Positions 1 through 64,000 of a stretch of DNA of 64,000 bases are shown in pieces (position 1 is the stretch's first letter; each line of letters starts with the position of its first letter). Location: the NCBI GenBank assembly GCA_034520215.1, contig JAXHNR010000001.1:1354560-1418559 (forward strand), read 5' to 3'. The translations under genes were made by a program, and so were the position numbers. The notes beneath the pieces are model-generated. The model worked only from the letters and a program-made list of their open reading frames with translations. It did no database searches and had not been told where the DNA came from. This DNA is from Candidatus Krumholzibacteriota bacterium (GTDB lineage Bacteria > Krumholzibacteriota > Krumholzibacteriia > Krumholzibacteriales > WJIX01).

Positions 1-588
1 ATTATTATACTTTTCCAATTCTCCGGTGATTTTCTCAGCGATATCGATTCCCCTCTCGCCGGCATAGCAATCCTCAGTTGAACCAAAAAACGGATGAGTC
101 TGCAGGGTAAGTTTACCGCCAAGTTCTTTCTTGTCATCTACGATAAGAACATCCGCCCCCAGCTTTCCAAGTTCAATAGCGGCATTTATACCGGCAGGGC
201 CGCCTCCTATGATCAAAACTTCCGTTTCGATCATTTCCGTTTCCCGGAAGCTGGCTGCCGCATCATCCTCAGGTAAAGGGGGAACCCCCTCACAACTCGT
301 AACTCTCATGCCGGGGCGAGCAACGGTCATACACGATTTTAAGGGAACACCATCGACAAGAACCGTACACTGACTGCACTGTCCGTTAGCACAAAAGATG
401 CCCTGAGGCGCTCCGTCAACACTGTGATGCCCGAATACCCTAATACCGTTCGCGAACAGGGCTGAAGAGAGCATCTCACCCTTCAGGGCAAAGATACGCT
501 GACCATTATAAGTAAATGGTATCTCTTCACTTTCTTTGACGCTCAAAATGGGATGAGACTTTAATCTGAAAAGTCGGCGATCTATCAA
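1..588 (-). CDS. FAD-dependent oxidoreductase with N-terminal 2Fe-2S domain (3' end cut by window)
   Basis: Only the first 196 codons are in the window. The start is probably the TTG at 588, with GAGGAG about 13 nt upstream; no ATG start precedes the conserved region. Residues ~10-95 form a small 2Fe-2S ferredoxin-like domain with Cys ligands in C-x4-C-x2-C-x12-C (around FCANGQCSQC and LKSC). Residues ~115-150 begin a Rossmann FAD-binding fold with the GGGPAG dinucleotide motif followed by an acidic VDDKKELGGK segment. This order (Fer2_4-like, then Pyr_redox) is that of the alpha subunits of sarcosine oxidase, proline dehydrogenase or HcnB-type amine/amino-acid dehydrogenases. The exact substrate cannot be told from this part. 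It lies 24 bp downstream of the carboxyltransferase gene on the same strand, so the two are probably co-transcribed. Confidence 0.8.
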   Translation of the reverse strand, partial: MIDRRLFRLKSHPILSVKESEEIPFTYNGQRIFALKGEMLSSALFANGIRVFGHHSVDGAPQGIFCANGQCSQCTVLVDGVPLKSCMTVARPGMRVTSCEGVPPLPEDDAAASFRETEMIETEVLIIGGGPAGINAAIELGKLGADVLIVDDKKELGGKLTLQTHPFFGSTEDCYAGERGIDIAEKITGELEKYNN

Positions 589-612
589 AACTTCTGATTA
601 ACTCCTCTATGA

Positions 613-2538
613 TTATTGCGCAATTATTAATAATGCCTGATTTTTCTCTACGGAATTTCCTGGAGGAATCCTGATTGATTTTACAATTCCTTTTACATTG
701 GAAGTTACACTATTTCGCATTTTCATGGCTTCAAGAGTCAAAAGAAGGTCTCCTACATCTACTTTATCCCCTTCTTTTACGTTATATTCGAGTATCATTC
801 CAGGCATCGGCGCTGTCAGGACAAACTCTCCTCTTTCTGAACCTGCCGAGTTTTCCTCAGACTCAGCCTTTTTCTTTTCTGACCCCTTCTTCTTATCCTT
901 CTTAATAATAGGTTCAGTTCCCCCTGTACCTTTGAATTTAACTTTTCCGCCTACTTCTTCAACTTCAACATTAAAGTATTCTTCGCCTACGAACACATTG
1001 AAACTTCTTGTATCTTTCCCTTTTAACTCTCTTTTCGAGGAACTATTTATATTATAATCACCGCTCTTTACGCGCTCGACTAGTTCTTCTTCTTCTATTA
1101 CCTCCTGGATTGTTTTAGGTTTTACTTCCTTCGGAGGATCCTCCAGCCCATATTTCCACCGCAGGAATCTTAACCCCGCGGTAGGGTACAAAGCACATAT
1201 CAGTACATCACGCGTATCTTTGGCGATTCCCTTGCTGATTTCCGAGGCTTTACCCAATTCCGGTTCGATAATATCCGCGGCCCTGCAGGTTATCGGTTTT
1301 TCACCCTTGGGATATCCCTTCAAGGCTTTCTTGCGAATCTTTTCATCCATAGGCAAAGGTGGCCTGCCGTATAAACCATAAGCGTAATCTTTTACCTGCC
1401 CTGTGATCATCTTGTAACGTCCGAATAACACATTCTGCACCGCCTGAATCCCGACAATCTGACTTGTAGGGGTGACGAGAGGAGGACAACCCAGCTCCAT
1501 CCTTGTAACCGGCAGCTCACGGTAAACATCCTCTATCCTGTCAAGTGCTTCGGCCTGTTTAAGCTGGCTGACAAGATTTGTAAGCATTCCTCCTGGAATC
1601 TGATGCTTGATTACACCCGTATCTATTACGGACATGCGGGTTGTATTTAGATAATCCCGATACTTTGGAACTACCTCTTCAAGGTATGAGCCGAGTTTGA
1701 ACAATTTTTGAAGGTCCAACCCGGGATCCATGTCAGTTCCTCTCAAGGCGGCGATCATGGATTCCACTGAAGGCTGTGAAGTCCTTAGAGCAAACGGCGC
1801 GAGAGTACAGTCAACAACATCCACGCCGGCTTCGATTGCCTTCATATAGGTCATCGACGCCATTCCGCTTGTATAATGACAATGAAGTTGCAGAGGAATA
1901 TCTATAGTATCTTTTAATGCGGAAACAAGATCATAAGCATCGTAAGGGTTTAGAAGACCCGCCATATCTTTTATGCAAAGTGAATCAGCGCCGAGCTCTT
2001 CAATTGCTCTGGCTTTTTCCATATAGTAATTCATATTAAAAACTTCGCCGCCGAGACGCTCTTCAGTAAGTGAATAAGATATAGTTCCCTGAATATGTTT
2101 GCCGCTCCTCTTTATGGCTTTGAAACAAGTTTCAAAGTTACGTTCGTCATTGAGAGCATCAAAAACACGAAATATATCGATGCCGGCTTTAGCGGCTTCT
2201 TCCACAAACTTTACCACAACATCATCCGCGTAATTACGGTATCCGACGAGATTCTGTCCCCTGAGAAGCATCTGAAGAGGAGTTTTCGTAATCTTCTTCT
2301 TTATATCCGCGAGTCGCTGCCAGGGATCTTCATTTAAAAAACGTATCGCCACATCAAATGTCGCCCCTCCCCAAACCTCCATAGAATGAAAACCAATTTC
2401 ATCCATTTCCCGGGCAATAGGCAGCATATCTTCGGTTCTAAAACGAGTTGCCAGAGTAGACTGATGTCCATCCCTGAACGTAGTATCAGTTATTCCGACT
2501 TTTCTCTTTAAATTATTTCTGTTGTTATCATCTGACAT
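613..2538 (-). CDS. oadA: Biotin-dependent pyruvate/oxaloacetate carboxyltransferase subunit (OadA/PycB family)
   Basis: 641 aa. An HMGL-like TIM barrel comes first (residues ~12-280), with the metal/substrate signature DTTFRDGHQST, CIKDMAGLL (the lysine that is carbamylated in the family) and HCHYTSGMA. A conserved carboxylase domain follows (~300-500). Then there is a Lys/Glu-rich linker (~545-570) and a C-terminal biotinyl domain with the biotin-accepting lysine in EAMKM at about residue 605. The enzyme moves CO2 between biotin and pyruvate/oxaloacetate. It could serve as the alpha subunit of a Na+-pumping oxaloacetate decarboxylase or as subunit B of a two-subunit pyruvate carboxylase. 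No biotin carboxylase or membrane beta subunit is visible here, so the direction is undetermined. The small upstream OadG-tail-like gene supports the carboxylase/decarboxylase context. Confidence 0.9.
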   Translation of the reverse strand: MSDDNNRNNLKRKVGITDTTFRDGHQSTLATRFRTEDMLPIAREMDEIGFHSMEVWGGATFDVAIRFLNEDPWQRLADIKKKITKTPLQMLLRGQNLVGYRNYADDVVVKFVEEAAKAGIDIFRVFDALNDERNFETCFKAIKRSGKHIQGTISYSLTEERLGGEVFNMNYYMEKARAIEELGADSLCIKDMAGLLNPYDAYDLVSALKDTIDIPLQLHCHYTSGMASMTYMKAIEAGVDVVDCTLAPFALRTSQPSVESMIAALRGTDMDPGLDLQKLFKLGSYLEEVVPKYRDYLNTTRMSVIDTGVIKHQIPGGMLTNLVSQLKQAEALDRIEDVYRELPVTRMELGCPPLVTPTSQIVGIQAVQNVLFGRYKMITGQVKDYAYGLYGRPPLPMDEKIRKKALKGYPKGEKPITCRAADIIEPELGKASEISKGIAKDTRDVLICALYPTAGLRFLRWKYGLEDPPKEVKPKTIQEVIEEEELVERVKSGDYNINSSSKRELKGKDTRSFNVFVGEEYFNVEVEEVGGKVKFKGTGGTEPIIKKDKKKGSEKKKAESEENSAGSERGEFVLTAPMPGMILEYNVKEGDKVDVGDLLLTLEAMKMRNSVTSNVKGIVKSIRIPPGNSVEKNQALLIIAQ

Positions 2539-2582
2539 AAGTTCTCATTTTCATCAATATTAATAGATCATGACACACACCG

Positions 2583-2783
2583 TTAAAGGAAAGAATACCC
2601 GCGGAAAGCAACTCTGGAAGAATTCCCTCCACGGGGAATATTAAATCGATCCGTTATCTCTCGGCGCCCCCGCATCCTCCACTCACTCAAAACCCGATCA
2701 GGATAACCCTGACCCATTCTCTCCTCAGTCTCCATATAAGCTCTGACGGCGGAAATTACGGCGACTTTTAATTTATCGACCAT
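2583..2783 (-). CDS. Small soluble OadG/gamma-subunit-tail-like protein
   Basis: 66 aa when started at the ATG at 2783, which has a clear AAGGAGAAG ribosome site. A longer open frame reaches 2894, but its extra residues are hydrophobic and have no ribosome site. The sequence has an amphipathic helix (LKVAVISAVRAYMETEE) followed by a basic GRREI segment. That resembles the cytosolic C-terminal tail of decarboxylase gamma subunits (OadG/MmdC), which bind the alpha subunit; the family assignment is inference from this pattern. The membrane helix normal for OadG is absent. It lies 44 bp upstream of the OadA/PycB gene on the same strand, so it probably assembles with that enzyme. Confidence 0.6.
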   Translation of the reverse strand: MVDKLKVAVISAVRAYMETEERMGQGYPDRVLSEWRMRGRREITDRFNIPRGGNSSRVAFRGYSFL

Positions 2784-2972
2784 TTCTTCTCCTTTATAAT
2801 ACAGACACCAGAGATAAAAATAAATCAGCTGTTTCCCTACTGTCAACATTAATCCACTAAACACATTCCGCGATACAGCGAAATAAACAAACAAAATGTC
2901 AGTTAGAATAACTATTATATAGTGTTCTTAAAGGAATTATAAGGATTGAGAATATTTATTTAAAATGTAAAA

Positions 2973-3048
2973 TGGTGGGAAGGGGCGGAATCGAACCGCC
3001 GACACACGGATTTTCAATCCGTTGCTCTACCGACTGAGCTACCTTCCC
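2973..3048 (-). tRNA. tRNA-Phe (GAA anticodon)
   Basis: Read on the minus strand, the acceptor stem GGGAAGG pairs with CCTTCCC. The D arm begins TAGCTCAGTCGG. The anticodon stem ACGGA/TCCGT encloses loop TTGAAAA with anticodon GAA, and the T arm is GGCGG-TTCGATT-CCGCC. The discriminator is A and the CCA tail is encoded (2973-2975). Length is 76 nt. A good promoter lies immediately upstream. Confidence 0.96.
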
Positions 3049-3058
3049 ACGTGAGGAA

Positions 3059-3086
3059 ATCTTAAATAATTTTTAACGATTGTCAA
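3059..3086 (-). promoter_or_regulatory. Sigma-70-type promoter for tRNA-Phe
   Basis: On the minus strand, a perfect -35 hexamer TTGACA (3081-3086) is followed after 16 bp by TAAGAT (3059-3064), a 4/6 match to the -10 hexamer. Transcription would start a few bases before the tRNA 5' end at 3048. Confidence 0.6.
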
Positions 3087-3100
3087 CACTTTCTTGATAA

Positions 3101-3784
3101 TCAAGGGGTAAAAGTTTTTTCTGATACGGATGAAGCTTCAACATCAAGCATTTTCTTGCCATCTATATATTCCTTGAGGGTTGGTTTTACTATTTTGCCA
3201 AGTTTATATGTTATTTGTTGAATTCTATATATTTGTTTTTCAATACTCTTTAGTCTTTTTGAATTTGCCGGATCAATATCATTATTCTCCATGAGAATCA
3301 ATTGAATATTCCCCAGTATAGAACATAGAGGATTATTGATTTCATGTTTTACACTGACAGCGGTTTCTGTTATTGCTGTGAATCTCTCAGCTTCCAATAG
3401 TCCTATTTGCATATCTTTTACTTCTCTCATATCCACCGCGGTCAGCAGGTACCCCTCAATTTCGCCGCACTCATCTTTCATGGAAGAAATTCTCAGTCTG
3501 ACGGGAACCTCTTTTTCACATCTGTTTATAAACCTTGTCGGATATCCCATCAGTGGAATCAATTTCCCGTCTCTTATGTTGCTAAATACCTTTTTTAATC
3601 TATTCCACTTCATAATCGAGCTGATTCTTCGCCCATAGAGAAAACTGTTTGGATAACCGACCAATTCATTCGCTGCCCGGTTGATCATTGTTATTCTTAA
3701 AGTCCTGCTCAGATAGATCATCGCCACGGGAGAACTTTCGAATAGCCTTTCAGTAAAATATAATTTATCTGCTTTATCTTTCAT
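3101..3784 (-). CDS. PAS-DHp protein lacking a histidine-kinase ATPase domain
   Basis: 227 aa. A PAS domain fills residues ~8-125 (FESSPVAMIYLSRTLRITMINRAANELVGY-type start, and a PAC-like end at GYLLTAVDMREVKD). A histidine-kinase dimerisation/phosphoacceptor helix pair follows at ~135-200, with His147 in KHEINNPLCSILGN. The protein then stops after a short tail, so no HATPase_c (N, G1, F, G2 boxes) is encoded. The downstream 50 bp before tRNA-Phe has no continuation. It sits 43 bp downstream of a receiver-domain gene and after the large kinase gene, all on one strand. It may act as a phosphotransfer or sensory dimer partner for that kinase. A truncated kinase is the alternative, but the frame ends cleanly. 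Confidence 0.8.
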   Translation of the reverse strand: MKDKADKLYFTERLFESSPVAMIYLSRTLRITMINRAANELVGYPNSFLYGRRISSIMKWNRLKKVFSNIRDGKLIPLMGYPTRFINRCEKEVPVRLRISSMKDECGEIEGYLLTAVDMREVKDMQIGLLEAERFTAITETAVSVKHEINNPLCSILGNIQLILMENNDIDPANSKRLKSIEKQIYRIQQITYKLGKIVKPTLKEYIDGKKMLDVEASSVSEKTFTP

Positions 3785-3827
3785 GGAATTCCCTGTTATT
3801 AACCGGCATTCACACCATAAGGATGGC

Positions 3828-4238
3828 TTACACTCCTGAAATCCGGGATTTCTCCCCGGTATGATAATCTATTCTCTCCACTAGATCTTCCAGTTCAAAG
3901 GGTTTGTACATATATTCGTCCGCTTTTGACCAGGTAGCGAGGAAATCTTCCCTTTCGGCACTATTAACCCTTCTGGCCGTAAGCACAACAATCTTGAAAG
4001 GATTTATCTTTCCTTCATCCATTTCATCTTTGAGTATCCTTGAAACCTCATATCCGTTCTTTCCGGGCAACATAATATCCAGAAGCATAAGATCGAATTT
4101 TCTCCTTCTGGCTTTCCTCAAAGCGTGCAGTCCATCAAAGACGGCATCAACTTCGAATCCTCTGAGTTCCAAACTGTACTTTAGAGTTTCAACAATATCT
4201 TCATCATCCTCTACAATTAATATTTTATTCGCCCGCAT
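3828..4238 (-). CDS. Single-domain response regulator (CheY-like receiver)
   Basis: 136 aa, almost entirely one receiver domain. The acidic pair is at residues 10-12 (VEDDED), the phosphoacceptor Asp54 is in LLDIMLPGKNG, the switch Thr88 is in VVLTARR and the conserved Lys112 is in MYKPF. There is no output domain. The gene lies 14 bp downstream of the large sensor kinase and 43 bp upstream of the PAS-DHp gene, so it is probably a phosphorelay intermediate or an effector acting through protein contact. Confidence 0.92.
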   Translation of the reverse strand: MRANKILIVEDDEDIVETLKYSLELRGFEVDAVFDGLHALRKARRRKFDLMLLDIMLPGKNGYEVSRILKDEMDEGKINPFKIVVLTARRVNSAEREDFLATWSKADEYMYKPFELEDLVERIDYHTGEKSRISGV

Positions 4239-4252
4239 AATTAACTCCTTTT

Positions 4253-6718
4253 CTAAACCGGTATCTCTTGAAGATTTTCCAGTTTCTCCTTTGCACTCAT
4301 TATCAATTCTCTAGTATTACCTCCTTCATGAAAACTTATCCCCCATCCAATTCTAACACGTTCTTCCCAGTTACAATTGGCATATCCTGATCCATTTTTA
4401 TTACCAGAAAACAACTCTTTAGGGTCTGACAGATATATTCTTTCTGACGCGAGAACAAACGCGCACCTTTCCCACAAAGGCCAAGTAAATATATCCGCGT
4501 TCAATCCCTTCGTCTCATCCGGATACACAGAAGGATATTTGTTCCACATGCCTATTAGATCAAACCAGCATTTTGTATCCTTCTTCGTCAAAATGTATAA
4601 GATCGGAGTATCTCCCTTCTTTATCATTTCTCTTATCATATTATCTATACTGAAGACCGTTTTCATAACAGTTCTCGATTTCAAGTCAGCCGGAAGATAG
4701 ACATGAGATGAGCTCCCCCCGTTATCGTTATTGCCAATCCTTAATATCCCGCCGTGTAATCTGGCTAAAGTGCCGGATATATAAAGCCCCAATCCGATTG
4801 TTCTCCTTTTACGCTCTAAATAATCTACAGCCATGCTGTTCACATTCTTAATCACATCAGGAGGAAATCCTCTGCCGCTGTCTTTAACACATACATCTAT
4901 AATTTGAGGGCTGGAAATGTACTCCCACGGAAGAGCTGAAATCAAGGTATCGGAAGGAGGGGATACGGGCAAGACTGAAAGCTCAATTTTGCCTCCGGCA
5001 GGCACATTCTTACAACTGTTTGAGAGTAAATTTTGAATGATCTGCTCCATTTTGTGCAGGTCTACTTCAATATCAGAAACATTATCGTCAATATTTATGC
5101 TTAGAGTTATCCCTTTTTTATCTAGAGGACCTTTAAAGATATGGGTAGCAGATTCAATAAATGAACGCGCCTTGGCTCTCTCGATCTTTAACGAGTTGGC
5201 TTTGATCCCTTCTGAGAATACATCAACTAAACCGTCGACAATAAGGTTCAACCTGTCGGCCGTACGCAGAGCAGTCTCGAAGAATTTTTCCCTTGAAACA
5301 TTAACACTCTTCCCTGTCAGCTCCCTGGATGATACGGATTCCTCCTGAGACAGTATTTTCAGAGAATTTTTGAGGGCGGAGATTGGTGTTCTTATTTCAT
5401 GTGCTATAATTGATAGCATTTTTTTATCGAAATTACTTTCTTTCTCCGCGTAATCTATCATTAGAATTGAATCGAACTCTCTTGAAATACCTTTAATAGA
5501 AATCCAGTTCACAATAAGAACTTCTTTATCTGATTTTGCCGATACTATTTTTCTGTCGTTTATTCTGTCTCTGAAAATTTTTAATTCATCACACAAATCC
5601 TGGAAATTGTACCCTGTTAATCTGTAAATATCCGCTACTGATCTATAATCGGCATCACCCATTTTAAGAATTTTACGGAATTTGGGATTGTTATAAGAAA
5701 TATCGCCGTTTTCGGAAACAAGCGCCGTCCCAAAGGGCAAAATATTAATAATGTCCTTCAAACTCTCTGCTTCGCCTCCGCCACTATATAATACCGTTTC
5801 TGTATTACACCTGGTTCCCCCCATATCTTTGAAATATGATATATCATTTGCTGTAAAAGCCCTTTTTCTGAAACTTCCGAAGAAAACGATTCCCCTTATC
5901 GATGAATCGCGCGTTACAGGCGCAAGAAAATAGCTCTTAATCGAAGTTTTACCTACAAGATACTTTATATTACTTCTTACGGTTCTGTAATATACTTTCT
6001 CCGAATATTCCGAGGAATCCCTGCCTGAATCGGCAACTTTGGCGAAGGCGCTTACGACTTTATTAGTAATATCTGGAACTTCCGAATTTAGTTCTTTCCC
6101 ATCCAGCATAATATGCACATTTCTGCCGGCATCTTCTGAACAAAAAGCACAATATTCGGCACCTGAAAGATCCATCATTCTCATTAATGTTGAACGCATT
6201 ATACTACTGTCTTTCAACCCCCTAAAAAGCCTCCGCCTGAGAAAGTCACTTTCATTCTTGATGATATTCCGACTGGATGGTAATATAAACTGAACTACTA
6301 AAAGGGATAAAATCTCCGATAGAAGTTTGTTTTTTCTATCATTAAATTGAGTTGAATCAAGATCGCTGATCAACATTGAAAAATGACCAAAACATTCATT
6401 TTCATGATAAAGTGGGATATTTACAGCCCCGATAGAAGTCATCTTATTTTTATTAGAATGCTTTTTGTTGATAACTTCCAATCTGTAATTATCCTGTTTT
6501 TCCAGCCGGAGAATTGGACGAATATCACTCTCATCAATACCTGATATCGCGTTAGAAAGGTAGATTACATTCTTAGAAGGGATATCAATAGCGCAGGCGT
6601 AAATTCCGCGGTAGTGATCCTTGAATTCTGAATCAAGAATAGATAAAAGGGAATCTATCGTTTTTGGAGATAACCTTCTTATCCTCTCTAGAATATGTGT
6701 ATACAAATCAAACATCAT
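4253..6718 (-). CDS. Cytosolic sensor histidine kinase with GAF/PAS input and a degenerate GGDEF-like C-terminus
   Basis: About 821 aa from the ATG at 6718, which has AGGA at suitable spacing; an open frame extends to 6802 without a ribosome site. Two GAF-like segments occupy roughly residues 1-310 and a PAS-like segment ~320-430. The DHp helix carries His ~440 in IIAHEIRTPISAL. The ATPase domain follows, with N box NLLSNSCKNV, G1 DSGRGFPPDV and G2 GLGLYISGTLARLHGG. The final ~120 residues after the ATPase look like a GGDEF fold: a hydrophobic beta strand, a segment where the GGDEF loop should be reads FTWPLWERCAFVLA, then RIGWGISFHEGG...LIMSAKEKL. The signature residues are lost, so cyclase activity is unlikely. 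No membrane segment is evident. It heads the cluster with the receiver and PAS-DHp genes. Confidence 0.85.
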   Translation of the reverse strand: MMFDLYTHILERIRRLSPKTIDSLLSILDSEFKDHYRGIYACAIDIPSKNVIYLSNAISGIDESDIRPILRLEKQDNYRLEVINKKHSNKNKMTSIGAVNIPLYHENECFGHFSMLISDLDSTQFNDRKNKLLSEILSLLVVQFILPSSRNIIKNESDFLRRRLFRGLKDSSIMRSTLMRMMDLSGAEYCAFCSEDAGRNVHIMLDGKELNSEVPDITNKVVSAFAKVADSGRDSSEYSEKVYYRTVRSNIKYLVGKTSIKSYFLAPVTRDSSIRGIVFFGSFRKRAFTANDISYFKDMGGTRCNTETVLYSGGGEAESLKDIINILPFGTALVSENGDISYNNPKFRKILKMGDADYRSVADIYRLTGYNFQDLCDELKIFRDRINDRKIVSAKSDKEVLIVNWISIKGISREFDSILMIDYAEKESNFDKKMLSIIAHEIRTPISALKNSLKILSQEESVSSRELTGKSVNVSREKFFETALRTADRLNLIVDGLVDVFSEGIKANSLKIERAKARSFIESATHIFKGPLDKKGITLSINIDDNVSDIEVDLHKMEQIIQNLLSNSCKNVPAGGKIELSVLPVSPPSDTLISALPWEYISSPQIIDVCVKDSGRGFPPDVIKNVNSMAVDYLERKRRTIGLGLYISGTLARLHGGILRIGNNDNGGSSSHVYLPADLKSRTVMKTVFSIDNMIREMIKKGDTPILYILTKKDTKCWFDLIGMWNKYPSVYPDETKGLNADIFTWPLWERCAFVLASERIYLSDPKELFSGNKNGSGYANCNWEERVRIGWGISFHEGGNTRELIMSAKEKLENLQEIPV

Positions 6719-7102
6719 TACAGATTCCTGAAAAACCAATAAGGCTGGAAAAACAAATAATATATAGTTCTGCTTAATTGTTAAGGGCAATATACATGCC
6801 ATTCATTGGGCGGCTATATATTTTCAAGGTAAAATCGCGTGAAACTGTAACTATTACGCATAGTATTGCTAATAAATCAATTAGCAAACTTACGCTACTA
6901 TAATTGCGGGGATTACAATATTATAAATATCAATTATTTAAATCTTTTCCATTCACTGGCAAGATATCTTCCATTTTACTTATCCTATAAGGTAACTCAT
7001 TTTTTGGTTATATCATTGTGAACTGACCGCTCCTCAAAAAAATAAGGGCTGATTAAAAAAAAAGAGTATGGCGGGATATTAGAATTATTTTTTAAAAGAT
7101 AG
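6719..7102. other. Intergenic region, no gene seen
   Basis: AT-rich spacer between the end of galE and the kinase start. It probably holds the kinase promoter, but no confident hexamer pair, hairpin terminator or RNA was recognised. Confidence 0.4.
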
Positions 7103-8080
7103 TTACTTACGATATCCCTCTGAAAAATTCTTACGCCAGTTTGAGGCGTCCTCGATGATATTCTCAATTTCGGAGAATAATCTCTTCCAGCCCAGAACCG
7201 AATAAGCTCTCTCAGATGAGGCCACAAGGGAAACAGGATCACCCTTACGTCTCGCTCCAACTCTGTAGTTTACTCTCTTTCCCGTAACTTTCGACACCGC
7301 TTTGACTATTTCCAGGACTGAAACTCCCCTGCCGCCCCCAAGGTTAAGAGCTCCGGAATAGCCCTCGGAGAGTTTTTCCAGTCCAAGGACATGAGCTGTC
7401 GCTAAGTCCTTAACATGAATATAATCCCTGATGCAGGTTCCGTCCTCCGTGGGATAATCATCACCAAAAACAATCAGTTCCTCCCTCTTTCCCTCCACAA
7501 CATCCAGAACCAGAGGGATCAGATGAGATTCCGGATTGTGATCCTCTCCGTGGAGTTCAGTCGCGCCTGCCGCATTAAAATAGCGTAAAGAAAGGGGTTT
7601 CAGTCCCCACGCCGAGGAGCAATCCTCAAGGAGTCTCTCTACAGCAAGCTTAGTATTACCATATGGATTTACGGGGTTAAGACCTGAGTCTTCAGTAATA
7701 GGAATTATTTCAGGCTCTCCATAAACAGCGGCCGTGGATGAAAAAAGAAAAAGGCGAACTCCAGCTCTCTTCATAGAATCAAGCAGGGATATTGCTCCAC
7801 ACACATTGTTCCCGTAGTACTTTAAGGGATTTGTCATGGATTCACCCACCCTGGAAAAGGCGGCAAAATGACATACAGCTTCAATGCCGTCAGCTAAAAT
7901 ATCTTCGAGCGATTCGGAGTCAAAGAGATTCAGCTCAAAAAATTCGGCCCTTTTGTCAACCGCGTCTCTATGCCCGGTAGACAAGTCATCAACAATTATA
8001 ACCTGATGACCTTCGTCGAGCAGATATTCACTTACAACACTGCCTATATATCCAGCCCCGCCGGTTACAAGAATCCTCAT
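7103..8080 (-). CDS. galE: UDP-glucose 4-epimerase
   Basis: 325 aa, the usual length. The extended short-chain dehydrogenase fold starts with TGGAGYIGS at residues ~6-14 (NAD binding) and an Asp pair at the end of beta-2 (IIVDDLSTGH). The catalytic Tyr/Lys pair is in NPYGNTKLAVE, and the Ser of SSTAAVYG lies before it. It interconverts UDP-glucose and UDP-galactose, feeding polysaccharide and LPS synthesis. It starts 15 bp downstream of uvrA on the same strand, so the two probably share a transcript, although they are functionally unrelated. An NDP-sugar 4-epimerase of slightly different specificity is possible. Confidence 0.93.
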   Translation of the reverse strand: MRILVTGGAGYIGSVVSEYLLDEGHQVIIVDDLSTGHRDAVDKRAEFFELNLFDSESLEDILADGIEAVCHFAAFSRVGESMTNPLKYYGNNVCGAISLLDSMKRAGVRLFLFSSTAAVYGEPEIIPITEDSGLNPVNPYGNTKLAVERLLEDCSSAWGLKPLSLRYFNAAGATELHGEDHNPESHLIPLVLDVVEGKREELIVFGDDYPTEDGTCIRDYIHVKDLATAHVLGLEKLSEGYSGALNLGGGRGVSVLEIVKAVSKVTGKRVNYRVGARRKGDPVSLVASSERAYSVLGWKRLFSEIENIIEDASNWRKNFSEGYRK

Positions 8081-8095
8081 TCAACTCCCCTTTCA

Positions 8096-10846
8096 TTATT
8101 TCCCGAGATATTTTTTCAAATATTTACCGGTCTTCGACTTGTTTGATTTCATTATATCACTGGGTAACCCGGATGCCGTAACAAAACCTCCATTCTCACC
8201 GCCCCCGGGTCCAAGATCAATAATCCAGTCAGCCCATCTTATGACATCCATATTGTGTTCTATTACAACAAGTGTATGACCTGAATCAACCAGACTATCA
8301 AAAACCCTCAATAGATTCTCAATATCACTCATATGCAAACCTGTTGTGGGTTCATCCATAATGTAGAGATTTATCTCATCTTTTGATTCTGAAAGTTCCC
8401 TGGCAATCTTAATCCTCTGCGATTCACCTCCGGACAACGTGTTTGAGGGCTGTCCCAGCCTTAGATAACCCAATCCAACTTCGGATAATATCCATAGTTT
8501 CTCGCCAAGCTTCGGGATTTTATCAAAGAAAATTATTGCTTCATCAACTGTCAAATCCAATATCTCACTGATATTCTTTCCCTTATACATAATTTCAAGT
8601 GTATCTCTGTTGTATCGCTTACCGCCGCACTCCTCACAGGGAACAAAGATATCAGCCATAAAATGCATTTCAACTCTTCTATATCCCATTCCGCTACAGC
8701 GGGGACACCTTCCTTCCGGCTTATTGAAACTGAATCTTCCCGGTTCATACCCTCTCCTGACTGCTTTATCCTGCCTGGAAAACAGTTCTCTGATATAGGA
8801 AAAACCTTTTATGTATGTTACGGGATTCGAACGGGGAGTGCTGCCAACCGGCTTTTGATCAACAAGAACAGTATCATCGATTCTACCGTCTAATTTCCAA
8901 TCACCGATATTAATATCAGAAAGCCGTTTATTTTTCATTACATTATATAAAACATCAACCACCAATGAGCTTTTCCCCGAACCTGAAATCCCGCTTACAA
9001 CTACAAGATTGCCAAGGGGAATCTTAACTTCGATATCCTTCAAATTATGTTCTGAAACACCTCTCAGGGTTATAGCTCCGTTTCGTTCTCTGGGCTTCGA
9101 TTCTTTCTTTATTCTCTTTACATTACCGAAAATATAATCAAGCGTTTTAGAACGAGGATACTTCTTGCCTTTAAGTAGTTCTATATATTCGCTGCATAAA
9201 ACTTCGCCCCCCCGGCTGCCGGGTTCAGGTCCTAGATCAACAAGATAATCTGACGCGCGGATAATATCCGGATCATGCTCCACGACTATTACGGTATTAC
9301 CCAATTTTTTAAGCTTTTTCATCACATTGATCAAACGCTTATTATCAGAGGCGTGAAGTCCCACGGAAGGTTCATCAAGGATATATACCGAGTCGACAAG
9401 ATTAGCTCCCATTGAATTGGCCAAATTTATTCTCTGCGCTTCACCGCCCGAAAGGGTTCTGGAAAGTCTGTCCATCGTCAAATATCCCAGGCCGACATCT
9501 ATCATAAACTCCAATCTTGAAATAAGTTCATTTATAAGATCTCTGGAAATGATCTTTTCCCTTTCTGAAAATTTCATTTTGTTAATAACGTTGATTATCT
9601 CTCCGGGAGTCATTCGAACAATATCACTTATTGAAAAGCCGGACAATTTCACGTACTCTGTTTCCTGTCTCAGCCTGGTTCCGCCGCAAGTGCGGCATAC
9701 AGTAAAAGACATATACCTTCTTGTAAAGAATCTGTGCCCCTTTTTATAAGACTTTTCTCTCATTTTTTCCAGAAAAGGTATAACACCCGGATAGTCCCCT
9801 TTACCTTTGAAAATAAGATCCTTATGGCGCGGTTCAAGTTTGTAAAAAGGAATATCTACCGGTATTTCCTTTCTTTTACAGAATTCAATAAGTAACATGA
9901 AAAAATATTCGAATCTGTCTCTCGCCCAGGGATCAACAGCCCTCTCCATAATAGATTTATCAGGATCAGGTACGATCATTTTTTCAGAAAATTCCATACG
10001 GTTTCCATATCCCCTGCAATCCGGACAAGCTCCATATGGATTATTAAAAGAGAAAAATTGCGGGGTGGGTTTTTCAAAACTTCTACCGCATACTGAACAC
10101 AAGGGATTACTGGAGAACTTCAATTTAGTGCCATTATCTGTATTTACCACCTCAACCAACCCTGAATGCTCGCGGTAAGCGAGTTCAACCGCTTCGACAA
10201 TACGGCCCGAATTCTCTCGAACAGCCTTAATTCTGTCGATCAGGACAAATAGATCCTCCCCCTCATAACTTGCTGGATCTAAATCATCTATCCTCACACT
10301 GCCTCTGGAAGTGAACAATCTCGAAAAACCCCTGGAAATTAAATAACTTCTGTTTTTCCCCCAGGTATCCTTGTTGATATTTCCTTTCGGCATCAATATG
10401 TAGACCCTGCTCCCATTGAATCTCTTCAACACCTCGTCAGAGACATCACTCGGCGAATAGGATTTGACTTCTTCTCGGCAGTCGGGACATACAATCTTTC
10501 CAATTCTCGCAAAAAGCAGTCTGAGACAATCGTATATCTCTGTCGATGTTCCCACAGTCGACCGGGCACTTTTAACTGAGTTCTTTCTCCGAATAGCTAT
10601 AGTCGGGCTTATCCCTTCCATGCTGTCGATATCAGGTTTTTCGAGTTTTTCTATAAACTGTCTCGCGTAAGTGGAAATTGACTCAATATATCTTCGCTGT
10701 CCCTCCGCGTATATAGTATCAAAAGCAAGGGAAGATTTCCCGGAACCGGAGACACCGGTAATAGATATAACCTTTCTTCTTGGTAAATTAAGGTTAATAC
10801 TCTTTAGATTATTCTGTCTAGCGCCCTTTATTATTATCTTATCCAT
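8096..10846 (-). CDS. uvrA: Excinuclease ABC subunit A
   Basis: 916 aa. It has two ABC ATPase modules: Walker A GVSGSGKSSLAFDT near residue 32 and GISGSGKSSLVVDV near 620. Two ABC signatures are present (TLSGGEAQR and TLSGGESQR), each followed by a Walker B-type ILDEP or IMDEP. Cys-x2-Cys zinc modules are visible (CPDC, CSVCG/CPDCRGYG, CPRC/CEECGG). The damage-sensing region includes ARSTVGTSTEIYD. It recognises lesions with UvrB in nucleotide excision repair. The segment before RSTVGT reads IAIRRKN rather than the common I-x-QK form, a modest variation. It is divergent from mazG across a short spacer. Confidence 0.97.
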   Translation of the reverse strand: MDKIIIKGARQNNLKSINLNLPRRKVISITGVSGSGKSSLAFDTIYAEGQRRYIESISTYARQFIEKLEKPDIDSMEGISPTIAIRRKNSVKSARSTVGTSTEIYDCLRLLFARIGKIVCPDCREEVKSYSPSDVSDEVLKRFNGSRVYILMPKGNINKDTWGKNRSYLISRGFSRLFTSRGSVRIDDLDPASYEGEDLFVLIDRIKAVRENSGRIVEAVELAYREHSGLVEVVNTDNGTKLKFSSNPLCSVCGRSFEKPTPQFFSFNNPYGACPDCRGYGNRMEFSEKMIVPDPDKSIMERAVDPWARDRFEYFFMLLIEFCKRKEIPVDIPFYKLEPRHKDLIFKGKGDYPGVIPFLEKMREKSYKKGHRFFTRRYMSFTVCRTCGGTRLRQETEYVKLSGFSISDIVRMTPGEIINVINKMKFSEREKIISRDLINELISRLEFMIDVGLGYLTMDRLSRTLSGGEAQRINLANSMGANLVDSVYILDEPSVGLHASDNKRLINVMKKLKKLGNTVIVVEHDPDIIRASDYLVDLGPEPGSRGGEVLCSEYIELLKGKKYPRSKTLDYIFGNVKRIKKESKPRERNGAITLRGVSEHNLKDIEVKIPLGNLVVVSGISGSGKSSLVVDVLYNVMKNKRLSDINIGDWKLDGRIDDTVLVDQKPVGSTPRSNPVTYIKGFSYIRELFSRQDKAVRRGYEPGRFSFNKPEGRCPRCSGMGYRRVEMHFMADIFVPCEECGGKRYNRDTLEIMYKGKNISEILDLTVDEAIIFFDKIPKLGEKLWILSEVGLGYLRLGQPSNTLSGGESQRIKIARELSESKDEINLYIMDEPTTGLHMSDIENLLRVFDSLVDSGHTLVVIEHNMDVIRWADWIIDLGPGGGENGGFVTASGLPSDIMKSNKSKTGKYLKKYLGK

Positions 10847-11022
10847 AAATATTCGAACCCGGTATCAAAAAACTATATCAAAAGAAAGGTGCAAAACCCC
10901 CGCTGATTAAACGAGGTAAGCTTAGATTATATCATTTATTGAAAAATTATTCAATTCCGGATATAATCTGGAAGTTGCAGTTTATAAAAGCTTCGTCGGA
11001 CTTTTTCTTTGACAAATATCAT

Positions 11023-11811
11023 ATGAAAAAGAAAAAAAACACAATTTCTGATGAAATAAATAAACTTAGGGCAACCTTGAATGCTCTCAGAGAACCCGGC
11101 GGATGCCCCTGGGACAGAGAGCAATCCATTGATGACCTCACATCTTACCTTATCGATGAAGCTTATGAGCTTCAAAGCGCCGTAAAAAGTAAAATAGCAA
11201 GTAAAATAGAAGAGGAACTAGGGGATACTCTTTATATTTTGATTTTTATCCATCTACTACACAACCAGAACAGAGAAGTTTCGCTGTCAGAAATCATCCG
11301 CAGGGTCCACAAAAAAATAATCGATCGCCATCCCCACGTCTTTGGTTCATCCAGCGCGAATAACACAAGGGAGAGTCTCGCTCACTGGGAACGGGCAAAA
11401 AGAAAGGAAAGAAAAGGGAAATCACAGATGGATTCTCTGCCGGAACAACTTCCCCCCTTAAGAAGGGCGGCAGCTATTCAGCGGAAAGCGGCTAACATAG
11501 GCTTTGACTGGGTAAACTATGAAGGTGTCATAAACAAACTCTACGAAGAAATTGAAGAGCTTAAAACCGCTATAGAATCGGGCGAACAGGAAAAAATAAC
11601 AGAAGAGCTGGGGGATATATTCTTCACTGTAACTAACCTGTCGGGCCGTCTTAACGTCGACCCCGAAATATCAATTAGAGAAGCCGCTGATAAATTTACG
11701 GCAAGGTTCAAAATTATGGAATCATTATCCATGGATATGGGAATTGAACTCTCAGACCTCGATATTGACCAACTCGAACATCTTTGGCAAAAGAGCAAAA
11801 AACTCATGTAA
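11023..11811 (+). CDS. mazG: Nucleoside triphosphate pyrophosphohydrolase MazG
   Basis: 262 aa from the ATG at 11023. An in-frame TTG at 10939 would add 28 residues that do not match the family, so the inner ATG is preferred; neither has a strong ribosome site. It contains the duplicated MazG fold. The first half has GGCPWDREQSIDDL and the metal-binding EEELGDTLY. The second half has IGFDW, then EEIEELKTAI...ELGDIFFTVTNLSGRL. It hydrolyses nucleoside triphosphates to monophosphates and pyrophosphate and is a housecleaning enzyme. It is monocistronic, divergent from uvrA, and ends facing the OmpA-family gene with a hairpin between them. Confidence 0.93.
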   Translation: MKKKKNTISDEINKLRATLNALREPGGCPWDREQSIDDLTSYLIDEAYELQSAVKSKIASKIEEELGDTLYILIFIHLLHNQNREVSLSEIIRRVHKKIIDRHPHVFGSSSANNTRESLAHWERAKRKERKGKSQMDSLPEQLPPLRRAAAIQRKAANIGFDWVNYEGVINKLYEEIEELKTAIESGEQEKITEELGDIFFTVTNLSGRLNVDPEISIREAADKFTARFKIMESLSMDMGIELSDLDIDQLEHLWQKSKKLM

Positions 11812-11874
11812 TTAACAAGGTATATCTTAATCTCAAATCCGAACAAATCAAATTCAAGTTGGACGAAAGTTAAA

Positions 11875-11904
11875 AGGGCCGCGGTTAGAACAAACCGCGG
11901 CCCT
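11875..11904 (-). terminator. Intrinsic terminator between convergent mazG and ompA-like gene
   Basis: A perfect 12-bp stem AGGGCCGCGGTT / AACCGCGGCCCT encloses a 6-nt loop. On the minus strand it is followed by TTTTAAC, making it a terminator for the OmpA-family gene. The plus-strand side lacks a T run, so use by mazG is less certain. Confidence 0.8.
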
Positions 11905-11936
11905 GTGCAAATTCTTCGATTTTTAACAGGCAGAAG

Positions 11937-13739
11937 CTAATTCAATCTATGAAATTCTATCCGCCTGTTGGAAGCTCTTCCTTCGGCAGTTTCATTAGAT
12001 TCTACCGGATCAGCTTCACCATACCCCTCAGTAACCAACCTGTCTGAAGCGAGACCTGAATTAAGCAAATATTCTTTCACGGAATTTGCGCGCTTTTCCG
12101 AAAGCTTTAGATTCGCCTCCCAACTTCCCACACTGTCCGTATAACCTCGAATTTCCACCTTCACTTCGGGATAGGCCTTCAAAGTCTTTACAACACGGTC
12201 GAGGACAGAATATGAATCCGGTGTTAATTTGGAAGATCCGCTCTCAAAATGTACACCCTTTAGAATGAACTTCTGCTTTATCGGTCTTTCATCCGGACAA
12301 CCGTCTTCATCCTCATATCCATTGAATGTTTCCGGCGCGTTTGGACACTTGTCCTTATCATCAGGTATTCCATCGAGGTCATTATCGAGGTCGGGACAAC
12401 CGTCTTCATCCTGATAACCATCGGGATCTTCTTTCTTCTCGGGACATTTATCTGAATCATCAGGAACACCGTCTCCATCAGTATCTTGAATTACATCCGG
12501 ACAACCGTCGCTATCCTGGATGCCGTCGAAATCCTCAGGCTCATTAGGACATCTGTCATCGACATCCGCTATCCCGTCTCCATCATTATCAAGGTCGGGA
12601 CAACCATCTTCATCTTCGAACCCGTCAAAGTCTTCTGCCAGATCGGGGCACTTATCAACTACATCCTTTATTCCGTCTCCATCATTATCAAGGTCGGGGC
12701 ATCCATCCTCATCCTCAAAACCATCAACGTCCTCAGCTTCTTGGGGACATTTATCAAGTTTATCCTCGATGCCGTCCTTATCCGCGTCCTGCGGGATTAC
12801 AAACCCGCCAAACGACAGAGCGGCATAAGCGAACCAGTCCGGCGGGTTCTTTACGGAAGGCGAATCCTCTGAGTTCAAATTGATCTCAATAGCCATTAAG
12901 AGCTCAACCCCGTCCGCTGAAGCCAAACTGAATCCGGGAGTTATCGTATATGTACTAGTATTTAGTGAATCACCAAAATCAGCATTTCTGAATTCATCCC
13001 ATACAAATTCAGCAAAAATTCTTGATCTTTCCTTCAGTATAAATTCAACGCCAGTCCCCAAACGGAACATATCATTATAACTGCTTTCTTCACCATCTGG
13101 TGTAGCCGGATAAGCCGGCGGGTAAAAACCTTCTTGAAAAGGATTCAACGTAGTTAATATTCCAAAACCATTCTCATTCCTGTTTACATGATAACCTGTA
13201 TTCAAATGTACTCTTGTAGGAACAAAATCAGTAATATCTGTTAAATCCAATGTGGCTAACCCCGTAATACTGTAATCAACTGCATCCGTTGAAAACATCC
13301 TGTCCTTTTCACCGGTAGGAAAACTCGCTGAAGTCAAAGCCCCCAGTTTTATACGCTCTGTAGGTAGAGGCAGACATAATTTCAGGTTAGCCCTTGTGTC
13401 TCCGAGCCCCCCGTAATACCAGGTATCATCTGGACTCTGCAATATCCAGTTTCTAACATCAATAGCGGCTGAAACCTCCATATACCTGCTTAAACCGAGA
13501 GTTACTCCCGCCCTGGAAATCATAAAATTGTAATCAACAGGATCTGATGAAAATTCTAAATCCGAACGTCTTGAATATGAGGTGCCAAGCGAGAATACGA
13601 GTTTACCGCTTCCTATTGTATTAGCTCCGTAAACCCTCAAGAGGCCGGCAGTGCCGTTCCATGAAGTATTACTACTCATTAGATCAACGGGTGTCATTAT
13701 TACGGCGGCAATCATAAGTAAAACGACTAGTGATTTCAT
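11937..13739 (-). CDS. Outer-membrane OmpA-family protein with thrombospondin type-3 repeats
   Basis: About 600 aa. The start is the ATG at 13739, preceded at 8 nt by a strong AAGGAGGG that lies inside the longer open frame. A signal peptide (MKSLVVLLMIAAVIMTPVDL) is followed by a ~260-residue beta-barrel-like region rich in alternating aromatic and polar strands. Five calcium-binding thrombospondin-3-like repeats come next (pattern DxDxDGxxDxxDxCP, each also carrying a GFEDEDGCPD-type half). The C-terminal OmpA domain binds peptidoglycan (VEIRGYTDSVGS, RANSVKEYL, GYGEADPV, NRRIEF). It tethers the outer membrane to the wall, and the TSP3 stretch is probably a Ca-stiffened linker across the periplasm. 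It is monocistronic with its own terminator. Confidence 0.92.
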   Translation of the reverse strand: MKSLVVLLMIAAVIMTPVDLMSSNTSWNGTAGLLRVYGANTIGSGKLVFSLGTSYSRRSDLEFSSDPVDYNFMISRAGVTLGLSRYMEVSAAIDVRNWILQSPDDTWYYGGLGDTRANLKLCLPLPTERIKLGALTSASFPTGEKDRMFSTDAVDYSITGLATLDLTDITDFVPTRVHLNTGYHVNRNENGFGILTTLNPFQEGFYPPAYPATPDGEESSYNDMFRLGTGVEFILKERSRIFAEFVWDEFRNADFGDSLNTSTYTITPGFSLASADGVELLMAIEINLNSEDSPSVKNPPDWFAYAALSFGGFVIPQDADKDGIEDKLDKCPQEAEDVDGFEDEDGCPDLDNDGDGIKDVVDKCPDLAEDFDGFEDEDGCPDLDNDGDGIADVDDRCPNEPEDFDGIQDSDGCPDVIQDTDGDGVPDDSDKCPEKKEDPDGYQDEDGCPDLDNDLDGIPDDKDKCPNAPETFNGYEDEDGCPDERPIKQKFILKGVHFESGSSKLTPDSYSVLDRVVKTLKAYPEVKVEIRGYTDSVGSWEANLKLSEKRANSVKEYLLNSGLASDRLVTEGYGEADPVESNETAEGRASNRRIEFHRLN

Positions 13740-13842
13740 TTTTTCAACCCTCCTTTTCAAACATTCACCCTAAATACTAAATAAACGGGGGAAACCTATC
13801 TACGATTTAAATGTTTTCGTCTAAATCAATTTTTAACATTAA

Positions 13843-14253
13843 TTATTCTTTGCTCTCCTTTTCTTCTTTTGATTCTGATTCTGATTTTGATTCTGATTCT
13901 TTTTCGGTTTTATTTTCGTCCTCTTCTTCATCCTCTTCAACGTCTTCAGCATTCTCGCTTTCGTCCTCTATGTCCTTTGTTTTCAAGGCTTCAACATAAT
14001 TCATCTGCAATTCCATAATTATTCTATCAAGAAGCTGTTTTTCGTTTTCTTCCAAATTTCCTTCTGTTTTCATCTGTATCATCTCTAGCATATCTATCGT
14101 TATCTTGGCCTGTTGCAAATCTCCTTCCACTTCTCCGCTAATGGGATTAATTAATTTCCCCATCTGCTGCAAGGCGAGGCTTTGAAACATCGCGACAAGA
14201 TGGTGAAATAAATATCCCTCTCTATTATGATCTTCACCTACATTTTCATTCAT
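13843..14253 (-). CDS. DUF1844 family protein with acidic low-complexity tail
   Basis: 136 aa from the ATG at 14253, with AGGAG 8 nt upstream (a GTG two codons earlier is too close to that site). Residues ~15-95 match the DUF1844 pattern: an FHHLVAMFQSLALQQMGK helix, NPISGE, then a long helix with IDMLEMIQMKTEGNLEENE and a final YVEAL. The last ~40 residues are almost only Glu, Asp, Ser and Lys, encoded by a near-simple repeat. Family function is unknown; members are small cytosolic helical proteins. The gene stands alone between the OmpA gene and repeat copy A. Confidence 0.85.
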   Translation of the reverse strand: MNENVGEDHNREGYLFHHLVAMFQSLALQQMGKLINPISGEVEGDLQQAKITIDMLEMIQMKTEGNLEENEKQLLDRIIMELQMNYVEALKTKDIEDESENAEDVEEDEEEDENKTEKESESKSESESKEEKESKE

Positions 14254-14341
14254 TGTCACGTCTCCTTTCTAAATCATCCCCTTGAACTTACTTATAAAAC
14301 TATAGGTTTAATTAAATTTACCTGTCAACAAAAATATAGAT

Positions 14342-14546
14342 TTGGAGTTTCCCCGATTTGTAAATTGGATTTATTTTTAAGCATTTCTTACGGCTTCCAG
14401 TAGATTGAATTTGTCAAAACCGCGGTCGATTTCTCGCCGGCCGAGAAAATCGCCGCTCTGAGCTTTCGGGCTCGCTCTTTCTGCGCCTTCGGGTCAGAAA
14501 GCCCTGCCCGCTCGCCTGGGCGAGGGTTTTTAAAAATTCAATCAGC
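14342..14546 (+). repeat. Dispersed structured element, copy A (diverged)
   Basis: It begins TTGGAGTTTCCCC, the outer terminal repeat of the family. The core 14405-14544 is bounded by GATTGAATTT and AAATTCAATC. It contains hairpin CGATTTCTCG/CGAGAAAATCG, the linker GGGCTCGCTC, hairpin CTTTCTG/CAGAAAG with a TTCG-type loop, then GCCCGCTCG and CTCGC/GCGAG. The right outer end could not be recognised. It lies between the DUF1844 gene and an XRE regulator. Confidence 0.75.
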
Positions 14547-14721
14547 CCCTTGCGAATAGAATTAAAATAAAATCTATTGTAATAATATATAACTGAATAC
14601 CTGCTTTAGGGTCTGTGAACCTGAAGAATGTATTTTGGAAAACCTGCTGATAAACCCCTATTAAATAAAGGCGGAATTAAGTTCAAAAAAATATGCCTGC
14701 AACTTGCGTATCTGCAGTTAG

Positions 14722-15285
14722 TTATCTTATATAACGTTCTGAGCCAACCCATATTAATTTGGCTTCTTCTTTATCGGAAACATTCCGAAAACCATGGCTC
14801 TGATTTCCAACGATATAAATGCTGTCGCCACTCTTCAAAGTGTAATTCTTATCTTCGACCTGAAAAGTAACATAACCTTCCAATACAAGAACAGTTTCAT
14901 CACCCTCATGAGCATGTATGTCAAATTCCCCTTCTCCATCGGGGACCAAAGTAATCAGGCGGGAACTTATTCTGCCGCCGGGTATTGAGTTTGTGAGCTC
15001 AGAAGAAACTCCATTCTTTCTTTCAAGATCTATGGTTTGACGATCTTCAAGAGATATAAAAGAAACATCCGGCAGCTCTTTCTTCTCAAGAAAATAAGCC
15101 GGATCCTTCTCCAACGCATCGGCGATACGAATAAGCGCTTTTATAGTAGGAGAAGTTTTACCCCTCTCAATTTCTGAAATATGAGTAGCGGAAATACCAG
15201 CCTCGGCTTCTAGCTTTTTAAGGGTCATATATCGGGCTTCCCTAATTTTTCTTATCCTTTTACCAACCTGGTTTGTCTTTAACAT
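14722..15285 (-). CDS. XRE-family regulator with C-terminal cupin sensor
   Basis: 187 aa. An N-terminal helix-turn-helix (residues ~8-62) contains MTLKKLEAEAGISATHISEIERGKTSPT. The C-terminal cupin barrel (~105-180) has the HAHEGDETVLVLEGYVTF metal-site motif and a second-strand histidine in NQSHGFRN. This architecture (PuuR/SutR-like) represses or activates small-molecule catabolic operons in response to a ligand bound in the cupin. It lies 36 bp downstream of a paralog with the same layout and nearly the same recognition helix, so both may bind similar operators. Target genes are not evident. Confidence 0.92.
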   Translation of the reverse strand: MLKTNQVGKRIRKIREARYMTLKKLEAEAGISATHISEIERGKTSPTIKALIRIADALEKDPAYFLEKKELPDVSFISLEDRQTIDLERKNGVSSELTNSIPGGRISSRLITLVPDGEGEFDIHAHEGDETVLVLEGYVTFQVEDKNYTLKSGDSIYIVGNQSHGFRNVSDKEEAKLIWVGSERYIR

Positions 15286-15321
15286 CTTCTACCTTTTTCT
15301 CCAATATCAGAAATTAAGTCT

Positions 15322-15882
15322 TCACAGTATAAACGGCGGCATTGTTACCCAAATAGCGCGGCATGTAACTCCCCCGATATTCCTCATCGCGTGGGGCTTG
15401 TTGGCCATGTAATGGATACTGTCGCCTTCTTTCATAATATACTGCTCATCTCCAATTAGTATCTCCATAACTCCTTTTATTACAAACGCGAATTCTTCCC
15501 CTTCATGGGAACTTTTCTCTTCGGGACGTTTAATTCCGGGGTCAAGTTTGACTTCCAGCAAAGAAATCTTCGGATTGCTGATATCTTTTGTCATAGAATA
15601 ATACGTTGCGCCCCAATCCTTGAACTGCATCGGTTTACGTTCATTTCTAGATACAATGGACATACCGGAAAAATATTCTTTTTTTATCAAACCGGAAAGC
15701 TCAATGCCAATAGCATCAGTAATTTTTGATAAAGCCCCTATTGTAGGCGAAGTCATCCCCCGTTCAATCTCCGAGATATGAGTAGCAGAGACTCCGGCAG
15801 AGGATTCTACTTCTTTTAGGGTCAAACCCTTCGCGAGCCTGTGCTCTTTGAGCCGCTTTCCAATCCATTTATCTCTTACCAT
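15322..15882 (-). CDS. XRE-family regulator with C-terminal cupin sensor (paralog)
   Basis: 186 aa from the second ATG at 15882 (GAGGA 9 nt upstream); the frame's first ATG at 15891 abuts that site. Residues ~5-60 form the helix-turn-helix with LTLKEVESSAGVSATHISEIERGMTSPT. Residues ~105-180 form the cupin (SSHEGEEFAFVIKGVMEI, then NKPHAMRN). The recognition-helix segment SATHISEIERG is identical to the downstream paralog while the cupins differ, pointing to a duplication with different ligands. It is divergent from the GT9-waaA operon across an AT-rich spacer of about 200 bp that must carry both promoters. Confidence 0.92.
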   Translation of the reverse strand: MVRDKWIGKRLKEHRLAKGLTLKEVESSAGVSATHISEIERGMTSPTIGALSKITDAIGIELSGLIKKEYFSGMSIVSRNERKPMQFKDWGATYYSMTKDISNPKISLLEVKLDPGIKRPEEKSSHEGEEFAFVIKGVMEILIGDEQYIMKEGDSIHYMANKPHAMRNIGGVTCRAIWVTMPPFIL

Positions 15883-16103
15883 ACTTACCATTCCTCATCA
15901 GACTCCATATAACAATATTTCACTCATGCAGCATTGAATACCCATCAATATAATTAATTAAATTTTATTAATCAAATCATAGACAAAAGTAAAATATACT
16001 AAACAAAATAAGATATAGATTTTTGTAAATTCTTCCTATATATTCATCATGTTTTAATATAGTATTCCCACATTAAAGCAAATTCCTTAATTGGTTGGAT
16101 TTT

Positions 16104-17147
16104 ATGGATTCAGAAGATCTGAAAATTCTTGTTATCCGGTTCAGTTCGCTTGGGGATCTTATCTTAATGCTGCCTCTCTTAAGCAGGCTTCGGGCTATCT
16201 TTCCAAATAGCGTTATTGACCTCGCCACTAAAGAAGAATACAGCGATTTGTTCGAAGGAAATAAAAATATCGACAATTTGCACACTTTAAATGAAGGGGG
16301 CTTTCGTCAACTTTTCGTGCTTCGGAAAAAAATTCAACAAAATAAATATGATATTATTCTGGACGCTCACAATGTAATCAGAAGTAATTTTCTCTACCAC
16401 ACAACCCGCGCGAAAAGAAAAGCTCAGATCACAAAAGACCATATAAAAAAATTGCTGCTTATAAAATATAAAATCAATCTCTACAAAGAAGCCGGAACTC
16501 AGGTAGAAAAATACCTTGATTTAACAAATTTATTTGACGCGTCGTACGGAAAAGGGGAGGAAAATAAATTCCAGCTGCCGCGCGAAGCACTTGACACGGC
16601 GGATACTATTATCAAAAAAGCTGATTTTGGAGAAAAAGAAATAATCGCAGTTGCTCCGGGAGCAAAGTGGGATACGAAGAAATGGCCTGAGAAAAAATTC
16701 CGGAATCTTGTCTCAACTCTGGGCAGAAACAACTTTAATATTGTGATTGTCGGAGGGGCTGAAGAAAAAACATTATCCAACATAATTGCCGAGACAAGCC
16801 AATCACCCTTAATTAACACAACTGGAGAACTGAAAATATGGGAAACGGGAGCCATTCTGAAGAAATGCATTCTTCTGGTCACAAATGACTCCGCTCTTCT
16901 ACACCTTTCAGAATATGTCGGCACACCTGTAGCGGCTCTTTTCGGCCCTACCGTGAGAGAGTTCGGTTACTACCCCCTCCTTGAAGAAAGCAAAGCTGTC
17001 GAGATCGATCTGGATTGCAGACCATGCTCGAGGAGTGGATCAAACGTATGCCCGATCGGAACAAAAGAATGTCTGAAATCTATAAGCGTAGATACTGTTA
17101 TTAAAAATATCGAATCGATACTCGCTGAAAAGATAGTCATCAGATGA
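16104..17147 (+). CDS. Glycosyltransferase family 9 (heptosyltransferase-like)
   Basis: 347 aa from the ATG at 16104; an in-frame TTG lies three codons upstream. The GT-B fold starts KILVIRFSSLGDLILMLPLL, the classic heptosyltransferase opening. The donor-binding half carries VAPGAKWDTKKWP, IVIVGGAEE, and TNDSALLHLSEYVGTPVAALFGPT. A Cys-rich CRPCSRSG...CPIG segment near residues 305-320 is typical of the family. It adds heptose (or a related sugar) to the LPS core on the cytosolic face of the inner membrane. It overlaps or abuts the waaA gene and is clearly co-transcribed with it. Which WaaC, WaaF or WaaQ equivalent it is cannot be told. Confidence 0.9.
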   Translation: MDSEDLKILVIRFSSLGDLILMLPLLSRLRAIFPNSVIDLATKEEYSDLFEGNKNIDNLHTLNEGGFRQLFVLRKKIQQNKYDIILDAHNVIRSNFLYHTTRAKRKAQITKDHIKKLLLIKYKINLYKEAGTQVEKYLDLTNLFDASYGKGEENKFQLPREALDTADTIIKKADFGEKEIIAVAPGAKWDTKKWPEKKFRNLVSTLGRNNFNIVIVGGAEEKTLSNIIAETSQSPLINTTGELKIWETGAILKKCILLVTNDSALLHLSEYVGTPVAALFGPTVREFGYYPLLEESKAVEIDLDCRPCSRSGSNVCPIGTKECLKSISVDTVIKNIESILAEKIVIR

Positions 17148-17167
17148 TTTTAAAGGAGAGCTCCTTG

Positions 17168-18472
17168 ATGTTTTTAAGAAAAAATACATATAGAGCGCTC
17201 AGTTATATTGCCCCTCATCTTGCCAAACTGGCCGGAATATTCAATAATAAAATCGCTGAAGGAATTCATGCCCGTAAAGGAATAAAATTAAGGTGGAGAA
17301 ATAAATGCCGCAATCTCGATAGAAAAAAAAAGATCGTATGGTTTCATGTAGCATCTGTGGGCGAATTTCTTCAAGCAAAACCAGTGATTTGTCTTCTTTC
17401 TGAAAAACTGGGGTCTTCAGTTGATGTAGCCCTTACGTTCTACTCACCTTCCGGGATAAAAAATTACAGCAAGTTCAGCCTCCCCGGGGAAACGGAAATA
17501 ATTAATTTCGTTGATTACCTTCCGTTTGACACTCCCGCCAACGCCCGTTTCTGCCTAAATAATCTTAACCCCGATATTATTATCTATGTTCATTCAGATC
17601 TCTGGCCTAATCTCATAATGGAAGCTTCTAAAGTCGATATTCCGCAAATACTTATTTCCGGAACCTTGTCTTCAAAGTCAAAAAGACTTTCACCACTGGT
17701 TAGAAGCTTTTATGGAGAGCTGTATTCACTTCTTGATTCTATTGCCGCAATTTCGGAAAAAGACGCGGCAAGATTTAAGAAATACGGCCGAAAATTAAAT
17801 ATATTTACTGCCGGTGACACAAGGTTTGATCAAGTAATCCAGCGAATAGAGAATTCTGATGTGAAACCTCTTGGTATTCCAACCACCGGACAGAACGATT
17901 TTATTATCGCGGGGAGCACCTGGCCTGAAGATGAAAAAGTGGTGATACCCGGATTCCGAAAGCTGATTAGTGATTATCCTGAGTTGAAACTTATACTGGC
18001 TCCCCATGAACCTACAGGGAAACGTATCAGCAAGATCAAAGCTGCTCTTAAAGATCAAGGTATCGATTATCACCTTCTTTCCTCTATCGATCAAAAGAGT
18101 TTTGATACTAAACCTGTAATAATTGCTGACGGTGTGGGATATCTTGCCGAACTTTACCGCTTCGGTTCTCTCGCCTATATAGGAGGAAGCTTCACGACAG
18201 GTGTGCATAATGTCATGGAACCGTCAGTTTTTTCTCTCCCGACTCTTTTCGGTCCGAGAATCAATAATTCTTTTGAAGCTCTGAAGCTTATTTCTTTTGG
18301 CGCCGGAACGATCGTCGAGACTCCCGAAGAATTTGCTGAAACCGCGTCAAAATTCCTCAATGACAGGAAACTTCTTGAAAAATACGGAAAAATAGCCTCG
18401 GAATTCATAAGGAACAATAGCGGGGCTTCAGAAATATCCTGTAAGTTAATCCTTAATACCCTTTACCGTTAA
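17168..18472 (+). CDS. waaA: 3-deoxy-D-manno-octulosonic acid (Kdo) transferase
   Basis: About 434 aa. The start at 17168 is chosen because AGGAGA lies 8 nt upstream; an ATG at 17144 that overlaps the previous stop is the alternative. The N-terminal hydrophobic anchor is followed by WFHVASVGEFLQAKPVI, the GT30 signature with its conserved Gly-Glu. Further family segments are PFDTPANARFCL, VHSDLWPNLI, AGSTWPEDE, APHEP and YIGGSFTTGVHNVMEPSVF...GP. It transfers Kdo from CMP-Kdo to lipid A precursor. Together with the GT9 gene it shows that the organism makes LPS. The operon ends just before element copy B. Confidence 0.94.
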   Translation: MFLRKNTYRALSYIAPHLAKLAGIFNNKIAEGIHARKGIKLRWRNKCRNLDRKKKIVWFHVASVGEFLQAKPVICLLSEKLGSSVDVALTFYSPSGIKNYSKFSLPGETEIINFVDYLPFDTPANARFCLNNLNPDIIIYVHSDLWPNLIMEASKVDIPQILISGTLSSKSKRLSPLVRSFYGELYSLLDSIAAISEKDAARFKKYGRKLNIFTAGDTRFDQVIQRIENSDVKPLGIPTTGQNDFIIAGSTWPEDEKVVIPGFRKLISDYPELKLILAPHEPTGKRISKIKAALKDQGIDYHLLSSIDQKSFDTKPVIIADGVGYLAELYRFGSLAYIGGSFTTGVHNVMEPSVFSLPTLFGPRINNSFEALKLISFGAGTIVETPEEFAETASKFLNDRKLLEKYGKIASEFIRNNSGASEISCKLILNTLYR

Positions 18473-18484
18473 ATATCAATAATT

Positions 18485-18772
18485 CAGGACATTCCTCGAA
18501 AATCAGGGCAATATTTGAGTAATGGCATAACTATCAAGTAATTACCCATATTGATAAGTGGAATTGATGTTTAGTTTCTATCCGGCTATTGGTATTGTCA
18601 AAAACGCCGTCTATTTCCCCTGCGAGGAAATAGCGTCTCCCGCTCTTTGGGCCCGCTCTTTCCCATTTCCCTAAAGGAAATGGGAAAACCATGCCCGCTC
18701 GTCTTCCGAGAGGGTTTTGAAATACCAATAGCCGGATATACAAAGGAATGTTAAAAATTGGGGAAACTCCAA
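18485..18772 (+). mobile_element. Dispersed structured element, copy B (complete, 9-bp target duplication)
   Basis: 288 bp, from CAGGACATTCCTCG to GGGGAAACTCCAA. It is flanked by the direct repeat TCAATAATT (18476-18484 and 18773-18781). The ends form an imperfect inverted repeat. The core is bounded by a perfect 17-bp inverted repeat ATCCGGCTATTGGTATT / AATACCAATAGCCGGAT. It contains hairpins CTATTTCC/GGAAATAG and TTTCCCATTTCC/GGAAATGGGAAA. No credible gene lies inside. It sits between convergent waaA and symporter genes and is roughly 95% identical to copy C. Confidence 0.85.
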
Positions 18773-18930
18773 TCAATAATTATCTATATCCCAGCCGCTA
18801 AAATTCCATAGTATAAATAACTATGATGATACTAAATCACTTACTGCTTCATTATATGATAGATTTCTGTAGTTGACACAAAACCCCGTTGTAACTGTTT
18901 AAGCAGAAAAGATGTTAAGAAATATTATGA

Positions 18931-20415
18931 TTATGATTCACTCTGAAAAGAAAATGTGTTTAATGCTCTGGATAATATTCTAATAACAAGAAACACCAGA
19001 CATGACGTAATTACACCTATTACAGCGGGGTCAATAGTTACAAGCTTCTTAAAAAATTCGTTGAAACCGCTCGTGTCAACATTACCCTGATAGAAGATAA
19101 ACCTGTACGTTAGAGTTGTAAAGATTGCGGCAAGCATTGAAATCATTATATGATTATTAAGCTCTCTTGTTTTCTCCTTATAGAATACCCCAATAATAAT
19201 TGGCAGAATTATAGCCGGAGCCCACAGATGATATGTAAAGAGGAGCAGACCTATGATATCAGACCAGAGAATAGCAACACCCACAGCCGCGATACCAAGT
19301 GACGCTGAACAGATCCTGGCCAATCTGAGCATACGCCCATCACCTTTATCCTTCCAGCCGAGCTGATGTTCGAATAGATCCTTCACAAAAATAGCGGTTG
19401 ATGAATTCAAGGCTGAATCGGCTGAGGACATAACGGCCATTAGTAAAGCCCCTATTATTAATCCACCGATAACCGGATTGTTCAGTTGGCGCACAACTTG
19501 AGGAAGCGCCTGCTGAGGATCTATATCGGGAAAATGAATCCTGGCGTACAGAGCTATAAAAAATAGAACAACAGGGAAAAATACAGCAAGGAAGAATCCA
19601 ACTCCCGCAATCCCGATCTTAGTCTCTTTAATATTTTTACCAACACAGTACCTTGTAGCGTAACCCGGAGCAAATGTTTCACCGAAGAGAAAAGTAAGAA
19701 AAGTGGTTATTAAAAAAAGCCACCCCTTCCCCCCTTCCAGCATAAAGAATTCCGGTTTAACAGTATTTCTAACTGAATGCCAGGACCCCACGATATCAGG
19801 AACGCACCATATGAGTGTAATTATAAAACCCGCGATAAGAATGATAAACTGAAACATATCGGTGTGAATAACCGCGAAAAGTCCACCAGCAGTACTATAA
19901 ATTACTACCATTGTTCCACCTACAAAGATTGACCATCTTAGAATATTCTGCGCGTCCGCGAAATTAGGAAGAACAGCGGAGAGAACACTTCCAAAAGCCG
20001 CCATCTGAGCAGCAACTATAAATACCGAGAAGAGGAGAGAAAGAATCAAAACAATAAAACGGGGTCTTTCCCCAAACCTGTGTCCGAAATAACCGGCAAC
20101 AGTATATAATTCAGCGTCTCTGAATTTCGGGGCTACAAACAAACCGCTGAATATAAAATGCAGATACCATCCGGTAGAAACCAGAAGCATAAGAATGCCC
20201 CAGTCATATGTCTTGGCGATAGCACCTATAGAACAACCGCCGCCTATAACCGTAGCACCCATTGTGCAAAAGAGGAAAAACCATGTTACACCGCGGCCCG
20301 CTACCAGAAAATCGTCTGAATCCTCGATCTTTTTGGCCTTAGAAACGCCTTTGATAAATATAAAGGCCATATAAGCGATTATAATGCCCCAGAGGATGAG
20401 ATTATTATTCGTCAT
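18931..20415 (-). CDS. Sodium:solute symporter (SSS family)
   Basis: 494 aa with about 13 hydrophobic membrane segments. The first is LILWGIIIAYMAFIFIKGV. Family landmarks are the DFLVAGR loop after helix 1, the YSTAGGLFAVIHTDMFQF region and SSADSALNSSTAIFVKDLF, which carries conserved Na+-site serines. It imports an organic solute with Na+. It is the last gene of a MarR-GNAT-racemase-symporter operon (29 bp after the racemase stop), so an amino acid or its N-acyl derivative is the likely substrate (inference). Confidence 0.92.
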   Translation of the reverse strand: MTNNNLILWGIIIAYMAFIFIKGVSKAKKIEDSDDFLVAGRGVTWFFLFCTMGATVIGGGCSIGAIAKTYDWGILMLLVSTGWYLHFIFSGLFVAPKFRDAELYTVAGYFGHRFGERPRFIVLILSLLFSVFIVAAQMAAFGSVLSAVLPNFADAQNILRWSIFVGGTMVVIYSTAGGLFAVIHTDMFQFIILIAGFIITLIWCVPDIVGSWHSVRNTVKPEFFMLEGGKGWLFLITTFLTFLFGETFAPGYATRYCVGKNIKETKIGIAGVGFFLAVFFPVVLFFIALYARIHFPDIDPQQALPQVVRQLNNPVIGGLIIGALLMAVMSSADSALNSSTAIFVKDLFEHQLGWKDKGDGRMLRLARICSASLGIAAVGVAILWSDIIGLLLFTYHLWAPAIILPIIIGVFYKEKTRELNNHIMISMLAAIFTTLTYRFIFYQGNVDTSGFNEFFKKLVTIDPAVIGVITSCLVFLVIRILSRALNTFSFQSES

Positions 20416-20444
20416 AATATATCGGCAGTTTCAGTATTATATTA

Positions 20445-21614
20445 TTATTTACCAACATTAATATCAGAATTCTCGTTCGAAAGGGATACCGGCATATTAA
20501 GCGCCTTTTCACCCTTTATTCTATACTCAAATCCTTCAAGTGACGGTTCAACTACTTTCTTTACATATTCACTATTCATAAGTCTTAAGAGGGCCGCGTA
20601 GTTCAACTTAAATTTAATATATCCCCCAACCTTAAGATCGGAAGGGTTATCACCCACATTAACAACAGTAATATCACTACTCGCGCCGGCTATTTTGTAA
20701 GATTCGTTTACAGGTGTAAGTCCGTTGACATTTGTGTCGAGCTGTCCGACATTTACAAGGGCTCTGTAGCCGCGCTGCCCTACTTCGTAATCCTCTTCAG
20801 ATTCAATTTCGAAAGGCGCCAGTGAACCTGTTTCCCCGGTAGAGGCCAGACTTTTTTTCTTGATTTCAATAACTTCCGCTTCAAGGACAACAATGTCGTT
20901 TCTGAAATCGGGTAATGTTCCTCCGTTAATAAGATCATTTCCAAGAAACACTCCCTCTCCAATTCTAAAATGATTTATACCCCTGGGTAAACGTTTCTCG
21001 ATCACGAGAGGAAGTGTTGCTGTTGTTCCTGCTGAGATAAGGGGCAGTTTGCGATCAAATTTCAATTCCAGCAATTCCTTGTATAATTTTAACTGCATAA
21101 ACTGGTCGATTGTTGGAATAGCTCCAACCAGACAGCCCAGATTCGCTCCTATACCGATCACATTAATATTGGAAAGGTGAAATATCTTCTTATAGAATTT
21201 AACGAGTGACCCCGGGAGAATACCCTCCCGGAGATCACCAAGTTCGATCATAATAACAATATGATGTAATTTTTCCTGCCTTCTGGCTTCTTTATTCAAT
21301 TTCATAATGATTTCATATTCACTGTTAAGACTTACTTCAGAGAAATTAATCACTTCTTTAATAGCGGACATACTTGGAATTCTAAGGTACCAGGTTTCAA
21401 GATCAGGTACGTACTCCTTAAAAGACTGAAGATTCCTGAATCTGGATTCACCTATAGACTTCACGCCGCTTAGGACAAGCGCCCTTAGAGTTTCAACATG
21501 ACCGCACAAAACCTTAGTTACCACAGTCCAAGTCGCACCCTGCGCTAACATCAACTCATTAGCGGCAATTAAATTCTGCCTCATAGCCTCAAGATTAATT
21601 CTAATTCTATTCAT
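20445..21614 (-). CDS. PLP-dependent amino-acid racemase (ornithine/alanine racemase-like)
   Basis: 389 aa. The alanine-racemase N-terminal barrel begins RIRINLEAMRQNL and carries the PLP lysine in TVVTKVLCGH (about residue 34). It continues with GVKSIGESRFRNLQ, IMIELGDLREG and GIGANLGCL. The family is the 'predicted amino-acid racemase' group (COG3457 type), which includes clostridial ornithine racemase and differs from Alr. The C-terminal half is a beta domain (NVGQLDTNVNGLTPV, GASSDITVVNVG). It interconverts L- and D-forms of an amino acid; the substrate is unknown. It is 13 bp downstream of the GNAT gene and 29 bp upstream of a transporter. Confidence 0.88.
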   Translation of the reverse strand: MNRIRINLEAMRQNLIAANELMLAQGATWTVVTKVLCGHVETLRALVLSGVKSIGESRFRNLQSFKEYVPDLETWYLRIPSMSAIKEVINFSEVSLNSEYEIIMKLNKEARRQEKLHHIVIMIELGDLREGILPGSLVKFYKKIFHLSNINVIGIGANLGCLVGAIPTIDQFMQLKLYKELLELKFDRKLPLISAGTTATLPLVIEKRLPRGINHFRIGEGVFLGNDLINGGTLPDFRNDIVVLEAEVIEIKKKSLASTGETGSLAPFEIESEEDYEVGQRGYRALVNVGQLDTNVNGLTPVNESYKIAGASSDITVVNVGDNPSDLKVGGYIKFKLNYAALLRLMNSEYVKKVVEPSLEGFEYRIKGEKALNMPVSLSNENSDINVGK

Positions 21615-21627
21615 TTCACCTCACCTT

Positions 21628-22101
21628 TTAATTGCCTTCTTTCAAATATCTCATATCCGCATATTTATTAACAAAACCAAGCCTCTCATACAATCTCTTG
21701 GCCGGATTATCATATTCAACATGAAGATTTACATCACCATCGGCACGGTCAATAGCCTCCATGATTATTTTCCCTCCAATACCTTTACCCCTCTCCGTGG
21801 GTGTTACAGCAACAAAAAGAAGCAGATAATCCGGAACATACCCCGACATATTAGTCTTAAGCATAACTACTGAACCAATCGGCTGTTTATCCTTCAAGGC
21901 AAGCACGATAAAACCATTCTTAACATCTGTAGATGAAAGCGCGTAGTCAATTCCGCTTTTTACCTGCGGCAAAGGATCTTCGAAGGGTTTAAGACTTTCA
22001 TACAGAAATTCAGCTAAGGTGTCGCGATTCAGCCACTCTGGAAAATCATTATTACTCCTGAGTTCATGGATTTCTATTTCATTATTTTCAAATTTGCCCA
22101 T
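21628..22101 (-). CDS. GNAT-family N-acetyltransferase
   Basis: 157 aa. The central beta strand YLLLFVAVTPTERGKGIGGKIIMEAI contains the acetyl-CoA-binding R/Q-x-x-G-x-G/A loop (RGKGIGG). The C-terminal YDNPAKRLYERLGFV segment is the usual end of the fold. The substrate cannot be read from sequence. Its place between a MarR regulator and an amino-acid racemase suggests acetylation of an amino acid or D-amino acid. Confidence 0.88.
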   Translation of the reverse strand: MGKFENNEIEIHELRSNNDFPEWLNRDTLAEFLYESLKPFEDPLPQVKSGIDYALSSTDVKNGFIVLALKDKQPIGSVVMLKTNMSGYVPDYLLLFVAVTPTERGKGIGGKIIMEAIDRADGDVNLHVEYDNPAKRLYERLGFVNKYADMRYLKEGN

Positions 22102-22131
22102 AATTTCTCCCTTTTAATACCACTTCAATGT

Positions 22132-22632
22132 TTATGGTTTCAGATTAGCGGCACTTTTAACCCCGCCGGAAATAACATGCCCGGCTTCAAGAGCTTCCTC
22201 CTCCATCATAGATGCAATTACATCTAACGCCGCGCACAAATCGTCTTTCTCTTCAGTTTTCAACTTCTTGAATTTATCAATAAACCTCTTCTGCAGCAGC
22301 GAAGGGGCATTAGCTAAAACCTCTTCACCCTTTTCCGTGAGAAAAATAAGAACTTTTCTTCTGTCATACTTATATCTTCTTTTATGAATAAGCATTTTCT
22401 TCTTAAGACGGTCAACAATATCGCTAACCGTCGCTGAACTCAAGTTAACTACACCGGCAAGTTCGCTGACAGTTATCCTATTCGAGCGTTTAATCTCTTT
22501 AAGTAACAAAAGTTGAGGCACAGTGAGAGCGTACCTTGCCGCTATCCCCTTTGAATAAATAGAAACAGCTCTGATAATGCGTCTCAGCGAGATAAGTACT
22601 TTATCACTGTAATCATCCATATATTTACCCAA
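22132..22632 (-). CDS. MarR-family transcriptional regulator
   Basis: 166 aa. The winged helix-turn-helix spans residues ~30-120: LTVPQLLLLKEIKRSN, then ITVSELAGVVNLSSATVSDIVDRLKKK as recognition helix, then the wing IHKRRYKYDRRKVLIFLTEKG. MarR dimers usually repress their own operon until a ligand binds. It is the first gene of the GNAT-racemase-symporter operon (30 bp before the GNAT start), so it probably controls that operon. No clear palindromic operator was found upstream, where element copy C begins about 80 bp away. Confidence 0.92.
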   Translation of the reverse strand: MGKYMDDYSDKVLISLRRIIRAVSIYSKGIAARYALTVPQLLLLKEIKRSNRITVSELAGVVNLSSATVSDIVDRLKKKMLIHKRRYKYDRRKVLIFLTEKGEEVLANAPSLLQKRFIDKFKKLKTEEKDDLCAALDVIASMMEEEALEAGHVISGGVKSAANLKP

Positions 22633-22712
22633 TGGCTGAAAGAAAATAAAATATTAAGGGTACTTATTATCAGGATACTAAATATATTGTATCACTTCAA
22701 GAGTATTTATTA

Positions 22713-22998
22713 CAGGACATTCCTCGAAATCAGGCCAATATTTTAGTAACGGCATAACTATCAAGTAATTATCCATATTGATAAGTGCAATTGATATTTA
22801 GTTTCTATCCGGCTATTGGTATTGTCAAAAACGCCGTCTATTTCCCCTGCGAGGAAATAGCGTCTCCCGCTCTCAGACTCGCTCTTTCCCATTTCCTTAA
22901 AGGAAATGGGAAAACCATGCCCGCTCGTCTTCCGAGAGGGTTTTGAAATACCAATAGCCGGATATACAAAGGAATGTTAAAAATTGGGGAAACTCCAA
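22713..22998 (+). mobile_element. Dispersed structured element, copy C (complete, 9-bp target duplication)
   Basis: 286 bp with the same ends as copy B (CAGGACATTCC ... GGGGAAACTCCAA). It is flanked by a different direct repeat, TATTTATTA (22704-22712 and 22999-23007). It keeps the same 17-bp inner inverted repeat and hairpins as copy B. Most differences lie in the left arm and in the linker after the first hairpin. It abuts copy D. Confidence 0.85.
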
Positions 22999-23009
22999 TA
23001 TTTATTAAA

Positions 23010-23162
23010 GTGAAGTTTGCCCAATTTTTATAACCTGTAAGGTAGTCGATGATTTGTAATAGTACGCGGATGATTGATATTTTCAAAATCGTTGTCGTTT
23101 ACTCGCCGGCCGAGCAAGTCTGCGGGCTCTGCATCTCGGTCTCGCTTTTACGCGGTTTTTAC
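23010..23162 (+). repeat. Dispersed structured element, copy D (decayed fragment)
   Basis: It starts GTGAAGTTTGCCC, then has the family arm (ATAACCTGTAAGGTAGTCGA ...), the inner boundary GATTGATATTTTCAAAATCG and a damaged core (CTCGCCGGCCGAGC, CGGTCTCGCTTTT). The right half of the inverted repeat is missing. It lies between copy C and the end of the C1A peptidase gene. Confidence 0.7.
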
Positions 23163-23227
23163 AAAGGTAACCTATATAAATGAATTTAAGCTCTATATTT
23201 AGGTAAATAAATTTCCCAAGTATAAAT

Positions 23228-25753
23228 TCATCTCATTAGTACCATTTTAGAACTTTTTTCGAAATCATCTGAAATCATCCTGCACAGATATACACCGGAT
23301 CCAACTTTATCTCCTCTGAAATCGGTTCCATCCCAAATAATTTCTCTTTGTCCGGGTTCAACTTCTTTATCAAGTAAAACACGAATAAGACGTCCCGCGA
23401 CATCATATACAGAAATATTCACATTAGACCTGCGTGGAACATTAAACCTGATTGTTGTAATAGGATTAAAAGGGTTAGGAATATTCTGAGATAGAATAAA
23501 CCGTCCAGGTTCTGGATTGTCCGGCTCACCTGTTATTACTTCCGTTGAAAAATTGCCGTCTGAGTTATCGTACTGCGCGAGGCCCGCGGCGTCCCTCGCG
23601 ATAACTCTAACTCTGTTGGAAGTACTCACGCTGTCGGAAACCAACCACGTATAAAGACTGTCGTTTGATTCTCCGGCTGCAATTGTGTCGGGAAAGCTCA
23701 TTCCCCCGTCCCGGGACAAAAGTATATCTACAGAAGTTATTCCCGTATTATCAGAAGCTGCCCATGATATTTCACATTCCTGCCCGCACCTGAAAGTTTC
23801 ACCGCCATCGGGCGCAATAACTTCGACTTGAGGTTGTTCTAAATCGGGCCATGAATCAACCAGCCATTCGAGGCTTCGCCTGATCAGAGTATCACGAACG
23901 GCTGAAATATTAACAGCTTCGAGTCCGAAAGCACAATAAATCAGTTTGTACGAACCGGTGTATCTCAAAGCCCCTTCTATTCCCGATTGGTATTCAAAAA
24001 CCGCTTCCGCGTTAACCAGAGGTTCAATCTCACTTGGCCAGTTTTGATTGCAACTTCCGTCCCCTCCTCCAATATCAAATGACAGCCCGTCACCTACAGG
24101 ATCTCCAGCTATTCCGGTGAGACTCCTGTATCCTGAATCATCCTGTATGTAATTAGCCCGTAGATAGTCATTGTAAAATGCTATCTCATCGCTGTTCCCT
24201 TCATAATTAAGCTGCCAGCCTACATCCTGACCTGTAATAAGTAAATTCCCCCCCGACCCTAAAAATGAAGTAATCGCGTTCCTGTTTGAAGACTCTATAT
24301 CACCAGCCGTACCTGTCATCCAAATTACGGAAGAATAATTAGCCATTTCAGAACCGGTAATATAACCATTTTCCACTTCCTCCCAAACCTCATAGAAATA
24401 ACAGTTGTTATCCAGGGATTCTTTAATATAACTGTCAATTCCTGACCCGTCATCGTCATCGACAAGGAGAACCGGTGGGTTCCCTATAGCTATTTCGAAA
24501 GTATCAGAAGAGGTGAACCCGCCGTCCGCGGTTATATTAAGAACAAAAGGAATATGGGTTCCGGGTTGAGCGAATTCACTTACAGTTATTTCATAAGAAG
24601 GTGTTCCGGACGAATAATCACCGGGATTCATTGTTCCGTAACCGGAGCTGGATTGAATAACGTCAATTACGCTGCCGGAAGTAGAAATGCCTGCTTGCAC
24701 GTTCTGTCTCTGTTCTGAGAGAATATCGCTGAATAGTGTAACAGTCAGTTCTACACTCTCACCCGGATCCGCTCTTCCGTCTCCGTCACCAGTTGAGTCG
24801 CCGATTGAATACTGATCGAAGACCAGTTGATTTCCAGTACTGTAGATTACCCGCTGAGTGGCGGTTCCAATATTACAGGAACCATACTTTATCCAAAAAT
24901 ATCCTGAATCTCCCCAGCTGCTCCCCCAGCTGTTTTTAACAAGCCACGCGCCCTCATTACCGCACATACTGTCGGCCCAGCCCACAATAACTACCGCGTG
25001 ATTTATCGGGTCATCGCCCGAGTGCTCATAACATCCTCCACCATACGATCCGAAATCATCATAAACATGAAAAGTAGTAGCAACCGGAGAAATAAGTACC
25101 TGTTCTTTTATCTCATCGACGTTATTCTGAACGTCTACCCAGCCATTATTTGAAGCAACTTTCTCGCAGGAGCCATCATCACATGGCACAGTATCATCAG
25201 CTTCGTAGGGCATACACAATTCAAGCACGGCGCCGCTGTTTCTGATATAATCCCACACAGTCGCATACCATCCTCCACTGCATCCCGATCCCGGCGTGGC
25301 ACATGAAAGTATCTGCTGTTCAGAGAGATCATACTCAACAGACTCATTGATTGCCAAAACAGCCTCTAAAGCTCCAATTCCGGCAAAATCCCAACAGCTT
25401 CCACATGATCCCTGATTCTTTACAGGCGTTACAATATCATAATCCCGCCAATCAAAACTTGAAGGAAGAAGCCGTGATTGAAGCTTTGGAATAATTGTCT
25501 CATGCCGACTGTCTATCCGCTTCTGTAAATCCTCAGGTATTCTCGCGCCGAGAAGCCTCTGGAATTCTTCATCAGAAAGATCTGTCACCCATGTTCTCTC
25601 AGCTGTCCAATTATATCCTTTGCTGTCAATTTCCCGCTGAAGAGATGCAATCTCCTGATCTTCCGCGGCTGAGACCCCGCCCGCTGAAAAGATCATTGAA
25701 AAGACTGCTATTACAATTATAAATATATGTTTCCCTTTTTCAGGCAATTTCAT
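23228..25753 (-). CDS. Secreted papain-family (C1A) cysteine peptidase with FlgD/type-A-sorting C-terminal domain
   Basis: 841 aa. A signal peptide (~1-29) and a short propeptide are followed by the papain domain (~98-305). That domain has catalytic Cys in NQGSCGSCWDFAG, His in INHAVVIVGW and Asn in VKNSWGSSWGDSGYFWIKYG. Next come a beta-sandwich (~320-430) and a Rossmann/glutamine-amidotransferase-like domain (~435-640, VLLVDDDDGSG ... GGNLLITGQD). An Ig-like domain with GGETFRCGQ and a C-terminal FlgD-like domain (NIPNPFNPITTIRFNVP ... WDGTDFRGDKVGSGVYLCRM) complete it. The last domain is a likely surface-sorting signal in T9SS-like systems. The protein is exported and probably degrades extracellular protein. 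Confidence 0.9.
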   Translation of the reverse strand: MKLPEKGKHIFIIVIAVFSMIFSAGGVSAAEDQEIASLQREIDSKGYNWTAERTWVTDLSDEEFQRLLGARIPEDLQKRIDSRHETIIPKLQSRLLPSSFDWRDYDIVTPVKNQGSCGSCWDFAGIGALEAVLAINESVEYDLSEQQILSCATPGSGCSGGWYATVWDYIRNSGAVLELCMPYEADDTVPCDDGSCEKVASNNGWVDVQNNVDEIKEQVLISPVATTFHVYDDFGSYGGGCYEHSGDDPINHAVVIVGWADSMCGNEGAWLVKNSWGSSWGDSGYFWIKYGSCNIGTATQRVIYSTGNQLVFDQYSIGDSTGDGDGRADPGESVELTVTLFSDILSEQRQNVQAGISTSGSVIDVIQSSSGYGTMNPGDYSSGTPSYEITVSEFAQPGTHIPFVLNITADGGFTSSDTFEIAIGNPPVLLVDDDDGSGIDSYIKESLDNNCYFYEVWEEVENGYITGSEMANYSSVIWMTGTAGDIESSNRNAITSFLGSGGNLLITGQDVGWQLNYEGNSDEIAFYNDYLRANYIQDDSGYRSLTGIAGDPVGDGLSFDIGGGDGSCNQNWPSEIEPLVNAEAVFEYQSGIEGALRYTGSYKLIYCAFGLEAVNISAVRDTLIRRSLEWLVDSWPDLEQPQVEVIAPDGGETFRCGQECEISWAASDNTGITSVDILLSRDGGMSFPDTIAAGESNDSLYTWLVSDSVSTSNRVRVIARDAAGLAQYDNSDGNFSTEVITGEPDNPEPGRFILSQNIPNPFNPITTIRFNVPRRSNVNISVYDVAGRLIRVLLDKEVEPGQREIIWDGTDFRGDKVGSGVYLCRMISDDFEKSSKMVLMR

Positions 25754-26100
25754 TTTCTCTCCTGTCTTTTCTTTCCAAACGCTAACCTCACAGAAATTAT
25801 AACATATTCAGCAGCAATTTACCACGACTTGGCGTGAAATATTTTCTGTTTAATCACCTGGTTATCATAAAAAAACACTTCTTATACGCCCACTGGATAT
25901 TAAACTTGATTCATCAAAATAGTGCCTGTCTAATAAATATTACGGATAATTTTTACAGTAGATTCAATACTTTCGTCCCTTATACACCAATCACTTTCTC
26001 CACATTTCTCTGTAAATAAATATTAAGGGAATTACAGTTGTGCTTTAAGTAGAATTCCACTAAGCGGTCTTTACTATATCGCCTCATCAGGCAGAAAATA
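25754..26100. other. Intergenic region, no gene seen
   Basis: AT-rich sequence upstream of the C1A peptidase gene. It must contain that gene's promoter, but no convincing hexamer pair, RNA or repeat was recognised. A 61-codon plus-strand frame here lacks a ribosome site and any recognisable feature. Confidence 0.4.
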
Positions 26101-26138
26101 AAAGAGGGGGACAGGTATATACCCCTGCCCCCCTCTTT
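26101..26138 (-). terminator. Intrinsic terminator after the C39-like gene
   Basis: Stem AAAGAGGGGG-CAGG pairs with CCTG-CCCCCTCTTT across a short loop (one bulged base). On the minus strand it is followed by TATTTTCTG. It lies 41 bp past the stop of the secreted peptidase-like gene. Confidence 0.75.
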
Positions 26139-26178
26139 CTCTTCCCCATTATTTTAATAAACGAATATTTGTATCTTA

Positions 26179-26967
26179 CTACTCGTTATACATACTCTTT
26201 ATCTTGCCCCAAGAACTTATCCCCGCCGGTGATTCGGGTGAATAAGTCGTAAGGAAAACATCATTCGTGTTATTTAGCACACTGCTCTGGGAAACCCAGT
26301 TGGGTGATCCCGAAGTAGGCCAGGGATCGAAGATGTAGAATGAGTCATCCGTACAATCCTCAGGGGTATCTTTATCATCATACCCCGCGATGATTTTACA
26401 GTGACCCGAATCGTAATAAAGCTCACTGGGCACAGTCATATCTGAAGGCCAACCTGCTACATCAATCCACAAGAATATCTGATTATTATCTATGTAGAGC
26501 TCTATCATAGAACATGTCAGCAAAGGATTTGTCGTTCCTCCAGGACCAAACTGATAGGGAGCAGAGCCGACACCATATGTAAAGGCGTTCTGAATCTCAG
26601 GTGGGTTAGATGCTAGACCGGCGTACATCCCGACACCGTGAGTTTCAAGAATACCATTTCCAGTTATCTCTCCCTGAGAACTCTTGCCGTTATCATAGAT
26701 ATCATCCTGCTGTATAAAATTGCCGGTTCTTCCCGAAAAAATGGCATACATAGCCACTGAAGCCGGGCCGCAGTACATGTCACAATGGTTACATCCGGGT
26801 GAATGCACTGGATGTGTAGCACCCGCTCCACACACATTACAGAACATGTTTGTATCTTTGTGCTGCCATACCTGAGTAACCGCCAGTGTCTTCTGAATCG
26901 CATGCGCGGAACCAACAGCTGTAATCAAAAATATAAACGTGGCTGCTGTTATTAACATTTTCTTCAC
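26179..26967 (-). CDS. Secreted C39/papain-like peptidase-fold protein
   Basis: 262 aa with a clear signal peptide (MKKMLITAATFIFLITAVGSAHA). Candidate catalytic residues are Cys in CDMYCGPASVAMYA (about residue 66), His in GHCKIIAGYDD (about residue 188) and Asp in YIFDPWP. This is the order of C39-like peptidases. Just before the nucleophile there is an unusual Cys/His cluster (CNVCGAGATHPVHSPGCNHC) that could bind a metal or form disulfides. No sorting domain is present. It has a good GGAGG site upstream and a strong terminator downstream, so it is monocistronic. The fold assignment rests on motifs only; activity is unproven. Confidence 0.65.
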   Translation of the reverse strand: MKKMLITAATFIFLITAVGSAHAIQKTLAVTQVWQHKDTNMFCNVCGAGATHPVHSPGCNHCDMYCGPASVAMYAIFSGRTGNFIQQDDIYDNGKSSQGEITGNGILETHGVGMYAGLASNPPEIQNAFTYGVGSAPYQFGPGGTTNPLLTCSMIELYIDNNQIFLWIDVAGWPSDMTVPSELYYDSGHCKIIAGYDDKDTPEDCTDDSFYIFDPWPTSGSPNWVSQSSVLNNTNDVFLTTYSPESPAGISSWGKIKSMYNE

Positions 26968-27088
26968 AGAAAACCTCCTTAACTTCTGTCTTTAAAGAAT
27001 CGGGCCGATACTAATTTAAACCGTTATAATAGGTACTTGCACCTATATTTTACCTGTGATTATATTTTTTGTCAACGATTTTTTCTCA

Positions 27089-27182
27089 GTGAAGTTTCCC
27101 CAATTTTTATAACCTATAAGGTAGTCGATGATTTGTAACAGTATGCGGCTGATTGATATTTTCAAAATCGTGGTCGATTTTC
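27089..27182 (+). repeat. Dispersed structured element, copy E (left-end fragment)
   Basis: It begins GTGAAGTTTCCCC and carries the family arm (ATAACCTATAAGGTAGTCGA ...) and inner boundary GCGGCTGATTGATATTTTC. It breaks off after GGTCGATTTTCC, so the core and right end are lost. It lies upstream of the C39-like gene. Confidence 0.75.
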
Positions 27183-27680
27183 CTGCATACCAATTTAGAA
27201 TTACATAATTTCCGCATAAAGTAATATCAAATAAATAACTACTGTAGGCCCATACATTAAGTTTATAAATCTTTTCCGGTAATCTATTTCAGGAAGTTAT
27301 CAATTATAGATCAAATAACAGAGAAAATTGCTTAAATTAACCGTCGAACGCTGTATATGTGCCTGAATTACGGCTTTTTATCAAGTTTTTATATTTAAAA
27401 TATCCTGACCTATTAAAACATTATACCGGCAAATATTGTAAAAGTCTGGTTCTTGATATTAGAATTTTCTTCTTCACTCGCGACTTCTGTCAAACCCATA
27501 CTATACCTTGCTTCAAGTGTATAAGTTACAACATCGAGTTCGAAATCAAATAATTCACTCCTTGCAGTACCTATATTCGGCAGTTATTCCTATTCTTTGA
27601 TTTAACTAAACAAATTATAGAACTCGATATAAATGTTAGAACCATCTGATTGGGAAAACACTTCTTAATACCTTACAACC
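27183..27680. other. Intergenic region, no gene seen
   Basis: About 500 bp of AT-rich sequence between repeat fragment E and the end of tsaC. A 64-codon plus-strand frame (27359-27553) has no ribosome site and no recognisable domain. No tRNA or terminator was recognised. Confidence 0.4.
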
Positions 27681-28283
27681 TCAACCATTAGACCAATTAT
27701 AAGCTCCGTGCCTCAATACTTTCGGGGTAGGAATCCCAAATTCAACAATAGTTGAAGGCCGAACGGGAGTTCTCCCTTTCCTGGAAATATAAGCCCCCAG
27801 TCCGGGAAAAACTGTAATTATCTCAGATATCCTTGTAAGAGGTTTACAGCCGGTTTTGTTAACACTGGTAGACACAAGAGGATACCCGAGTATATCTATT
27901 ATATCTCTCAGCTGCTTCTTTGCCGGAATCCTTATAGCTACTTTTTTTCTGTGTGTTAACAAAGGATCGACAAACTTAGAGGCGGGAAGCACAGCGGTCA
28001 ACGGCGCGGGCCAAATCGAAGAGAGCATTCCGCGCGAAGAATTCCTCCAGGATGAAACCCAGCCGTCAGCCATCCTAATATTTGAAAAGAGGAGAACAAA
28101 CCCTCCGCTTTTCCTGTTTCCCTTAAGAGAAAGAACCTTCTCTACTGACGATCGATTGACCGCCAGACAATGAAACCCGTAGATTGTATCTGTCGGAAGT
28201 ACCGCAATATCACCTTCAGCGAGAAGCTCAGAAATCACGTTTATACCGACATATTCAAAATATCCTCTTAGGGTTTTCTCCAT
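27681..28283 (-). CDS. tsaC: Threonylcarbamoyl-AMP synthase (Sua5/YrdC family)
   Basis: 200 aa, the compact TsaC form without the Sua5 C-terminal domain. Family motifs are the N-terminal [18 protein letters not shown], the KGNRKSG lysine-rich loop, the [11 protein letters not shown] strand, [12 protein letters not shown] and VSTSVNKTG. It makes threonylcarbamoyl-adenylate from threonine, bicarbonate and ATP for the t6A modification of tRNA. Its start overlaps the 3' end of purE by 16 bp, so the two are translated from one message. The common KxR/SxN residues look intact. Confidence 0.88.
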
Positions 28284-28735
28284 TCTTCCCGCATCTTTCT
28301 TATTTTCTTTCTTAAACTTTCGTCCTCAACAGCAATTATCTGAGCTGCCAGAACCGCGGCGTTCTTCGCTCCGGCCTTTCCAATGGCAACTGTGGCAACC
28401 GGAATACCCGGAGGCATTTGCACCATCGAAAGCAGTGCATCCATTCCGTCGGGTAAACCGCTCGGGATAGGAACACCAATTACAGGCTGCACTGTAACAG
28501 AAGCCGTAAATCCCGGCAGGGCGGCCGCCATTCCCGCTCCGGCAATGAACACCCTGGCTCCACGCTCAACAGCATTTTCAATGTACATCCTGGTTTTATC
28601 AGGGTTCCTGTGGGCGGAAGAAACAACAAGTTCAGATTCCAGGCCCAACTTTTCAAGCTGCTCGAGGCAAGATTCCATTACTTTCCTGTCGGACTCACTG
28701 CCCATTATCACAGCAACATCAATACTGCCGTTCAT
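28268..28735 (-). CDS. purE: N5-carboxyaminoimidazole ribonucleotide mutase
   Basis: 155 aa, typical class I PurE length. It has [15 protein letters not shown], the substrate loop [12 protein letters not shown], the glycine-rich [13 protein letters not shown] and [11 protein letters not shown], ending in the [24 protein letters not shown] core. It converts N5-CAIR to CAIR in purine synthesis. It is followed by tsaC with overlap and preceded, after ~110 bp, by purD on the same strand. Confidence 0.95.
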
Positions 28736-28846
28736 ATACGACTCCTTTCAATGAAGCAAAAATTCCCACACGTTAAAATACAACTTTCATTTCTTTTATA
28801 TTATATCTTGCTACTTACCGGTTCAACACATTACAACCGCGTAAAA

Positions 28847-30109
28847 TCAAACACCCTTTAAAGCTATATCTCTTCTTGAAAATGAATCATTAAAACTTAT
28901 CAAATCCACTCCCCGGTAGGCCTTTCTTATGGATTCTTCAAGTGTCTTTGAAACGGCGGTTACTCCCAAGACTCTGCCTCCCGAAGTTACAATTTTACCA
29001 TTCTCTTTTTTTGTTCCCGCATGAAAGACAAAACATCCCTCCTCCAGAGCTCTGTCAATTCCCTTTATTTCATAGCCCTTCCTGTACGACACTGGATATC
29101 CCCCTGAAGCAAGAACAACACACACAGCCGCGTCAGAACTGTTTCTAAAATCAACAGAGCTGAGATTTCCGTTTGTTGCCTCAAAAAGAACCTCAAAAAG
29201 ATCGCCGTCATAAAGGGGTAAAACAACCTGTGTTTCCGGATCCCCAAACCTGCAATTATACTCGAGAACCTTCGGGCCGTTACTGGTACAGATAAGCCCA
29301 AAATAAAGTATTCCCGCGCCCTTGATGCCTTCTTTGGTCATTCCACTGAATGTCGGTTCGATTACTTCTTTTATCGTTCTTTCCCTGAGCTGTTCCGTAT
29401 AAACAGGGACGGGAGCATAGGCCCCCATACCGCCCGTATTTGGACCTTCATCTCCATCATAGGCTCTCTTGTGATCTTGTGAAGGTACAAACAGACGATA
29501 ATCCTTACCGTCAAAAACGGCCATTATCGAGATTTCCTGACCTTCGAGATATTCCTCAATTACTATTCTGCTGCCCGCTTCGCCAAAATCCTTTTTTTTC
29601 ATTATCTTGTTAACAGCAACCCCGGCTTCTTTATCATCTTGACAAATAATTACACCTTTGCCCGCCGCCAAACCATCCGCCTTCAACACATAGGGTGGAC
29701 TGCTATTTTCAATATATTCAAGCGCAGCGGAAGGATCATCAAAAACAGAAAAACCACCGGTTGGAATCCCATATTTTTCCATAAACGCCTTAGCCCACAC
29801 TTTGCTTCCCTCTAAACGAGCCCCTGATCCGGTAAACCCGAATATTCTCAACCCCTCAGAGATAAATCTGTCCGCGATACCATCTACAAGCGGGGCTTCG
29901 GGACCTACGACTGTCAAGTCTATCCCTTTATCTAAGGCAAATTTCAAGAGTCCCTCAATATCATTTGCCTCAACGGGAACAGATTCAGAAACTCCTTCAA
30001 CTCCGGCATTTCCCGGCGCTGTATATATTCTCTCAACTTCCCGGGATTTGGAAATTTTCCACGCGAGTGTATGCTCCCGCCCCCCCGAGCCTATTACCAG
30101 GACCTTCAT
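28847..30109 (-). CDS. purD: Phosphoribosylamine-glycine ligase (GAR synthetase)
   Basis: 420 aa, the normal length. The ATP-grasp enzyme starts MKVLVIGSGGREHTLAWKI. It contains VVGPEAPLVDGI, KADGLAAGKGV, the ATP-grasp QEISIMAVFDG region, the signature SQDHKRAYDGDEGPNTGGMGAY, and EYNCRFGDPETQ. It joins glycine to phosphoribosylamine, the second step of purine synthesis. It lies in line with purE, forming a small purine cluster. Confidence 0.96.
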   Translation of the reverse strand: MKVLVIGSGGREHTLAWKISKSREVERIYTAPGNAGVEGVSESVPVEANDIEGLLKFALDKGIDLTVVGPEAPLVDGIADRFISEGLRIFGFTGSGARLEGSKVWAKAFMEKYGIPTGGFSVFDDPSAALEYIENSSPPYVLKADGLAAGKGVIICQDDKEAGVAVNKIMKKKDFGEAGSRIVIEEYLEGQEISIMAVFDGKDYRLFVPSQDHKRAYDGDEGPNTGGMGAYAPVPVYTEQLRERTIKEVIEPTFSGMTKEGIKGAGILYFGLICTSNGPKVLEYNCRFGDPETQVVLPLYDGDLFEVLFEATNGNLSSVDFRNSSDAAVCVVLASGGYPVSYRKGYEIKGIDRALEEGCFVFHAGTKKENGKIVTSGGRVLGVTAVSKTLEESIRKAYRGVDLISFNDSFSRRDIALKGV

Positions 30110-30304
30110 TGAAACTCCCTCCTCTGGAGATGAATTGATTATTATTAAAAACTGTTCTTTATAAAAATATCTTGCGTCTATTCTATTTCCAGCACAAATG
30201 AGATTCCATTTTAATAGTAATATATTGAATCAGCATCTTGATCGAGTATTTTTACACCAAAGAGAACTTTTAACCCGGAGAAGAAAGTTACTCAACTATC
30301 TTAA

Positions 30305-31252
30305 TCAATCATGGTAAATATGAGTGCCGGATTTGCCCTCGCAGGCTTCAAGCAGATGAGAAGCATGGGAGATAATAGCTTCATCACCGCCGGATTCCAA
30401 AAAATCTATGGCAGCCCTTACCTTAGGCCCCATGCTTCCAGCGGGGAATTCATAATTCCTGTAGAGCTTTGTTAAATCCGATAGTGAAATTCTCTCAAGT
30501 GCTTCCTGGTTGCTTTTCCCGTAATTTACATACACATAATCAACATTAGTAAGTATAATAAGCCTGTCAGCCTTAACATCCTCGGAAAGAACAGAGGCGG
30601 CTCTATCCTTGTCGATAACAGCTTCGACGCCTTCAAAGCCATTTTCCCTTCTAACCACCGGAATCCCGCCCCCTCCGACGGCAATTATAATTACATCAAG
30701 GCTCAGGAGTTTCGAAATGACCGGTGTTTCAATAATTTCAAGAGGTGTTGGGCTCGGCACAACACGTCTGAATCCGCGCCCACCGGCATCTTCCTTCATT
30801 ATCCAGTCTTTCTCTCTTTCGATAACTTCCTTTTCTTCTTTTGTATAAAATGGCCCGATAGGTTTAGTCGGTTTATCGAAGGCGTCATCATCTTCCGCCA
30901 CCCTTACCTGCGAAATAAGAGAAACAACCTCTTTATTAATCCCTTCACTTCTGAGTTCACTCCCAAGTATTTGCTGGACCATATATCCAATCCCGCCTTG
31001 CGAATCAGCGCCGCAAACGTCTATAGGCATCGGAGGTATATGGTCTTTTACCGCTTCTCCCCGCTCAATAATATTACCAACGATAGGTCCGTTGCCATGT
31101 GTGATGATAATCTTCCTGCCGGATTTTATGAGAGAGCATATCTGCTTCATCGTTCTCCTCGTCACTTCTCTCTGCTGTTCTATCGTACCCTCTCCTTCAG
31201 CGGGTAAAATAGCATTTCCGCCAAGTGCTATTACGTCAATATCTGTTTTCAA
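30305..31252 (-). CDS. arcC: Carbamate kinase
   Basis: 315 aa. The amino-acid-kinase fold begins VIALGGNAILP and has ITHGNGPIVGNI, DVCGADSQGGIGYMVQQ, the VRVAEDDDAFDKPTKPIGPFYT insertion characteristic of carbamate kinase, and the C-terminal AGSMGPKVRAAIDFL. It transfers phosphate between carbamoyl phosphate and ADP, giving ATP in arginine/agmatine/purine catabolism or carbamoyl phosphate in reverse. No arginine deiminase or ornithine carbamoyltransferase is next to it here. It is downstream of an aminotransferase but separated from it by a hairpin terminator. Confidence 0.95.
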   Translation of the reverse strand: MKTDIDVIALGGNAILPAEGEGTIEQQREVTRRTMKQICSLIKSGRKIIITHGNGPIVGNIIERGEAVKDHIPPMPIDVCGADSQGGIGYMVQQILGSELRSEGINKEVVSLISQVRVAEDDDAFDKPTKPIGPFYTKEEKEVIEREKDWIMKEDAGGRGFRRVVPSPTPLEIIETPVISKLLSLDVIIIAVGGGGIPVVRRENGFEGVEAVIDKDRAASVLSEDVKADRLIILTNVDYVYVNYGKSNQEALERISLSDLTKLYRNYEFPAGSMGPKVRAAIDFLESGGDEAIISHASHLLEACEGKSGTHIYHD

Positions 31253-31272
31253 AGCAACCTCCAGAAATAAAG

Positions 31273-31307
31273 CTCCCCGGCGAAAGGTGTTGGTTCTCGC
31301 CAGGGAG
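31273..31307 (-). terminator. Probable terminator after the aminotransferase gene
   Basis: CTCCCCGGCGA (31273-31283) pairs with TCGCCAGGGAG (31297-31307) with one G-T mismatch. On the minus strand it is followed by CTTTATTTC. It lies between the aminotransferase stop and the arcC start. Confidence 0.55.
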
Positions 31308-31329
31308 TCAAGCTTTACGTGTTATAAAA

Positions 31330-32481
31330 CTACAGCGCCTCTTTTATAAGTTCCAGAGCTCTTTTAAGATTCTTCTGAGAATTAGCGTAAGAGAACCTTA
31401 AATAACCCTCTCCATAACTTCCGAAACTCGTACCGCTGAGGCCCGCGACACCCGCTTCATCCAGAAGGTATTCCTCTATCTCTTTTGATTTTTTCCCCGT
31501 ACCGGTTATATTCGGAAAAACGTAGAAGGCACCCTTGGGTTTCAGACATTTAAACCCGGGGATTTCGTTTAGCCCTTCAACGAACATGTCCCTTCTTGCC
31601 TTAAATTCTGCCATCATTTTTTTAGATTCATCCTGAGGTCCCGTGACAGCTTCTACACCGGCCTTCTGAATAAAAGTTGATGTACAGGAATTACTGTTAG
31701 TCTGGATCTTGGCAATCTGCGCCGCCAGTTCCTCCGGCATAGAAGCGTATCCAAGTCTCCAACCGGTCATAGCGTAAGTTTTTGAATGACCCTCGAGAAG
31801 AATAGTTCTGTCCATTACTTCAGGGTAATCATATATACTCACATGATCACCATCATAGACCATCTTGCTGTAAACTTCATCACTAAGTATCCACGCGTCG
31901 TACTCAACAGCCAGTTCCGCTATACCCTTCATATCATCCGGCGTCAAGCTTCCGCCAGTCGGGTTATGGGGTGAATTCAAAATAATCAATTTGGTTTTTT
32001 CATTTACTAGATCCTTCATCTCATCTAAATCGAAGGAAAATTCTTTTTCCTCTCTCAAGGGAATTGGAACAGGTTTGCCGCCAACAAAGTTAATAACAGA
32101 CTCATATATAGGGAATCCGGGATTCGGATATATAACTTCATCTCCCGCGTCAACAAGGGCCAGAATTGAGAAGAAAAGAATCGGTTTAGCACCAGGTGTT
32201 ACAACGATATTCTCGGGACCAATATCAACACCGCGGTCTTTACTTATAAAATCAGCAAAAACCTTTCTTGTTTCCGGCAGTCCTGCTGATGGCCCATAAT
32301 GAGTAAATCCGTCATTTAGAGCTTTAATTGCCGCGTCAATTATATTCCTCGGAGTGTCAAAATCGGGTTCTCCGATTTCAAGGTGGATGATTTCACGTCC
32401 CTCGGATTCCATTTTATTGGCTTTTGAAAGGACTTCAAAAGCAGTCTCAGTTCCAAGCCGGTTCATTCTTTCTGCCAGCAT
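31330..32481 (-). CDS. PLP-dependent class I aminotransferase
   Basis: 383 aa from the ATG at 32481, which has GGAGG just upstream; an ATG five codons earlier has none. Fold-type I landmarks are HLEIGEPDFDTP, HYGPSAGLPE, NPGFPIYES, the Asn/Pro motif LNSPHNPTGG, DEVYSKMVYD, and the PLP lysine in GHSKTYAMTGWRLGYA. The C-terminal RFSYA carries the carboxylate-binding Arg. It is close to aspartate/aromatic aminotransferase subgroup I-gamma; exact amino donor is unknown. It has its own probable terminator. Confidence 0.92.
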   Translation of the reverse strand: MLAERMNRLGTETAFEVLSKANKMESEGREIIHLEIGEPDFDTPRNIIDAAIKALNDGFTHYGPSAGLPETRKVFADFISKDRGVDIGPENIVVTPGAKPILFFSILALVDAGDEVIYPNPGFPIYESVINFVGGKPVPIPLREEKEFSFDLDEMKDLVNEKTKLIILNSPHNPTGGSLTPDDMKGIAELAVEYDAWILSDEVYSKMVYDGDHVSIYDYPEVMDRTILLEGHSKTYAMTGWRLGYASMPEELAAQIAKIQTNSNSCTSTFIQKAGVEAVTGPQDESKKMMAEFKARRDMFVEGLNEIPGFKCLKPKGAFYVFPNITGTGKKSKEIEEYLLDEAGVAGLSGTSFGSYGEGYLRFSYANSQKNLKRALELIKEAL

Positions 32482-32650
32482 AGGTCCTCCAATCATAACT
32501 GACTATTTGCCAAAGAATTATATAATTAATAATTGAGCGGAAATATCAAACAATCCACTCTATCCTCTATTACGCATAATATTACGCGCCAGCTAACATC
32601 GTATCCAATATATTAGCTCTTCGGAAGGTTATTGTCAATATCTGTAATTT

Positions 32651-32956
32651 GTGGAGCTTCCCCGAAAATCCGTCAAGTATTTTACTAACAATGCGAAATA
32701 CAATCATTTATTAGGATTAGTAAGTGGAATAGGGCTTTCATTGCTGATGAGTGCGGCTGATTGATATTTTCAAAACCCTCCGGAGGGCGAGCGGGCAAGG
32801 ATTTCTGACCCGAAGGGGCAGAAAGAGCGAGCCCGAGGTGGGAGTGGCAATTCCCTCGCCGGGGGAATTGACCACGATTTTGAAAATATCAATCAGCCGC
32901 ATACTGTTACAAATCATCGACTGCCTTATAGGTTATAAAAATTGGGGAAACTCCAC
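32651..32956 (-). mobile_element. Dispersed structured element, copy F (complete, inverted orientation)
   Basis: 306 bp with terminal inverted repeats GTGGAGCTTCCCC / GGGGAAACTCCAC (one mismatch). The 9-bp flanks CTGTAATTT and TAGTAATTT match at 7 positions, a probable decayed target duplication. The core is bounded by a perfect 24-bp inverted repeat (32752-32775 with 32878-32901). Read on the minus strand, it contains hairpin CAATTCCC/GGGAATTG, the linker GGGCTCGCTC, hairpin TTTCTG/CAGAAA and the palindrome CCCTCCGGAGGG. It lies upstream of the aminotransferase gene. Confidence 0.85.
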
Positions 32957-33138
32957 TAGTAATTTCTAAAAATATAACTGTCAATCAATAAAAAGCTTCC
33001 GTTTTATCAGTGTAATTTCTCAATTCTTATTCTTAAATTATGTTAATTAACTAATCCGCTTTTCAGGTATTCAGAGTAAAAAAAGTATGGAAGATAAGCG
33101 GATAAGAAGAAGTCAATGTGAAACTTTAGCGTAAAATA
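32957..33138. other. Intergenic remainder between copy F and the HhH-barrel gene
   Basis: AT-rich; nothing recognised. Confidence 0.3.
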
Positions 33139-34815
33139 CTATAATCCCATAACAGCCTGTACGGTCATATCTGTCTTCCCTGAAGAATCAACTGAGAACA
33201 GCAAATGTATAAGTGTTTTTCTATAATAAAGCTCGAATCCTATGACATTGCGGAAACCGCTTCCGGAGAGATGTTTCCAGGCAAAACTCCCCCTTACGGA
33301 AGGCTGATAGTAATAATATGAAGGGTTTCCCTCAAGAGCCCTGTACGCAGCGAATGAATAATTTCCTTTGATAAGCCCGTCCATGAAAGTAAACTCCACC
33401 GAAGGGGCAATCAGGTAGCCGTATGAATCTTCTTCCCATGGGATTTTCATTGAATTGCGGATCTTAACATGCTCACCGGCTTTACAGTTAAATAATAATT
33501 TAAGGGTGTTAGAAGCTGAGAAAGGTTCAATTTCCCGGAGCATAGCCCCTTTCTTTTCTTTTTCACTGTGCTTCCATGCCAGACGGATCTTCTTATTACT
33601 CATTTTCCTGATAAGCTGAAACCTCAGGGATAATTTATTTTCCAGTAAATAGGATCGTCTGTTCATCCAACGCTCGATCGAACAGCGAAGAGATAAATCT
33701 TTTAGAAATTCTCTTTCGACCACAACAGAGATCCCGCGCTGCATCCCGTTTAATTTCCTTCCGTCCGCTGGAATCCTCCCCAGAGAATTACCAAAATATC
33801 TGTTCACATTATAAAGGAGAATCCCCGCTTTTGTTTTCCTTTTCTTAATGCTTCCGGCACAGGAAAGGGCTTTTCCTCCTTCCGCAGATAATGCCAGCTC
33901 TAAACCAAGGTCCAGACTTCCCCTTTTGATCCTTGCATCTATTCCGGCATAATTTCCAGATGATGTTCCATCTCTTATAATGGAAGCGCCAACCTTTGAT
34001 TCGCCGATTTTTGTCTCTAATCTCCCTCCCCGGTAAAGATTATCACTAAAAATAAACTTTCCGTCCTTATATTTTCGCATCAACCCGTTAAAAATAAATA
34101 TCCGGAATAAACCTCTTTTGTAACAAGTAGCCATTCCCCTGATAACTTTTCCGTAAAAGTAAGTTCCTTTACTTATAAACCTGTAGTTGTTCAGCGGGTA
34201 ACTGTATGAAAAAGGGTAATAGAACGTCTGCCCTTCTGCTACAAGTCCCATAGCGAAATCAGGAAGGAAATCCCCGACGTAAAAGCTTAAATGCCTTTCT
34301 ATAAGATCAAACAACACGTATGCGGTCATCTCGGGCGCGCCCCCCCTTCTTCTGATCCTCCCCGAAAAATCCGCCCATTCGTTCTCAAGATGAATATATC
34401 CATCATCGGTATATCCGTCTGAATCTAATAAGTGTCTGGATGTGTATCGTAACTCAAAATTGTAGCCCTTCACCGATGGGATAATTATGAACCTTTTGTA
34501 TTTTACTATCTCCTTCCTGTCTCGAGGAGATAATAATAACATCCAATCACTATCGTCTTCAGATTGATTGACAGCTTTTATAACCCTGCGCGCGAGAGGT
34601 ATCGTAAATCCCGGGATTTCCATAAGGTCCCCGACACTCGCTTTATAAAGATCAACAGGATTATCCTGAAGAAACTTAATAACCCTGTACTCTTCTTCGG
34701 AAAAACCCTCTATTGATCCTGCCGCGGAGTCATCATAGATTTCAGCGGACAGATTTACGTTTGTAAGAATCAGGGATATATTTATAAATATACAAGCCCT
34801 GATAAACAAAGTCAT
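33139..34815 (-). CDS. Exported helix-hairpin-helix protein with outer-membrane barrel-like body
   Basis: 558 aa from the ATG at 34815, whose ATGA overlaps the previous gene's stop; a longer frame to 34896 would run back into that gene. A signal peptide (MTLFIRACIFINISLILTNVNLSA) is followed by a ComEA-like helix-hairpin-helix at ~40-80 (NPVDLYKASVGDLMEIPGF, then PLARRVIKAV). Some 450 residues of alternating strand pattern follow, rich in Tyr, Phe, Arg and Gly, without membrane helices. The C-terminus (YYRKTLIHLLFSVDSS) looks like closing barrel strands. HhH units bind DNA non-specifically, which is unusual on an exported barrel-like protein. Third gene of a translationally coupled operon. 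The function is unknown; a DNA-uptake role is only a hypothesis. Confidence 0.7.
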   Translation of the reverse strand: MTLFIRACIFINISLILTNVNLSAEIYDDSAAGSIEGFSEEEYRVIKFLQDNPVDLYKASVGDLMEIPGFTIPLARRVIKAVNQSEDDSDWMLLLSPRDRKEIVKYKRFIIIPSVKGYNFELRYTSRHLLDSDGYTDDGYIHLENEWADFSGRIRRRGGAPEMTAYVLFDLIERHLSFYVGDFLPDFAMGLVAEGQTFYYPFSYSYPLNNYRFISKGTYFYGKVIRGMATCYKRGLFRIFIFNGLMRKYKDGKFIFSDNLYRGGRLETKIGESKVGASIIRDGTSSGNYAGIDARIKRGSLDLGLELALSAEGGKALSCAGSIKKRKTKAGILLYNVNRYFGNSLGRIPADGRKLNGMQRGISVVVEREFLKDLSLRCSIERWMNRRSYLLENKLSLRFQLIRKMSNKKIRLAWKHSEKEKKGAMLREIEPFSASNTLKLLFNCKAGEHVKIRNSMKIPWEEDSYGYLIAPSVEFTFMDGLIKGNYSFAAYRALEGNPSYYYYQPSVRGSFAWKHLSGSGFRNVIGFELYYRKTLIHLLFSVDSSGKTDMTVQAVMGL

Positions 34816-35621
34816 CCCGCCCATAACACACCAACTCCGGCCGAAATCGTGCTTCCGAGCACTGGATGATTGTTCCAAGTTACACCGAAATACCAATAAT
34901 TTCTTCGATAAACCAAGCCCGTTGAAATTTCATTTGTGTTTTCGTCGTACCCGGACAAAATACAAAAGTTACAGCTCAAATTAACTTCCAACCCGATAAG
35001 GAAGTTATCGTCATTCCTCCTCAGAACAACATAATTAAAAAGAAGAGATATGGGGGGATCACTTATTGAAACCATGAATTTTACTTTTTCGTTATCATAA
35101 CAATCAAAGTTATGTAAATTCCCCTTAACTCCCAATCCGAGAAGATTTCTCCAGTTGTAACTTGCTGATACTCCTATCGTTTTCTCTGTTTCATAGTTAA
35201 ACCCGGCAACCCTCTTGCCTCTAAAACCAGGAGCTAACCCCAATTTAATACCACATCGCGCTATTCTTCTTATCCATCTTATTCTAACGCGGTCTTCTCT
35301 GTATAAATCATGATTAAGAAGAGACCAAGAGATCCATAGATCATTACTGCCGTTATGGATTCCCGTTAAAAGAAAGGAATCAGTGAGTCCTTTTATTGAA
35401 TATGGGTTGGAAACAGAGGAAATCAGCCCGATATGATTACAGTCAGTTCTTAGACAATTCAAATTAGGGACGATACCGGGATGGACCGCTCCACTTCTCG
35501 CCTTAGTCCAAACCGCCGCGCCAGCGGAAACCGGCACAGGAATATTAATAATATAATACAGAATGATTATTAATATTATCTGTCGTTCTTTACCGCCACA
35601 CACTTTTTCTCTATTCTGCAT
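34812..35621 (-). CDS. Small exported outer-membrane-like protein, unknown function
   Basis: 269 aa. A basic N-terminus and hydrophobic stretch (RQIILIIILYYIINIPVPVSAGA) form a signal peptide. The rest is a repetitive beta pattern (SWSLLNHDLYREDRVRIRWI, KTIGVSASYNWRNLLGLGVKG, EISTGLVYRRNYWYFGVTW) ending in GSTISAGVGVLWAG, as in small PorV/PorQ-like or Bacteroidetes-type membrane-associated barrels. The start overlaps the 3' end of the lamin-tail gene by 46 bp and the stop overlaps the HhH gene start by 4 bp. The three are therefore one coupled unit. No specific family recognised. Confidence 0.7.
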   Translation of the reverse strand: MQNREKVCGGKERQIILIIILYYIINIPVPVSAGAAVWTKARSGAVHPGIVPNLNCLRTDCNHIGLISSVSNPYSIKGLTDSFLLTGIHNGSNDLWISWSLLNHDLYREDRVRIRWIRRIARCGIKLGLAPGFRGKRVAGFNYETEKTIGVSASYNWRNLLGLGVKGNLHNFDCYDNEKVKFMVSISDPPISLLFNYVVLRRNDDNFLIGLEVNLSCNFCILSGYDENTNEISTGLVYRRNYWYFGVTWNNHPVLGSTISAGVGVLWAG

Positions 35622-37342
35622 ACACTACCACCCAACCCGAAATACTCCACAACACAGATATAAAGACCCGTCACTACAGCCCTGCCTTCGGAATCGAGAC
35701 CATCCCACAGGAGAGAAAAATAGTCGGCCCCGTTTTTCTCTCCGGCCAGCCGGATAACTTCCATCCCCTCCATATTGAATATTCTCACTAGAAAACCGCT
35801 GTCGCGGCTTCGAGCCTTACCGGAGATAACAAGCTCGCCGTCTCTGGAAAGAGAAAAAGGGTTCGGCGATATTCTAAGTTTTTCGGTTATCGCGGAAAGC
35901 CCATTGAAAGATGAATTTTCTTTCCCCGGGGTTGAACCGCAGGGCGCGGCAGATCTATGCCATAATCCCCCCTTGACCAAGCTGCATACAAATGGAGAAA
36001 ACCTCTCGATCGACCTTCCTCTCTCTTCCTCGGTGATATTATGATATTCGATCTTTTCTTCTATTCTATCCCGTCTGTTTTTCATAATAATAACTTCAGG
36101 TGAAGAAGGTGTACTGTAATCGTTAAGCACCGGCCATCCGCCTTCAACGTCATGGATCGCGATATTTCCGTCAGAAAGAGTTTCTTTCAGACCTTCCGGG
36201 AATTGAGCAAGAAGTAAATATCGCCCGGGAGCTATTAAAAGTTCACTGCTGGAAATCAGTTTCCCGGCCCGATTCGCGTCGCTTAAGAACCAGCCCCGCA
36301 GATTAACGCAGTTATCGCCGGTATTATATAATTCAATCCATTCAGATGAACCGTCATCAGGTCTGTACATAATTTCGTTTATTACAAGGTCTCGGGGAGA
36401 TATATAGAAGGATACACAAGCTGAGTCATTCCCTGTATTCTGGTCTTCATCCTCTTCGATAAATGCTAAGACCGAAACGCTGTCACTAAATCCTGAAACT
36501 GAAAAATCATGTTTATAGCCAAAAACCTCTTCCGATTTTAGCGCTTCTTTATTAGATATGACCGCGATCTTTTCCCTTATATCTTTTGAAACTGCAGCTA
36601 CACAAATGTGAACGGGACAGGAGAAATTCTCTAAACCGCAATTCTTAAGTTCGATATCCAAACTGACCGGGGCATTGGCGCATGGGAAAAGTTCATCATT
36701 TTTTATTGACAACTCCAGATCTGTTCTAAAGAAATTCTTTTCTCCCGGCGTAGGAGAAGAAGGAACAAAATCGGCATTGTTGTTTTCACTGTCTCTTCCA
36801 TCCGGTTTCCTGGAGAGACTAAACCCCGCATCCACATCTACAGCGGGTTTCGATTCATAGAGAGCGCTTAAACTCAATTCTCCATACCCCGCCAGATCAA
36901 CGATAGACCCGTTATATATCAGCCTTACCGCGTCAGGTCCGTTTTGCAGTCCGCACATTGCCGTAAACTCGGGAGTGGGAACACAATATTGTCCTCCAGC
37001 AAAAATTAATTCTTGAGAGGCAAGATAAATATTATCGATAAAACTGAAATATGTTTCCGAACCTCCGGTCCTGCCATCCAAAAATTCAATCCTGAATCCA
37101 TTAAGATTAACAGCTTCCTCACCTGTATTATACAACTCAACAAATTCATGCCCGGTATCACTGCCTGGATGATCATAATATATTTCATTGATTACTATCC
37201 CTTCGGCACATATAGACGGGGCCGGAAATACTCCCGGCGCAAAGAGACCGAACAGCAGGAACATTCCGCAGGAAATATTAAGGTTTAGGTTATTATAGCT
37301 GGGAAAGATCTTCTTTCTGGTATGACCCTTCAACTTCATCAT
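35576..37342 (-). CDS. Exported protein with two lamin-tail domains and a FlgD/type-A-sorting C-terminus
   Basis: 588 aa; the ATG at 37342 has GAGGAGG upstream. A long signal sequence is followed by lamin-tail domain 1 (~45-165; VINEIYYDHPGSDTGHEFVE and LYNTGEEAVNLNGFRIEF). A CARDB-like region is at ~210-315. Lamin-tail domain 2 (~320-430) has VINEIMYRPDDGSSEWIELY and VNLRGWFLSDA. The FlgD-like domain (~500-589) has RISPNPFSLSRDGEL and LLWDGLDSEGRAVVTGLYIC. Bacterial lamin-tail domains are found on exported proteins and often beside nucleases or hydrolases; no catalytic domain is present here. First gene of the operon with the small barrel and HhH-barrel genes. Confidence 0.85.
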   Translation of the reverse strand: MMKLKGHTRKKIFPSYNNLNLNISCGMFLLFGLFAPGVFPAPSICAEGIVINEIYYDHPGSDTGHEFVELYNTGEEAVNLNGFRIEFLDGRTGGSETYFSFIDNIYLASQELIFAGGQYCVPTPEFTAMCGLQNGPDAVRLIYNGSIVDLAGYGELSLSALYESKPAVDVDAGFSLSRKPDGRDSENNNADFVPSSPTPGEKNFFRTDLELSIKNDELFPCANAPVSLDIELKNCGLENFSCPVHICVAAVSKDIREKIAVISNKEALKSEEVFGYKHDFSVSGFSDSVSVLAFIEEDEDQNTGNDSACVSFYISPRDLVINEIMYRPDDGSSEWIELYNTGDNCVNLRGWFLSDANRAGKLISSSELLIAPGRYLLLAQFPEGLKETLSDGNIAIHDVEGGWPVLNDYSTPSSPEVIIMKNRRDRIEEKIEYHNITEEERGRSIERFSPFVCSLVKGGLWHRSAAPCGSTPGKENSSFNGLSAITEKLRISPNPFSLSRDGELVISGKARSRDSGFLVRIFNMEGMEVIRLAGEKNGADYFSLLWDGLDSEGRAVVTGLYICVVEYFGLGGSVCRIEKKCVAVKNDR

Positions 37343-37443
37343 CACAACCTCCTCACAGGATCGATATATTCATATTAAATTAAATCAGAAAGTTATTTCA
37401 AGAACTTTTTAATAATATCTTAAAAATAATATCAGATGGTCAG

Positions 37444-39642
37444 CTATACCATATTCCATAACTTCCTCAAAATCCACTCGGCTGTTAGCATACTGATAAT
37501 TACAACAAGGAATATGACATTAGTTCGGAATGAGCTTTTTCGAGTTATCTCGATCTTATCGGTATGAGGAGTCATACTCGAAAAAATTTCGTCAACTTTT
37601 TCCGGGAGATAAAACCTGCCTCCAGACTTCTCAGACAAACGCTTGAGAAATTCGCCATCCATGGATCTTTGGATATACTCAACTGAGAGCGAATCAACAC
37701 TGAATTCCGTTTCTCCTTCAAAACCTCTGCCTGAATCCAGAATTTCCCTCGCCGCAACCCTGTAACGACCCGGATTAAGCAGGGATAGTTTAGACCTGTA
37801 AATTCCTCTTTTCGTAATTTCAGGATCGAAAATGAAAGTCCGCAGAAGATTTTCTTCATTTTTCTCAATTTTATAGAGTTTCCCCTTAATAGCTCGAGGC
37901 TTTCTCTCCGCACTTAAATATACGGATATATCGGGCTTTTCTCCGGCAGTATACCTGTTTCTAGATGGAACAACATCCAGCATATGACTCTGAGCTCCGG
38001 AAGCAACATATTGAATCAACGCGGAGAAGATCACATTGTAGATATTCTCTCTGTCCGAACCGGACAACTTCCACTTCCAGAGTGACATCCCAAATAATAG
38101 ACCTGAAACACCACTTTCAATTCTTTCAACAGCTATAAGGGGTTTTAAGTCGTCCTTATTCTTATCAGTTAAATAAAGAGGAATCTCCGTCCCCATAGAA
38201 GGACTGAATCCATAAAGGTAAGCGGTCAATGGAGGAAGATTATAAATATCTCCACTCTCGGCAACCCTGATTGTAATGGGATTATTTCTATCCTGAGGGA
38301 GCTTCAAATAGTATTCACCCCCTGATATCTTTGATACCGACACCTTTTCGGCAGGAACAACACTTTCTATAAGTTTATATGAAACCTCAGCATTTAAAGG
38401 ACTTTTTCCATCGGCAAGGAACAGAACACCTCCGCCATCGCGGGTATATTCAATCAAATTATCGGCATTCTCACGTATTGAAAAAATCTTTTCAGCATCG
38501 GAAATAATCACGAGGTCATACCGCTTTAACCCCGGACTGCCGGTTGGAAACTGCCATTTGAGGTATTCCGGCAACTTGATAAAGCCGTGTTCGCGGTTCC
38601 AGGTAACGAAATCAAATTCGTACCTTTTCATTTCATCCGCGAGATTACGGAGAAAAGTCATATTCCAATCGGCATGCTCATCAATGTAGAGAATTTTCTG
38701 CGTTTCCTTGAGTATATTGATATTGAATTCCTCAATTCTTCTGCCGGATAATCTTTCCTCTTCATATTCCATCTCAATCTTCATTCTGTGGCGCGCGGCC
38801 TTCCCCGCTGTATAATCAAAGTCAGCCCGGTATTCACCAATATCTTTCCCGGTAGAAATCAATAAACTGTCTATTAATTTGCCGTCTTCGAACAATCTGG
38901 CCTTTATTTGACCATCTCCGTTTAGTCCTCCCGCGGCGGATACTACTTCTATACTCGTTTTCATTCCGGCATAAACTCTGTTTTCATATATAACATCTTC
39001 TATAGATAAATATCCTCCGCCCGAAGAATCTCCAAATCCTACTGAATACACCGGTAATTCAAATCCTTCAGTCAACCTATCCTGATCTGTCTGAACACCG
39101 TCTGAAAGAAGTATTATCCCGGGAGTATTAGAATACCTGTACCGATTTGCGACTGTCTTTAACGCGGCTGTAATCATAGTTCCTTCTCCATTAGCTTCCG
39201 GAAGGCTATCCTCAGGTATTGAATTTTCATTCACACTGCTTGAAAAAGGTATGATTTCCATATCAGCTGAATATTCATCCCCCATGTTAACCAGCCTGCT
39301 CAGAACAGATATTGATGACTCAAACCGGCTTCCGCCTGAACAATCCTCTATATTCATACTTTTTGAAACATCTACAAGTACAGGAATTAACGGCTTTCTT
39401 TCTTCACTATTCTGATATGTGATAATGGGATTTACGATAAGGATAATAAGGAAAAGGAAAGTCATGGCCCTGAGACCGGATAAAATCCCCCTCTTTAATC
39501 GTGAAATGGGAGGAAAAGATCTCCTGTAGATAAAAAAAGAAAAAATAATAAATACCGCGCAGGCTATCCAACCCGATAAGCCTAATCCTGTCATCATACT
39601 TACAACAACTTCAAACACGGTTTTCCCTTCATCTTCAGGCAA
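37444..39642 (-). CDS. Membrane-anchored von Willebrand factor A-like protein
   Basis: 732 aa. Two N-terminal membrane helices (WIACAVFIIFSFFIY; AMTFLFLIILIVNPIITY) precede a VWA-like domain (~85-240). Its metal-site motif is DVSKSM, with ILLSDGVQTD as the later strand. A middle segment (~315-520) resembles a glutamine-amidotransferase/Rossmann domain (ILYIDEHADWNMTFLRNLAD ... YTRDGGGVLFLADGKSP). A beta-sandwich (~560-680) and one C-terminal membrane helix follow. The layout is that of large membrane VWA proteins in Bacteroidetes-like and planctomycete genomes. It stands alone: the MoxR/DUF58 genes that often accompany such proteins are absent. Function unknown; element copy G ends upstream of it. 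Confidence 0.8.
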   Translation of the reverse strand: MPEDEGKTVFEVVVSMMTGLGLSGWIACAVFIIFSFFIYRRSFPPISRLKRGILSGLRAMTFLFLIILIVNPIITYQNSEERKPLIPVLVDVSKSMNIEDCSGGSRFESSISVLSRLVNMGDEYSADMEIIPFSSSVNENSIPEDSLPEANGEGTMITAALKTVANRYRYSNTPGIILLSDGVQTDQDRLTEGFELPVYSVGFGDSSGGGYLSIEDVIYENRVYAGMKTSIEVVSAAGGLNGDGQIKARLFEDGKLIDSLLISTGKDIGEYRADFDYTAGKAARHRMKIEMEYEEERLSGRRIEEFNINILKETQKILYIDEHADWNMTFLRNLADEMKRYEFDFVTWNREHGFIKLPEYLKWQFPTGSPGLKRYDLVIISDAEKIFSIRENADNLIEYTRDGGGVLFLADGKSPLNAEVSYKLIESVVPAEKVSVSKISGGEYYLKLPQDRNNPITIRVAESGDIYNLPPLTAYLYGFSPSMGTEIPLYLTDKNKDDLKPLIAVERIESGVSGLLFGMSLWKWKLSGSDRENIYNVIFSALIQYVASGAQSHMLDVVPSRNRYTAGEKPDISVYLSAERKPRAIKGKLYKIEKNEENLLRTFIFDPEITKRGIYRSKLSLLNPGRYRVAAREILDSGRGFEGETEFSVDSLSVEYIQRSMDGEFLKRLSEKSGGRFYLPEKVDEIFSSMTPHTDKIEITRKSSFRTNVIFLVVIISMLTAEWILRKLWNMV

Positions 39643-39688
39643 TGGGCAAGTGTAATAGAAAAAGAAATATCAATCAAGGAGTCATAAT

Positions 39689-39944
39689 TTGAAGTTTTCC
39701 CAATTTTTATAACCTATAAGGTAGTCGATGATTTGTATTCTGTGCGGCTGATTGATATTTTCAAAATCGTGGTCGATTTCCCCGGCGAGTAAATCGCCAC
39801 TCCCGCCTCGGGCTCGCTCTTTCTGCCCCTTCGGGCCAGAAATCCTTGCCCGCTCGCCCTCCGGAGGGTTTTGAAAATATCAATCAGCCACCATCTCTAA
39901 AAAATCAATGAAAACCGATTTGTTAAAAATTGGGAAAGATCCGA
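39689..39944 (+). mobile_element. Dispersed structured element, copy G (near complete)
   Basis: About 256 bp. It runs from TTGAAGTTTTCCCAATTTTTA to a right end AAAATTGGGAAAGATCC. Flanks GAGTCATAAT and AAGTATAACT are similar but shifted by one base, so the target duplication is uncertain. The core carries boundary GATTGATATTTTCAAAA / TTTTGAAAATATCAATC, hairpin CGATTT/AAATCG, linker GGGCTCGCTC, hairpin TTTCTG/CAGAAA and palindrome CCCTCCGGAGGG. It lies just upstream of the VWA gene. Confidence 0.8.
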
Positions 39945-40059
39945 AGTATAACTCTAATATGCAGGAAAGCGCTGCGGGATATAAACAGATAGGCCAAGAG
40001 TGAATAAAAAACACTGAATGGCCCAAAATTTCTAATTTGTATTGTAATGAGCAGTCAGA
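39945..40059. other. Spacer between copy G and the STAS genes
   Basis: Contains no gene or recognised hairpin. Confidence 0.3.
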
Positions 40060-40458
40060 TCAAACTTGTTTACTGCCAGTTTTTTCCCAGTTATTCTCCT
40101 TAAATCCGCCGAAGCTGCGGACTGCTTCATCTACACTGTCATAACTTTCCAGTATTGTTTGAAACTCCAGAAGTTCGAATACTTCATAAACATCGCCCAC
40201 CATGGAGGCAAGTTTAAGATCTCCGCCGTTCTGCCGTATCTTCTTAATTTCACTTATGAAAATCCCCCAGCCGGCTGAGCTAATATAATCCACATCGCCC
40301 AAATTGATAACAATATCAAATCTCCGTTCATCAAGAAGTTTTTTAATGGCTTCCTCCAACTCGCTGGATGTAGTTGTGTCTATAAATCCTTTTACAGTTA
40401 CAATAGAAACATTCTGATTTTCTTCTGGTTTGGAAAAAGAAACACTGATATCGTTCAT
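40060..40458 (-). CDS. STAS-domain protein (anti-sigma-factor antagonist type), second copy
   Basis: 132 aa, a single STAS domain (~15-115). The phosphorylation-site region reads VDYISSAGWGIFISEIKKIR, the usual D-x-S/T-x-S-S-A/G-G pattern of SpoIIAA/RsbV. Such proteins switch partners when the serine is phosphorylated by an RsbW-type kinase and dephosphorylated by a PP2C phosphatase; both enzymes are encoded upstream in the 1,438-aa fusion. It is 29 bp downstream of a paralogous STAS gene and is the last gene of the long unit. Confidence 0.92.
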   Translation of the reverse strand: MNDISVSFSKPEENQNVSIVTVKGFIDTTTSSELEEAIKKLLDERRFDIVINLGDVDYISSAGWGIFISEIKKIRQNGGDLKLASMVGDVYEVFELLEFQTILESYDSVDEAVRSFGGFKENNWEKTGSKQV

Positions 40459-40487
40459 GTCATTTCCACTCCTTTTGGATTTGCATA

Positions 40488-40856
40488 TTAATTCGTTTTA
40501 TTGCTCTTTCGCGAATCGAATGCCATCAAAGCATCCGTAGCGGACTCGTATGGAGTCAATAATGTGTCAAATTCTAAGAGTTCAAAAACATCACGGACTT
40601 CAGGGGTCATCCCGGCTAGCTTGATATCTCCCCCTTTTTCACGTAACCCTTTAATTTCGGAAACAAAGATACCCCAACCAGCTGAGCTGATATAATCCAC
40701 TTCAGTCAGATCAATTACTAATCTTACCCTCTCGGCGATTATTAACTCATCGAGCTTTGACTCAAGATAAAAGGAAGTCGCGGAGTCAATTAACCCAAAA
40801 AGCTTTAAAATTGTTATATCTTCAATAAATTCTTCTTCAATACGCAACTTATTCAT
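40488..40856 (-). CDS. STAS-domain protein (anti-sigma-factor antagonist type), first copy
   Basis: 122 aa, one STAS domain with the phosphosite region VDYISSAGWGIFVSEIKGLR. It is very like the neighbouring STAS protein (both have SSAGWGIF and FELLEF) and like the three STAS domains in the 1,438-aa fusion. It is probably a diffusible member of the same switch. Spacing to the upstream TPR gene is 45 bp. Confidence 0.92.
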   Translation of the reverse strand: MNKLRIEEEFIEDITILKLFGLIDSATSFYLESKLDELIIAERVRLVIDLTEVDYISSAGWGIFVSEIKGLREKGGDIKLAGMTPEVRDVFELLEFDTLLTPYESATDALMAFDSRKSNKTN

Positions 40857-40901
40857 ATCTAAGATTCCCCTTTTCTATCAATAGTTATTTATAAGCAAGG
40901 T

Positions 40902-42080
40902 TCAGTCCAATAAGGCCCTTAATAATATAAAAATCCCCTGCCTTTCATTCTCTGTCAGCCTGATATTCTTTTTGGCCTTCTCATAATCTTTATTGATCTT
41001 AACAGCCATCTTGAAAGCCTTCCCGGCTCTGTCCATAAACATCTTGCTCTTGGCGGCGTATAGTATTCCAAGAGAATTATGCGCGTCGGCGAAATTAGGA
41101 TTCTGATCTACTATTTTCTCCATACTCTCGAGATATTTATCAATCTCTATTTCTTCAAGATCATCTCCACTCTGCAATATCATTAAATAAAGTTCGCTTA
41201 TAATCTTATCCACATTGATTCTATCTGAAACTTCTTCAACACGGTCAAGAACATTCAAAACATCTTCATACTTTTCTTCACTGAAAAGCTTCTTTACCTC
41301 TTCTATTTTATCCCTGTTCAAAGAAGGATTCAGCGTTGAGACTTTATCGAGATATTCGTCAAAATCACCCTTAAGTTCACGCGATAACTCATAATCCTGT
41401 TTTATTATTGAATTCAACATTAAAGTTTTTATTATATTCAAATAAGCTTCACCATAATAGTAATTCTGCTCAATCGCCCGATTAAAACTGTCCACAGCGA
41501 GTCTGCAGTTATTTCGCATATAGTATATCTTCCCGGCAAGATTGTGTAGATCAGGGTAATCCGCTCTTATCTTCAATCCCTTAATCACAGCGTGAAAAGC
41601 TTTCGTATATTCACCCATTTCATACCAGGATCCGCTGATTATTTTGTAAGGCTCTGCTCCCTTCTCACCCTTCTTTACGGCAGTTTCCGCTTCTTCGATA
41701 GCTTCATTATAGAGATTCCGGAGAAACAGAGCTTTCGCCAATTTGAGATGAGCCCAGGCTTTATCAGAGGATCTTATTTTTTCTCTTACATCAAGAAGCA
41801 GAAGAAACTTAGCCTTGTTCCTATTATGAATAATCTTTGCCGTCTCAACAGACTCGTCCGGCGTTTTTCCTTCCTTCAGGGGATAAGTAACTGAATCAAA
41901 ACAACCCCCCTTTTTGAAAAACGCCGCCACAATAGAATTATCCCGAGGCAGAAAAGTAGTCTGGAGAAAATACTTTTCTCCATCCCTGCTTATTTCCTCT
42001 CTTAATTCAAAATTATCAGCCAATTTTTCTCCTTCAAATTCAAATTCTCTTGAATAGCATACATATTCAGGATACTCCAA
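40902..42080 (-). CDS. TPR-repeat protein
   Basis: 392 aa. The first ~85 residues form a mixed domain (YFLQTTFLPRDNSIVAAFF) without a known match. From ~105 on there are helical TPR units: AWAHLKLAKALFLRNLYNEAI, PDLHNLAGKIYYMRNNCRLAVDSF, AHNSLGILYAAKSKMFMDRA. No signal peptide, so cytosolic. It lies between ParA and the STAS genes in the same unit and is probably a scaffold for them (inference). Confidence 0.8.
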   Translation of the reverse strand: MEYPEYVCYSREFEFEGEKLADNFELREEISRDGEKYFLQTTFLPRDNSIVAAFFKKGGCFDSVTYPLKEGKTPDESVETAKIIHNRNKAKFLLLLDVREKIRSSDKAWAHLKLAKALFLRNLYNEAIEEAETAVKKGEKGAEPYKIISGSWYEMGEYTKAFHAVIKGLKIRADYPDLHNLAGKIYYMRNNCRLAVDSFNRAIEQNYYYGEAYLNIIKTLMLNSIIKQDYELSRELKGDFDEYLDKVSTLNPSLNRDKIEEVKKLFSEEKYEDVLNVLDRVEEVSDRINVDKIISELYLMILQSGDDLEEIEIDKYLESMEKIVDQNPNFADAHNSLGILYAAKSKMFMDRAGKAFKMAVKINKDYEKAKKNIRLTENERQGIFILLRALLD

Positions 42081-42113
42081 TATACAGCAGTGTCAAACCC
42101 TCATTCAACCCTG

Positions 42114-42848
42114 TCAAATATTCAGTATCTCCTCGGTTAGACGGTAGTAATCAAAAGCGCCTCTTGAGAGGGGGGCATGTTCATATATGGTTTTGTTAAA
42201 GCCCGGAGCTTCTCTCAGAGCGGTGTTAACTCTAATCACAGTTTTGAATATATTTTCAGAATATTTTGATCTGATCTCTTCAAGAACGATCTTTGAAATA
42301 TTTGTACGTGAGTCGAAGAAAGTGGGAAGAACAATAAAGTTAATTGTCCTCTTTGGAGCATGCCATTTAACTTCATCTATCATTTCAATCGTTTGAGTTA
42401 ATCCAACTTTAGAAAGATGATCAAGAGAAACGGGAACTATGACTTCATTGGAAAAGGCCAGAACATTTATGTTTATCAAGTTCAATGAAGGGGGACAATC
42501 ACATATAACAAAATCAGGTCCCTTGAGATTAGAAAGGGCCTTCGACATTCTCCTTTCGCGATTCTGCTGACTTCCAAGAAGAAGTTCAACCTCCATAAGA
42601 TCCTTCCCCCCTGAATCAATAAGAAAGAGATTGTCCCTCACCAGCATAATATCTACATCTCCGGTTCGCAAAAGACTTGAAAGTCCTCTTTTTCCCTGAT
42701 TACCAAAAGTGATTGAAGTGTTCCGCTGCGGGTCACAATCTATAAGCAGCACCTTTTTTCCGCTCAACGCTAGTCCATGAGCAAGGTTGACACCTGTGGT
42801 CGTCTTGCCCGTTCCACCCTTCATCGTCATTATAGCGTATTTTTTCAT
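42114..42848 (-). CDS. ParA/Soj-family ATPase
   Basis: 244 aa. The deviant Walker A MKGGTGKTTT has signature Lys10 and catalytic Lys15. Walker A' is LLIDCDPQRN and Walker B is FVICDCPPSLNL; later motifs are VPVSLDHLSKVGL and VLPTFFDSRT. ParA proteins dimerise on ATP and position DNA or protein complexes, or act as switches. No ParB is nearby. The start overlaps the stop of the 1,438-aa signalling protein by 4 bp, so the two are translationally coupled. This suggests a dedicated partner, not chromosome segregation. Confidence 0.92.
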   Translation of the reverse strand: MKKYAIMTMKGGTGKTTTGVNLAHGLALSGKKVLLIDCDPQRNTSITFGNQGKRGLSSLLRTGDVDIMLVRDNLFLIDSGGKDLMEVELLLGSQQNRERRMSKALSNLKGPDFVICDCPPSLNLININVLAFSNEVIVPVSLDHLSKVGLTQTIEMIDEVKWHAPKRTINFIVLPTFFDSRTNISKIVLEEIRSKYSENIFKTVIRVNTALREAPGFNKTIYEHAPLSRGAFDYYRLTEEILNI

Positions 42849-45800
42849 TTATCGGTTCCTTTATCTCCCTTTTTATTCTTCTTTGAAAGCTTTTTGCCAT
42901 AAGCGTCCCATCCGATATTTCTAATTTTGCTGTCTTTATCCTCCAGCCTGTCTATCTTTTCCTTTTCAACGTCAATATCTGAGCCGGAAGTAGTTTCCTC
43001 TTTTTCTGACAAATCTTTTAAATAGGAATTCTCATCCTCCTGTTTAGCTGTGTCTGACTCAATATAACCGTCTTTTTGAATATTGGATGAGTAGATAATT
43101 TCTTTTTCCCGCTTTTCTTTCTCTTCCTCTCTGCTGCTCTCTATACCGTCGGTATGATCAACTTTATTCTGTGTTATTTCTTCTGATATCTCTTCCTCAT
43201 CTGCTCCTTTATTTCTATTATTTGAGGAAGCGCCCACACCTTCTGTAACTCTAAGCTCTTCAACAGCCCTTTCCGTGTTTGTAAAATGAGGAATAAGGTC
43301 TTCAAACCCGAGGTCTGTGAAAATATTGAATATTGCAGAATTCATTCCTGAAAGAGCTAATTTCATTCCGTCTGATTTCATTCGTTGTTGTGCGTATCTG
43401 GCAATATTTCCCCATCCGCTGCTGTTTATATATACCGCATTTGATAAATCAACAATCAGAAAGTCGGGATCACCGGCGAGTGATTCTTCGAGACTTCTAT
43501 TGAATTCGTCATTACTTGAAGCATCTATCGCGCCTTCTACTTCAAGTATTACACCTTCACTCCCAGAATCTTTGACTCTCTCGAGATTGACTCCAAATGA
43601 GTACCCTTCTGCACCGGTGTTACTATGGTCGGCAGCCACAACAGCAGGTTCCGATTCAAGATCGTTTTCATCGTACCCGGCTGCCGCAATTTCAACATCG
43701 AAATCCTCTACCGCTTCAGCCATCACATTAAAGGAACGCATAAGATCATCAAATCCGAGCATTGTGAATACCCTGTTTAATTCTGAATCCATCCCGAATA
43801 TCTTAAGGTCACCGCCCTTTCTTCTCAATCCTTCAACCCTTGAAGCGAAGACACCCCAGCCGGCGCTGCTTATATATTCCACGCCGGACATATCAGCCAC
43901 AATCTTTATAGACCCCGTTTGTAATACTCGTTCAAATATATCACTTAATTTAACGGAACTCACTGTGTCAATTATACCGTTTAGTTCCAGGACGGTAATC
44001 TCCCCGCTCTCTCCAACCGATCCCGCTTTTATACTTAATGGAATCATATCAGCATGTTCAATATCCAGCCCTTCTGAAATAGGTGTCTTTTCAGGATTCT
44101 TCTTCCTGTATTTCTTCTGCTTAACTTTTAAGTGTTTCTGCCTTTCCTTGAATGGAAGTGACAGATAATCCAAGGCATCTTCTTTCAACCGGAACTGCAT
44201 AATGATATCCATAAAGCCCAGCAATTCAAATATGTCATATACTTCCCGGGACATCCCGACTAATACAACATCACCTTTTTTCTCCCTTAAATTTTTCACC
44301 CGGCCCACGAATACACCCCATCCACCGCTGCTTATATAAGTAACGTCCTTCAAATCAACAATTATATTAGTTGCTCCCTCTTCAAAGAGGTTTTCCATAA
44401 TATTTTCTAATTCACCTGTAGAGGAAGAATCGAGGTGGCCGGATACTTTTAGAATGGTTATATCCTCATTGTATTTTTCATCTTCAATATTTACAACCGA
44501 ATCTGTCCCATATTCCATTTCCTCAATGTTTTCTTGATATTCAATTTCTCTACTTGTTTTACCCTCAACAGTTTCAGTCACGCCGGGTTTAAAAGCTTCT
44601 CCCGAATCAGTTTTCGAAGCAACAGGCAGCTTGTCAGCAGTTTCTTTCTGATCGGGTGAAACGTAACTCTCACTCTTTTCTTCTTCTATGCCGGCAGTCT
44701 CTCTTTTTGCTTTATCAATATCTTTAGATTCAACTTCTCGCTCACCTTCGAATATTATCCCGCTTCTCTTTAAATATTCCGCTCTCTTCTCGTATGTGTT
44801 CAGCCTCATTCTCTTCAGTTCTTCATATACCAATGAGGAAGTAATCTTGTTCTCCTCGGCTTTTCCCTCATTAAATCTGTCCGCAATCCTTTTAGGGCCA
44901 AACTTGGGATCCTGTTTTACTATTTCCATCAATTTTGCTCTTTGTTCGTTACTGAAACGCCTTAGATCCTGATCCTCTCTTAGATTTTTATTCTTCAGTC
45001 CGCGTTCACCCAGCAACTCAAGACGTTTCTTATATCTGTAATATGTCGAAGGAGAGACTTTCATCTTTCTGCAGGCCTCTGCAACAGATATTCCTTCAAC
45101 GCTTACCAGATCCAAGAGTTTTTTCCTAATACCGGACAACACTTCATCGGCCACATATTTTTCTTTGAAGGCAACAACTGTAATATCGTCATTCTGCGGA
45201 TATTCTCCCGTAAACCTATCAATATCCTCACTTAAACTGTCTAGAAACTCCTGAGGTGATTTTCCGCCGCTTTCTTTCATGAGTTTGAGAAGCCTTTTCT
45301 CGCCGTACTGCTCTCTATTTACATTCATTGCCTCGGTAACACCGTCTGTGTATATAAGAAGCATATCGTCTTTCTTCAGCTTGATCTTCTCAACATCTAT
45401 CGATTTTCGAAAAAGCTTGTCATCCGGGAGATTTATTCCTACCGGAAATCCCCTTGGATTCAGATAGAAGGTTTCATTCGTACTGGCTCTGTAAAGAATC
45501 ATCGGATTATGCCCCGCACTTGCATAACTGATAACCCTGTTTCTTGAATCAAGAATTACGTAAAATATCGTTACAAACATTCCTTTCTTCATGTCATCCG
45601 TGACAAACTCATTCATTTTAGCCATAACATCGGCAGCTAAACGATTCCCTCTTGCCTCCATTCTCAACGCGGTCCTAATCATAGTCATCACAAGGGAACC
45701 CGGCACTCCTTTACCTGAGACATCCGCCACAACAACTCCAACGGTATCCTCATCAACATTTACAAAATCATAATAGTCGCCGCCAACCTCCTTTGCGGCT

Positions 45801-47161
45801 TTATAGTAACTTGCGATATCATATCCGCCTATTTCAGGCACTTTCCGGGGAAGAAGAGAATGCTGTATCTCCTGAGCAACCTGCATCTCTTTCTGCATTC
45901 TTTCCTTTTCTACCACACTTTCCTGGGCCACGCGGAATTTTGCCGTGATATCATTAAAGGCCTTCGCTATGGCTCCTATTTCTTTCGGACCTTTTATGTC
46001 AAGTTCATCTTCGAGAGACCCTTCGCCAATTGCTAAAACTCCATCAGTAAGAGTTTGTATAGGTTTGATAAATATCGATACAAGAAGGTAAATAAGGCCT
46101 ATTCCGGCTACAAATATTCCTAAAAGAATAACAATCAGCTTATACCTTTGATCCTGGATGCCTCTTTCGATCTTCCGGGCTGATACTTCCATAACGAGAT
46201 ATCCCAAATTAATTCTTTTATCGTCATTCTTTTCTGAAAGTATAACGGGCAAATGATATGCCTTGATATTCTCTTCATTCTTTTTCATGGAAACCCATTT
46301 CCCATATGAAGAAAAATCTCCGGCACCGGGGAGATTTTCAATAGGTTGTCCAAATTCATCAGCTACGCTCGAAGAGACTATAACACCCTCTTTGTTTACG
46401 ACCCTCATAGCCTCGATTTCGGGGTGAGATTTCATTCCATCGTGAATAAACTCATTTAGCTTTCTGTATTCAGGGTGATATAAGTCATCAAGCACAAGAG
46501 CGTTTTCACTTCTTAACTCAAGCGTGCGCGCGAAATTTCTTATCTGCATCCAGGCTTTCTGTCTGTTGTTCTCAAGTTCACGTGTCTGGCTTATGAATTG
46601 TAAAATACCGATAACGGCAATAAGCACGGAAAAACCAGCTGAAGCCCTTAATAGAAATTTAAATCTAAGTGTCTGAGTCCATCTTGGTTTAAGCGAGACA
46701 AGTCGGGATCTCTTATCCTGCTGGAATGCTTCTGAACTCTTACTCATTATCAGATGGTTGCCGCCGCTGGAAGATTCATACCTAATGTGATCCATGAGAC
46801 GGTTCATCAGATATATTCCAAGCCCGCCCCGTTTACCCATTTCAACGTATTCTTCAAGGTCCGGATCTTCAACACCCGACCAGTTGAAAGGTTTTCCCCT
46901 GTCACGGAGATGAATTTCAACATTTCCCGGCCAAGCTCTAATATCAACAATTATCTTACCTGATTTACCAACGTAGGCATGCTTAATGATATTTGTGCAG
47001 GCTTCATCTACGGCTAGTTTGGTATTATTTATCTCCCGCTTGCTAAATCCCGCCTGCAGACAAATATTCGAGATATAATCCCTTATGTCACCAAGATTGT
47101 TTTCGTCAGCGTGAAACTCGAGATGAAAATTTTTCTCTTTTTTCAGGTTCTTTTTCTTCAA
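42845..47161 (-). CDS. Fused RsbW-like kinase / membrane sensor / PP2C phosphatase / transposase-like HTH / three STAS domains
   Basis: 1,438 aa; TTG start directly after the previous stop, with GGGGAAG upstream. Domains in order: HATPase anti-sigma-kinase-like (~10-145; KLAVDEACTNIIKHAY, RDRGKPFNW, GLGIYLMNRLMD); membrane helix ~170-190; extracytoplasmic sensor ~190-335; second helix ~340-362; HAMP (~363-415); SpoIIE-type PP2C (~425-665; VGGDYYDF, VVADVSGKGVPG, YASAGHNP, IYTDGVTEA, NDDITVVA). Then a winged HTH like that of IS481/IS3-type transposases (~670-800; VAEACRKMKVSPSTYYRYKKRLELLG, FGPKRIADRF). Then a charged linker, three STAS domains (~890-1000, ~1040-1145, ~1175-1280; YISSGGWG, YISSAGWG, YINSSGWG) and a ~150-residue charged tail. 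Opposing kinase, phosphatase and substrate domains lie in one chain. Coupled to ParA downstream. Confidence 0.9.
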   Translation of the reverse strand: MKKKNLKKEKNFHLEFHADENNLGDIRDYISNICLQAGFSKREINNTKLAVDEACTNIIKHAYVGKSGKIIVDIRAWPGNVEIHLRDRGKPFNWSGVEDPDLEEYVEMGKRGGLGIYLMNRLMDHIRYESSSGGNHLIMSKSSEAFQQDKRSRLVSLKPRWTQTLRFKFLLRASAGFSVLIAVIGILQFISQTRELENNRQKAWMQIRNFARTLELRSENALVLDDLYHPEYRKLNEFIHDGMKSHPEIEAMRVVNKEGVIVSSSVADEFGQPIENLPGAGDFSSYGKWVSMKKNEENIKAYHLPVILSEKNDDKRINLGYLVMEVSARKIERGIQDQRYKLIVILLGIFVAGIGLIYLLVSIFIKPIQTLTDGVLAIGEGSLEDELDIKGPKEIGAIAKAFNDITAKFRVAQESVVEKERMQKEMQVAQEIQHSLLPRKVPEIGGYDIASYYKAAKEVGGDYYDFVNVDEDTVGVVVADVSGKGVPGSLVMTMIRTALRMEARGNRLAADVMAKMNEFVTDDMKKGMFVTIFYVILDSRNRVISYASAGHNPMILYRASTNETFYLNPRGFPVGINLPDDKLFRKSIDVEKIKLKKDDMLLIYTDGVTEAMNVNREQYGEKRLLKLMKESGGKSPQEFLDSLSEDIDRFTGEYPQNDDITVVAFKEKYVADEVLSGIRKKLLDLVSVEGISVAEACRKMKVSPSTYYRYKKRLELLGERGLKNKNLREDQDLRRFSNEQRAKLMEIVKQDPKFGPKRIADRFNEGKAEENKITSSLVYEELKRMRLNTYEKRAEYLKRSGIIFEGEREVESKDIDKAKRETAGIEEEKSESYVSPDQKETADKLPVASKTDSGEAFKPGVTETVEGKTSREIEYQENIEEMEYGTDSVVNIEDEKYNEDITILKVSGHLDSSSTGELENIMENLFEEGATNIIVDLKDVTYISSGGWGVFVGRVKNLREKKGDVVLVGMSREVYDIFELLGFMDIIMQFRLKEDALDYLSLPFKERQKHLKVKQKKYRKKNPEKTPISEGLDIEHADMIPLSIKAGSVGESGEITVLELNGIIDTVSSVKLSDIFERVLQTGSIKIVADMSGVEYISSAGWGVFASRVEGLRRKGGDLKIFGMDSELNRVFTMLGFDDLMRSFNVMAEAVEDFDVEIAAAGYDENDLESEPAVVAADHSNTGAEGYSFGVNLERVKDSGSEGVILEVEGAIDASSNDEFNRSLEESLAGDPDFLIVDLSNAVYINSSGWGNIARYAQQRMKSDGMKLALSGMNSAIFNIFTDLGFEDLIPHFTNTERAVEELRVTEGVGASSNNRNKGADEEEISEEITQNKVDHTDGIESSREEEKEKREKEIIYSSNIQKDGYIESDTAKQEDENSYLKDLSEKEETTSGSDIDVEKEKIDRLEDKDSKIRNIGWDAYGKKLSKKNKKGDKGTDK

Positions 47162-49048
47162 TTAATCATTCTTCCCCGAATTAATCATTTCTAACCTGTC
47201 TTCAGCTTCTTTAATATTCTTTTTTATACTTTCATTTTCCGGATCGATCTTCAGAATTTTATTCCAAACTTCTATTGCCGATCCGTATTCCCTCTGAGCA
47301 AAGTATTCCATACCTCTGATATACAATTTCCGTATTTGATCTTTTTCTTTATCGTCTAATGGAACCAGTCGGCGGCGGGTTCTATCAAGAAGCTTTCCCG
47401 CTTCCCGGTGATCAGGGTTAATCTCCAATACCCGCTTGAGCTTTTCAGCTGCTTCGCGATAGTTTCCAATACTGAAATCGTTCAATGCCTTTTCGAAGAT
47501 ATCAATTGCTTTTAACTTCATCCTGGTTGAATCCAAATTAACACTCAGTGTTTCCAATTTCCTCTTCAGCCTCTGAGATCCTTTCTCGGCTTCTTTATTT
47601 TCCGGATCGAGTGTTTTTATAATATTCCATTCATCCATTGCTTCGGCATATTTATCACTATTCTCATACTCGATAGCTCTTTCCCTGTGCTCCGCTATCT
47701 GCTTGGAAAGCTTTTCATCTATTCTGGCTATATATTCCAGCGCTTTCTTATTATCAGGATCAATTTCAAGCAGAGAATTCCATTCTTCTTTCGAAAGAAG
47801 ATATTCGTTGTTTCTGTAGTATCTCAATCCCAGTTTAAAATGACGCTCTATAAGAACCTGTTTCTCAGCGGATTCTATTTCCTCCTGCTGCTGTTTGACT
47901 AGCTCATCTTCCAACTCAGCAATCATTCTGGAAGCTTCGTCGTTTGACGGATCATATTCGAGCACAATTTTAAACTCGTCATAAGCTTTTGCTAATTCAC
48001 CCTTCTCTCTGAGCGATTTTGCTTTTTCCAAATGGTTTTTGAATCTTCGATCAATAACCTTCTTAAGATACCTTCGTTCCTCCGCTCTTCTGCGCTCTTC
48101 GGCCTTTTCCCTCTTTTCGTCAACTGATTCACCAATATTGACCGATATCGAAACCGGATGTGAAGATCCGGCTTCCTCACGGCTGAAATACCCGTAATCG
48201 GCAGTGTACCCCTGCCACGAGAATCCTATCCCGGCTGTTATTTGTTCAGAATCAAAACCAACCCTGAAACTTGCTATATCTTTTAAATTATATTCAAGAC
48301 CGAACCTTATATCCTTATCGGCCCTTTCCGGTATATCCATTTGAGCTGTTGCCATAAGGGACGACCCGTTTTTAAATTCGTAAGTGTAGCCCGCTCCGAA
48401 CATCATCGTTCTGTCGACCTTTTCGCTGATAGAGACAAGTTTGGTTTCAGCTCCCATGATATCCTGAATATTGCAGCCAATAACAAAACCTCTCATATAT
48501 GAGACCCTGTATAAAAGGCCGGCATCCATCCCCGCCCCCGTATCTGAATAATCACCCATACTCTGATTTAACACCTTCAGTGAAGTTCCGAATGTAAATC
48601 GCCCGAACAGCTCATAGGGCAAATCAAAGGCGTAAGCCAATATCCCTTGGCTCTCGCGATAAGAGATTTCTCCAAGTTCCCTGCTGAATCTGTCAAATTC
48701 TCGTATTCCGTCAGTCCCTGTTGTCATTATCCCGATCCCAAAGGCGCCCGCTGAAAGAGTGGGATATACTGCTCCGACAAAATCATAAGTGGAGCCGCTG
48801 AAATCGGAGAAAAGCTGGATATGATTCGCCATTATTCCCGTATATTTGTTCAACTTCAGCCCGGCCGGGTTGTAATAAATAACGGAAGGATCATCGCCGA
48901 CAGCGGTAAATGCACCGCCGAGAGAAATTGCCCGTGAACCCGCTCCAAGTGTAAAAACAGACCTTGTTCCTCCCGTACCCACTTCAGCGGACATACTTTT
49001 GCCCCCGGCAAGCAGTACTATCAGTATCAGAATTATTGATCTTTTCAT
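47162..49048 (-). CDS. PorV/PorQ-like outer-membrane protein with C-terminal TPR repeats
   Basis: 628 aa with a signal peptide (MKRSIILILIVLLAGGKSMSA). Residues ~22-310 are a barrel of the PorV/UPF0164 type: RSVFTLGAGSRAISLGGAFTAVGDDPSVIYYNPAGL is the family's hallmark, split here as LGAGSRAISLGGAFTA and DPSVIYYNPAGL. A highly charged helix (~315-350) leads to several TPR units (~330-625), each with a DP(D/E)N/NPDH turn (ILEYDPSNDEASRMI, LLEIDPDNKKALEYI, VLEINPDHREA, ILKIDPENESI). PorV shuttles T9SS cargo to the surface in Bacteroidetes. Its gene begins 12 bp after the giant sortable protein and ends where the signalling fusion begins. Confidence 0.88.
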   Translation of the reverse strand: MKRSIILILIVLLAGGKSMSAEVGTGGTRSVFTLGAGSRAISLGGAFTAVGDDPSVIYYNPAGLKLNKYTGIMANHIQLFSDFSGSTYDFVGAVYPTLSAGAFGIGIMTTGTDGIREFDRFSRELGEISYRESQGILAYAFDLPYELFGRFTFGTSLKVLNQSMGDYSDTGAGMDAGLLYRVSYMRGFVIGCNIQDIMGAETKLVSISEKVDRTMMFGAGYTYEFKNGSSLMATAQMDIPERADKDIRFGLEYNLKDIASFRVGFDSEQITAGIGFSWQGYTADYGYFSREEAGSSHPVSISVNIGESVDEKREKAEERRRAEERRYLKKVIDRRFKNHLEKAKSLREKGELAKAYDEFKIVLEYDPSNDEASRMIAELEDELVKQQQEEIESAEKQVLIERHFKLGLRYYRNNEYLLSKEEWNSLLEIDPDNKKALEYIARIDEKLSKQIAEHRERAIEYENSDKYAEAMDEWNIIKTLDPENKEAEKGSQRLKRKLETLSVNLDSTRMKLKAIDIFEKALNDFSIGNYREAAEKLKRVLEINPDHREAGKLLDRTRRRLVPLDDKEKDQIRKLYIRGMEYFAQREYGSAIEVWNKILKIDPENESIKKNIKEAEDRLEMINSGKND

Positions 49049-49060
49049 GTTAATACCGTT

Positions 49061-52000
49061 CTACTTTGCTACCCCTATCTTGAAAATCGCTGAATTAGAA
49101 CCCGCCGTAATTTTACATATATATACCCCGTTCCTTACTATATTCCCCCTTCCATTTCTTCCATCCCACGGAGTACTGTGATATATCTTATCTGTACTGC
49201 CTGTAGCTCCAACGCCGCCGGAAGCGATATCCTTAGACCACACAAGTTCACCTGTGTAGTCATATATCCTTATTTGCACATCTGAATTCTCAGTAAGGAA
49301 ATAAGCGATTTGTGTTTCCTCGCTTCCAGCTCTGAAGGGGTTTGGATAGTTATGCGTGTATTCGGAGAAATTGCTGCTCATTATCGTAAACGGAGTATTA
49401 AAGAAATGTCCTGTTATTTCATCATCATCTCCGCTCCAGACTACACTGACGGGGGTGCTTTCTCCGCCTATAGATAATCTAACATCGTCATTACTGACAA
49501 GTTCAATTCTCATGCCGCCGGCCGGGGCGCCGCTCGCGATGTCAACTTCTAGAATTGCCGCGGCGCTGTCGGTCGAATTAATCGTAAAAGCGTGATCCAC
49601 GATAACCGGTACGGGATTTACATCTGTTGCTCTCGTTGAATATTTAACCTCTCCGGCAACAAAACTTACGCTGTCAACTACCTGCGAAGGATTCTCGACA
49701 TCCAGACCGTTCACGTCGCGAACAGTTACGAAAAGTGTGTCGAGTCCTACTGTGTAAGCCGACATGTTTCTAAAAGAAACCTTGAGCATAGGGACGTTAC
49801 GTGCTCCCTGCGGTACCACGTGCGGCGGAATCGCGATTGTGTCATTCTTTGAAATATTACTCATCGAGACAATACCCGCGTCTGTTTTCACAGGAATTGA
49901 TATTTCTCCTGTTCCAATTTGAGCGGCCTTGTCCGTATTGACGTCAATAGCGTAAGGTTCTCTGAAATGAACACGTATATTACCCGGAGGCGACATAGAA
50001 GAAGGAGCCTTTAAATTCCATGTTACAGGTTCTCCTATAGAAAATTGCCTTATACTGTCTCCGTCAACAAAGGTGTAACCGGGAGGAAGATCAACTTTCA
50101 AACTCGCTTCATCCGTGTTGACTCCCGCGCTTCCGCTATTTGCCACTTCAGCTTGAATATTAAACGGAAGGCTGACAGACAACTCCCCTTCAAGAGCCTG
50201 CTCGGGACCTGATATAAACGCGGACAAATCAATAACAGCGGCAGATTCAGTCTCAACCTCCAGAGAACTGACACAGCCGCTGAAGGAACTCCCCGAATTA
50301 ATATCCTTCCCGCCGGTAGTCAATTCTATTTGCATCGGCTGCGGATCTTCATCAGGTGGCGCGGAAAGATTCCAGACAACAGATCTTTCAATTCCTTCTC
50401 CATTTCCGATATTACGCCTGAGATCTCCTTCCGCTGAATATCCGCCGGGGAGTAACAGCTCCAGCCACACTTCATCGGAATTAGACGAAGGTGTCGCAGA
50501 AGCCCTGACGGTGAAATCCTGATCCGTCGATAAGAGCCCATCCACAGCACCCGGAGGTGAATCAACAGCCAGACCGCAATTTTTAACCATTGCCTTTTCT
50601 TCAGTTAAAATAATAATACTATCATACGGTTCAGCGCGGAAAGCAGGCTTGTCAATGTTGACGTCAATAGGGACTGCGGTTATTCCAACACTCAGTGTAT
50701 CAGAGGGATCGGGGATTGAAGGTGAAATCAGAGTCCATGTAATATCTTCATCCACAACAAATGACCTTGCAAGCGGTTCGCTGGCAGAATCCGCCAATGA
50801 AAAACCGTCGGGCAGAGTGATGCTTATTTCGCCTGAATTATCAACCTCAGCTTCCCCGTTGTTATTGACAGTAGCGTTGACAATAAAACTCTGTTCCGTT
50901 GAAATGGTATCATCAACCGCTCCCGCGGGAGATATTATTCCGATAGTCAAAGCAAGTTCAGCAGCGTTTTGTATTTCGATATTCTCAGCCGACTCTACTG
51001 CCTGAAGAGGAGATATCTCTTCGCCCGTACTGACAGAAACAGCCTTAACGATCGAAGCGGAAAGAACTTCAACTCCGGGATTTAAGGAGGCCGTAACGTT
51101 AAACACAAAAACGCCCTGTTCGGCTGTTCCGAGCTGAGGGCAGCTGTCCGCAGTGCTGATCAAGGAAGTCCCGTCAGTTACAAGCGCGACATCGATGCTG
51201 TCAAGATCATCTCCCCCGGTATTTTCAATCGTTGCCGTTATATTAAATTCCTGAGAAGTATTAACTATTGAAGTGTTCTGAACTCCCGTGTTGTTTGGAG
51301 CATCGCTGTCTATAGAAATAATCCTGAGCCCGGATGGTTCCCTGACAATTACCGCGGAATCACGGCTCACCTGAGTCTGCGAAGAATCCGGAATATTCTC
51401 ATCTCTCCAACCCAGAGTACAGCTCACAGAAACGGTACCGGTATCAAGTCCGGTAGATGAAATCAGATACCGCAGAGAATCAGTCTGACCTTCCTGTAAA
51501 GTAAAACCGGAAGTGCCGGACGAAAAACCATCAGGAGCAATTACCAGATAATCTGTCAGTTGAATGGAGTTCTTATAAAATACGATATTACCACTGTCAG
51601 GCTGATCCAAGGTGACAGGCGCGCCGCCGTTATTATTAACAACCGCGGTCAAATTCCAGTCGGATGTCTGTCCGGCTGTTACAAACTCTTGTGAAGGAAC
51701 TACTCTTTTTATAACGAGCTCCCCGGAACTTTGTATTTCAGCCGCGGCCGTGCTGTCAGTAGCGTTAGAGAATATAGTAATGTCACTCTGCCCGGAATTG
51801 GTATCAACAGCATATTCCAACGCGGCGTAGAAATTCTCACTGCCCACTGTGGAAGAAGCTCTGACATTGAAAGTATCTTGGGCAACATCACCGTAAGCGA
51901 GAGAACCAATATAATGGACAGGGTTTTCAATAAATGAAGATCCGTCGCTTGACAGAGAGACTCCGATGCTGTCAGCAGGCGCGCCTCCGTTGTTTTCAAC

Positions 52001-55000
52001 CTCCAGCACTACTGGAAAATACTGATCAGAATTAACGAATGGAGATCGGGGGGCGGTATTCTTAAGTGAAAGAATTGATATATCAGCTGGAGTTTGTATC
52101 TCAATAATACCATAACCAGTGTGTTCAACGCCAGTGTCAAAGCTCAAAAAATGTGTTCTGTTATTCTCGAACACACCAACATGACTGTAAATTTCAATAT
52201 TCTCGGAAACTGTCACCTCCGGAGAAGGGGTGACACCAAATACAAGATGCTTGGATTCTCCTCCGGCAAGAGACAGTCCTCCGCCGGAGAATTCTGAGGG
52301 CGGGGAAGGAACCGAAAGACTATAGTTACTGTATATATAAGTACTATCCATAGAAAGGGTTATATTAGCTTCACCCTGATTTTCAACAAGCAGATCAACT
52401 TCCCAGATAGATGTCTGTCCTGAAGTAATTGTATTCTGGCTGAGAGTTGTTCCGGTAACAGCAAGTATCGCGGGTTCCTGAACACTAACGTATCCTTCCC
52501 CTCCATTGAATGTGTCATCTGTTATGATATTCGCGCTGTTAACGTCACTCGCTGTTACATGACCGTCAATTACCGCTATACCCGTTGTCGTTCCTGTAAT
52601 TGTAACACGGAACAGAAGTGTATCCACCTGATTACCCGCGAGAGTATCAGTTCCCGCTTTCTGAAGACTCCCGGGATTTATGACAGTGTATTCCCCCGTA
52701 CAGTCACCTGACCCGGCTACATTAAAAGTTAGATAAGTGTTCGAAGCTGAAAGATCCATATCCAGTGACGCTTCACCGGTGTTGTGAACAACCATTCTGA
52801 CTTCCCACTCAGGCTGCAGCGACGCCGTGACACTCTGAGGACTCTCTATACTTGTGATACTTAAGCGGGGAGCTGTTTCTACTTCGATATAATCGGAACC
52901 TGAAGAGATATCTGTTTCAAAATGATTTCCATTTTCTTCTCCCTCAAGATGTGCCGCAAGAGTGTAGGAACCCGGGGCTATGGCTGAATCGACTGTGCTG
53001 CTCTCAAAAATTAAAACAACACTTTCTCCTCCTGAAACTAAATGCTGAGACGCTGGCGAAAGATACGCCCTGAAACTATCACTATCCGCGTCAGCAAATG
53101 TTATGTAAGTACTCGAAGGATGAAGGTCAAGAGCAGAGGATTCACTATTGGGGCTGGCTACACCCAATTCAATTGAGATTTCTGTTCCCGCGCTTGCTGA
53201 AAGAGGAGATAAACTGGAGGATATATATTCCGGATTTGGCTGTAACTCGAACGTAACGGAATCAGAAGTTGTAACTTCTCCCGGGTAAGTATAAACGGCA
53301 TTATCGCTGTTTATCTCTCTTCCCACAACAGATCCGGAAAGAAGCCGTTTGCCGGGAAGCACAGATCCCGTCGTTGTGACGACAAAACGCAGCACACCCG
53401 ATTGGGAGGCCTTAAGAGTTACACCTCCACTTGACAGTTCATTTGGATAATCAAAAACAAACCCGCTTCCTCCCTGAACACTTACCGTGGAAGAATCATG
53501 GTCGGAAAGGTCAAGCATTACATCCGACCCTCCGGAATTCACTATATTCACGTCTATATACCAATCGTTAAGCTGACCTATTGTAACCGGATCCTGAGAG
53601 GCGTGGAATCCGGTAATTTCAAGTAAGGAGGGCAGCTGAATCAAAACATCTTCAGTAACTCCGGGATCACCCTGTACAGGGTAGATAACGCGGGAACTGT
53701 TAATCTCTCTCGCTGTTCCGGCGATATTGATAGTGCACGTTCCCTCAACGCTGCCAGTGGAATCTATCAGAAAATGGAGTGTATCAGTTGAATTACCATA
53801 TAAAATTGTATCGCCGGATACAAAAGCGGAAGGTGAAACAACATTAAAATCATCCGATGTGGAGAATGTAAGATGTGTATCCGTAGAGTCAAAATCAAAA
53901 GCAAGGTCCGATTCTCCTTCGTTGACTAAGACAACATCAACAAACCAGTCTTTACTCTGATAAACAGTGGCTTCCTCTACCGAACTTGTTATGGCTGATA
54001 CAACAGGTATCCCCGGAGTCTGTACAAGAAAATCGCCTTTTCCCCCATATTCAGTTGTACCAACAAGCTCGTTCTGACTATTGAGATCGGTGCCCCATAT
54101 TGTAGCTTCTATGACCACCATACCAGTTGTCATTGAATTTGACGTATCATCCTCGAAACGAACTTGAAAACTATCAATCTGCCCGCCGCCGAGTTCTTCC
54201 GCTCCAGGATTAAAATCGATATAGGAGAGCAGGTATTCATCCGTTACAATACTGCTTCCCGAATATAATCTACACTGAACACTGTCAAGTCTCACAGCAG
54301 CTTCGCCATTATTCTGAACTTTTATACTCCCCGTCCAGTATGCCTGCTGATCTTTCGTTACCAGGTCTCGAGGTGTAACATCAATACTGTTAATAGCCAG
54401 CCTGGATGGTTCTTCGATTGTTATAGAAGTATCGGGATAAATATCATCAGTGAAAGGCAATCCGTTCTCATAACCCTCAACATGAATAACAGGGCTGTAA
54501 TTTCCTGTGATCATATCCGTGGGAACGGCGGCGGACTCAAAATAAAGGGTATTATTTCCGGGGCTTAGAGTGTCTCCCTGCTGATCATTAAGAGAAGAAG
54601 TATAGTAAACAGAGCCATCATCGAATCTTATGTAAGTGCTTTCGCTGTTACATATAACATTCGCTCCGCCTGAATTAGACAGACCCGCGGTGAATGATAC
54701 CCAGCTGTTTTTACTCACCGATACGGGTGTAAGAGAGGCGGGAAGATAGTCAAGTTCTGCCGGCAAAACAACATTTACAGAATCACCAAGGACAAAAGAT
54801 GTATCAAAATCAGCTCCATTTTCCTCCCCGGACAGTGTTAACAGTACCGGATATTTTGCCACATCCATCGAGGAGGGTATCATGCCGGCAGTAAAATCAA
54901 TATCTGTTACAGCCAGACCGGGCAGGGCTTCATCGACTTCCGGGTAAACCGTAAAAGATTCCGTTCCGTCAGAAAAAGAAAGGTTCGTATTATTTCTGTC

Positions 55001-58000
55001 GATAATAACCGCCGCTTGACCAGTGTTTTCAAGGGATATCGAAAAAGCGTGGCTTTGTCCCCTTGAGACCACTTCGGGTTGTATAGTTCCCGCTTGATAA
55101 GTGAATCTTGCGGCTGACTGAATAAGCCAGGTTCGAATATTCTCATCAGCGGAATAATCATAAACATCCATTCCGTCCGAAGTCGCGTGAACAGTGGCAT
55201 CCACCGTATCTATTCCCACTGGAGAGCCGGGAAGAACACTAACTAATCTTGAATAGGTTTTGCTCATTCCGGACGAGATAGTGTCAACTAATGGAGGCTG
55301 CCAGTTATCAAGCAAACTGTAATCACCCGTACTGAATTTCAGCTGCAGTCCATTTACGAAAACATCAGAGCCTCCGCCGTTTTTAACTGTAACATCAACT
55401 TGGCTTGTATCACCTCTACTCAGAATAGTCTTATACAGTGTGATATCCTCTATTTCAACTATAGATACAGAAACAGAATTATACCCCGCGTCAAATTGTG
55501 TTGTGTATTCCGAAGAATATACATCATTACCCGTAACAGTAACCTTAGGTGTATATGTTCCCCCAAATAAACTGGATGGGACAGTGCTTTCGTTAAATAC
55601 GAGTGTATCCGAAGAAAGTCCCGGGATAAAATAACTGGACCCCAGAGCCGCGCTGAACGTGCTTACACCATCTGAAAAGGAAATTCTACTTGAACCGTCA
55701 ATATTCACTCCTGTGGGACTGACATTTTCTATCAGGCATTTAAATGCCGCGCTGCTGTCGGGAACGATAACTGCGGGAGCTAAATATCCTCCGTACTGAC
55801 ACTGGGGTTGCGGCGCGAAAACAAGGTTTGCCGAACCGGCGGCGCTTCCTTCAACGCTGTTGAAAGCAACCGTTACATCTCCGGGGGTTCCGGATGATCT
55901 GGTAAATACACTTATTCTCCCTGTTGATCCGGAAACTCTCTGTACCCCCGCAAGAGATGTATTCATATCATCGCTCGATATCAAACCGTCAGTTACAGAA
56001 ACTGTTATTTGTGTTCCTTCCTGAACGATATTACCGAAGGTGTCCGTTATGGGATCAGTCGTTATAGCACTTGTGCTACGGGAATCAGCTGTAATAGTAT
56101 CGGGTATTACTGAATATATACCTATAGTTCCGGAGGGTATATCAGGATCTATCGTCAACGTATCACTGAAGCTCAACGCCCCGCCTCCAAGTGTCCGCGC
56201 CGATAACACTACTCTCTCAGCGATATTATCATGAACAATAACAGTCGCTGAGCCGTCTGAAAGCACCAGGGTGTCATTAGAAAACAAAGCGGACCCGTCA
56301 CTGCTGAGCTCAACTTGGGTAGTGTCATCTCCGTAAGCAATATTATCATTCATGTCAAAAGCAACTATTTCAACATCAAAATTATTTCCCGCCGTATGAG
56401 TGTAATTGCCTGTGGATATCTCGTAACGGGAAATATTTCCGGCAGTAGTTGATACATTGAAATCCGTTCTCTCTCTTGAAGGAGGATCTCCATCGAGAAT
56501 AGTAGCCGCCACTCCGTTTGTACCCGCGTTAATATCTGTCACCAGACTGCATGCGGCTGTGCCTGTCGAATCCGATATGTCCAACCCGTCACCCGGATCA
56601 CCGTTATCGTCTATCAGAACCGGTGTACCTCCAAGGTTAGTGGTGATAATGAAATGAACGATTTCACCGGGGACAATATTCAAATATTTATCCGTTACAC
56701 TCACTTTTAATTCAATCGTGTCACCGGAGATTACACCTGTTGTATCACCATTTATTTTTGCTATATTATAGGCGGGGGCGGGACTGATTGTTAAATAGGA
56801 ACCAAATGGACTTAGCACCTCGCCGGCAAGAGATTCAATCGAAATCCTGTTGTCTCCGGCTATTGTATCAACTGCGGTAAAAGATACCTCTCCTCCTGAC
56901 AAAACCAGAGTATCCTGAGAAAAGAGCATGCCGGATGATTCCGCGACTGGAATAAGCTTTGTTGTATCGTCGGATACTATCAGGTTGTCATTATGATCAT
57001 ACGCTGACGCCTGACATGAAAATACCTGCCCCGCTTCAAAAGATGACCCCCCGACAACTAAATCAACATAAGATATCACATTATCCGCCACAGTGCTTAT
57101 TTCGTAAACACGGGTTTCCAGCCCTTCCGGATAACCATCGAGTATAGCCGCCCTGACTCTGTTAAGACCGGCATACTCGCCTGTATAATAAGTTACAGAA
57201 GTTGTACCTGCGCTGTCAGTTGTCTCCTGGGCGGATTGGAGATTGCCGCCACCTTCAAGGACCGCGAAAGATACTGGTTCGCCGCCAACTCTATTGCCGT
57301 AAACATCCTCGACCGCTGAACGTATAATCACGGAATCACCGGCTGTTACGGATGTGGTATCGCCGGCAATTTCGATTATCTGATATGCCTGGGTGTGATC
57401 CACGTTTATAGTATCACTGCAGCGGACAATAGAGGAAACGGTGTCTGTTACTTCTATCTTTATGCGCTCCGCTTTTTTATAATTGATGTTATTAGTTGAA
57501 AATATTCCATTTACAATATTTCCGGCACTAATTGACAGTGTATCCCCCGCGGACTGACTTGTGTCAATGGCACTTACAGCTCTAATTTTTATATACCGCG
57601 AAGCTGTCGGAATAAAATTTTCAAAAGAATCTTCAGCCCTTACCTCAAAAGAAAAATCCTCACCTGCTATAACTGATTGGGAGGCATTGACTTGATATGA
57701 GGCTATAGTACTGTTAGCTGATACATCTACATTGAAAATAGTTGAAGTAAGCGTCGGAGCTATGGCGCTTAGGTCGATATTCCATTGACCTTTCTTTTCA
57801 GCCCTTCCATAAAGTGTTAATTCCCCATTTACTAAATCCCCTTCAGTAACTTCAGCTCCAAAATCTGAAAGACTAAATACAATCTCTCCTTCACTTTCCG
57901 GTGTTAATGATATATGACTGCTGTTATCCGGATCCAGATTACCATTACTGTCAACAGCTCTTATCATGAAAGAGAATGTCTCTCCCGCCTCTACCGGCTG

Positions 58001-61000
58001 AGGTGTAATATTTATTACATCAAGACTTGTCGCTCCACTTGCAACAGATGTAAAAGCAATATCTGAAACACTGTCGGCGGGGACCTCGGGATTATGATAA
58101 GCATCCATTGTATCTGCTAAACCTGCTGTCGCGGATGTGTTATAAAGAACTGAAATCGTTCCCGTACTGTCGGTTGTTCCGTAGCGGGTTGAGCTTCCCA
58201 CAGAATAAGTAGGGTTTGAATTGGACCCGTCAAGTGATAAATTGCCGTCCGGATAATCTCTAATGTATAGATAAATATCCTTTCCAGTCACCAAATTGCT
58301 GTATTGATCTCTTAAGGTAGCCACAACACGTTCAGAACTGTTTACCGTTACATTTCCTCCGGGCGGCGCTATAGTAATCGCCGCGGGTATATCGTGATCT
58401 GTAGTAGCAGAAAAGGAAACCGTTGTAACAGAACCTGAAGATATTGACGCCCGCACTTGATCTGATTCGTATCCGCTTACAGTACCCAAAATCCAGGATT
58501 GGCATTCTGCCAAACCACTGCTGTTAGAATAAGAATTGTTCTGCAACCCTGAAGTCAGTGTATCTGTATCAATCTCTCCTCCGCCATCTGTTACTGAAAA
58601 GATAACCTCCGCGCCGTCAACGGGATTAGACCATTCATCCTCAACTCTTACAATGATAGGATTTTGGGCGGGATTACCAACAACTTCTCTCTGATTATTG
58701 CCGCTTTCTATAATTATTCTATCCTGCTGGGCATGACCGACAGACAATCCCGGACCAGTGGAAATCACGCCGCCCGACTCCGCTGTTATAATAATTGACT
58801 CTGCTTTATTATCTGTAAACAGAAGGGTTATCTCACCATTGTCAGTTGGCGAGAACCTGTAACTAAGTGTATCTGTATCTTCCGCTATTATTGTTCCTGT
58901 ACCTGTTCCTATCCCCCATGATATTCTGTCGGCAAGGTCTGTTGTATTTGTATATATTTTTACGGTATCTTCAAAATTTCTTTTTAGATTATTATCAGCA
59001 TCCCTAACTTCAAATGTTATATTTTCCCCGATACCGGCAGTTGCCTCCCCGTCGTGTAAAATAACAAATCTGCTTAGATCCCCGGGCTCAAATAACACCT
59101 CAAGAGTGTCTGTTAGATATAAACCGTCCACTGTCGCCCTTATCACCTTCTGCTCTGCTGCTGTGGATGTCATAATCCCAGCCGCGATACCGTCTGATCC
59201 GGTAGTATCTGCCGGCTGTGTAATATCATTGCCGGTTCCGGTTGACTCAAAGAGTACCGTACTTCCTGAGATCGGATTGTTATATTGGTCACGTACCACC
59301 ACAGTAAGCGCAAGCTGATCTGTGCCGTTTGCGGTTACAACATTGGTATCACCGGAGAGTGAAGATGCCGCCAGGTCCGCAGCCCCGGGCTCAAATAACA
59401 CCTCAAGAGTGTCTGTTAGATATAAACCGTCCACTGTCGCCCTTATCACCTTCTGCTCTGCTACAGTGGATGTCATAATTCCGGCCGCGATACCGTCTGA
59501 GCCGGTAGTATCTGCCGGCTGTGTAATATCATTGCCGGTTCCGGTTGACTCAAAGAGTACCGTGCTCCCTGAGATCGGATTGTTATATTGGTCACGTACC
59601 ACCACAGTAAGCGCAAGCTGATCTGTGCCGTTTGCGGTTACAACATTGGTATCACCGGAGAGTGAAGATGCAGCCAGGTCCGCAGCCCCGGGCTCATATA
59701 AGACTTCCAGACTGTCTGTTAGATATAAACCGTCCACTGTCGCCCTTATCACCTTCTGCTCTGCTGCTGTGGATGTCATAATTCCGGCCGCGATACCGTC
59801 TGAGCCGGTAGTATCTGCCGGCTGTGTAATATCGTTACCGGTTCCGGTTGACTCAAAGAGTACCGTGCTCCCTGAGATCGGATTGTTATATTGGTCACGT
59901 ACCACCACAGTAAGCGCAAGCTGATCTGTGCCGTTTGCGGTTACAACATTGGTATCACCGGAGAGTGAAGATGCCGCCAGGTCCGCAGCCCCGGGCTCAA
60001 ATAACACCTCAAGAGTGTCTGTTAGATATAAACCGTCCACTGTCGCCCTTATCACCTTCTGCTCTGCTACAGTGGATGTCATAATTCCGGCCGCGATACC
60101 GTCTGAGCCGGTAGTATCTGCCGGCTGTGTAATATCATTGCCGGTTCCGGTTGACTCAAAGAGTACCGTGCTCCCTGAGATCGGATTGTTATATTGGTCA
60201 CGTACCACCACAGTAAGCGCAAGCTGATCTGTGCCGTTTGCGGTTACAACATTGGTATCACCGGAGAGTGAAGATGCAGCCAGGTCCGCAGCCCCGGGCT
60301 CATATAAGACTTCCAGACTGTCTGTTAGATATAAACCGTCCACTGTCGCCCTTATCACCTTCTGCTCTGCTGCTGTGGATGTCATAATTCCGGCCGCGAT
60401 ACCGTCTGAGCCGGTAGTATCTGCCGGCTGTGTAATATCGTTACCGGTTCCGGTTGACTCAAAGAGTACCGTGCTCCCTGAGATCGGATTGTTATATTGG
60501 TCACGTACCACCACAGTAAGCGCAAGCTGATCTGTGCCGTTTGCGGTTACAACATTGGTATCACCGGAGAGTGAAGATGCCGCCAGGTCCGCAGCCCCGG
60601 GCTCATATAAGACTTCCAGACTGTCTGTTAGATATAAACCGTCCACTGTCGCCCTTATTACCTTCTGCTCTGCTGCTGTGGATGTCATAATCCCAGCCGC
60701 GATACCGTCTGAGCCGGTAGTATCTGCCGGCTGTGTAATATCGTTGCCGGTTCCGGTTGACTCAAAGAGCACCGTGCTCCCTGAGATCGGATTGTTATAT
60801 TGGTCACGCACCACCACAGTAAGCGCAAGCTGATCTGTGCCGTTTGCGGTTACAACATTGGTATCACCGGAGAGTGAAGATGCAGCCAGGTCCGCAGCCC
60901 CGGGCTCATATAAGACTTCCAGACTGTCTGTTAGATATAAACCGTCCACTGTCGCCCTTATCACCTTCTGCTCTGCTGCTGTGGATGTCATAATTCCGGC

Positions 61001-62725
61001 CGCGATACCGTCTGAGCCGGTAGTATCTGCCGGCTGTGTAATATCATTGCCGGTTCCGGTTGACTCAAAGAGTACCGTACTTCCTGAGATCGGATTGTTA
61101 TATTGGTCACGTACCACCACAGTAAGCGCAAGCTGATCTGTGCCGTTTGCGGTTACAACATTGGTATCACCGGAGAGTGAAGATGCCGCCAGGTCCGCAG
61201 CCCCGGGCTCATATAAGACTTCCAGACTGTCTGTTAGATATAAACCGTCCACTGTCGCCCTTATTACCTTCTGCTCTGCTACAGTGGATGTCATAATTCC
61301 GGCCGCGATACCGTCTGAGCCGGTAGTATCTGCCGGCTGTGTAATATCGTTGCCGGTTCCGGTTGACTCAAAGAGTACCGTGCTCCCTGAGATCGGATTG
61401 TTATACTCGTCACGTACCACCACAGTAAGCGCAAGCTGATCTGTGCCGTTTGCGGTTAACGTGTCATTTCCGGATGAAATACTAGAAGAGTCGGAGTTAA
61501 ACGCGGCATTGTTAACATATACATTAGTATTTGTTTGATTCAAATCAGGTGGACTGCTGTCATCATCGAACACAAGCAGATAACCCAAGTTCATCTCCAT
61601 ATTCGTGTTCATATAATCCACTTCTTTTGAGCTGTTTCCGCTCGGAATAACTGTCCCTAATATCGAAGTGGAATGATCATAAATCTCGTAGAAGTCTCCG
61701 CCTGCTTTTATTAAGTCAATAGTCTGATCAGATGAAAGCGGACTTTCGTTGCCGAATGTATCTTCAACTGAGATTATGAATCTTGCATAATCGCCTGCCG
61801 TTATCGTAGTATCACGGGGCGTTATTTCTATATTTAAAGGAGAACCCGGATTAACTGTAACCTGCTGCTGAGCGTCAGTCCAGGATTGTCCCTGAGCTGA
61901 CGCTGTAATATCAGGGGTTCCCACTGTAATATCTCTGTAATAGAACGAGGTTGTATCTTCACCGGATAAAATTGTAACACTTGAAGTATCACTGAACCCG
62001 CCGCCTCCTGAAATAGAGAATTCCCCATCTGAAGAAGTGGAAGAAAGATTCACAACCTGATCTGAAGACACTGAACTCGGATTATTATATTGATCTACTG
62101 TTTGGATTCTTATTTTATCAGTTATATCACCGGCAATCACGCTTGTCTCAGGTGTAGTAAAGATTATACTATCAATCTCATCCGGCGTGGTATTTAATAC
62201 CGGCGAAGAGGAAATAGCTACTGGAGAACTGCCTGAAGGATCAGAACTCACTGTAAACTCAATGCCTGACTCTACGGAATTCTGTGCTGCAGCCTGCCCG
62301 GAACTTAATTCTGTGCTGTCCCCGTATACTATAGCGACAGTATCCGCTGTTGTAAGTGAATCGATTGATATTACTATTACACTCGAGGCAATACTGATTG
62401 GGTCAGCGGCCAGGATCCCTTCACTCGACACGGTTACATATCCGGATGAGGAACTGTCAGAAGACTGAGGAACTGTCCACCCCGCCGGTATAGAAAGAGA
62501 TACTTCTCCATTTGAAAAATTCTCAGATGCAATATAGGTAATTGTCCATTCTCCCGAACTACCTACAGTCACATCGTCGGCGGGAGTTATCGTCGCTGTA
62601 CCGCTTCCCGAAGCAGCATTTAAAATTTCCGCTGAAGATAAAATTAAACCGATAAAAATAAACAGCAGTAATTTGCTTCGCCGGCAGAGATTCGCAATAA
62701 AATTATTCAATTTAATATTCATCAT
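49061..62725 (-). CDS. Giant secreted Ig-like repeat protein with FlgD/type-A-sorting C-terminus
   Basis: About 4,554 aa from the ATG at 62725 (AAGG directly upstream; a TTG at 62743 is less likely). A signal peptide (RSKLLLFIFIGLILSSAEILNA) is followed by invasin/Big_1-like domains with D.YNNP/D..GN turns. Eight 101-aa repeats, nearly identical, occupy ~430-1220. More Big-type domains (~1,230-2,230) follow, then CARDB-like domains with LVNNTG/NSGGADV-type cores (~2,250-3,600) and DUF11-like units (~3,600-4,150; LPGGYS, DLPPGYTF). The final ~95 residues are FlgD-like: NYPNPFRAGSEETQIAYF and TPWDGRNGRGNIVRNGVYIC. No enzymatic domain was seen. It is probably a filamentous surface adhesin or stalk. 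First gene of the PorV-signalling-ParA unit. Confidence 0.9.
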   Translation of the reverse strand: MMNIKLNNFIANLCRRSKLLLFIFIGLILSSAEILNAASGSGTATITPADDVTVGSSGEWTITYIASENFSNGEVSLSIPAGWTVPQSSDSSSSGYVTVSSEGILAADPISIASSVIVISIDSLTTADTVAIVYGDSTELSSGQAAAQNSVESGIEFTVSSDPSGSSPVAISSSPVLNTTPDEIDSIIFTTPETSVIAGDITDKIRIQTVDQYNNPSSVSSDQVVNLSSTSSDGEFSISGGGGFSDTSSVTILSGEDTTSFYYRDITVGTPDITASAQGQSWTDAQQQVTVNPGSPLNIEITPRDTTITAGDYARFIISVEDTFGNESPLSSDQTIDLIKAGGDFYEIYDHSTSILGTVIPSGNSSKEVDYMNTNMEMNLGYLLVFDDDSSPPDLNQTNTNVYVNNAAFNSDSSSISSGNDTLTANGTDQLALTVVVRDEYNNPISGSTVLFESTGTGNDITQPADTTGSDGIAAGIMTSTVAEQKVIRATVDGLYLTDSLEVLYEPGAADLAASSLSGDTNVVTANGTDQLALTVVVRDQYNNPISGSTVLFESTGTGNDITQPADTTGSDGIAAGIMTSTAAEQKVIRATVDGLYLTDSLEVLYEPGAADLAASSLSGDTNVVTANGTDQLALTVVVRDQYNNPISGSTVLFESTGTGNDITQPADTTGSDGIAAGIMTSTAAEQKVIRATVDGLYLTDSLEVLYEPGAADLAASSLSGDTNVVTANGTDQLALTVVVRDQYNNPISGSTVLFESTGTGNDITQPADTTGSDGIAAGIMTSTAAEQKVIRATVDGLYLTDSLEVLYEPGAADLAASSLSGDTNVVTANGTDQLALTVVVRDQYNNPISGSTVLFESTGTGNDITQPADTTGSDGIAAGIMTSTVAEQKVIRATVDGLYLTDTLEVLFEPGAADLAASSLSGDTNVVTANGTDQLALTVVVRDQYNNPISGSTVLFESTGTGNDITQPADTTGSDGIAAGIMTSTAAEQKVIRATVDGLYLTDSLEVLYEPGAADLAASSLSGDTNVVTANGTDQLALTVVVRDQYNNPISGSTVLFESTGTGNDITQPADTTGSDGIAAGIMTSTVAEQKVIRATVDGLYLTDTLEVLFEPGAADLAASSLSGDTNVVTANGTDQLALTVVVRDQYNNPISGSTVLFESTGTGNDITQPADTTGSDGIAAGIMTSTAAEQKVIRATVDGLYLTDTLEVLFEPGDLSRFVILHDGEATAGIGENITFEVRDADNNLKRNFEDTVKIYTNTTDLADRISWGIGTGTGTIIAEDTDTLSYRFSPTDNGEITLLFTDNKAESIIITAESGGVISTGPGLSVGHAQQDRIIIESGNNQREVVGNPAQNPIIVRVEDEWSNPVDGAEVIFSVTDGGGEIDTDTLTSGLQNNSYSNSSGLAECQSWILGTVSGYESDQVRASISSGSVTTVSFSATTDHDIPAAITIAPPGGNVTVNSSERVVATLRDQYSNLVTGKDIYLYIRDYPDGNLSLDGSNSNPTYSVGSSTRYGTTDSTGTISVLYNTSATAGLADTMDAYHNPEVPADSVSDIAFTSVASGATSLDVINITPQPVEAGETFSFMIRAVDSNGNLDPDNSSHISLTPESEGEIVFSLSDFGAEVTEGDLVNGELTLYGRAEKKGQWNIDLSAIAPTLTSTIFNVDVSANSTIASYQVNASQSVIAGEDFSFEVRAEDSFENFIPTASRYIKIRAVSAIDTSQSAGDTLSISAGNIVNGIFSTNNINYKKAERIKIEVTDTVSSIVRCSDTINVDHTQAYQIIEIAGDTTSVTAGDSVIIRSAVEDVYGNRVGGEPVSFAVLEGGGNLQSAQETTDSAGTTSVTYYTGEYAGLNRVRAAILDGYPEGLETRVYEISTVADNVISYVDLVVGGSSFEAGQVFSCQASAYDHNDNLIVSDDTTKLIPVAESSGMLFSQDTLVLSGGEVSFTAVDTIAGDNRISIESLAGEVLSPFGSYLTISPAPAYNIAKINGDTTGVISGDTIELKVSVTDKYLNIVPGEIVHFIITTNLGGTPVLIDDNGDPGDGLDISDSTGTAACSLVTDINAGTNGVAATILDGDPPSRERTDFNVSTTAGNISRYEISTGNYTHTAGNNFDVEIVAFDMNDNIAYGDDTTQVELSSDGSALFSNDTLVLSDGSATVIVHDNIAERVVLSARTLGGGALSFSDTLTIDPDIPSGTIGIYSVIPDTITADSRSTSAITTDPITDTFGNIVQEGTQITVSVTDGLISSDDMNTSLAGVQRVSGSTGRISVFTRSSGTPGDVTVAFNSVEGSAAGSANLVFAPQPQCQYGGYLAPAVIVPDSSAAFKCLIENVSPTGVNIDGSSRISFSDGVSTFSAALGSSYFIPGLSSDTLVFNESTVPSSLFGGTYTPKVTVTGNDVYSSEYTTQFDAGYNSVSVSIVEIEDITLYKTILSRGDTSQVDVTVKNGGGSDVFVNGLQLKFSTGDYSLLDNWQPPLVDTISSGMSKTYSRLVSVLPGSPVGIDTVDATVHATSDGMDVYDYSADENIRTWLIQSAARFTYQAGTIQPEVVSRGQSHAFSISLENTGQAAVIIDRNNTNLSFSDGTESFTVYPEVDEALPGLAVTDIDFTAGMIPSSMDVAKYPVLLTLSGEENGADFDTSFVLGDSVNVVLPAELDYLPASLTPVSVSKNSWVSFTAGLSNSGGANVICNSESTYIRFDDGSVYYTSSLNDQQGDTLSPGNNTLYFESAAVPTDMITGNYSPVIHVEGYENGLPFTDDIYPDTSITIEEPSRLAINSIDVTPRDLVTKDQQAYWTGSIKVQNNGEAAVRLDSVQCRLYSGSSIVTDEYLLSYIDFNPGAEELGGGQIDSFQVRFEDDTSNSMTTGMVVIEATIWGTDLNSQNELVGTTEYGGKGDFLVQTPGIPVVSAITSSVEEATVYQSKDWFVDVVLVNEGESDLAFDFDSTDTHLTFSTSDDFNVVSPSAFVSGDTILYGNSTDTLHFLIDSTGSVEGTCTINIAGTAREINSSRVIYPVQGDPGVTEDVLIQLPSLLEITGFHASQDPVTIGQLNDWYIDVNIVNSGGSDVMLDLSDHDSSTVSVQGGSGFVFDYPNELSSGGVTLKASQSGVLRFVVTTTGSVLPGKRLLSGSVVGREINSDNAVYTYPGEVTTSDSVTFELQPNPEYISSSLSPLSASAGTEISIELGVASPNSESSALDLHPSSTYITFADADSDSFRAYLSPASQHLVSGGESVVLIFESSTVDSAIAPGSYTLAAHLEGEENGNHFETDISSGSDYIEVETAPRLSITSIESPQSVTASLQPEWEVRMVVHNTGEASLDMDLSASNTYLTFNVAGSGDCTGEYTVINPGSLQKAGTDTLAGNQVDTLLFRVTITGTTTGIAVIDGHVTASDVNSANIITDDTFNGGEGYVSVQEPAILAVTGTTLSQNTITSGQTSIWEVDLLVENQGEANITLSMDSTYIYSNYSLSVPSPPSEFSGGGLSLAGGESKHLVFGVTPSPEVTVSENIEIYSHVGVFENNRTHFLSFDTGVEHTGYGIIEIQTPADISILSLKNTAPRSPFVNSDQYFPVVLEVENNGGAPADSIGVSLSSDGSSFIENPVHYIGSLAYGDVAQDTFNVRASSTVGSENFYAALEYAVDTNSGQSDITIFSNATDSTAAAEIQSSGELVIKRVVPSQEFVTAGQTSDWNLTAVVNNNGGAPVTLDQPDSGNIVFYKNSIQLTDYLVIAPDGFSSGTSGFTLQEGQTDSLRYLISSTGLDTGTVSVSCTLGWRDENIPDSSQTQVSRDSAVIVREPSGLRIISIDSDAPNNTGVQNTSIVNTSQEFNITATIENTGGDDLDSIDVALVTDGTSLISTADSCPQLGTAEQGVFVFNVTASLNPGVEVLSASIVKAVSVSTGEEISPLQAVESAENIEIQNAAELALTIGIISPAGAVDDTISTEQSFIVNATVNNNGEAEVDNSGEISITLPDGFSLADSASEPLARSFVVDEDITWTLISPSIPDPSDTLSVGITAVPIDVNIDKPAFRAEPYDSIIILTEEKAMVKNCGLAVDSPPGAVDGLLSTDQDFTVRASATPSSNSDEVWLELLLPGGYSAEGDLRRNIGNGEGIERSVVWNLSAPPDEDPQPMQIELTTGGKDINSGSSFSGCVSSLEVETESAAVIDLSAFISGPEQALEGELSVSLPFNIQAEVANSGSAGVNTDEASLKVDLPPGYTFVDGDSIRQFSIGEPVTWNLKAPSSMSPPGNIRVHFREPYAIDVNTDKAAQIGTGEISIPVKTDAGIVSMSNISKNDTIAIPPHVVPQGARNVPMLKVSFRNMSAYTVGLDTLFVTVRDVNGLDVENPSQVVDSVSFVAGEVKYSTRATDVNPVPVIVDHAFTINSTDSAAAILEVDIASGAPAGGMRIELVSNDDVRLSIGGESTPVSVVWSGDDDEITGHFFNTPFTIMSSNFSEYTHNYPNPFRAGSEETQIAYFLTENSDVQIRIYDYTGELVWSKDIASGGVGATGSTDKIYHSTPWDGRNGRGNIVRNGVYICKITAGSNSAIFKIGVAK
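59082..61455 (-). repeat. Eight tandem 303-bp repeats inside the giant gene
   Basis: Period is exactly 303 bp (101 codons), so the frame is kept. Units are nearly identical at DNA level. They fall into two haplotypes, recognised by CAAATAACACCTCAAGAG versus CATATAAGACTTCCAGAC at the unit junction and by VAEQK versus AAEQK in the protein. The stretches 59322-59927 and 59928-60533 appear identical by eye, i.e. a 606-bp duplication of a two-unit block. The outermost units are more diverged at their outer edges. Confidence 0.95.
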
Positions 62726-62733
62726 CCTTACTA

Positions 62734-62758
62734 TAACTGGCAATTGTTATGCCAGTTA
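62734..62758 (-). promoter_or_regulatory. Inverted repeat just upstream of the giant gene's start
   Basis: TAACTGGCA (62734-62742) and TGCCAGTTA (62750-62758) form a perfect 9-bp inverted repeat with a 7-nt spacer, ending about 8 bp before the ATG at 62725. No T run follows in the gene's direction. It could be an operator or an mRNA hairpin beside the ribosome site. Confidence 0.5.
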
Positions 62759-63199
62759 GCCGGACAAATACGGAGTAAAAAAGCTCTAATCCGTACATTG
62801 CTATTAAGGTAAAACAGCAAAATTACATCTAGAAACAAAACTTGTAGCAAATCCAACTTAATCTATTGCTAAGTAATAGTATACAACATAAATAACAAAC
62901 TCAACTCATTCAGCCCACCTGTATAATTTATGTAACTGAAACCTGGTATTATTAGTAACTAGCCTCACATTTCAACCAAGATTACTACAAAAGTGGTCAG
63001 AATGCAACAAGGCAAACTATGACAATTTATCATAGTGTAATAAAATATGTGATTTTGATGAAAAAAAGAAAAGGATAAATTTTTCTAAACAAAATCATTT
63101 TAACATAATATATTATTTAAGAAAACAATACGGGATAACCTGAAGCTGATTTCTTAGTGGTTATATAAGAATATTAATATTTCTTAGGTAAAAAATTAT
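62759..63199. other. Intergenic region upstream of the giant operon
   Basis: About 440 bp, very AT-rich, with no open frame of interest. It should hold the promoter of the long operon and the end of the CBM48 gene pair, but no confident promoter or terminator was recognised. Confidence 0.4.
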
Positions 63200-63604
63200 C
63201 TACTCTTCTAATTTTTTCGGGACAATTACAACAGAATTAACTTCCCCAAAGCCATCATCGACAGTCTTCAGATTTCCCGGATCAGGAATCCATTTTTCTC
63301 CGTCAATAACAAACTTGTATTCATACCTTCCGGGAGATAAAGGTATAGTAATTTCCCATAAACCTTTTTCATCGGTTAGCGAGAGTAAATCAACTGATTT
63401 TGACCAGTTGTTAAAACTGCCCGCAATAGCAATCTCCTTAGCTTCGGTTGAATAAACAGAGAATCTTATCCCGCTGCCAACCACCTCAGGCCCGGCAGAA
63501 GGCAAAATATCCCTACCGCCAAATCCCGGAAATCTACCGCATCCGATTAAAATAAAAATTATAAGGAACGGCAACTTATCACACATATTTCTTAATAATC
63601 TCAT
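63200..63604 (-). CDS. Lipoprotein with CBM48/AMPK-type glycogen-binding-like domain
   Basis: 134 aa. The N-terminus LPFLIIFILIGCGRF has a lipobox (LIGC), so it is a predicted lipoprotein. The remainder is one E-set/CBM48 domain: FSVYSTEAKEIAIAGSFNNW, then LWEITIPLSPGRYEYKFVID and WIPDPGN. This is the fold that binds alpha-glucans in AMPK-beta and glycogen enzymes. No catalytic domain. It begins 2 bp after the stop of a paralog of the same design. Its role is unknown; binding a surface glucan is the family-based guess. Confidence 0.85.
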   Translation of the reverse strand: MRLLRNMCDKLPFLIIFILIGCGRFPGFGGRDILPSAGPEVVGSGIRFSVYSTEAKEIAIAGSFNNWSKSVDLLSLTDEKGLWEITIPLSPGRYEYKFVIDGEKWIPDPGNLKTVDDGFGEVNSVVIVPKKLEE

Positions 63605-63606
63605 AA

Positions 63607-63990
63607 TTACGGCACTATAAGGAGATTTGCCTTCCCTCCTTTTCCATCATTCACAATTCTCGGATTATTACTGTCCAATAACCAAACAGATTCATTGATC
63701 AAAAACCTGTATTTATACCGGCCCCTTTCAAGTTCAACGGTCCTTTCCCAGCATGAGACTGAATCATTTCTTGTCATCAATCCTACGAAAACCTCTCCCT
63801 CGTCGGCATCCCCTTCCGACCAGTTATTCCAATCCCCGGCGACCTGGACTACTTCAGCAGCTTGGTTTTTCAAACGAAAGGTTACACTATTGTTATCTAC
63901 CACGGGGGATTCTATAGATTTTCCCAAATACCTCTCGCATGACAATAATAACATACCCGATATAGATATAACCAATGCTATTCTGTTCAT
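63607..63990 (-). CDS. Lipoprotein with CBM48/AMPK-type domain (paralog)
   Basis: 127 aa. Signal with lipobox (ISGMLLLSC), then a CBM48-like domain: VTFRLKNQAAEVVQVAGDWNNW, CWERTVELERGRYKYRFLIN and WLLDSNNPRIVNDGKG. It shares layout and core motifs with the following gene but only moderate identity, so the duplication is old. Co-transcribed with it. More of this operon may lie beyond the window edge. Confidence 0.85.
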   Translation of the reverse strand: MNRIALVISISGMLLLSCERYLGKSIESPVVDNNSVTFRLKNQAAEVVQVAGDWNNWSEGDADEGEVFVGLMTRNDSVSCWERTVELERGRYKYRFLINESVWLLDSNNPRIVNDGKGGKANLLIVP

Positions 63991-64000
63991 GATTTCCTTA

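Follow-up and report, generated by a model that had tools for sequence, protein, structure and literature searches.

Whether a complete partner switch, with a sensor, an opposed kinase and phosphatase and the STAS domains on which these would act, can be carried by a single bacterial protein, and what such a protein would control, is the question raised by a locus of a Candidatus Krumholzibacteriota bacterium. The locus lies in a stretch of 64,000 nucleotides of contig JAXHNR010000001.1, hereafter called the window. An initial annotation, made from the letters alone, had proposed that one uninterrupted frame of 1,438 codons encodes all of these parts, and that two separate STAS proteins encoded downstream carry the signal away. 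Here, the protein, its relatives, its operon and the genome around it are analyzed.

Domain architecture of the switch protein

The frame is located on the minus strand at 42845-47161, it starts with TTG directly after the stop codon of the upstream gene, with which it abuts, and it contains no internal stop, so that the single frame described initially stands. All domains that had been named, i.e., HATPase, HAMP, SpoIIE, HTH and three STAS domains, were recovered by Pfam profile searches, and the order within the 1438 aa is kinase, first membrane helix, sensor, second membrane helix, HAMP, PP2C, HTH and three STAS domains (all on the minus strand). The N-terminal RsbW-type HATPase, the putative kinase, covers aa 16-141 (46739-47116; Pfam HATPase_c_2, 7e-27), is assigned to RsbW by NCBIfam (1.5e-22) and by its PDB match 6m36 RsbW (1.3e-14), and carries E53 and N57 of the N-box, D87 of the G1 box and the G2 motif GGLGI at 112-116. 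Hydropathy yields exactly two membrane helices in the whole chain, at aa 169-187 (46601-46657) and aa 343-361 (46079-46135), and the second one leads into a HAMP domain at aa 360-404 (45950-46084; Pfam HAMP, 8e-10), in agreement with the two helices and the HAMP domain expected from the first reading. This topology places aa 188-342 (46136-46600) outside, while the enzymatic and STAS parts are cytoplasmic. For this extracytoplasmic region an AlphaFold2 model (23 homologues, pLDDT 82) was searched with Foldseek, and the best match was the extracellular domain of WalK/YycG (E 2.4e-6), followed by other Cache/PAS sensors, by which the region is classified as a PAS/Cache-like sensor domain.

A helical linker and the SpoIIE-type PP2C phosphatase occupy aa 420-666 (45164-45904; Pfam SpoIIE at 470-666, 1.9e-49) with the metal-site aspartates D462, D480, D606 and D659, and the phosphatase structure of Rv1364c, 3ke6, ranks second among the PDB matches. 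It is followed by a double HTH of the IS481-transposase type at aa 679-800 (44762-45127), supported by NCBIfam IS481 (3.3e-14), by Pfam HTH_29, HTH_28 and HTH_32 (aa 679-779, 1e-7 to 1e-5) and by a model. As the matches of this model to PDB folds, among them TnsB, PAX and mariner paired-type domains, are weak (E > 0.2), the IS481 assignment rests on the profiles. Pfam STAS matches three stretches of the chain (1e-52), which belong to the anti-sigma-factor antagonist type (NCBIfam TIGR00377, 2e-49; SpoIIAA, 1e-31): STAS1 at aa 898-993 (44183-44470) with the predicted phosphosite S945, STAS2 (43712-44011) with S1099 and STAS3 (43268-43558) with S1247. The linkers between the HTH and the STAS domains are variable. 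The best NCBIfam models for the chain are RsbW, ant_ant_sig and SpoIIAA, and the RsbT model is absent from the best 25.

Conservation of motifs and phosphosites

The RsbW-like and PP2C motifs and the STAS serines, described initially as intact, turned out to be invariant in the relatives. Among 25 relatives, none that contains the respective region has lost the N, G1 or G2 box of the kinase or any of the PP2C aspartate motifs. In an alignment with RsbV, the second serine of the SSxGWG motif falls on the position of RsbV Ser56, the established phosphosite, and no exception to this serine occurs among the sequences compared for STAS1 (19), STAS2 (19) and STAS3 (18). STAS3 evolves fast, with a mean identity of 43% and a minimum pairwise identity of 20%, and S1247 is among only 8 invariant columns of this domain; the GWG is also kept. 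The invariance of the serine, even in the divergent STAS3, suggests that selection keeps each of the three tethered STAS domains phosphorylatable. The HTH is conserved at about 40% identity from the class of the host to the tailless relatives L047-L049 described below. In another tailless relative (L051:4983-7382) it is strongly eroded with kinase and PP2C intact, suggesting that the HTH is dispensable in some lineages.

Operon context and the possible link to type IX secretion

The switch gene is the third of an operon that is syntenic across the clade and in which genes for a T9SS-type giant surface protein, PorV-TPR, the switch, ParA, TPR, STAS A, STAS B, a 732-aa protein and a lamin-tail protein follow each other on the minus strand. 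The first gene (49061-62743) encodes a repeat surface protein of 4560 aa with a C-terminal T9SS/FlgD-type sorting domain (49094-49357), and within it a unit of roughly 107 aa is repeated about eight times almost without change. Just upstream of it lie two tandem small ORFs (63200-63604 and 63607-63990) with AMPK1_CBM/CBM48 glycogen-binding domains. The second gene (47162-49048), the one whose stop codon abuts the switch start, encodes a 628-aa outer-membrane protein of the PorV/PorQ family with TPR repeats (NCBIfam PorV_fam, 93.4 bits at a cut-off of 90), and it is kept as a pair with the switch across lineages. The ParA-type ATPase of 244 aa (42114-42848; Pfam AAA_31, 6e-38) overlaps the stop of the switch gene by 4 bases, and both this gene and the following one, encoding a TPR protein of up to 392 aa (40902-42080), co-occur with the tailed switch. 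The two free STAS proteins A (122 aa; 40488-40856) and B (132 aa; 40060-40458), both with the motif SSAGWG and assigned by Pfam, synteny and the STAS tree, are the separate downstream proteins noted at the outset; they are kept in the operon, with the ParA and TPR genes intervening between them and the switch. The conserved 732-aa protein (37444-39642; alignment reading and synteny) has no Pfam or NCBIfam family match. Near its N-terminus it has two hydrophobic stretches, a vWA-like motif (DxSxS) is present, and an EWxxRK motif lies in the C-terminal part; by these features it looks like a BatA-type vWA membrane protein. The lamin-tail-domain surface protein (35576-37345; Pfam and synteny) is kept in the operon as well.

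The genome encodes a T9SS core with the PorU sortase (579 bits, cut-off 420) and a SprA-like protein (SprA_N, 39.5 bits, cut-off 27), and its sorting-domain matches number about 35 and include the C-terminal domain encoded by the first gene of the operon. Together with the PorV_fam and cargo neighbours, these matches place the switch in a T9SS cargo/PorV operon of a T9SS-bearing genome. Another protein that ends in a T9SS sorting domain, a papain-family protease, is encoded elsewhere in the window (23228-25753). A 521-aa REC-PglZ protein of the PorX type (L114:310-1875; C1 near 548609-550174) is found in the same genome, which therefore does not lack the regulator usual for the T9SS. That the switch controls the T9SS may be proposed from gene position, i.e., from guilt by association; in the open-licence literature searched, no report was found that links partner switching to PorV or to the T9SS.

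Distribution and origin of the STAS tail

Unbroken chains from the kinase to the third STAS domain were found in about 17 cases including that of the window, and several further ones are truncated at contig ends or interrupted by N runs. Long matches are spread over the whole of one order (families f1 and f2) and are also present in the families f7 and f8 of the same class, whereas f3, f4, f6 and most of f5 show matches to single parts only, mainly to the PP2C. Relatives of 799-877 aa that do not have the STAS tail are present in G010, which belongs to the same class, and at the loci L047-L051. The pair of PorV-TPR and switch without tail recurs in other lineages, L047-L051 included, and the tail is therefore probably a later addition that resulted from duplication and fusion of STAS domains. 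G010 encodes PorV-TPR, the tailless switch and one free STAS protein and has no ParA and TPR matches. Of the tailless loci only L071 has a free STAS gene, a single one, beside the switch, and within the stretches examined around L047-L051 there are no STAS genes. Relatives of the TPR protein (26/78 genomes), of PorV-TPR (28/78) and of ParA (26/78) are confined to genomes or families in which the switch is present as well. Judged from this co-occurrence and from the gene content of G010, the STAS tail, ParA and TPR travel together, and PorV-TPR and the switch are the older pair. In two cases, L070 (G074) and L068 (G075), the switch lies far from its ParA/TPR genes and contains N or X runs, a layout that may stem from misjoined scaffolds or from a genuine rearrangement.

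In a tree of 84 STAS sequences, which is built on few columns and has some long branches, the operon domains group by position, with STAS2 and STAS3 each forming one starred group and with STAS1 and the free STAS proteins less resolved. STAS1-3 and the free STAS proteins cluster together as paralogues, and four other STAS sequences of the genome fall outside this cluster. Taken with the tailless relatives, the tree suggests that one operon STAS was duplicated and then fused before f1, f2, f7 and f8 split. The tailless relatives further suggest that tethered STAS domains are not required for the enzyme core to work, so that the main substrate may be other than the tail.

Proposed mechanism and alternative explanations

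From the domain order, the intact motifs and the conserved phosphosites, an opposed action of kinase and phosphatase on the STAS serines, as had been proposed, is the natural reading. We consider it fairly probable that the protein is a membrane-anchored single-chain partner switch, in which envelope sensing sets the PP2C against the kinase at five STAS serines, with an output to the surface/T9SS-related programme of the same operon; the activity, the action on the tethered domains, the direction of the signal and the target we infer from the domains, the conservation, the operon and the T9SS genes of the genome. The extracytoplasmic PAS/Cache domain would sense something at the cell envelope and, via the second membrane helix, the HAMP domain and the helical linker, would adjust how active the PP2C is relative to the opposing RsbW-type kinase at the N-terminus. 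The signal would be the net phosphorylation of the SSxGWG serines of the three tethered and the two free STAS domains, and the variable linkers behind the HTH would let the tethered domains reach the enzymes, be it in the same chain, in a dimer partner or in trans. The free STAS proteins, perhaps together with ParA/TPR or with the HTH, would then relay the signal to the surface/T9SS-related programme. It tells against this reading that no sigma factor of the SigB/SigF type, as a possible output partner, was recognised among the seven sigma-70 genes of the genome. According to published work on PP2C phosphatases, it is HAMP domains and helical linkers that bring about their dimerisation and activation (eLife RP100376, PMC12143880). 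The phosphatase is therefore expected to be the part that the sensor gates most directly, and the kinase would oppose it as in SypE.

In an alternative explanation the tethered STAS domains are a scaffold or a local buffer that occupies the kinase or builds a stressosome-like array, and it is the two free STAS proteins that serve as the actual substrates, in trans. The ancestral-looking form without tail, the single free STAS gene beside the switch at L071, the conservation of free STAS genes alongside the tail and the fast divergence of STAS3 are compatible with this. However, a pure scaffold would not need the serine to be invariant in all three tethered domains, and the profiles are of the RsbW and SpoIIAA/RsbV type, with RsbT missing among the best 25 models. 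We regard this explanation as unlikely, though worth keeping in mind. That the protein is mainly a membrane-bound transcription regulator, whose IS481-type HTH binds DNA under the control of kinase, phosphatase and STAS tail, would agree with the retention of the HTH in L047-L049 and with the fact that none of the seven sigma-70 genes of the genome was recognised as SigB/SigF type; set against this, the HTH is eroded at L051 despite intact enzymes and its matches to PDB folds are weak, and this possibility seems improbable. It is likewise improbable that the protein is a conventional partner switch whose final target, reached through the HATPase or through a free STAS protein, is a sigma factor of the RpoD-like or ECF kind encoded elsewhere: the RsbW-like HATPase and the RsbV-like STAS domains are classical parts and the sigma-70 region-2 genes, sorted by sequence and length, comprise RpoD, two small RpoD-like and four ECF genes, but the operon contains no sigma gene and none of the SigB/SigF type was recognised in the genome. 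A nearby sigma factor as target was also considered and rejected, as there is none in the window. The same genome encodes a conventional partner switch with discrete STAS, HATPase and PP2C genes (C1:32646-37329; L095, L074 and L002), which speaks against this explanation and means that the fused protein is not the only switch of the cell. That separate genes were fused only by assembly or annotation, conceivable for a long and unusual domain string in a metagenome-type genome, is practically out of the question, as the same single frame recurs unbroken in about 16 further independent assemblies with 50-70% identity and the same neighbours, which rules out an assembly fusion.

Beyond the single-chain partner switch favoured here, a more far-reaching proposal can be made tentatively, which we hold to be possible but doubtful. 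The status of the envelope would be read through the five STAS phosphosites by an undescribed class of partner switches dedicated to type IX secretion or surface assembly, in which a membrane kinase/phosphatase was ancestrally paired with PorV-TPR and, in one clade, acquired three of its STAS substrates by fusion and recruited ParA/TPR. If the favoured reading is right, the protein is a natural case of an opposing kinase and phosphatase tethered with three substrate copies under one membrane sensor, and effects of tethering and of a multi-site substrate on switching could be tested directly against the tailless relatives. It would also point to a second route of T9SS regulation besides the PorX-type response regulators, in little-studied bacteria, a notion that rests on the pair of PorV-TPR and switch common to distant lineages.

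Comparison with known partner-switching systems

The separation of the components into proteins meeting in trans, from which the initial annotation had started, holds for the Bacillus type, but not as a general rule, since Rv1364c, SypE and HsbR/CrsR combine parts in one protein. Rv1364c from M. tuberculosis contains PAS, PP2C, kinase and STAS in one chain, and its STAS residue Ser-600 is phosphorylated by its own kinase domain and dephosphorylated by its own phosphatase domain (PMC9138534). It thus resembles the switch in having sensor, PP2C, RsbW-type kinase and STAS in one polypeptide. It differs by its order PAS-PP2C-kinase-STAS, by its length of 653 aa with one STAS domain and without HTH, and by its described role as SigF regulator; a PorV/ParA/TPR context is not described for it. 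SypE from V. fischeri has an N-terminal serine kinase, a central input domain and a C-terminal PP2C and acts on the STAS protein SypA (PMC3610818; PMC8256260). The order of kinase, input and PP2C is that of the switch, but the input is a receiver (REC) domain in place of the TM-PAS/Cache-TM-HAMP unit, the STAS domain resides on a separate protein, and SypE has neither an HTH nor a STAS tail. In HsbR/HsbA from P. aeruginosa and CrsR/CrsA from Shewanella a protein with PP2C and a kinase/anti-sigma domain controls a STAS protein (PMC6482189); in contrast to the switch, the order is receiver-PP2C-kinase, the STAS protein is separate and the targets are RpoS and FlgM.

With RsbU/RsbP, RsbW and RsbV of Bacillus subtilis the switch appears to share the three biochemical roles together with their motifs, i.e., the ATP-binding motifs of the kinase, the PP2C aspartates and a serine at the position of RsbV Ser56. 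There, the roles are distributed over separate proteins, whereas here they are found in one membrane-anchored chain with a tripled substrate. The full domain order had been thought to be undescribed, and in the open-licence literature searched no match was found to it, to the triple tethered substrate, to the HTH or to the secretion-operon context. Single-chain partner switches and proteins of the order kinase-input-PP2C are already known; what is new compared with these systems is that a membrane sensor separates the kinase from the phosphatase, that the chain carries an HTH and a tail of three STAS domains, and that its gene is located in a secretion operon.
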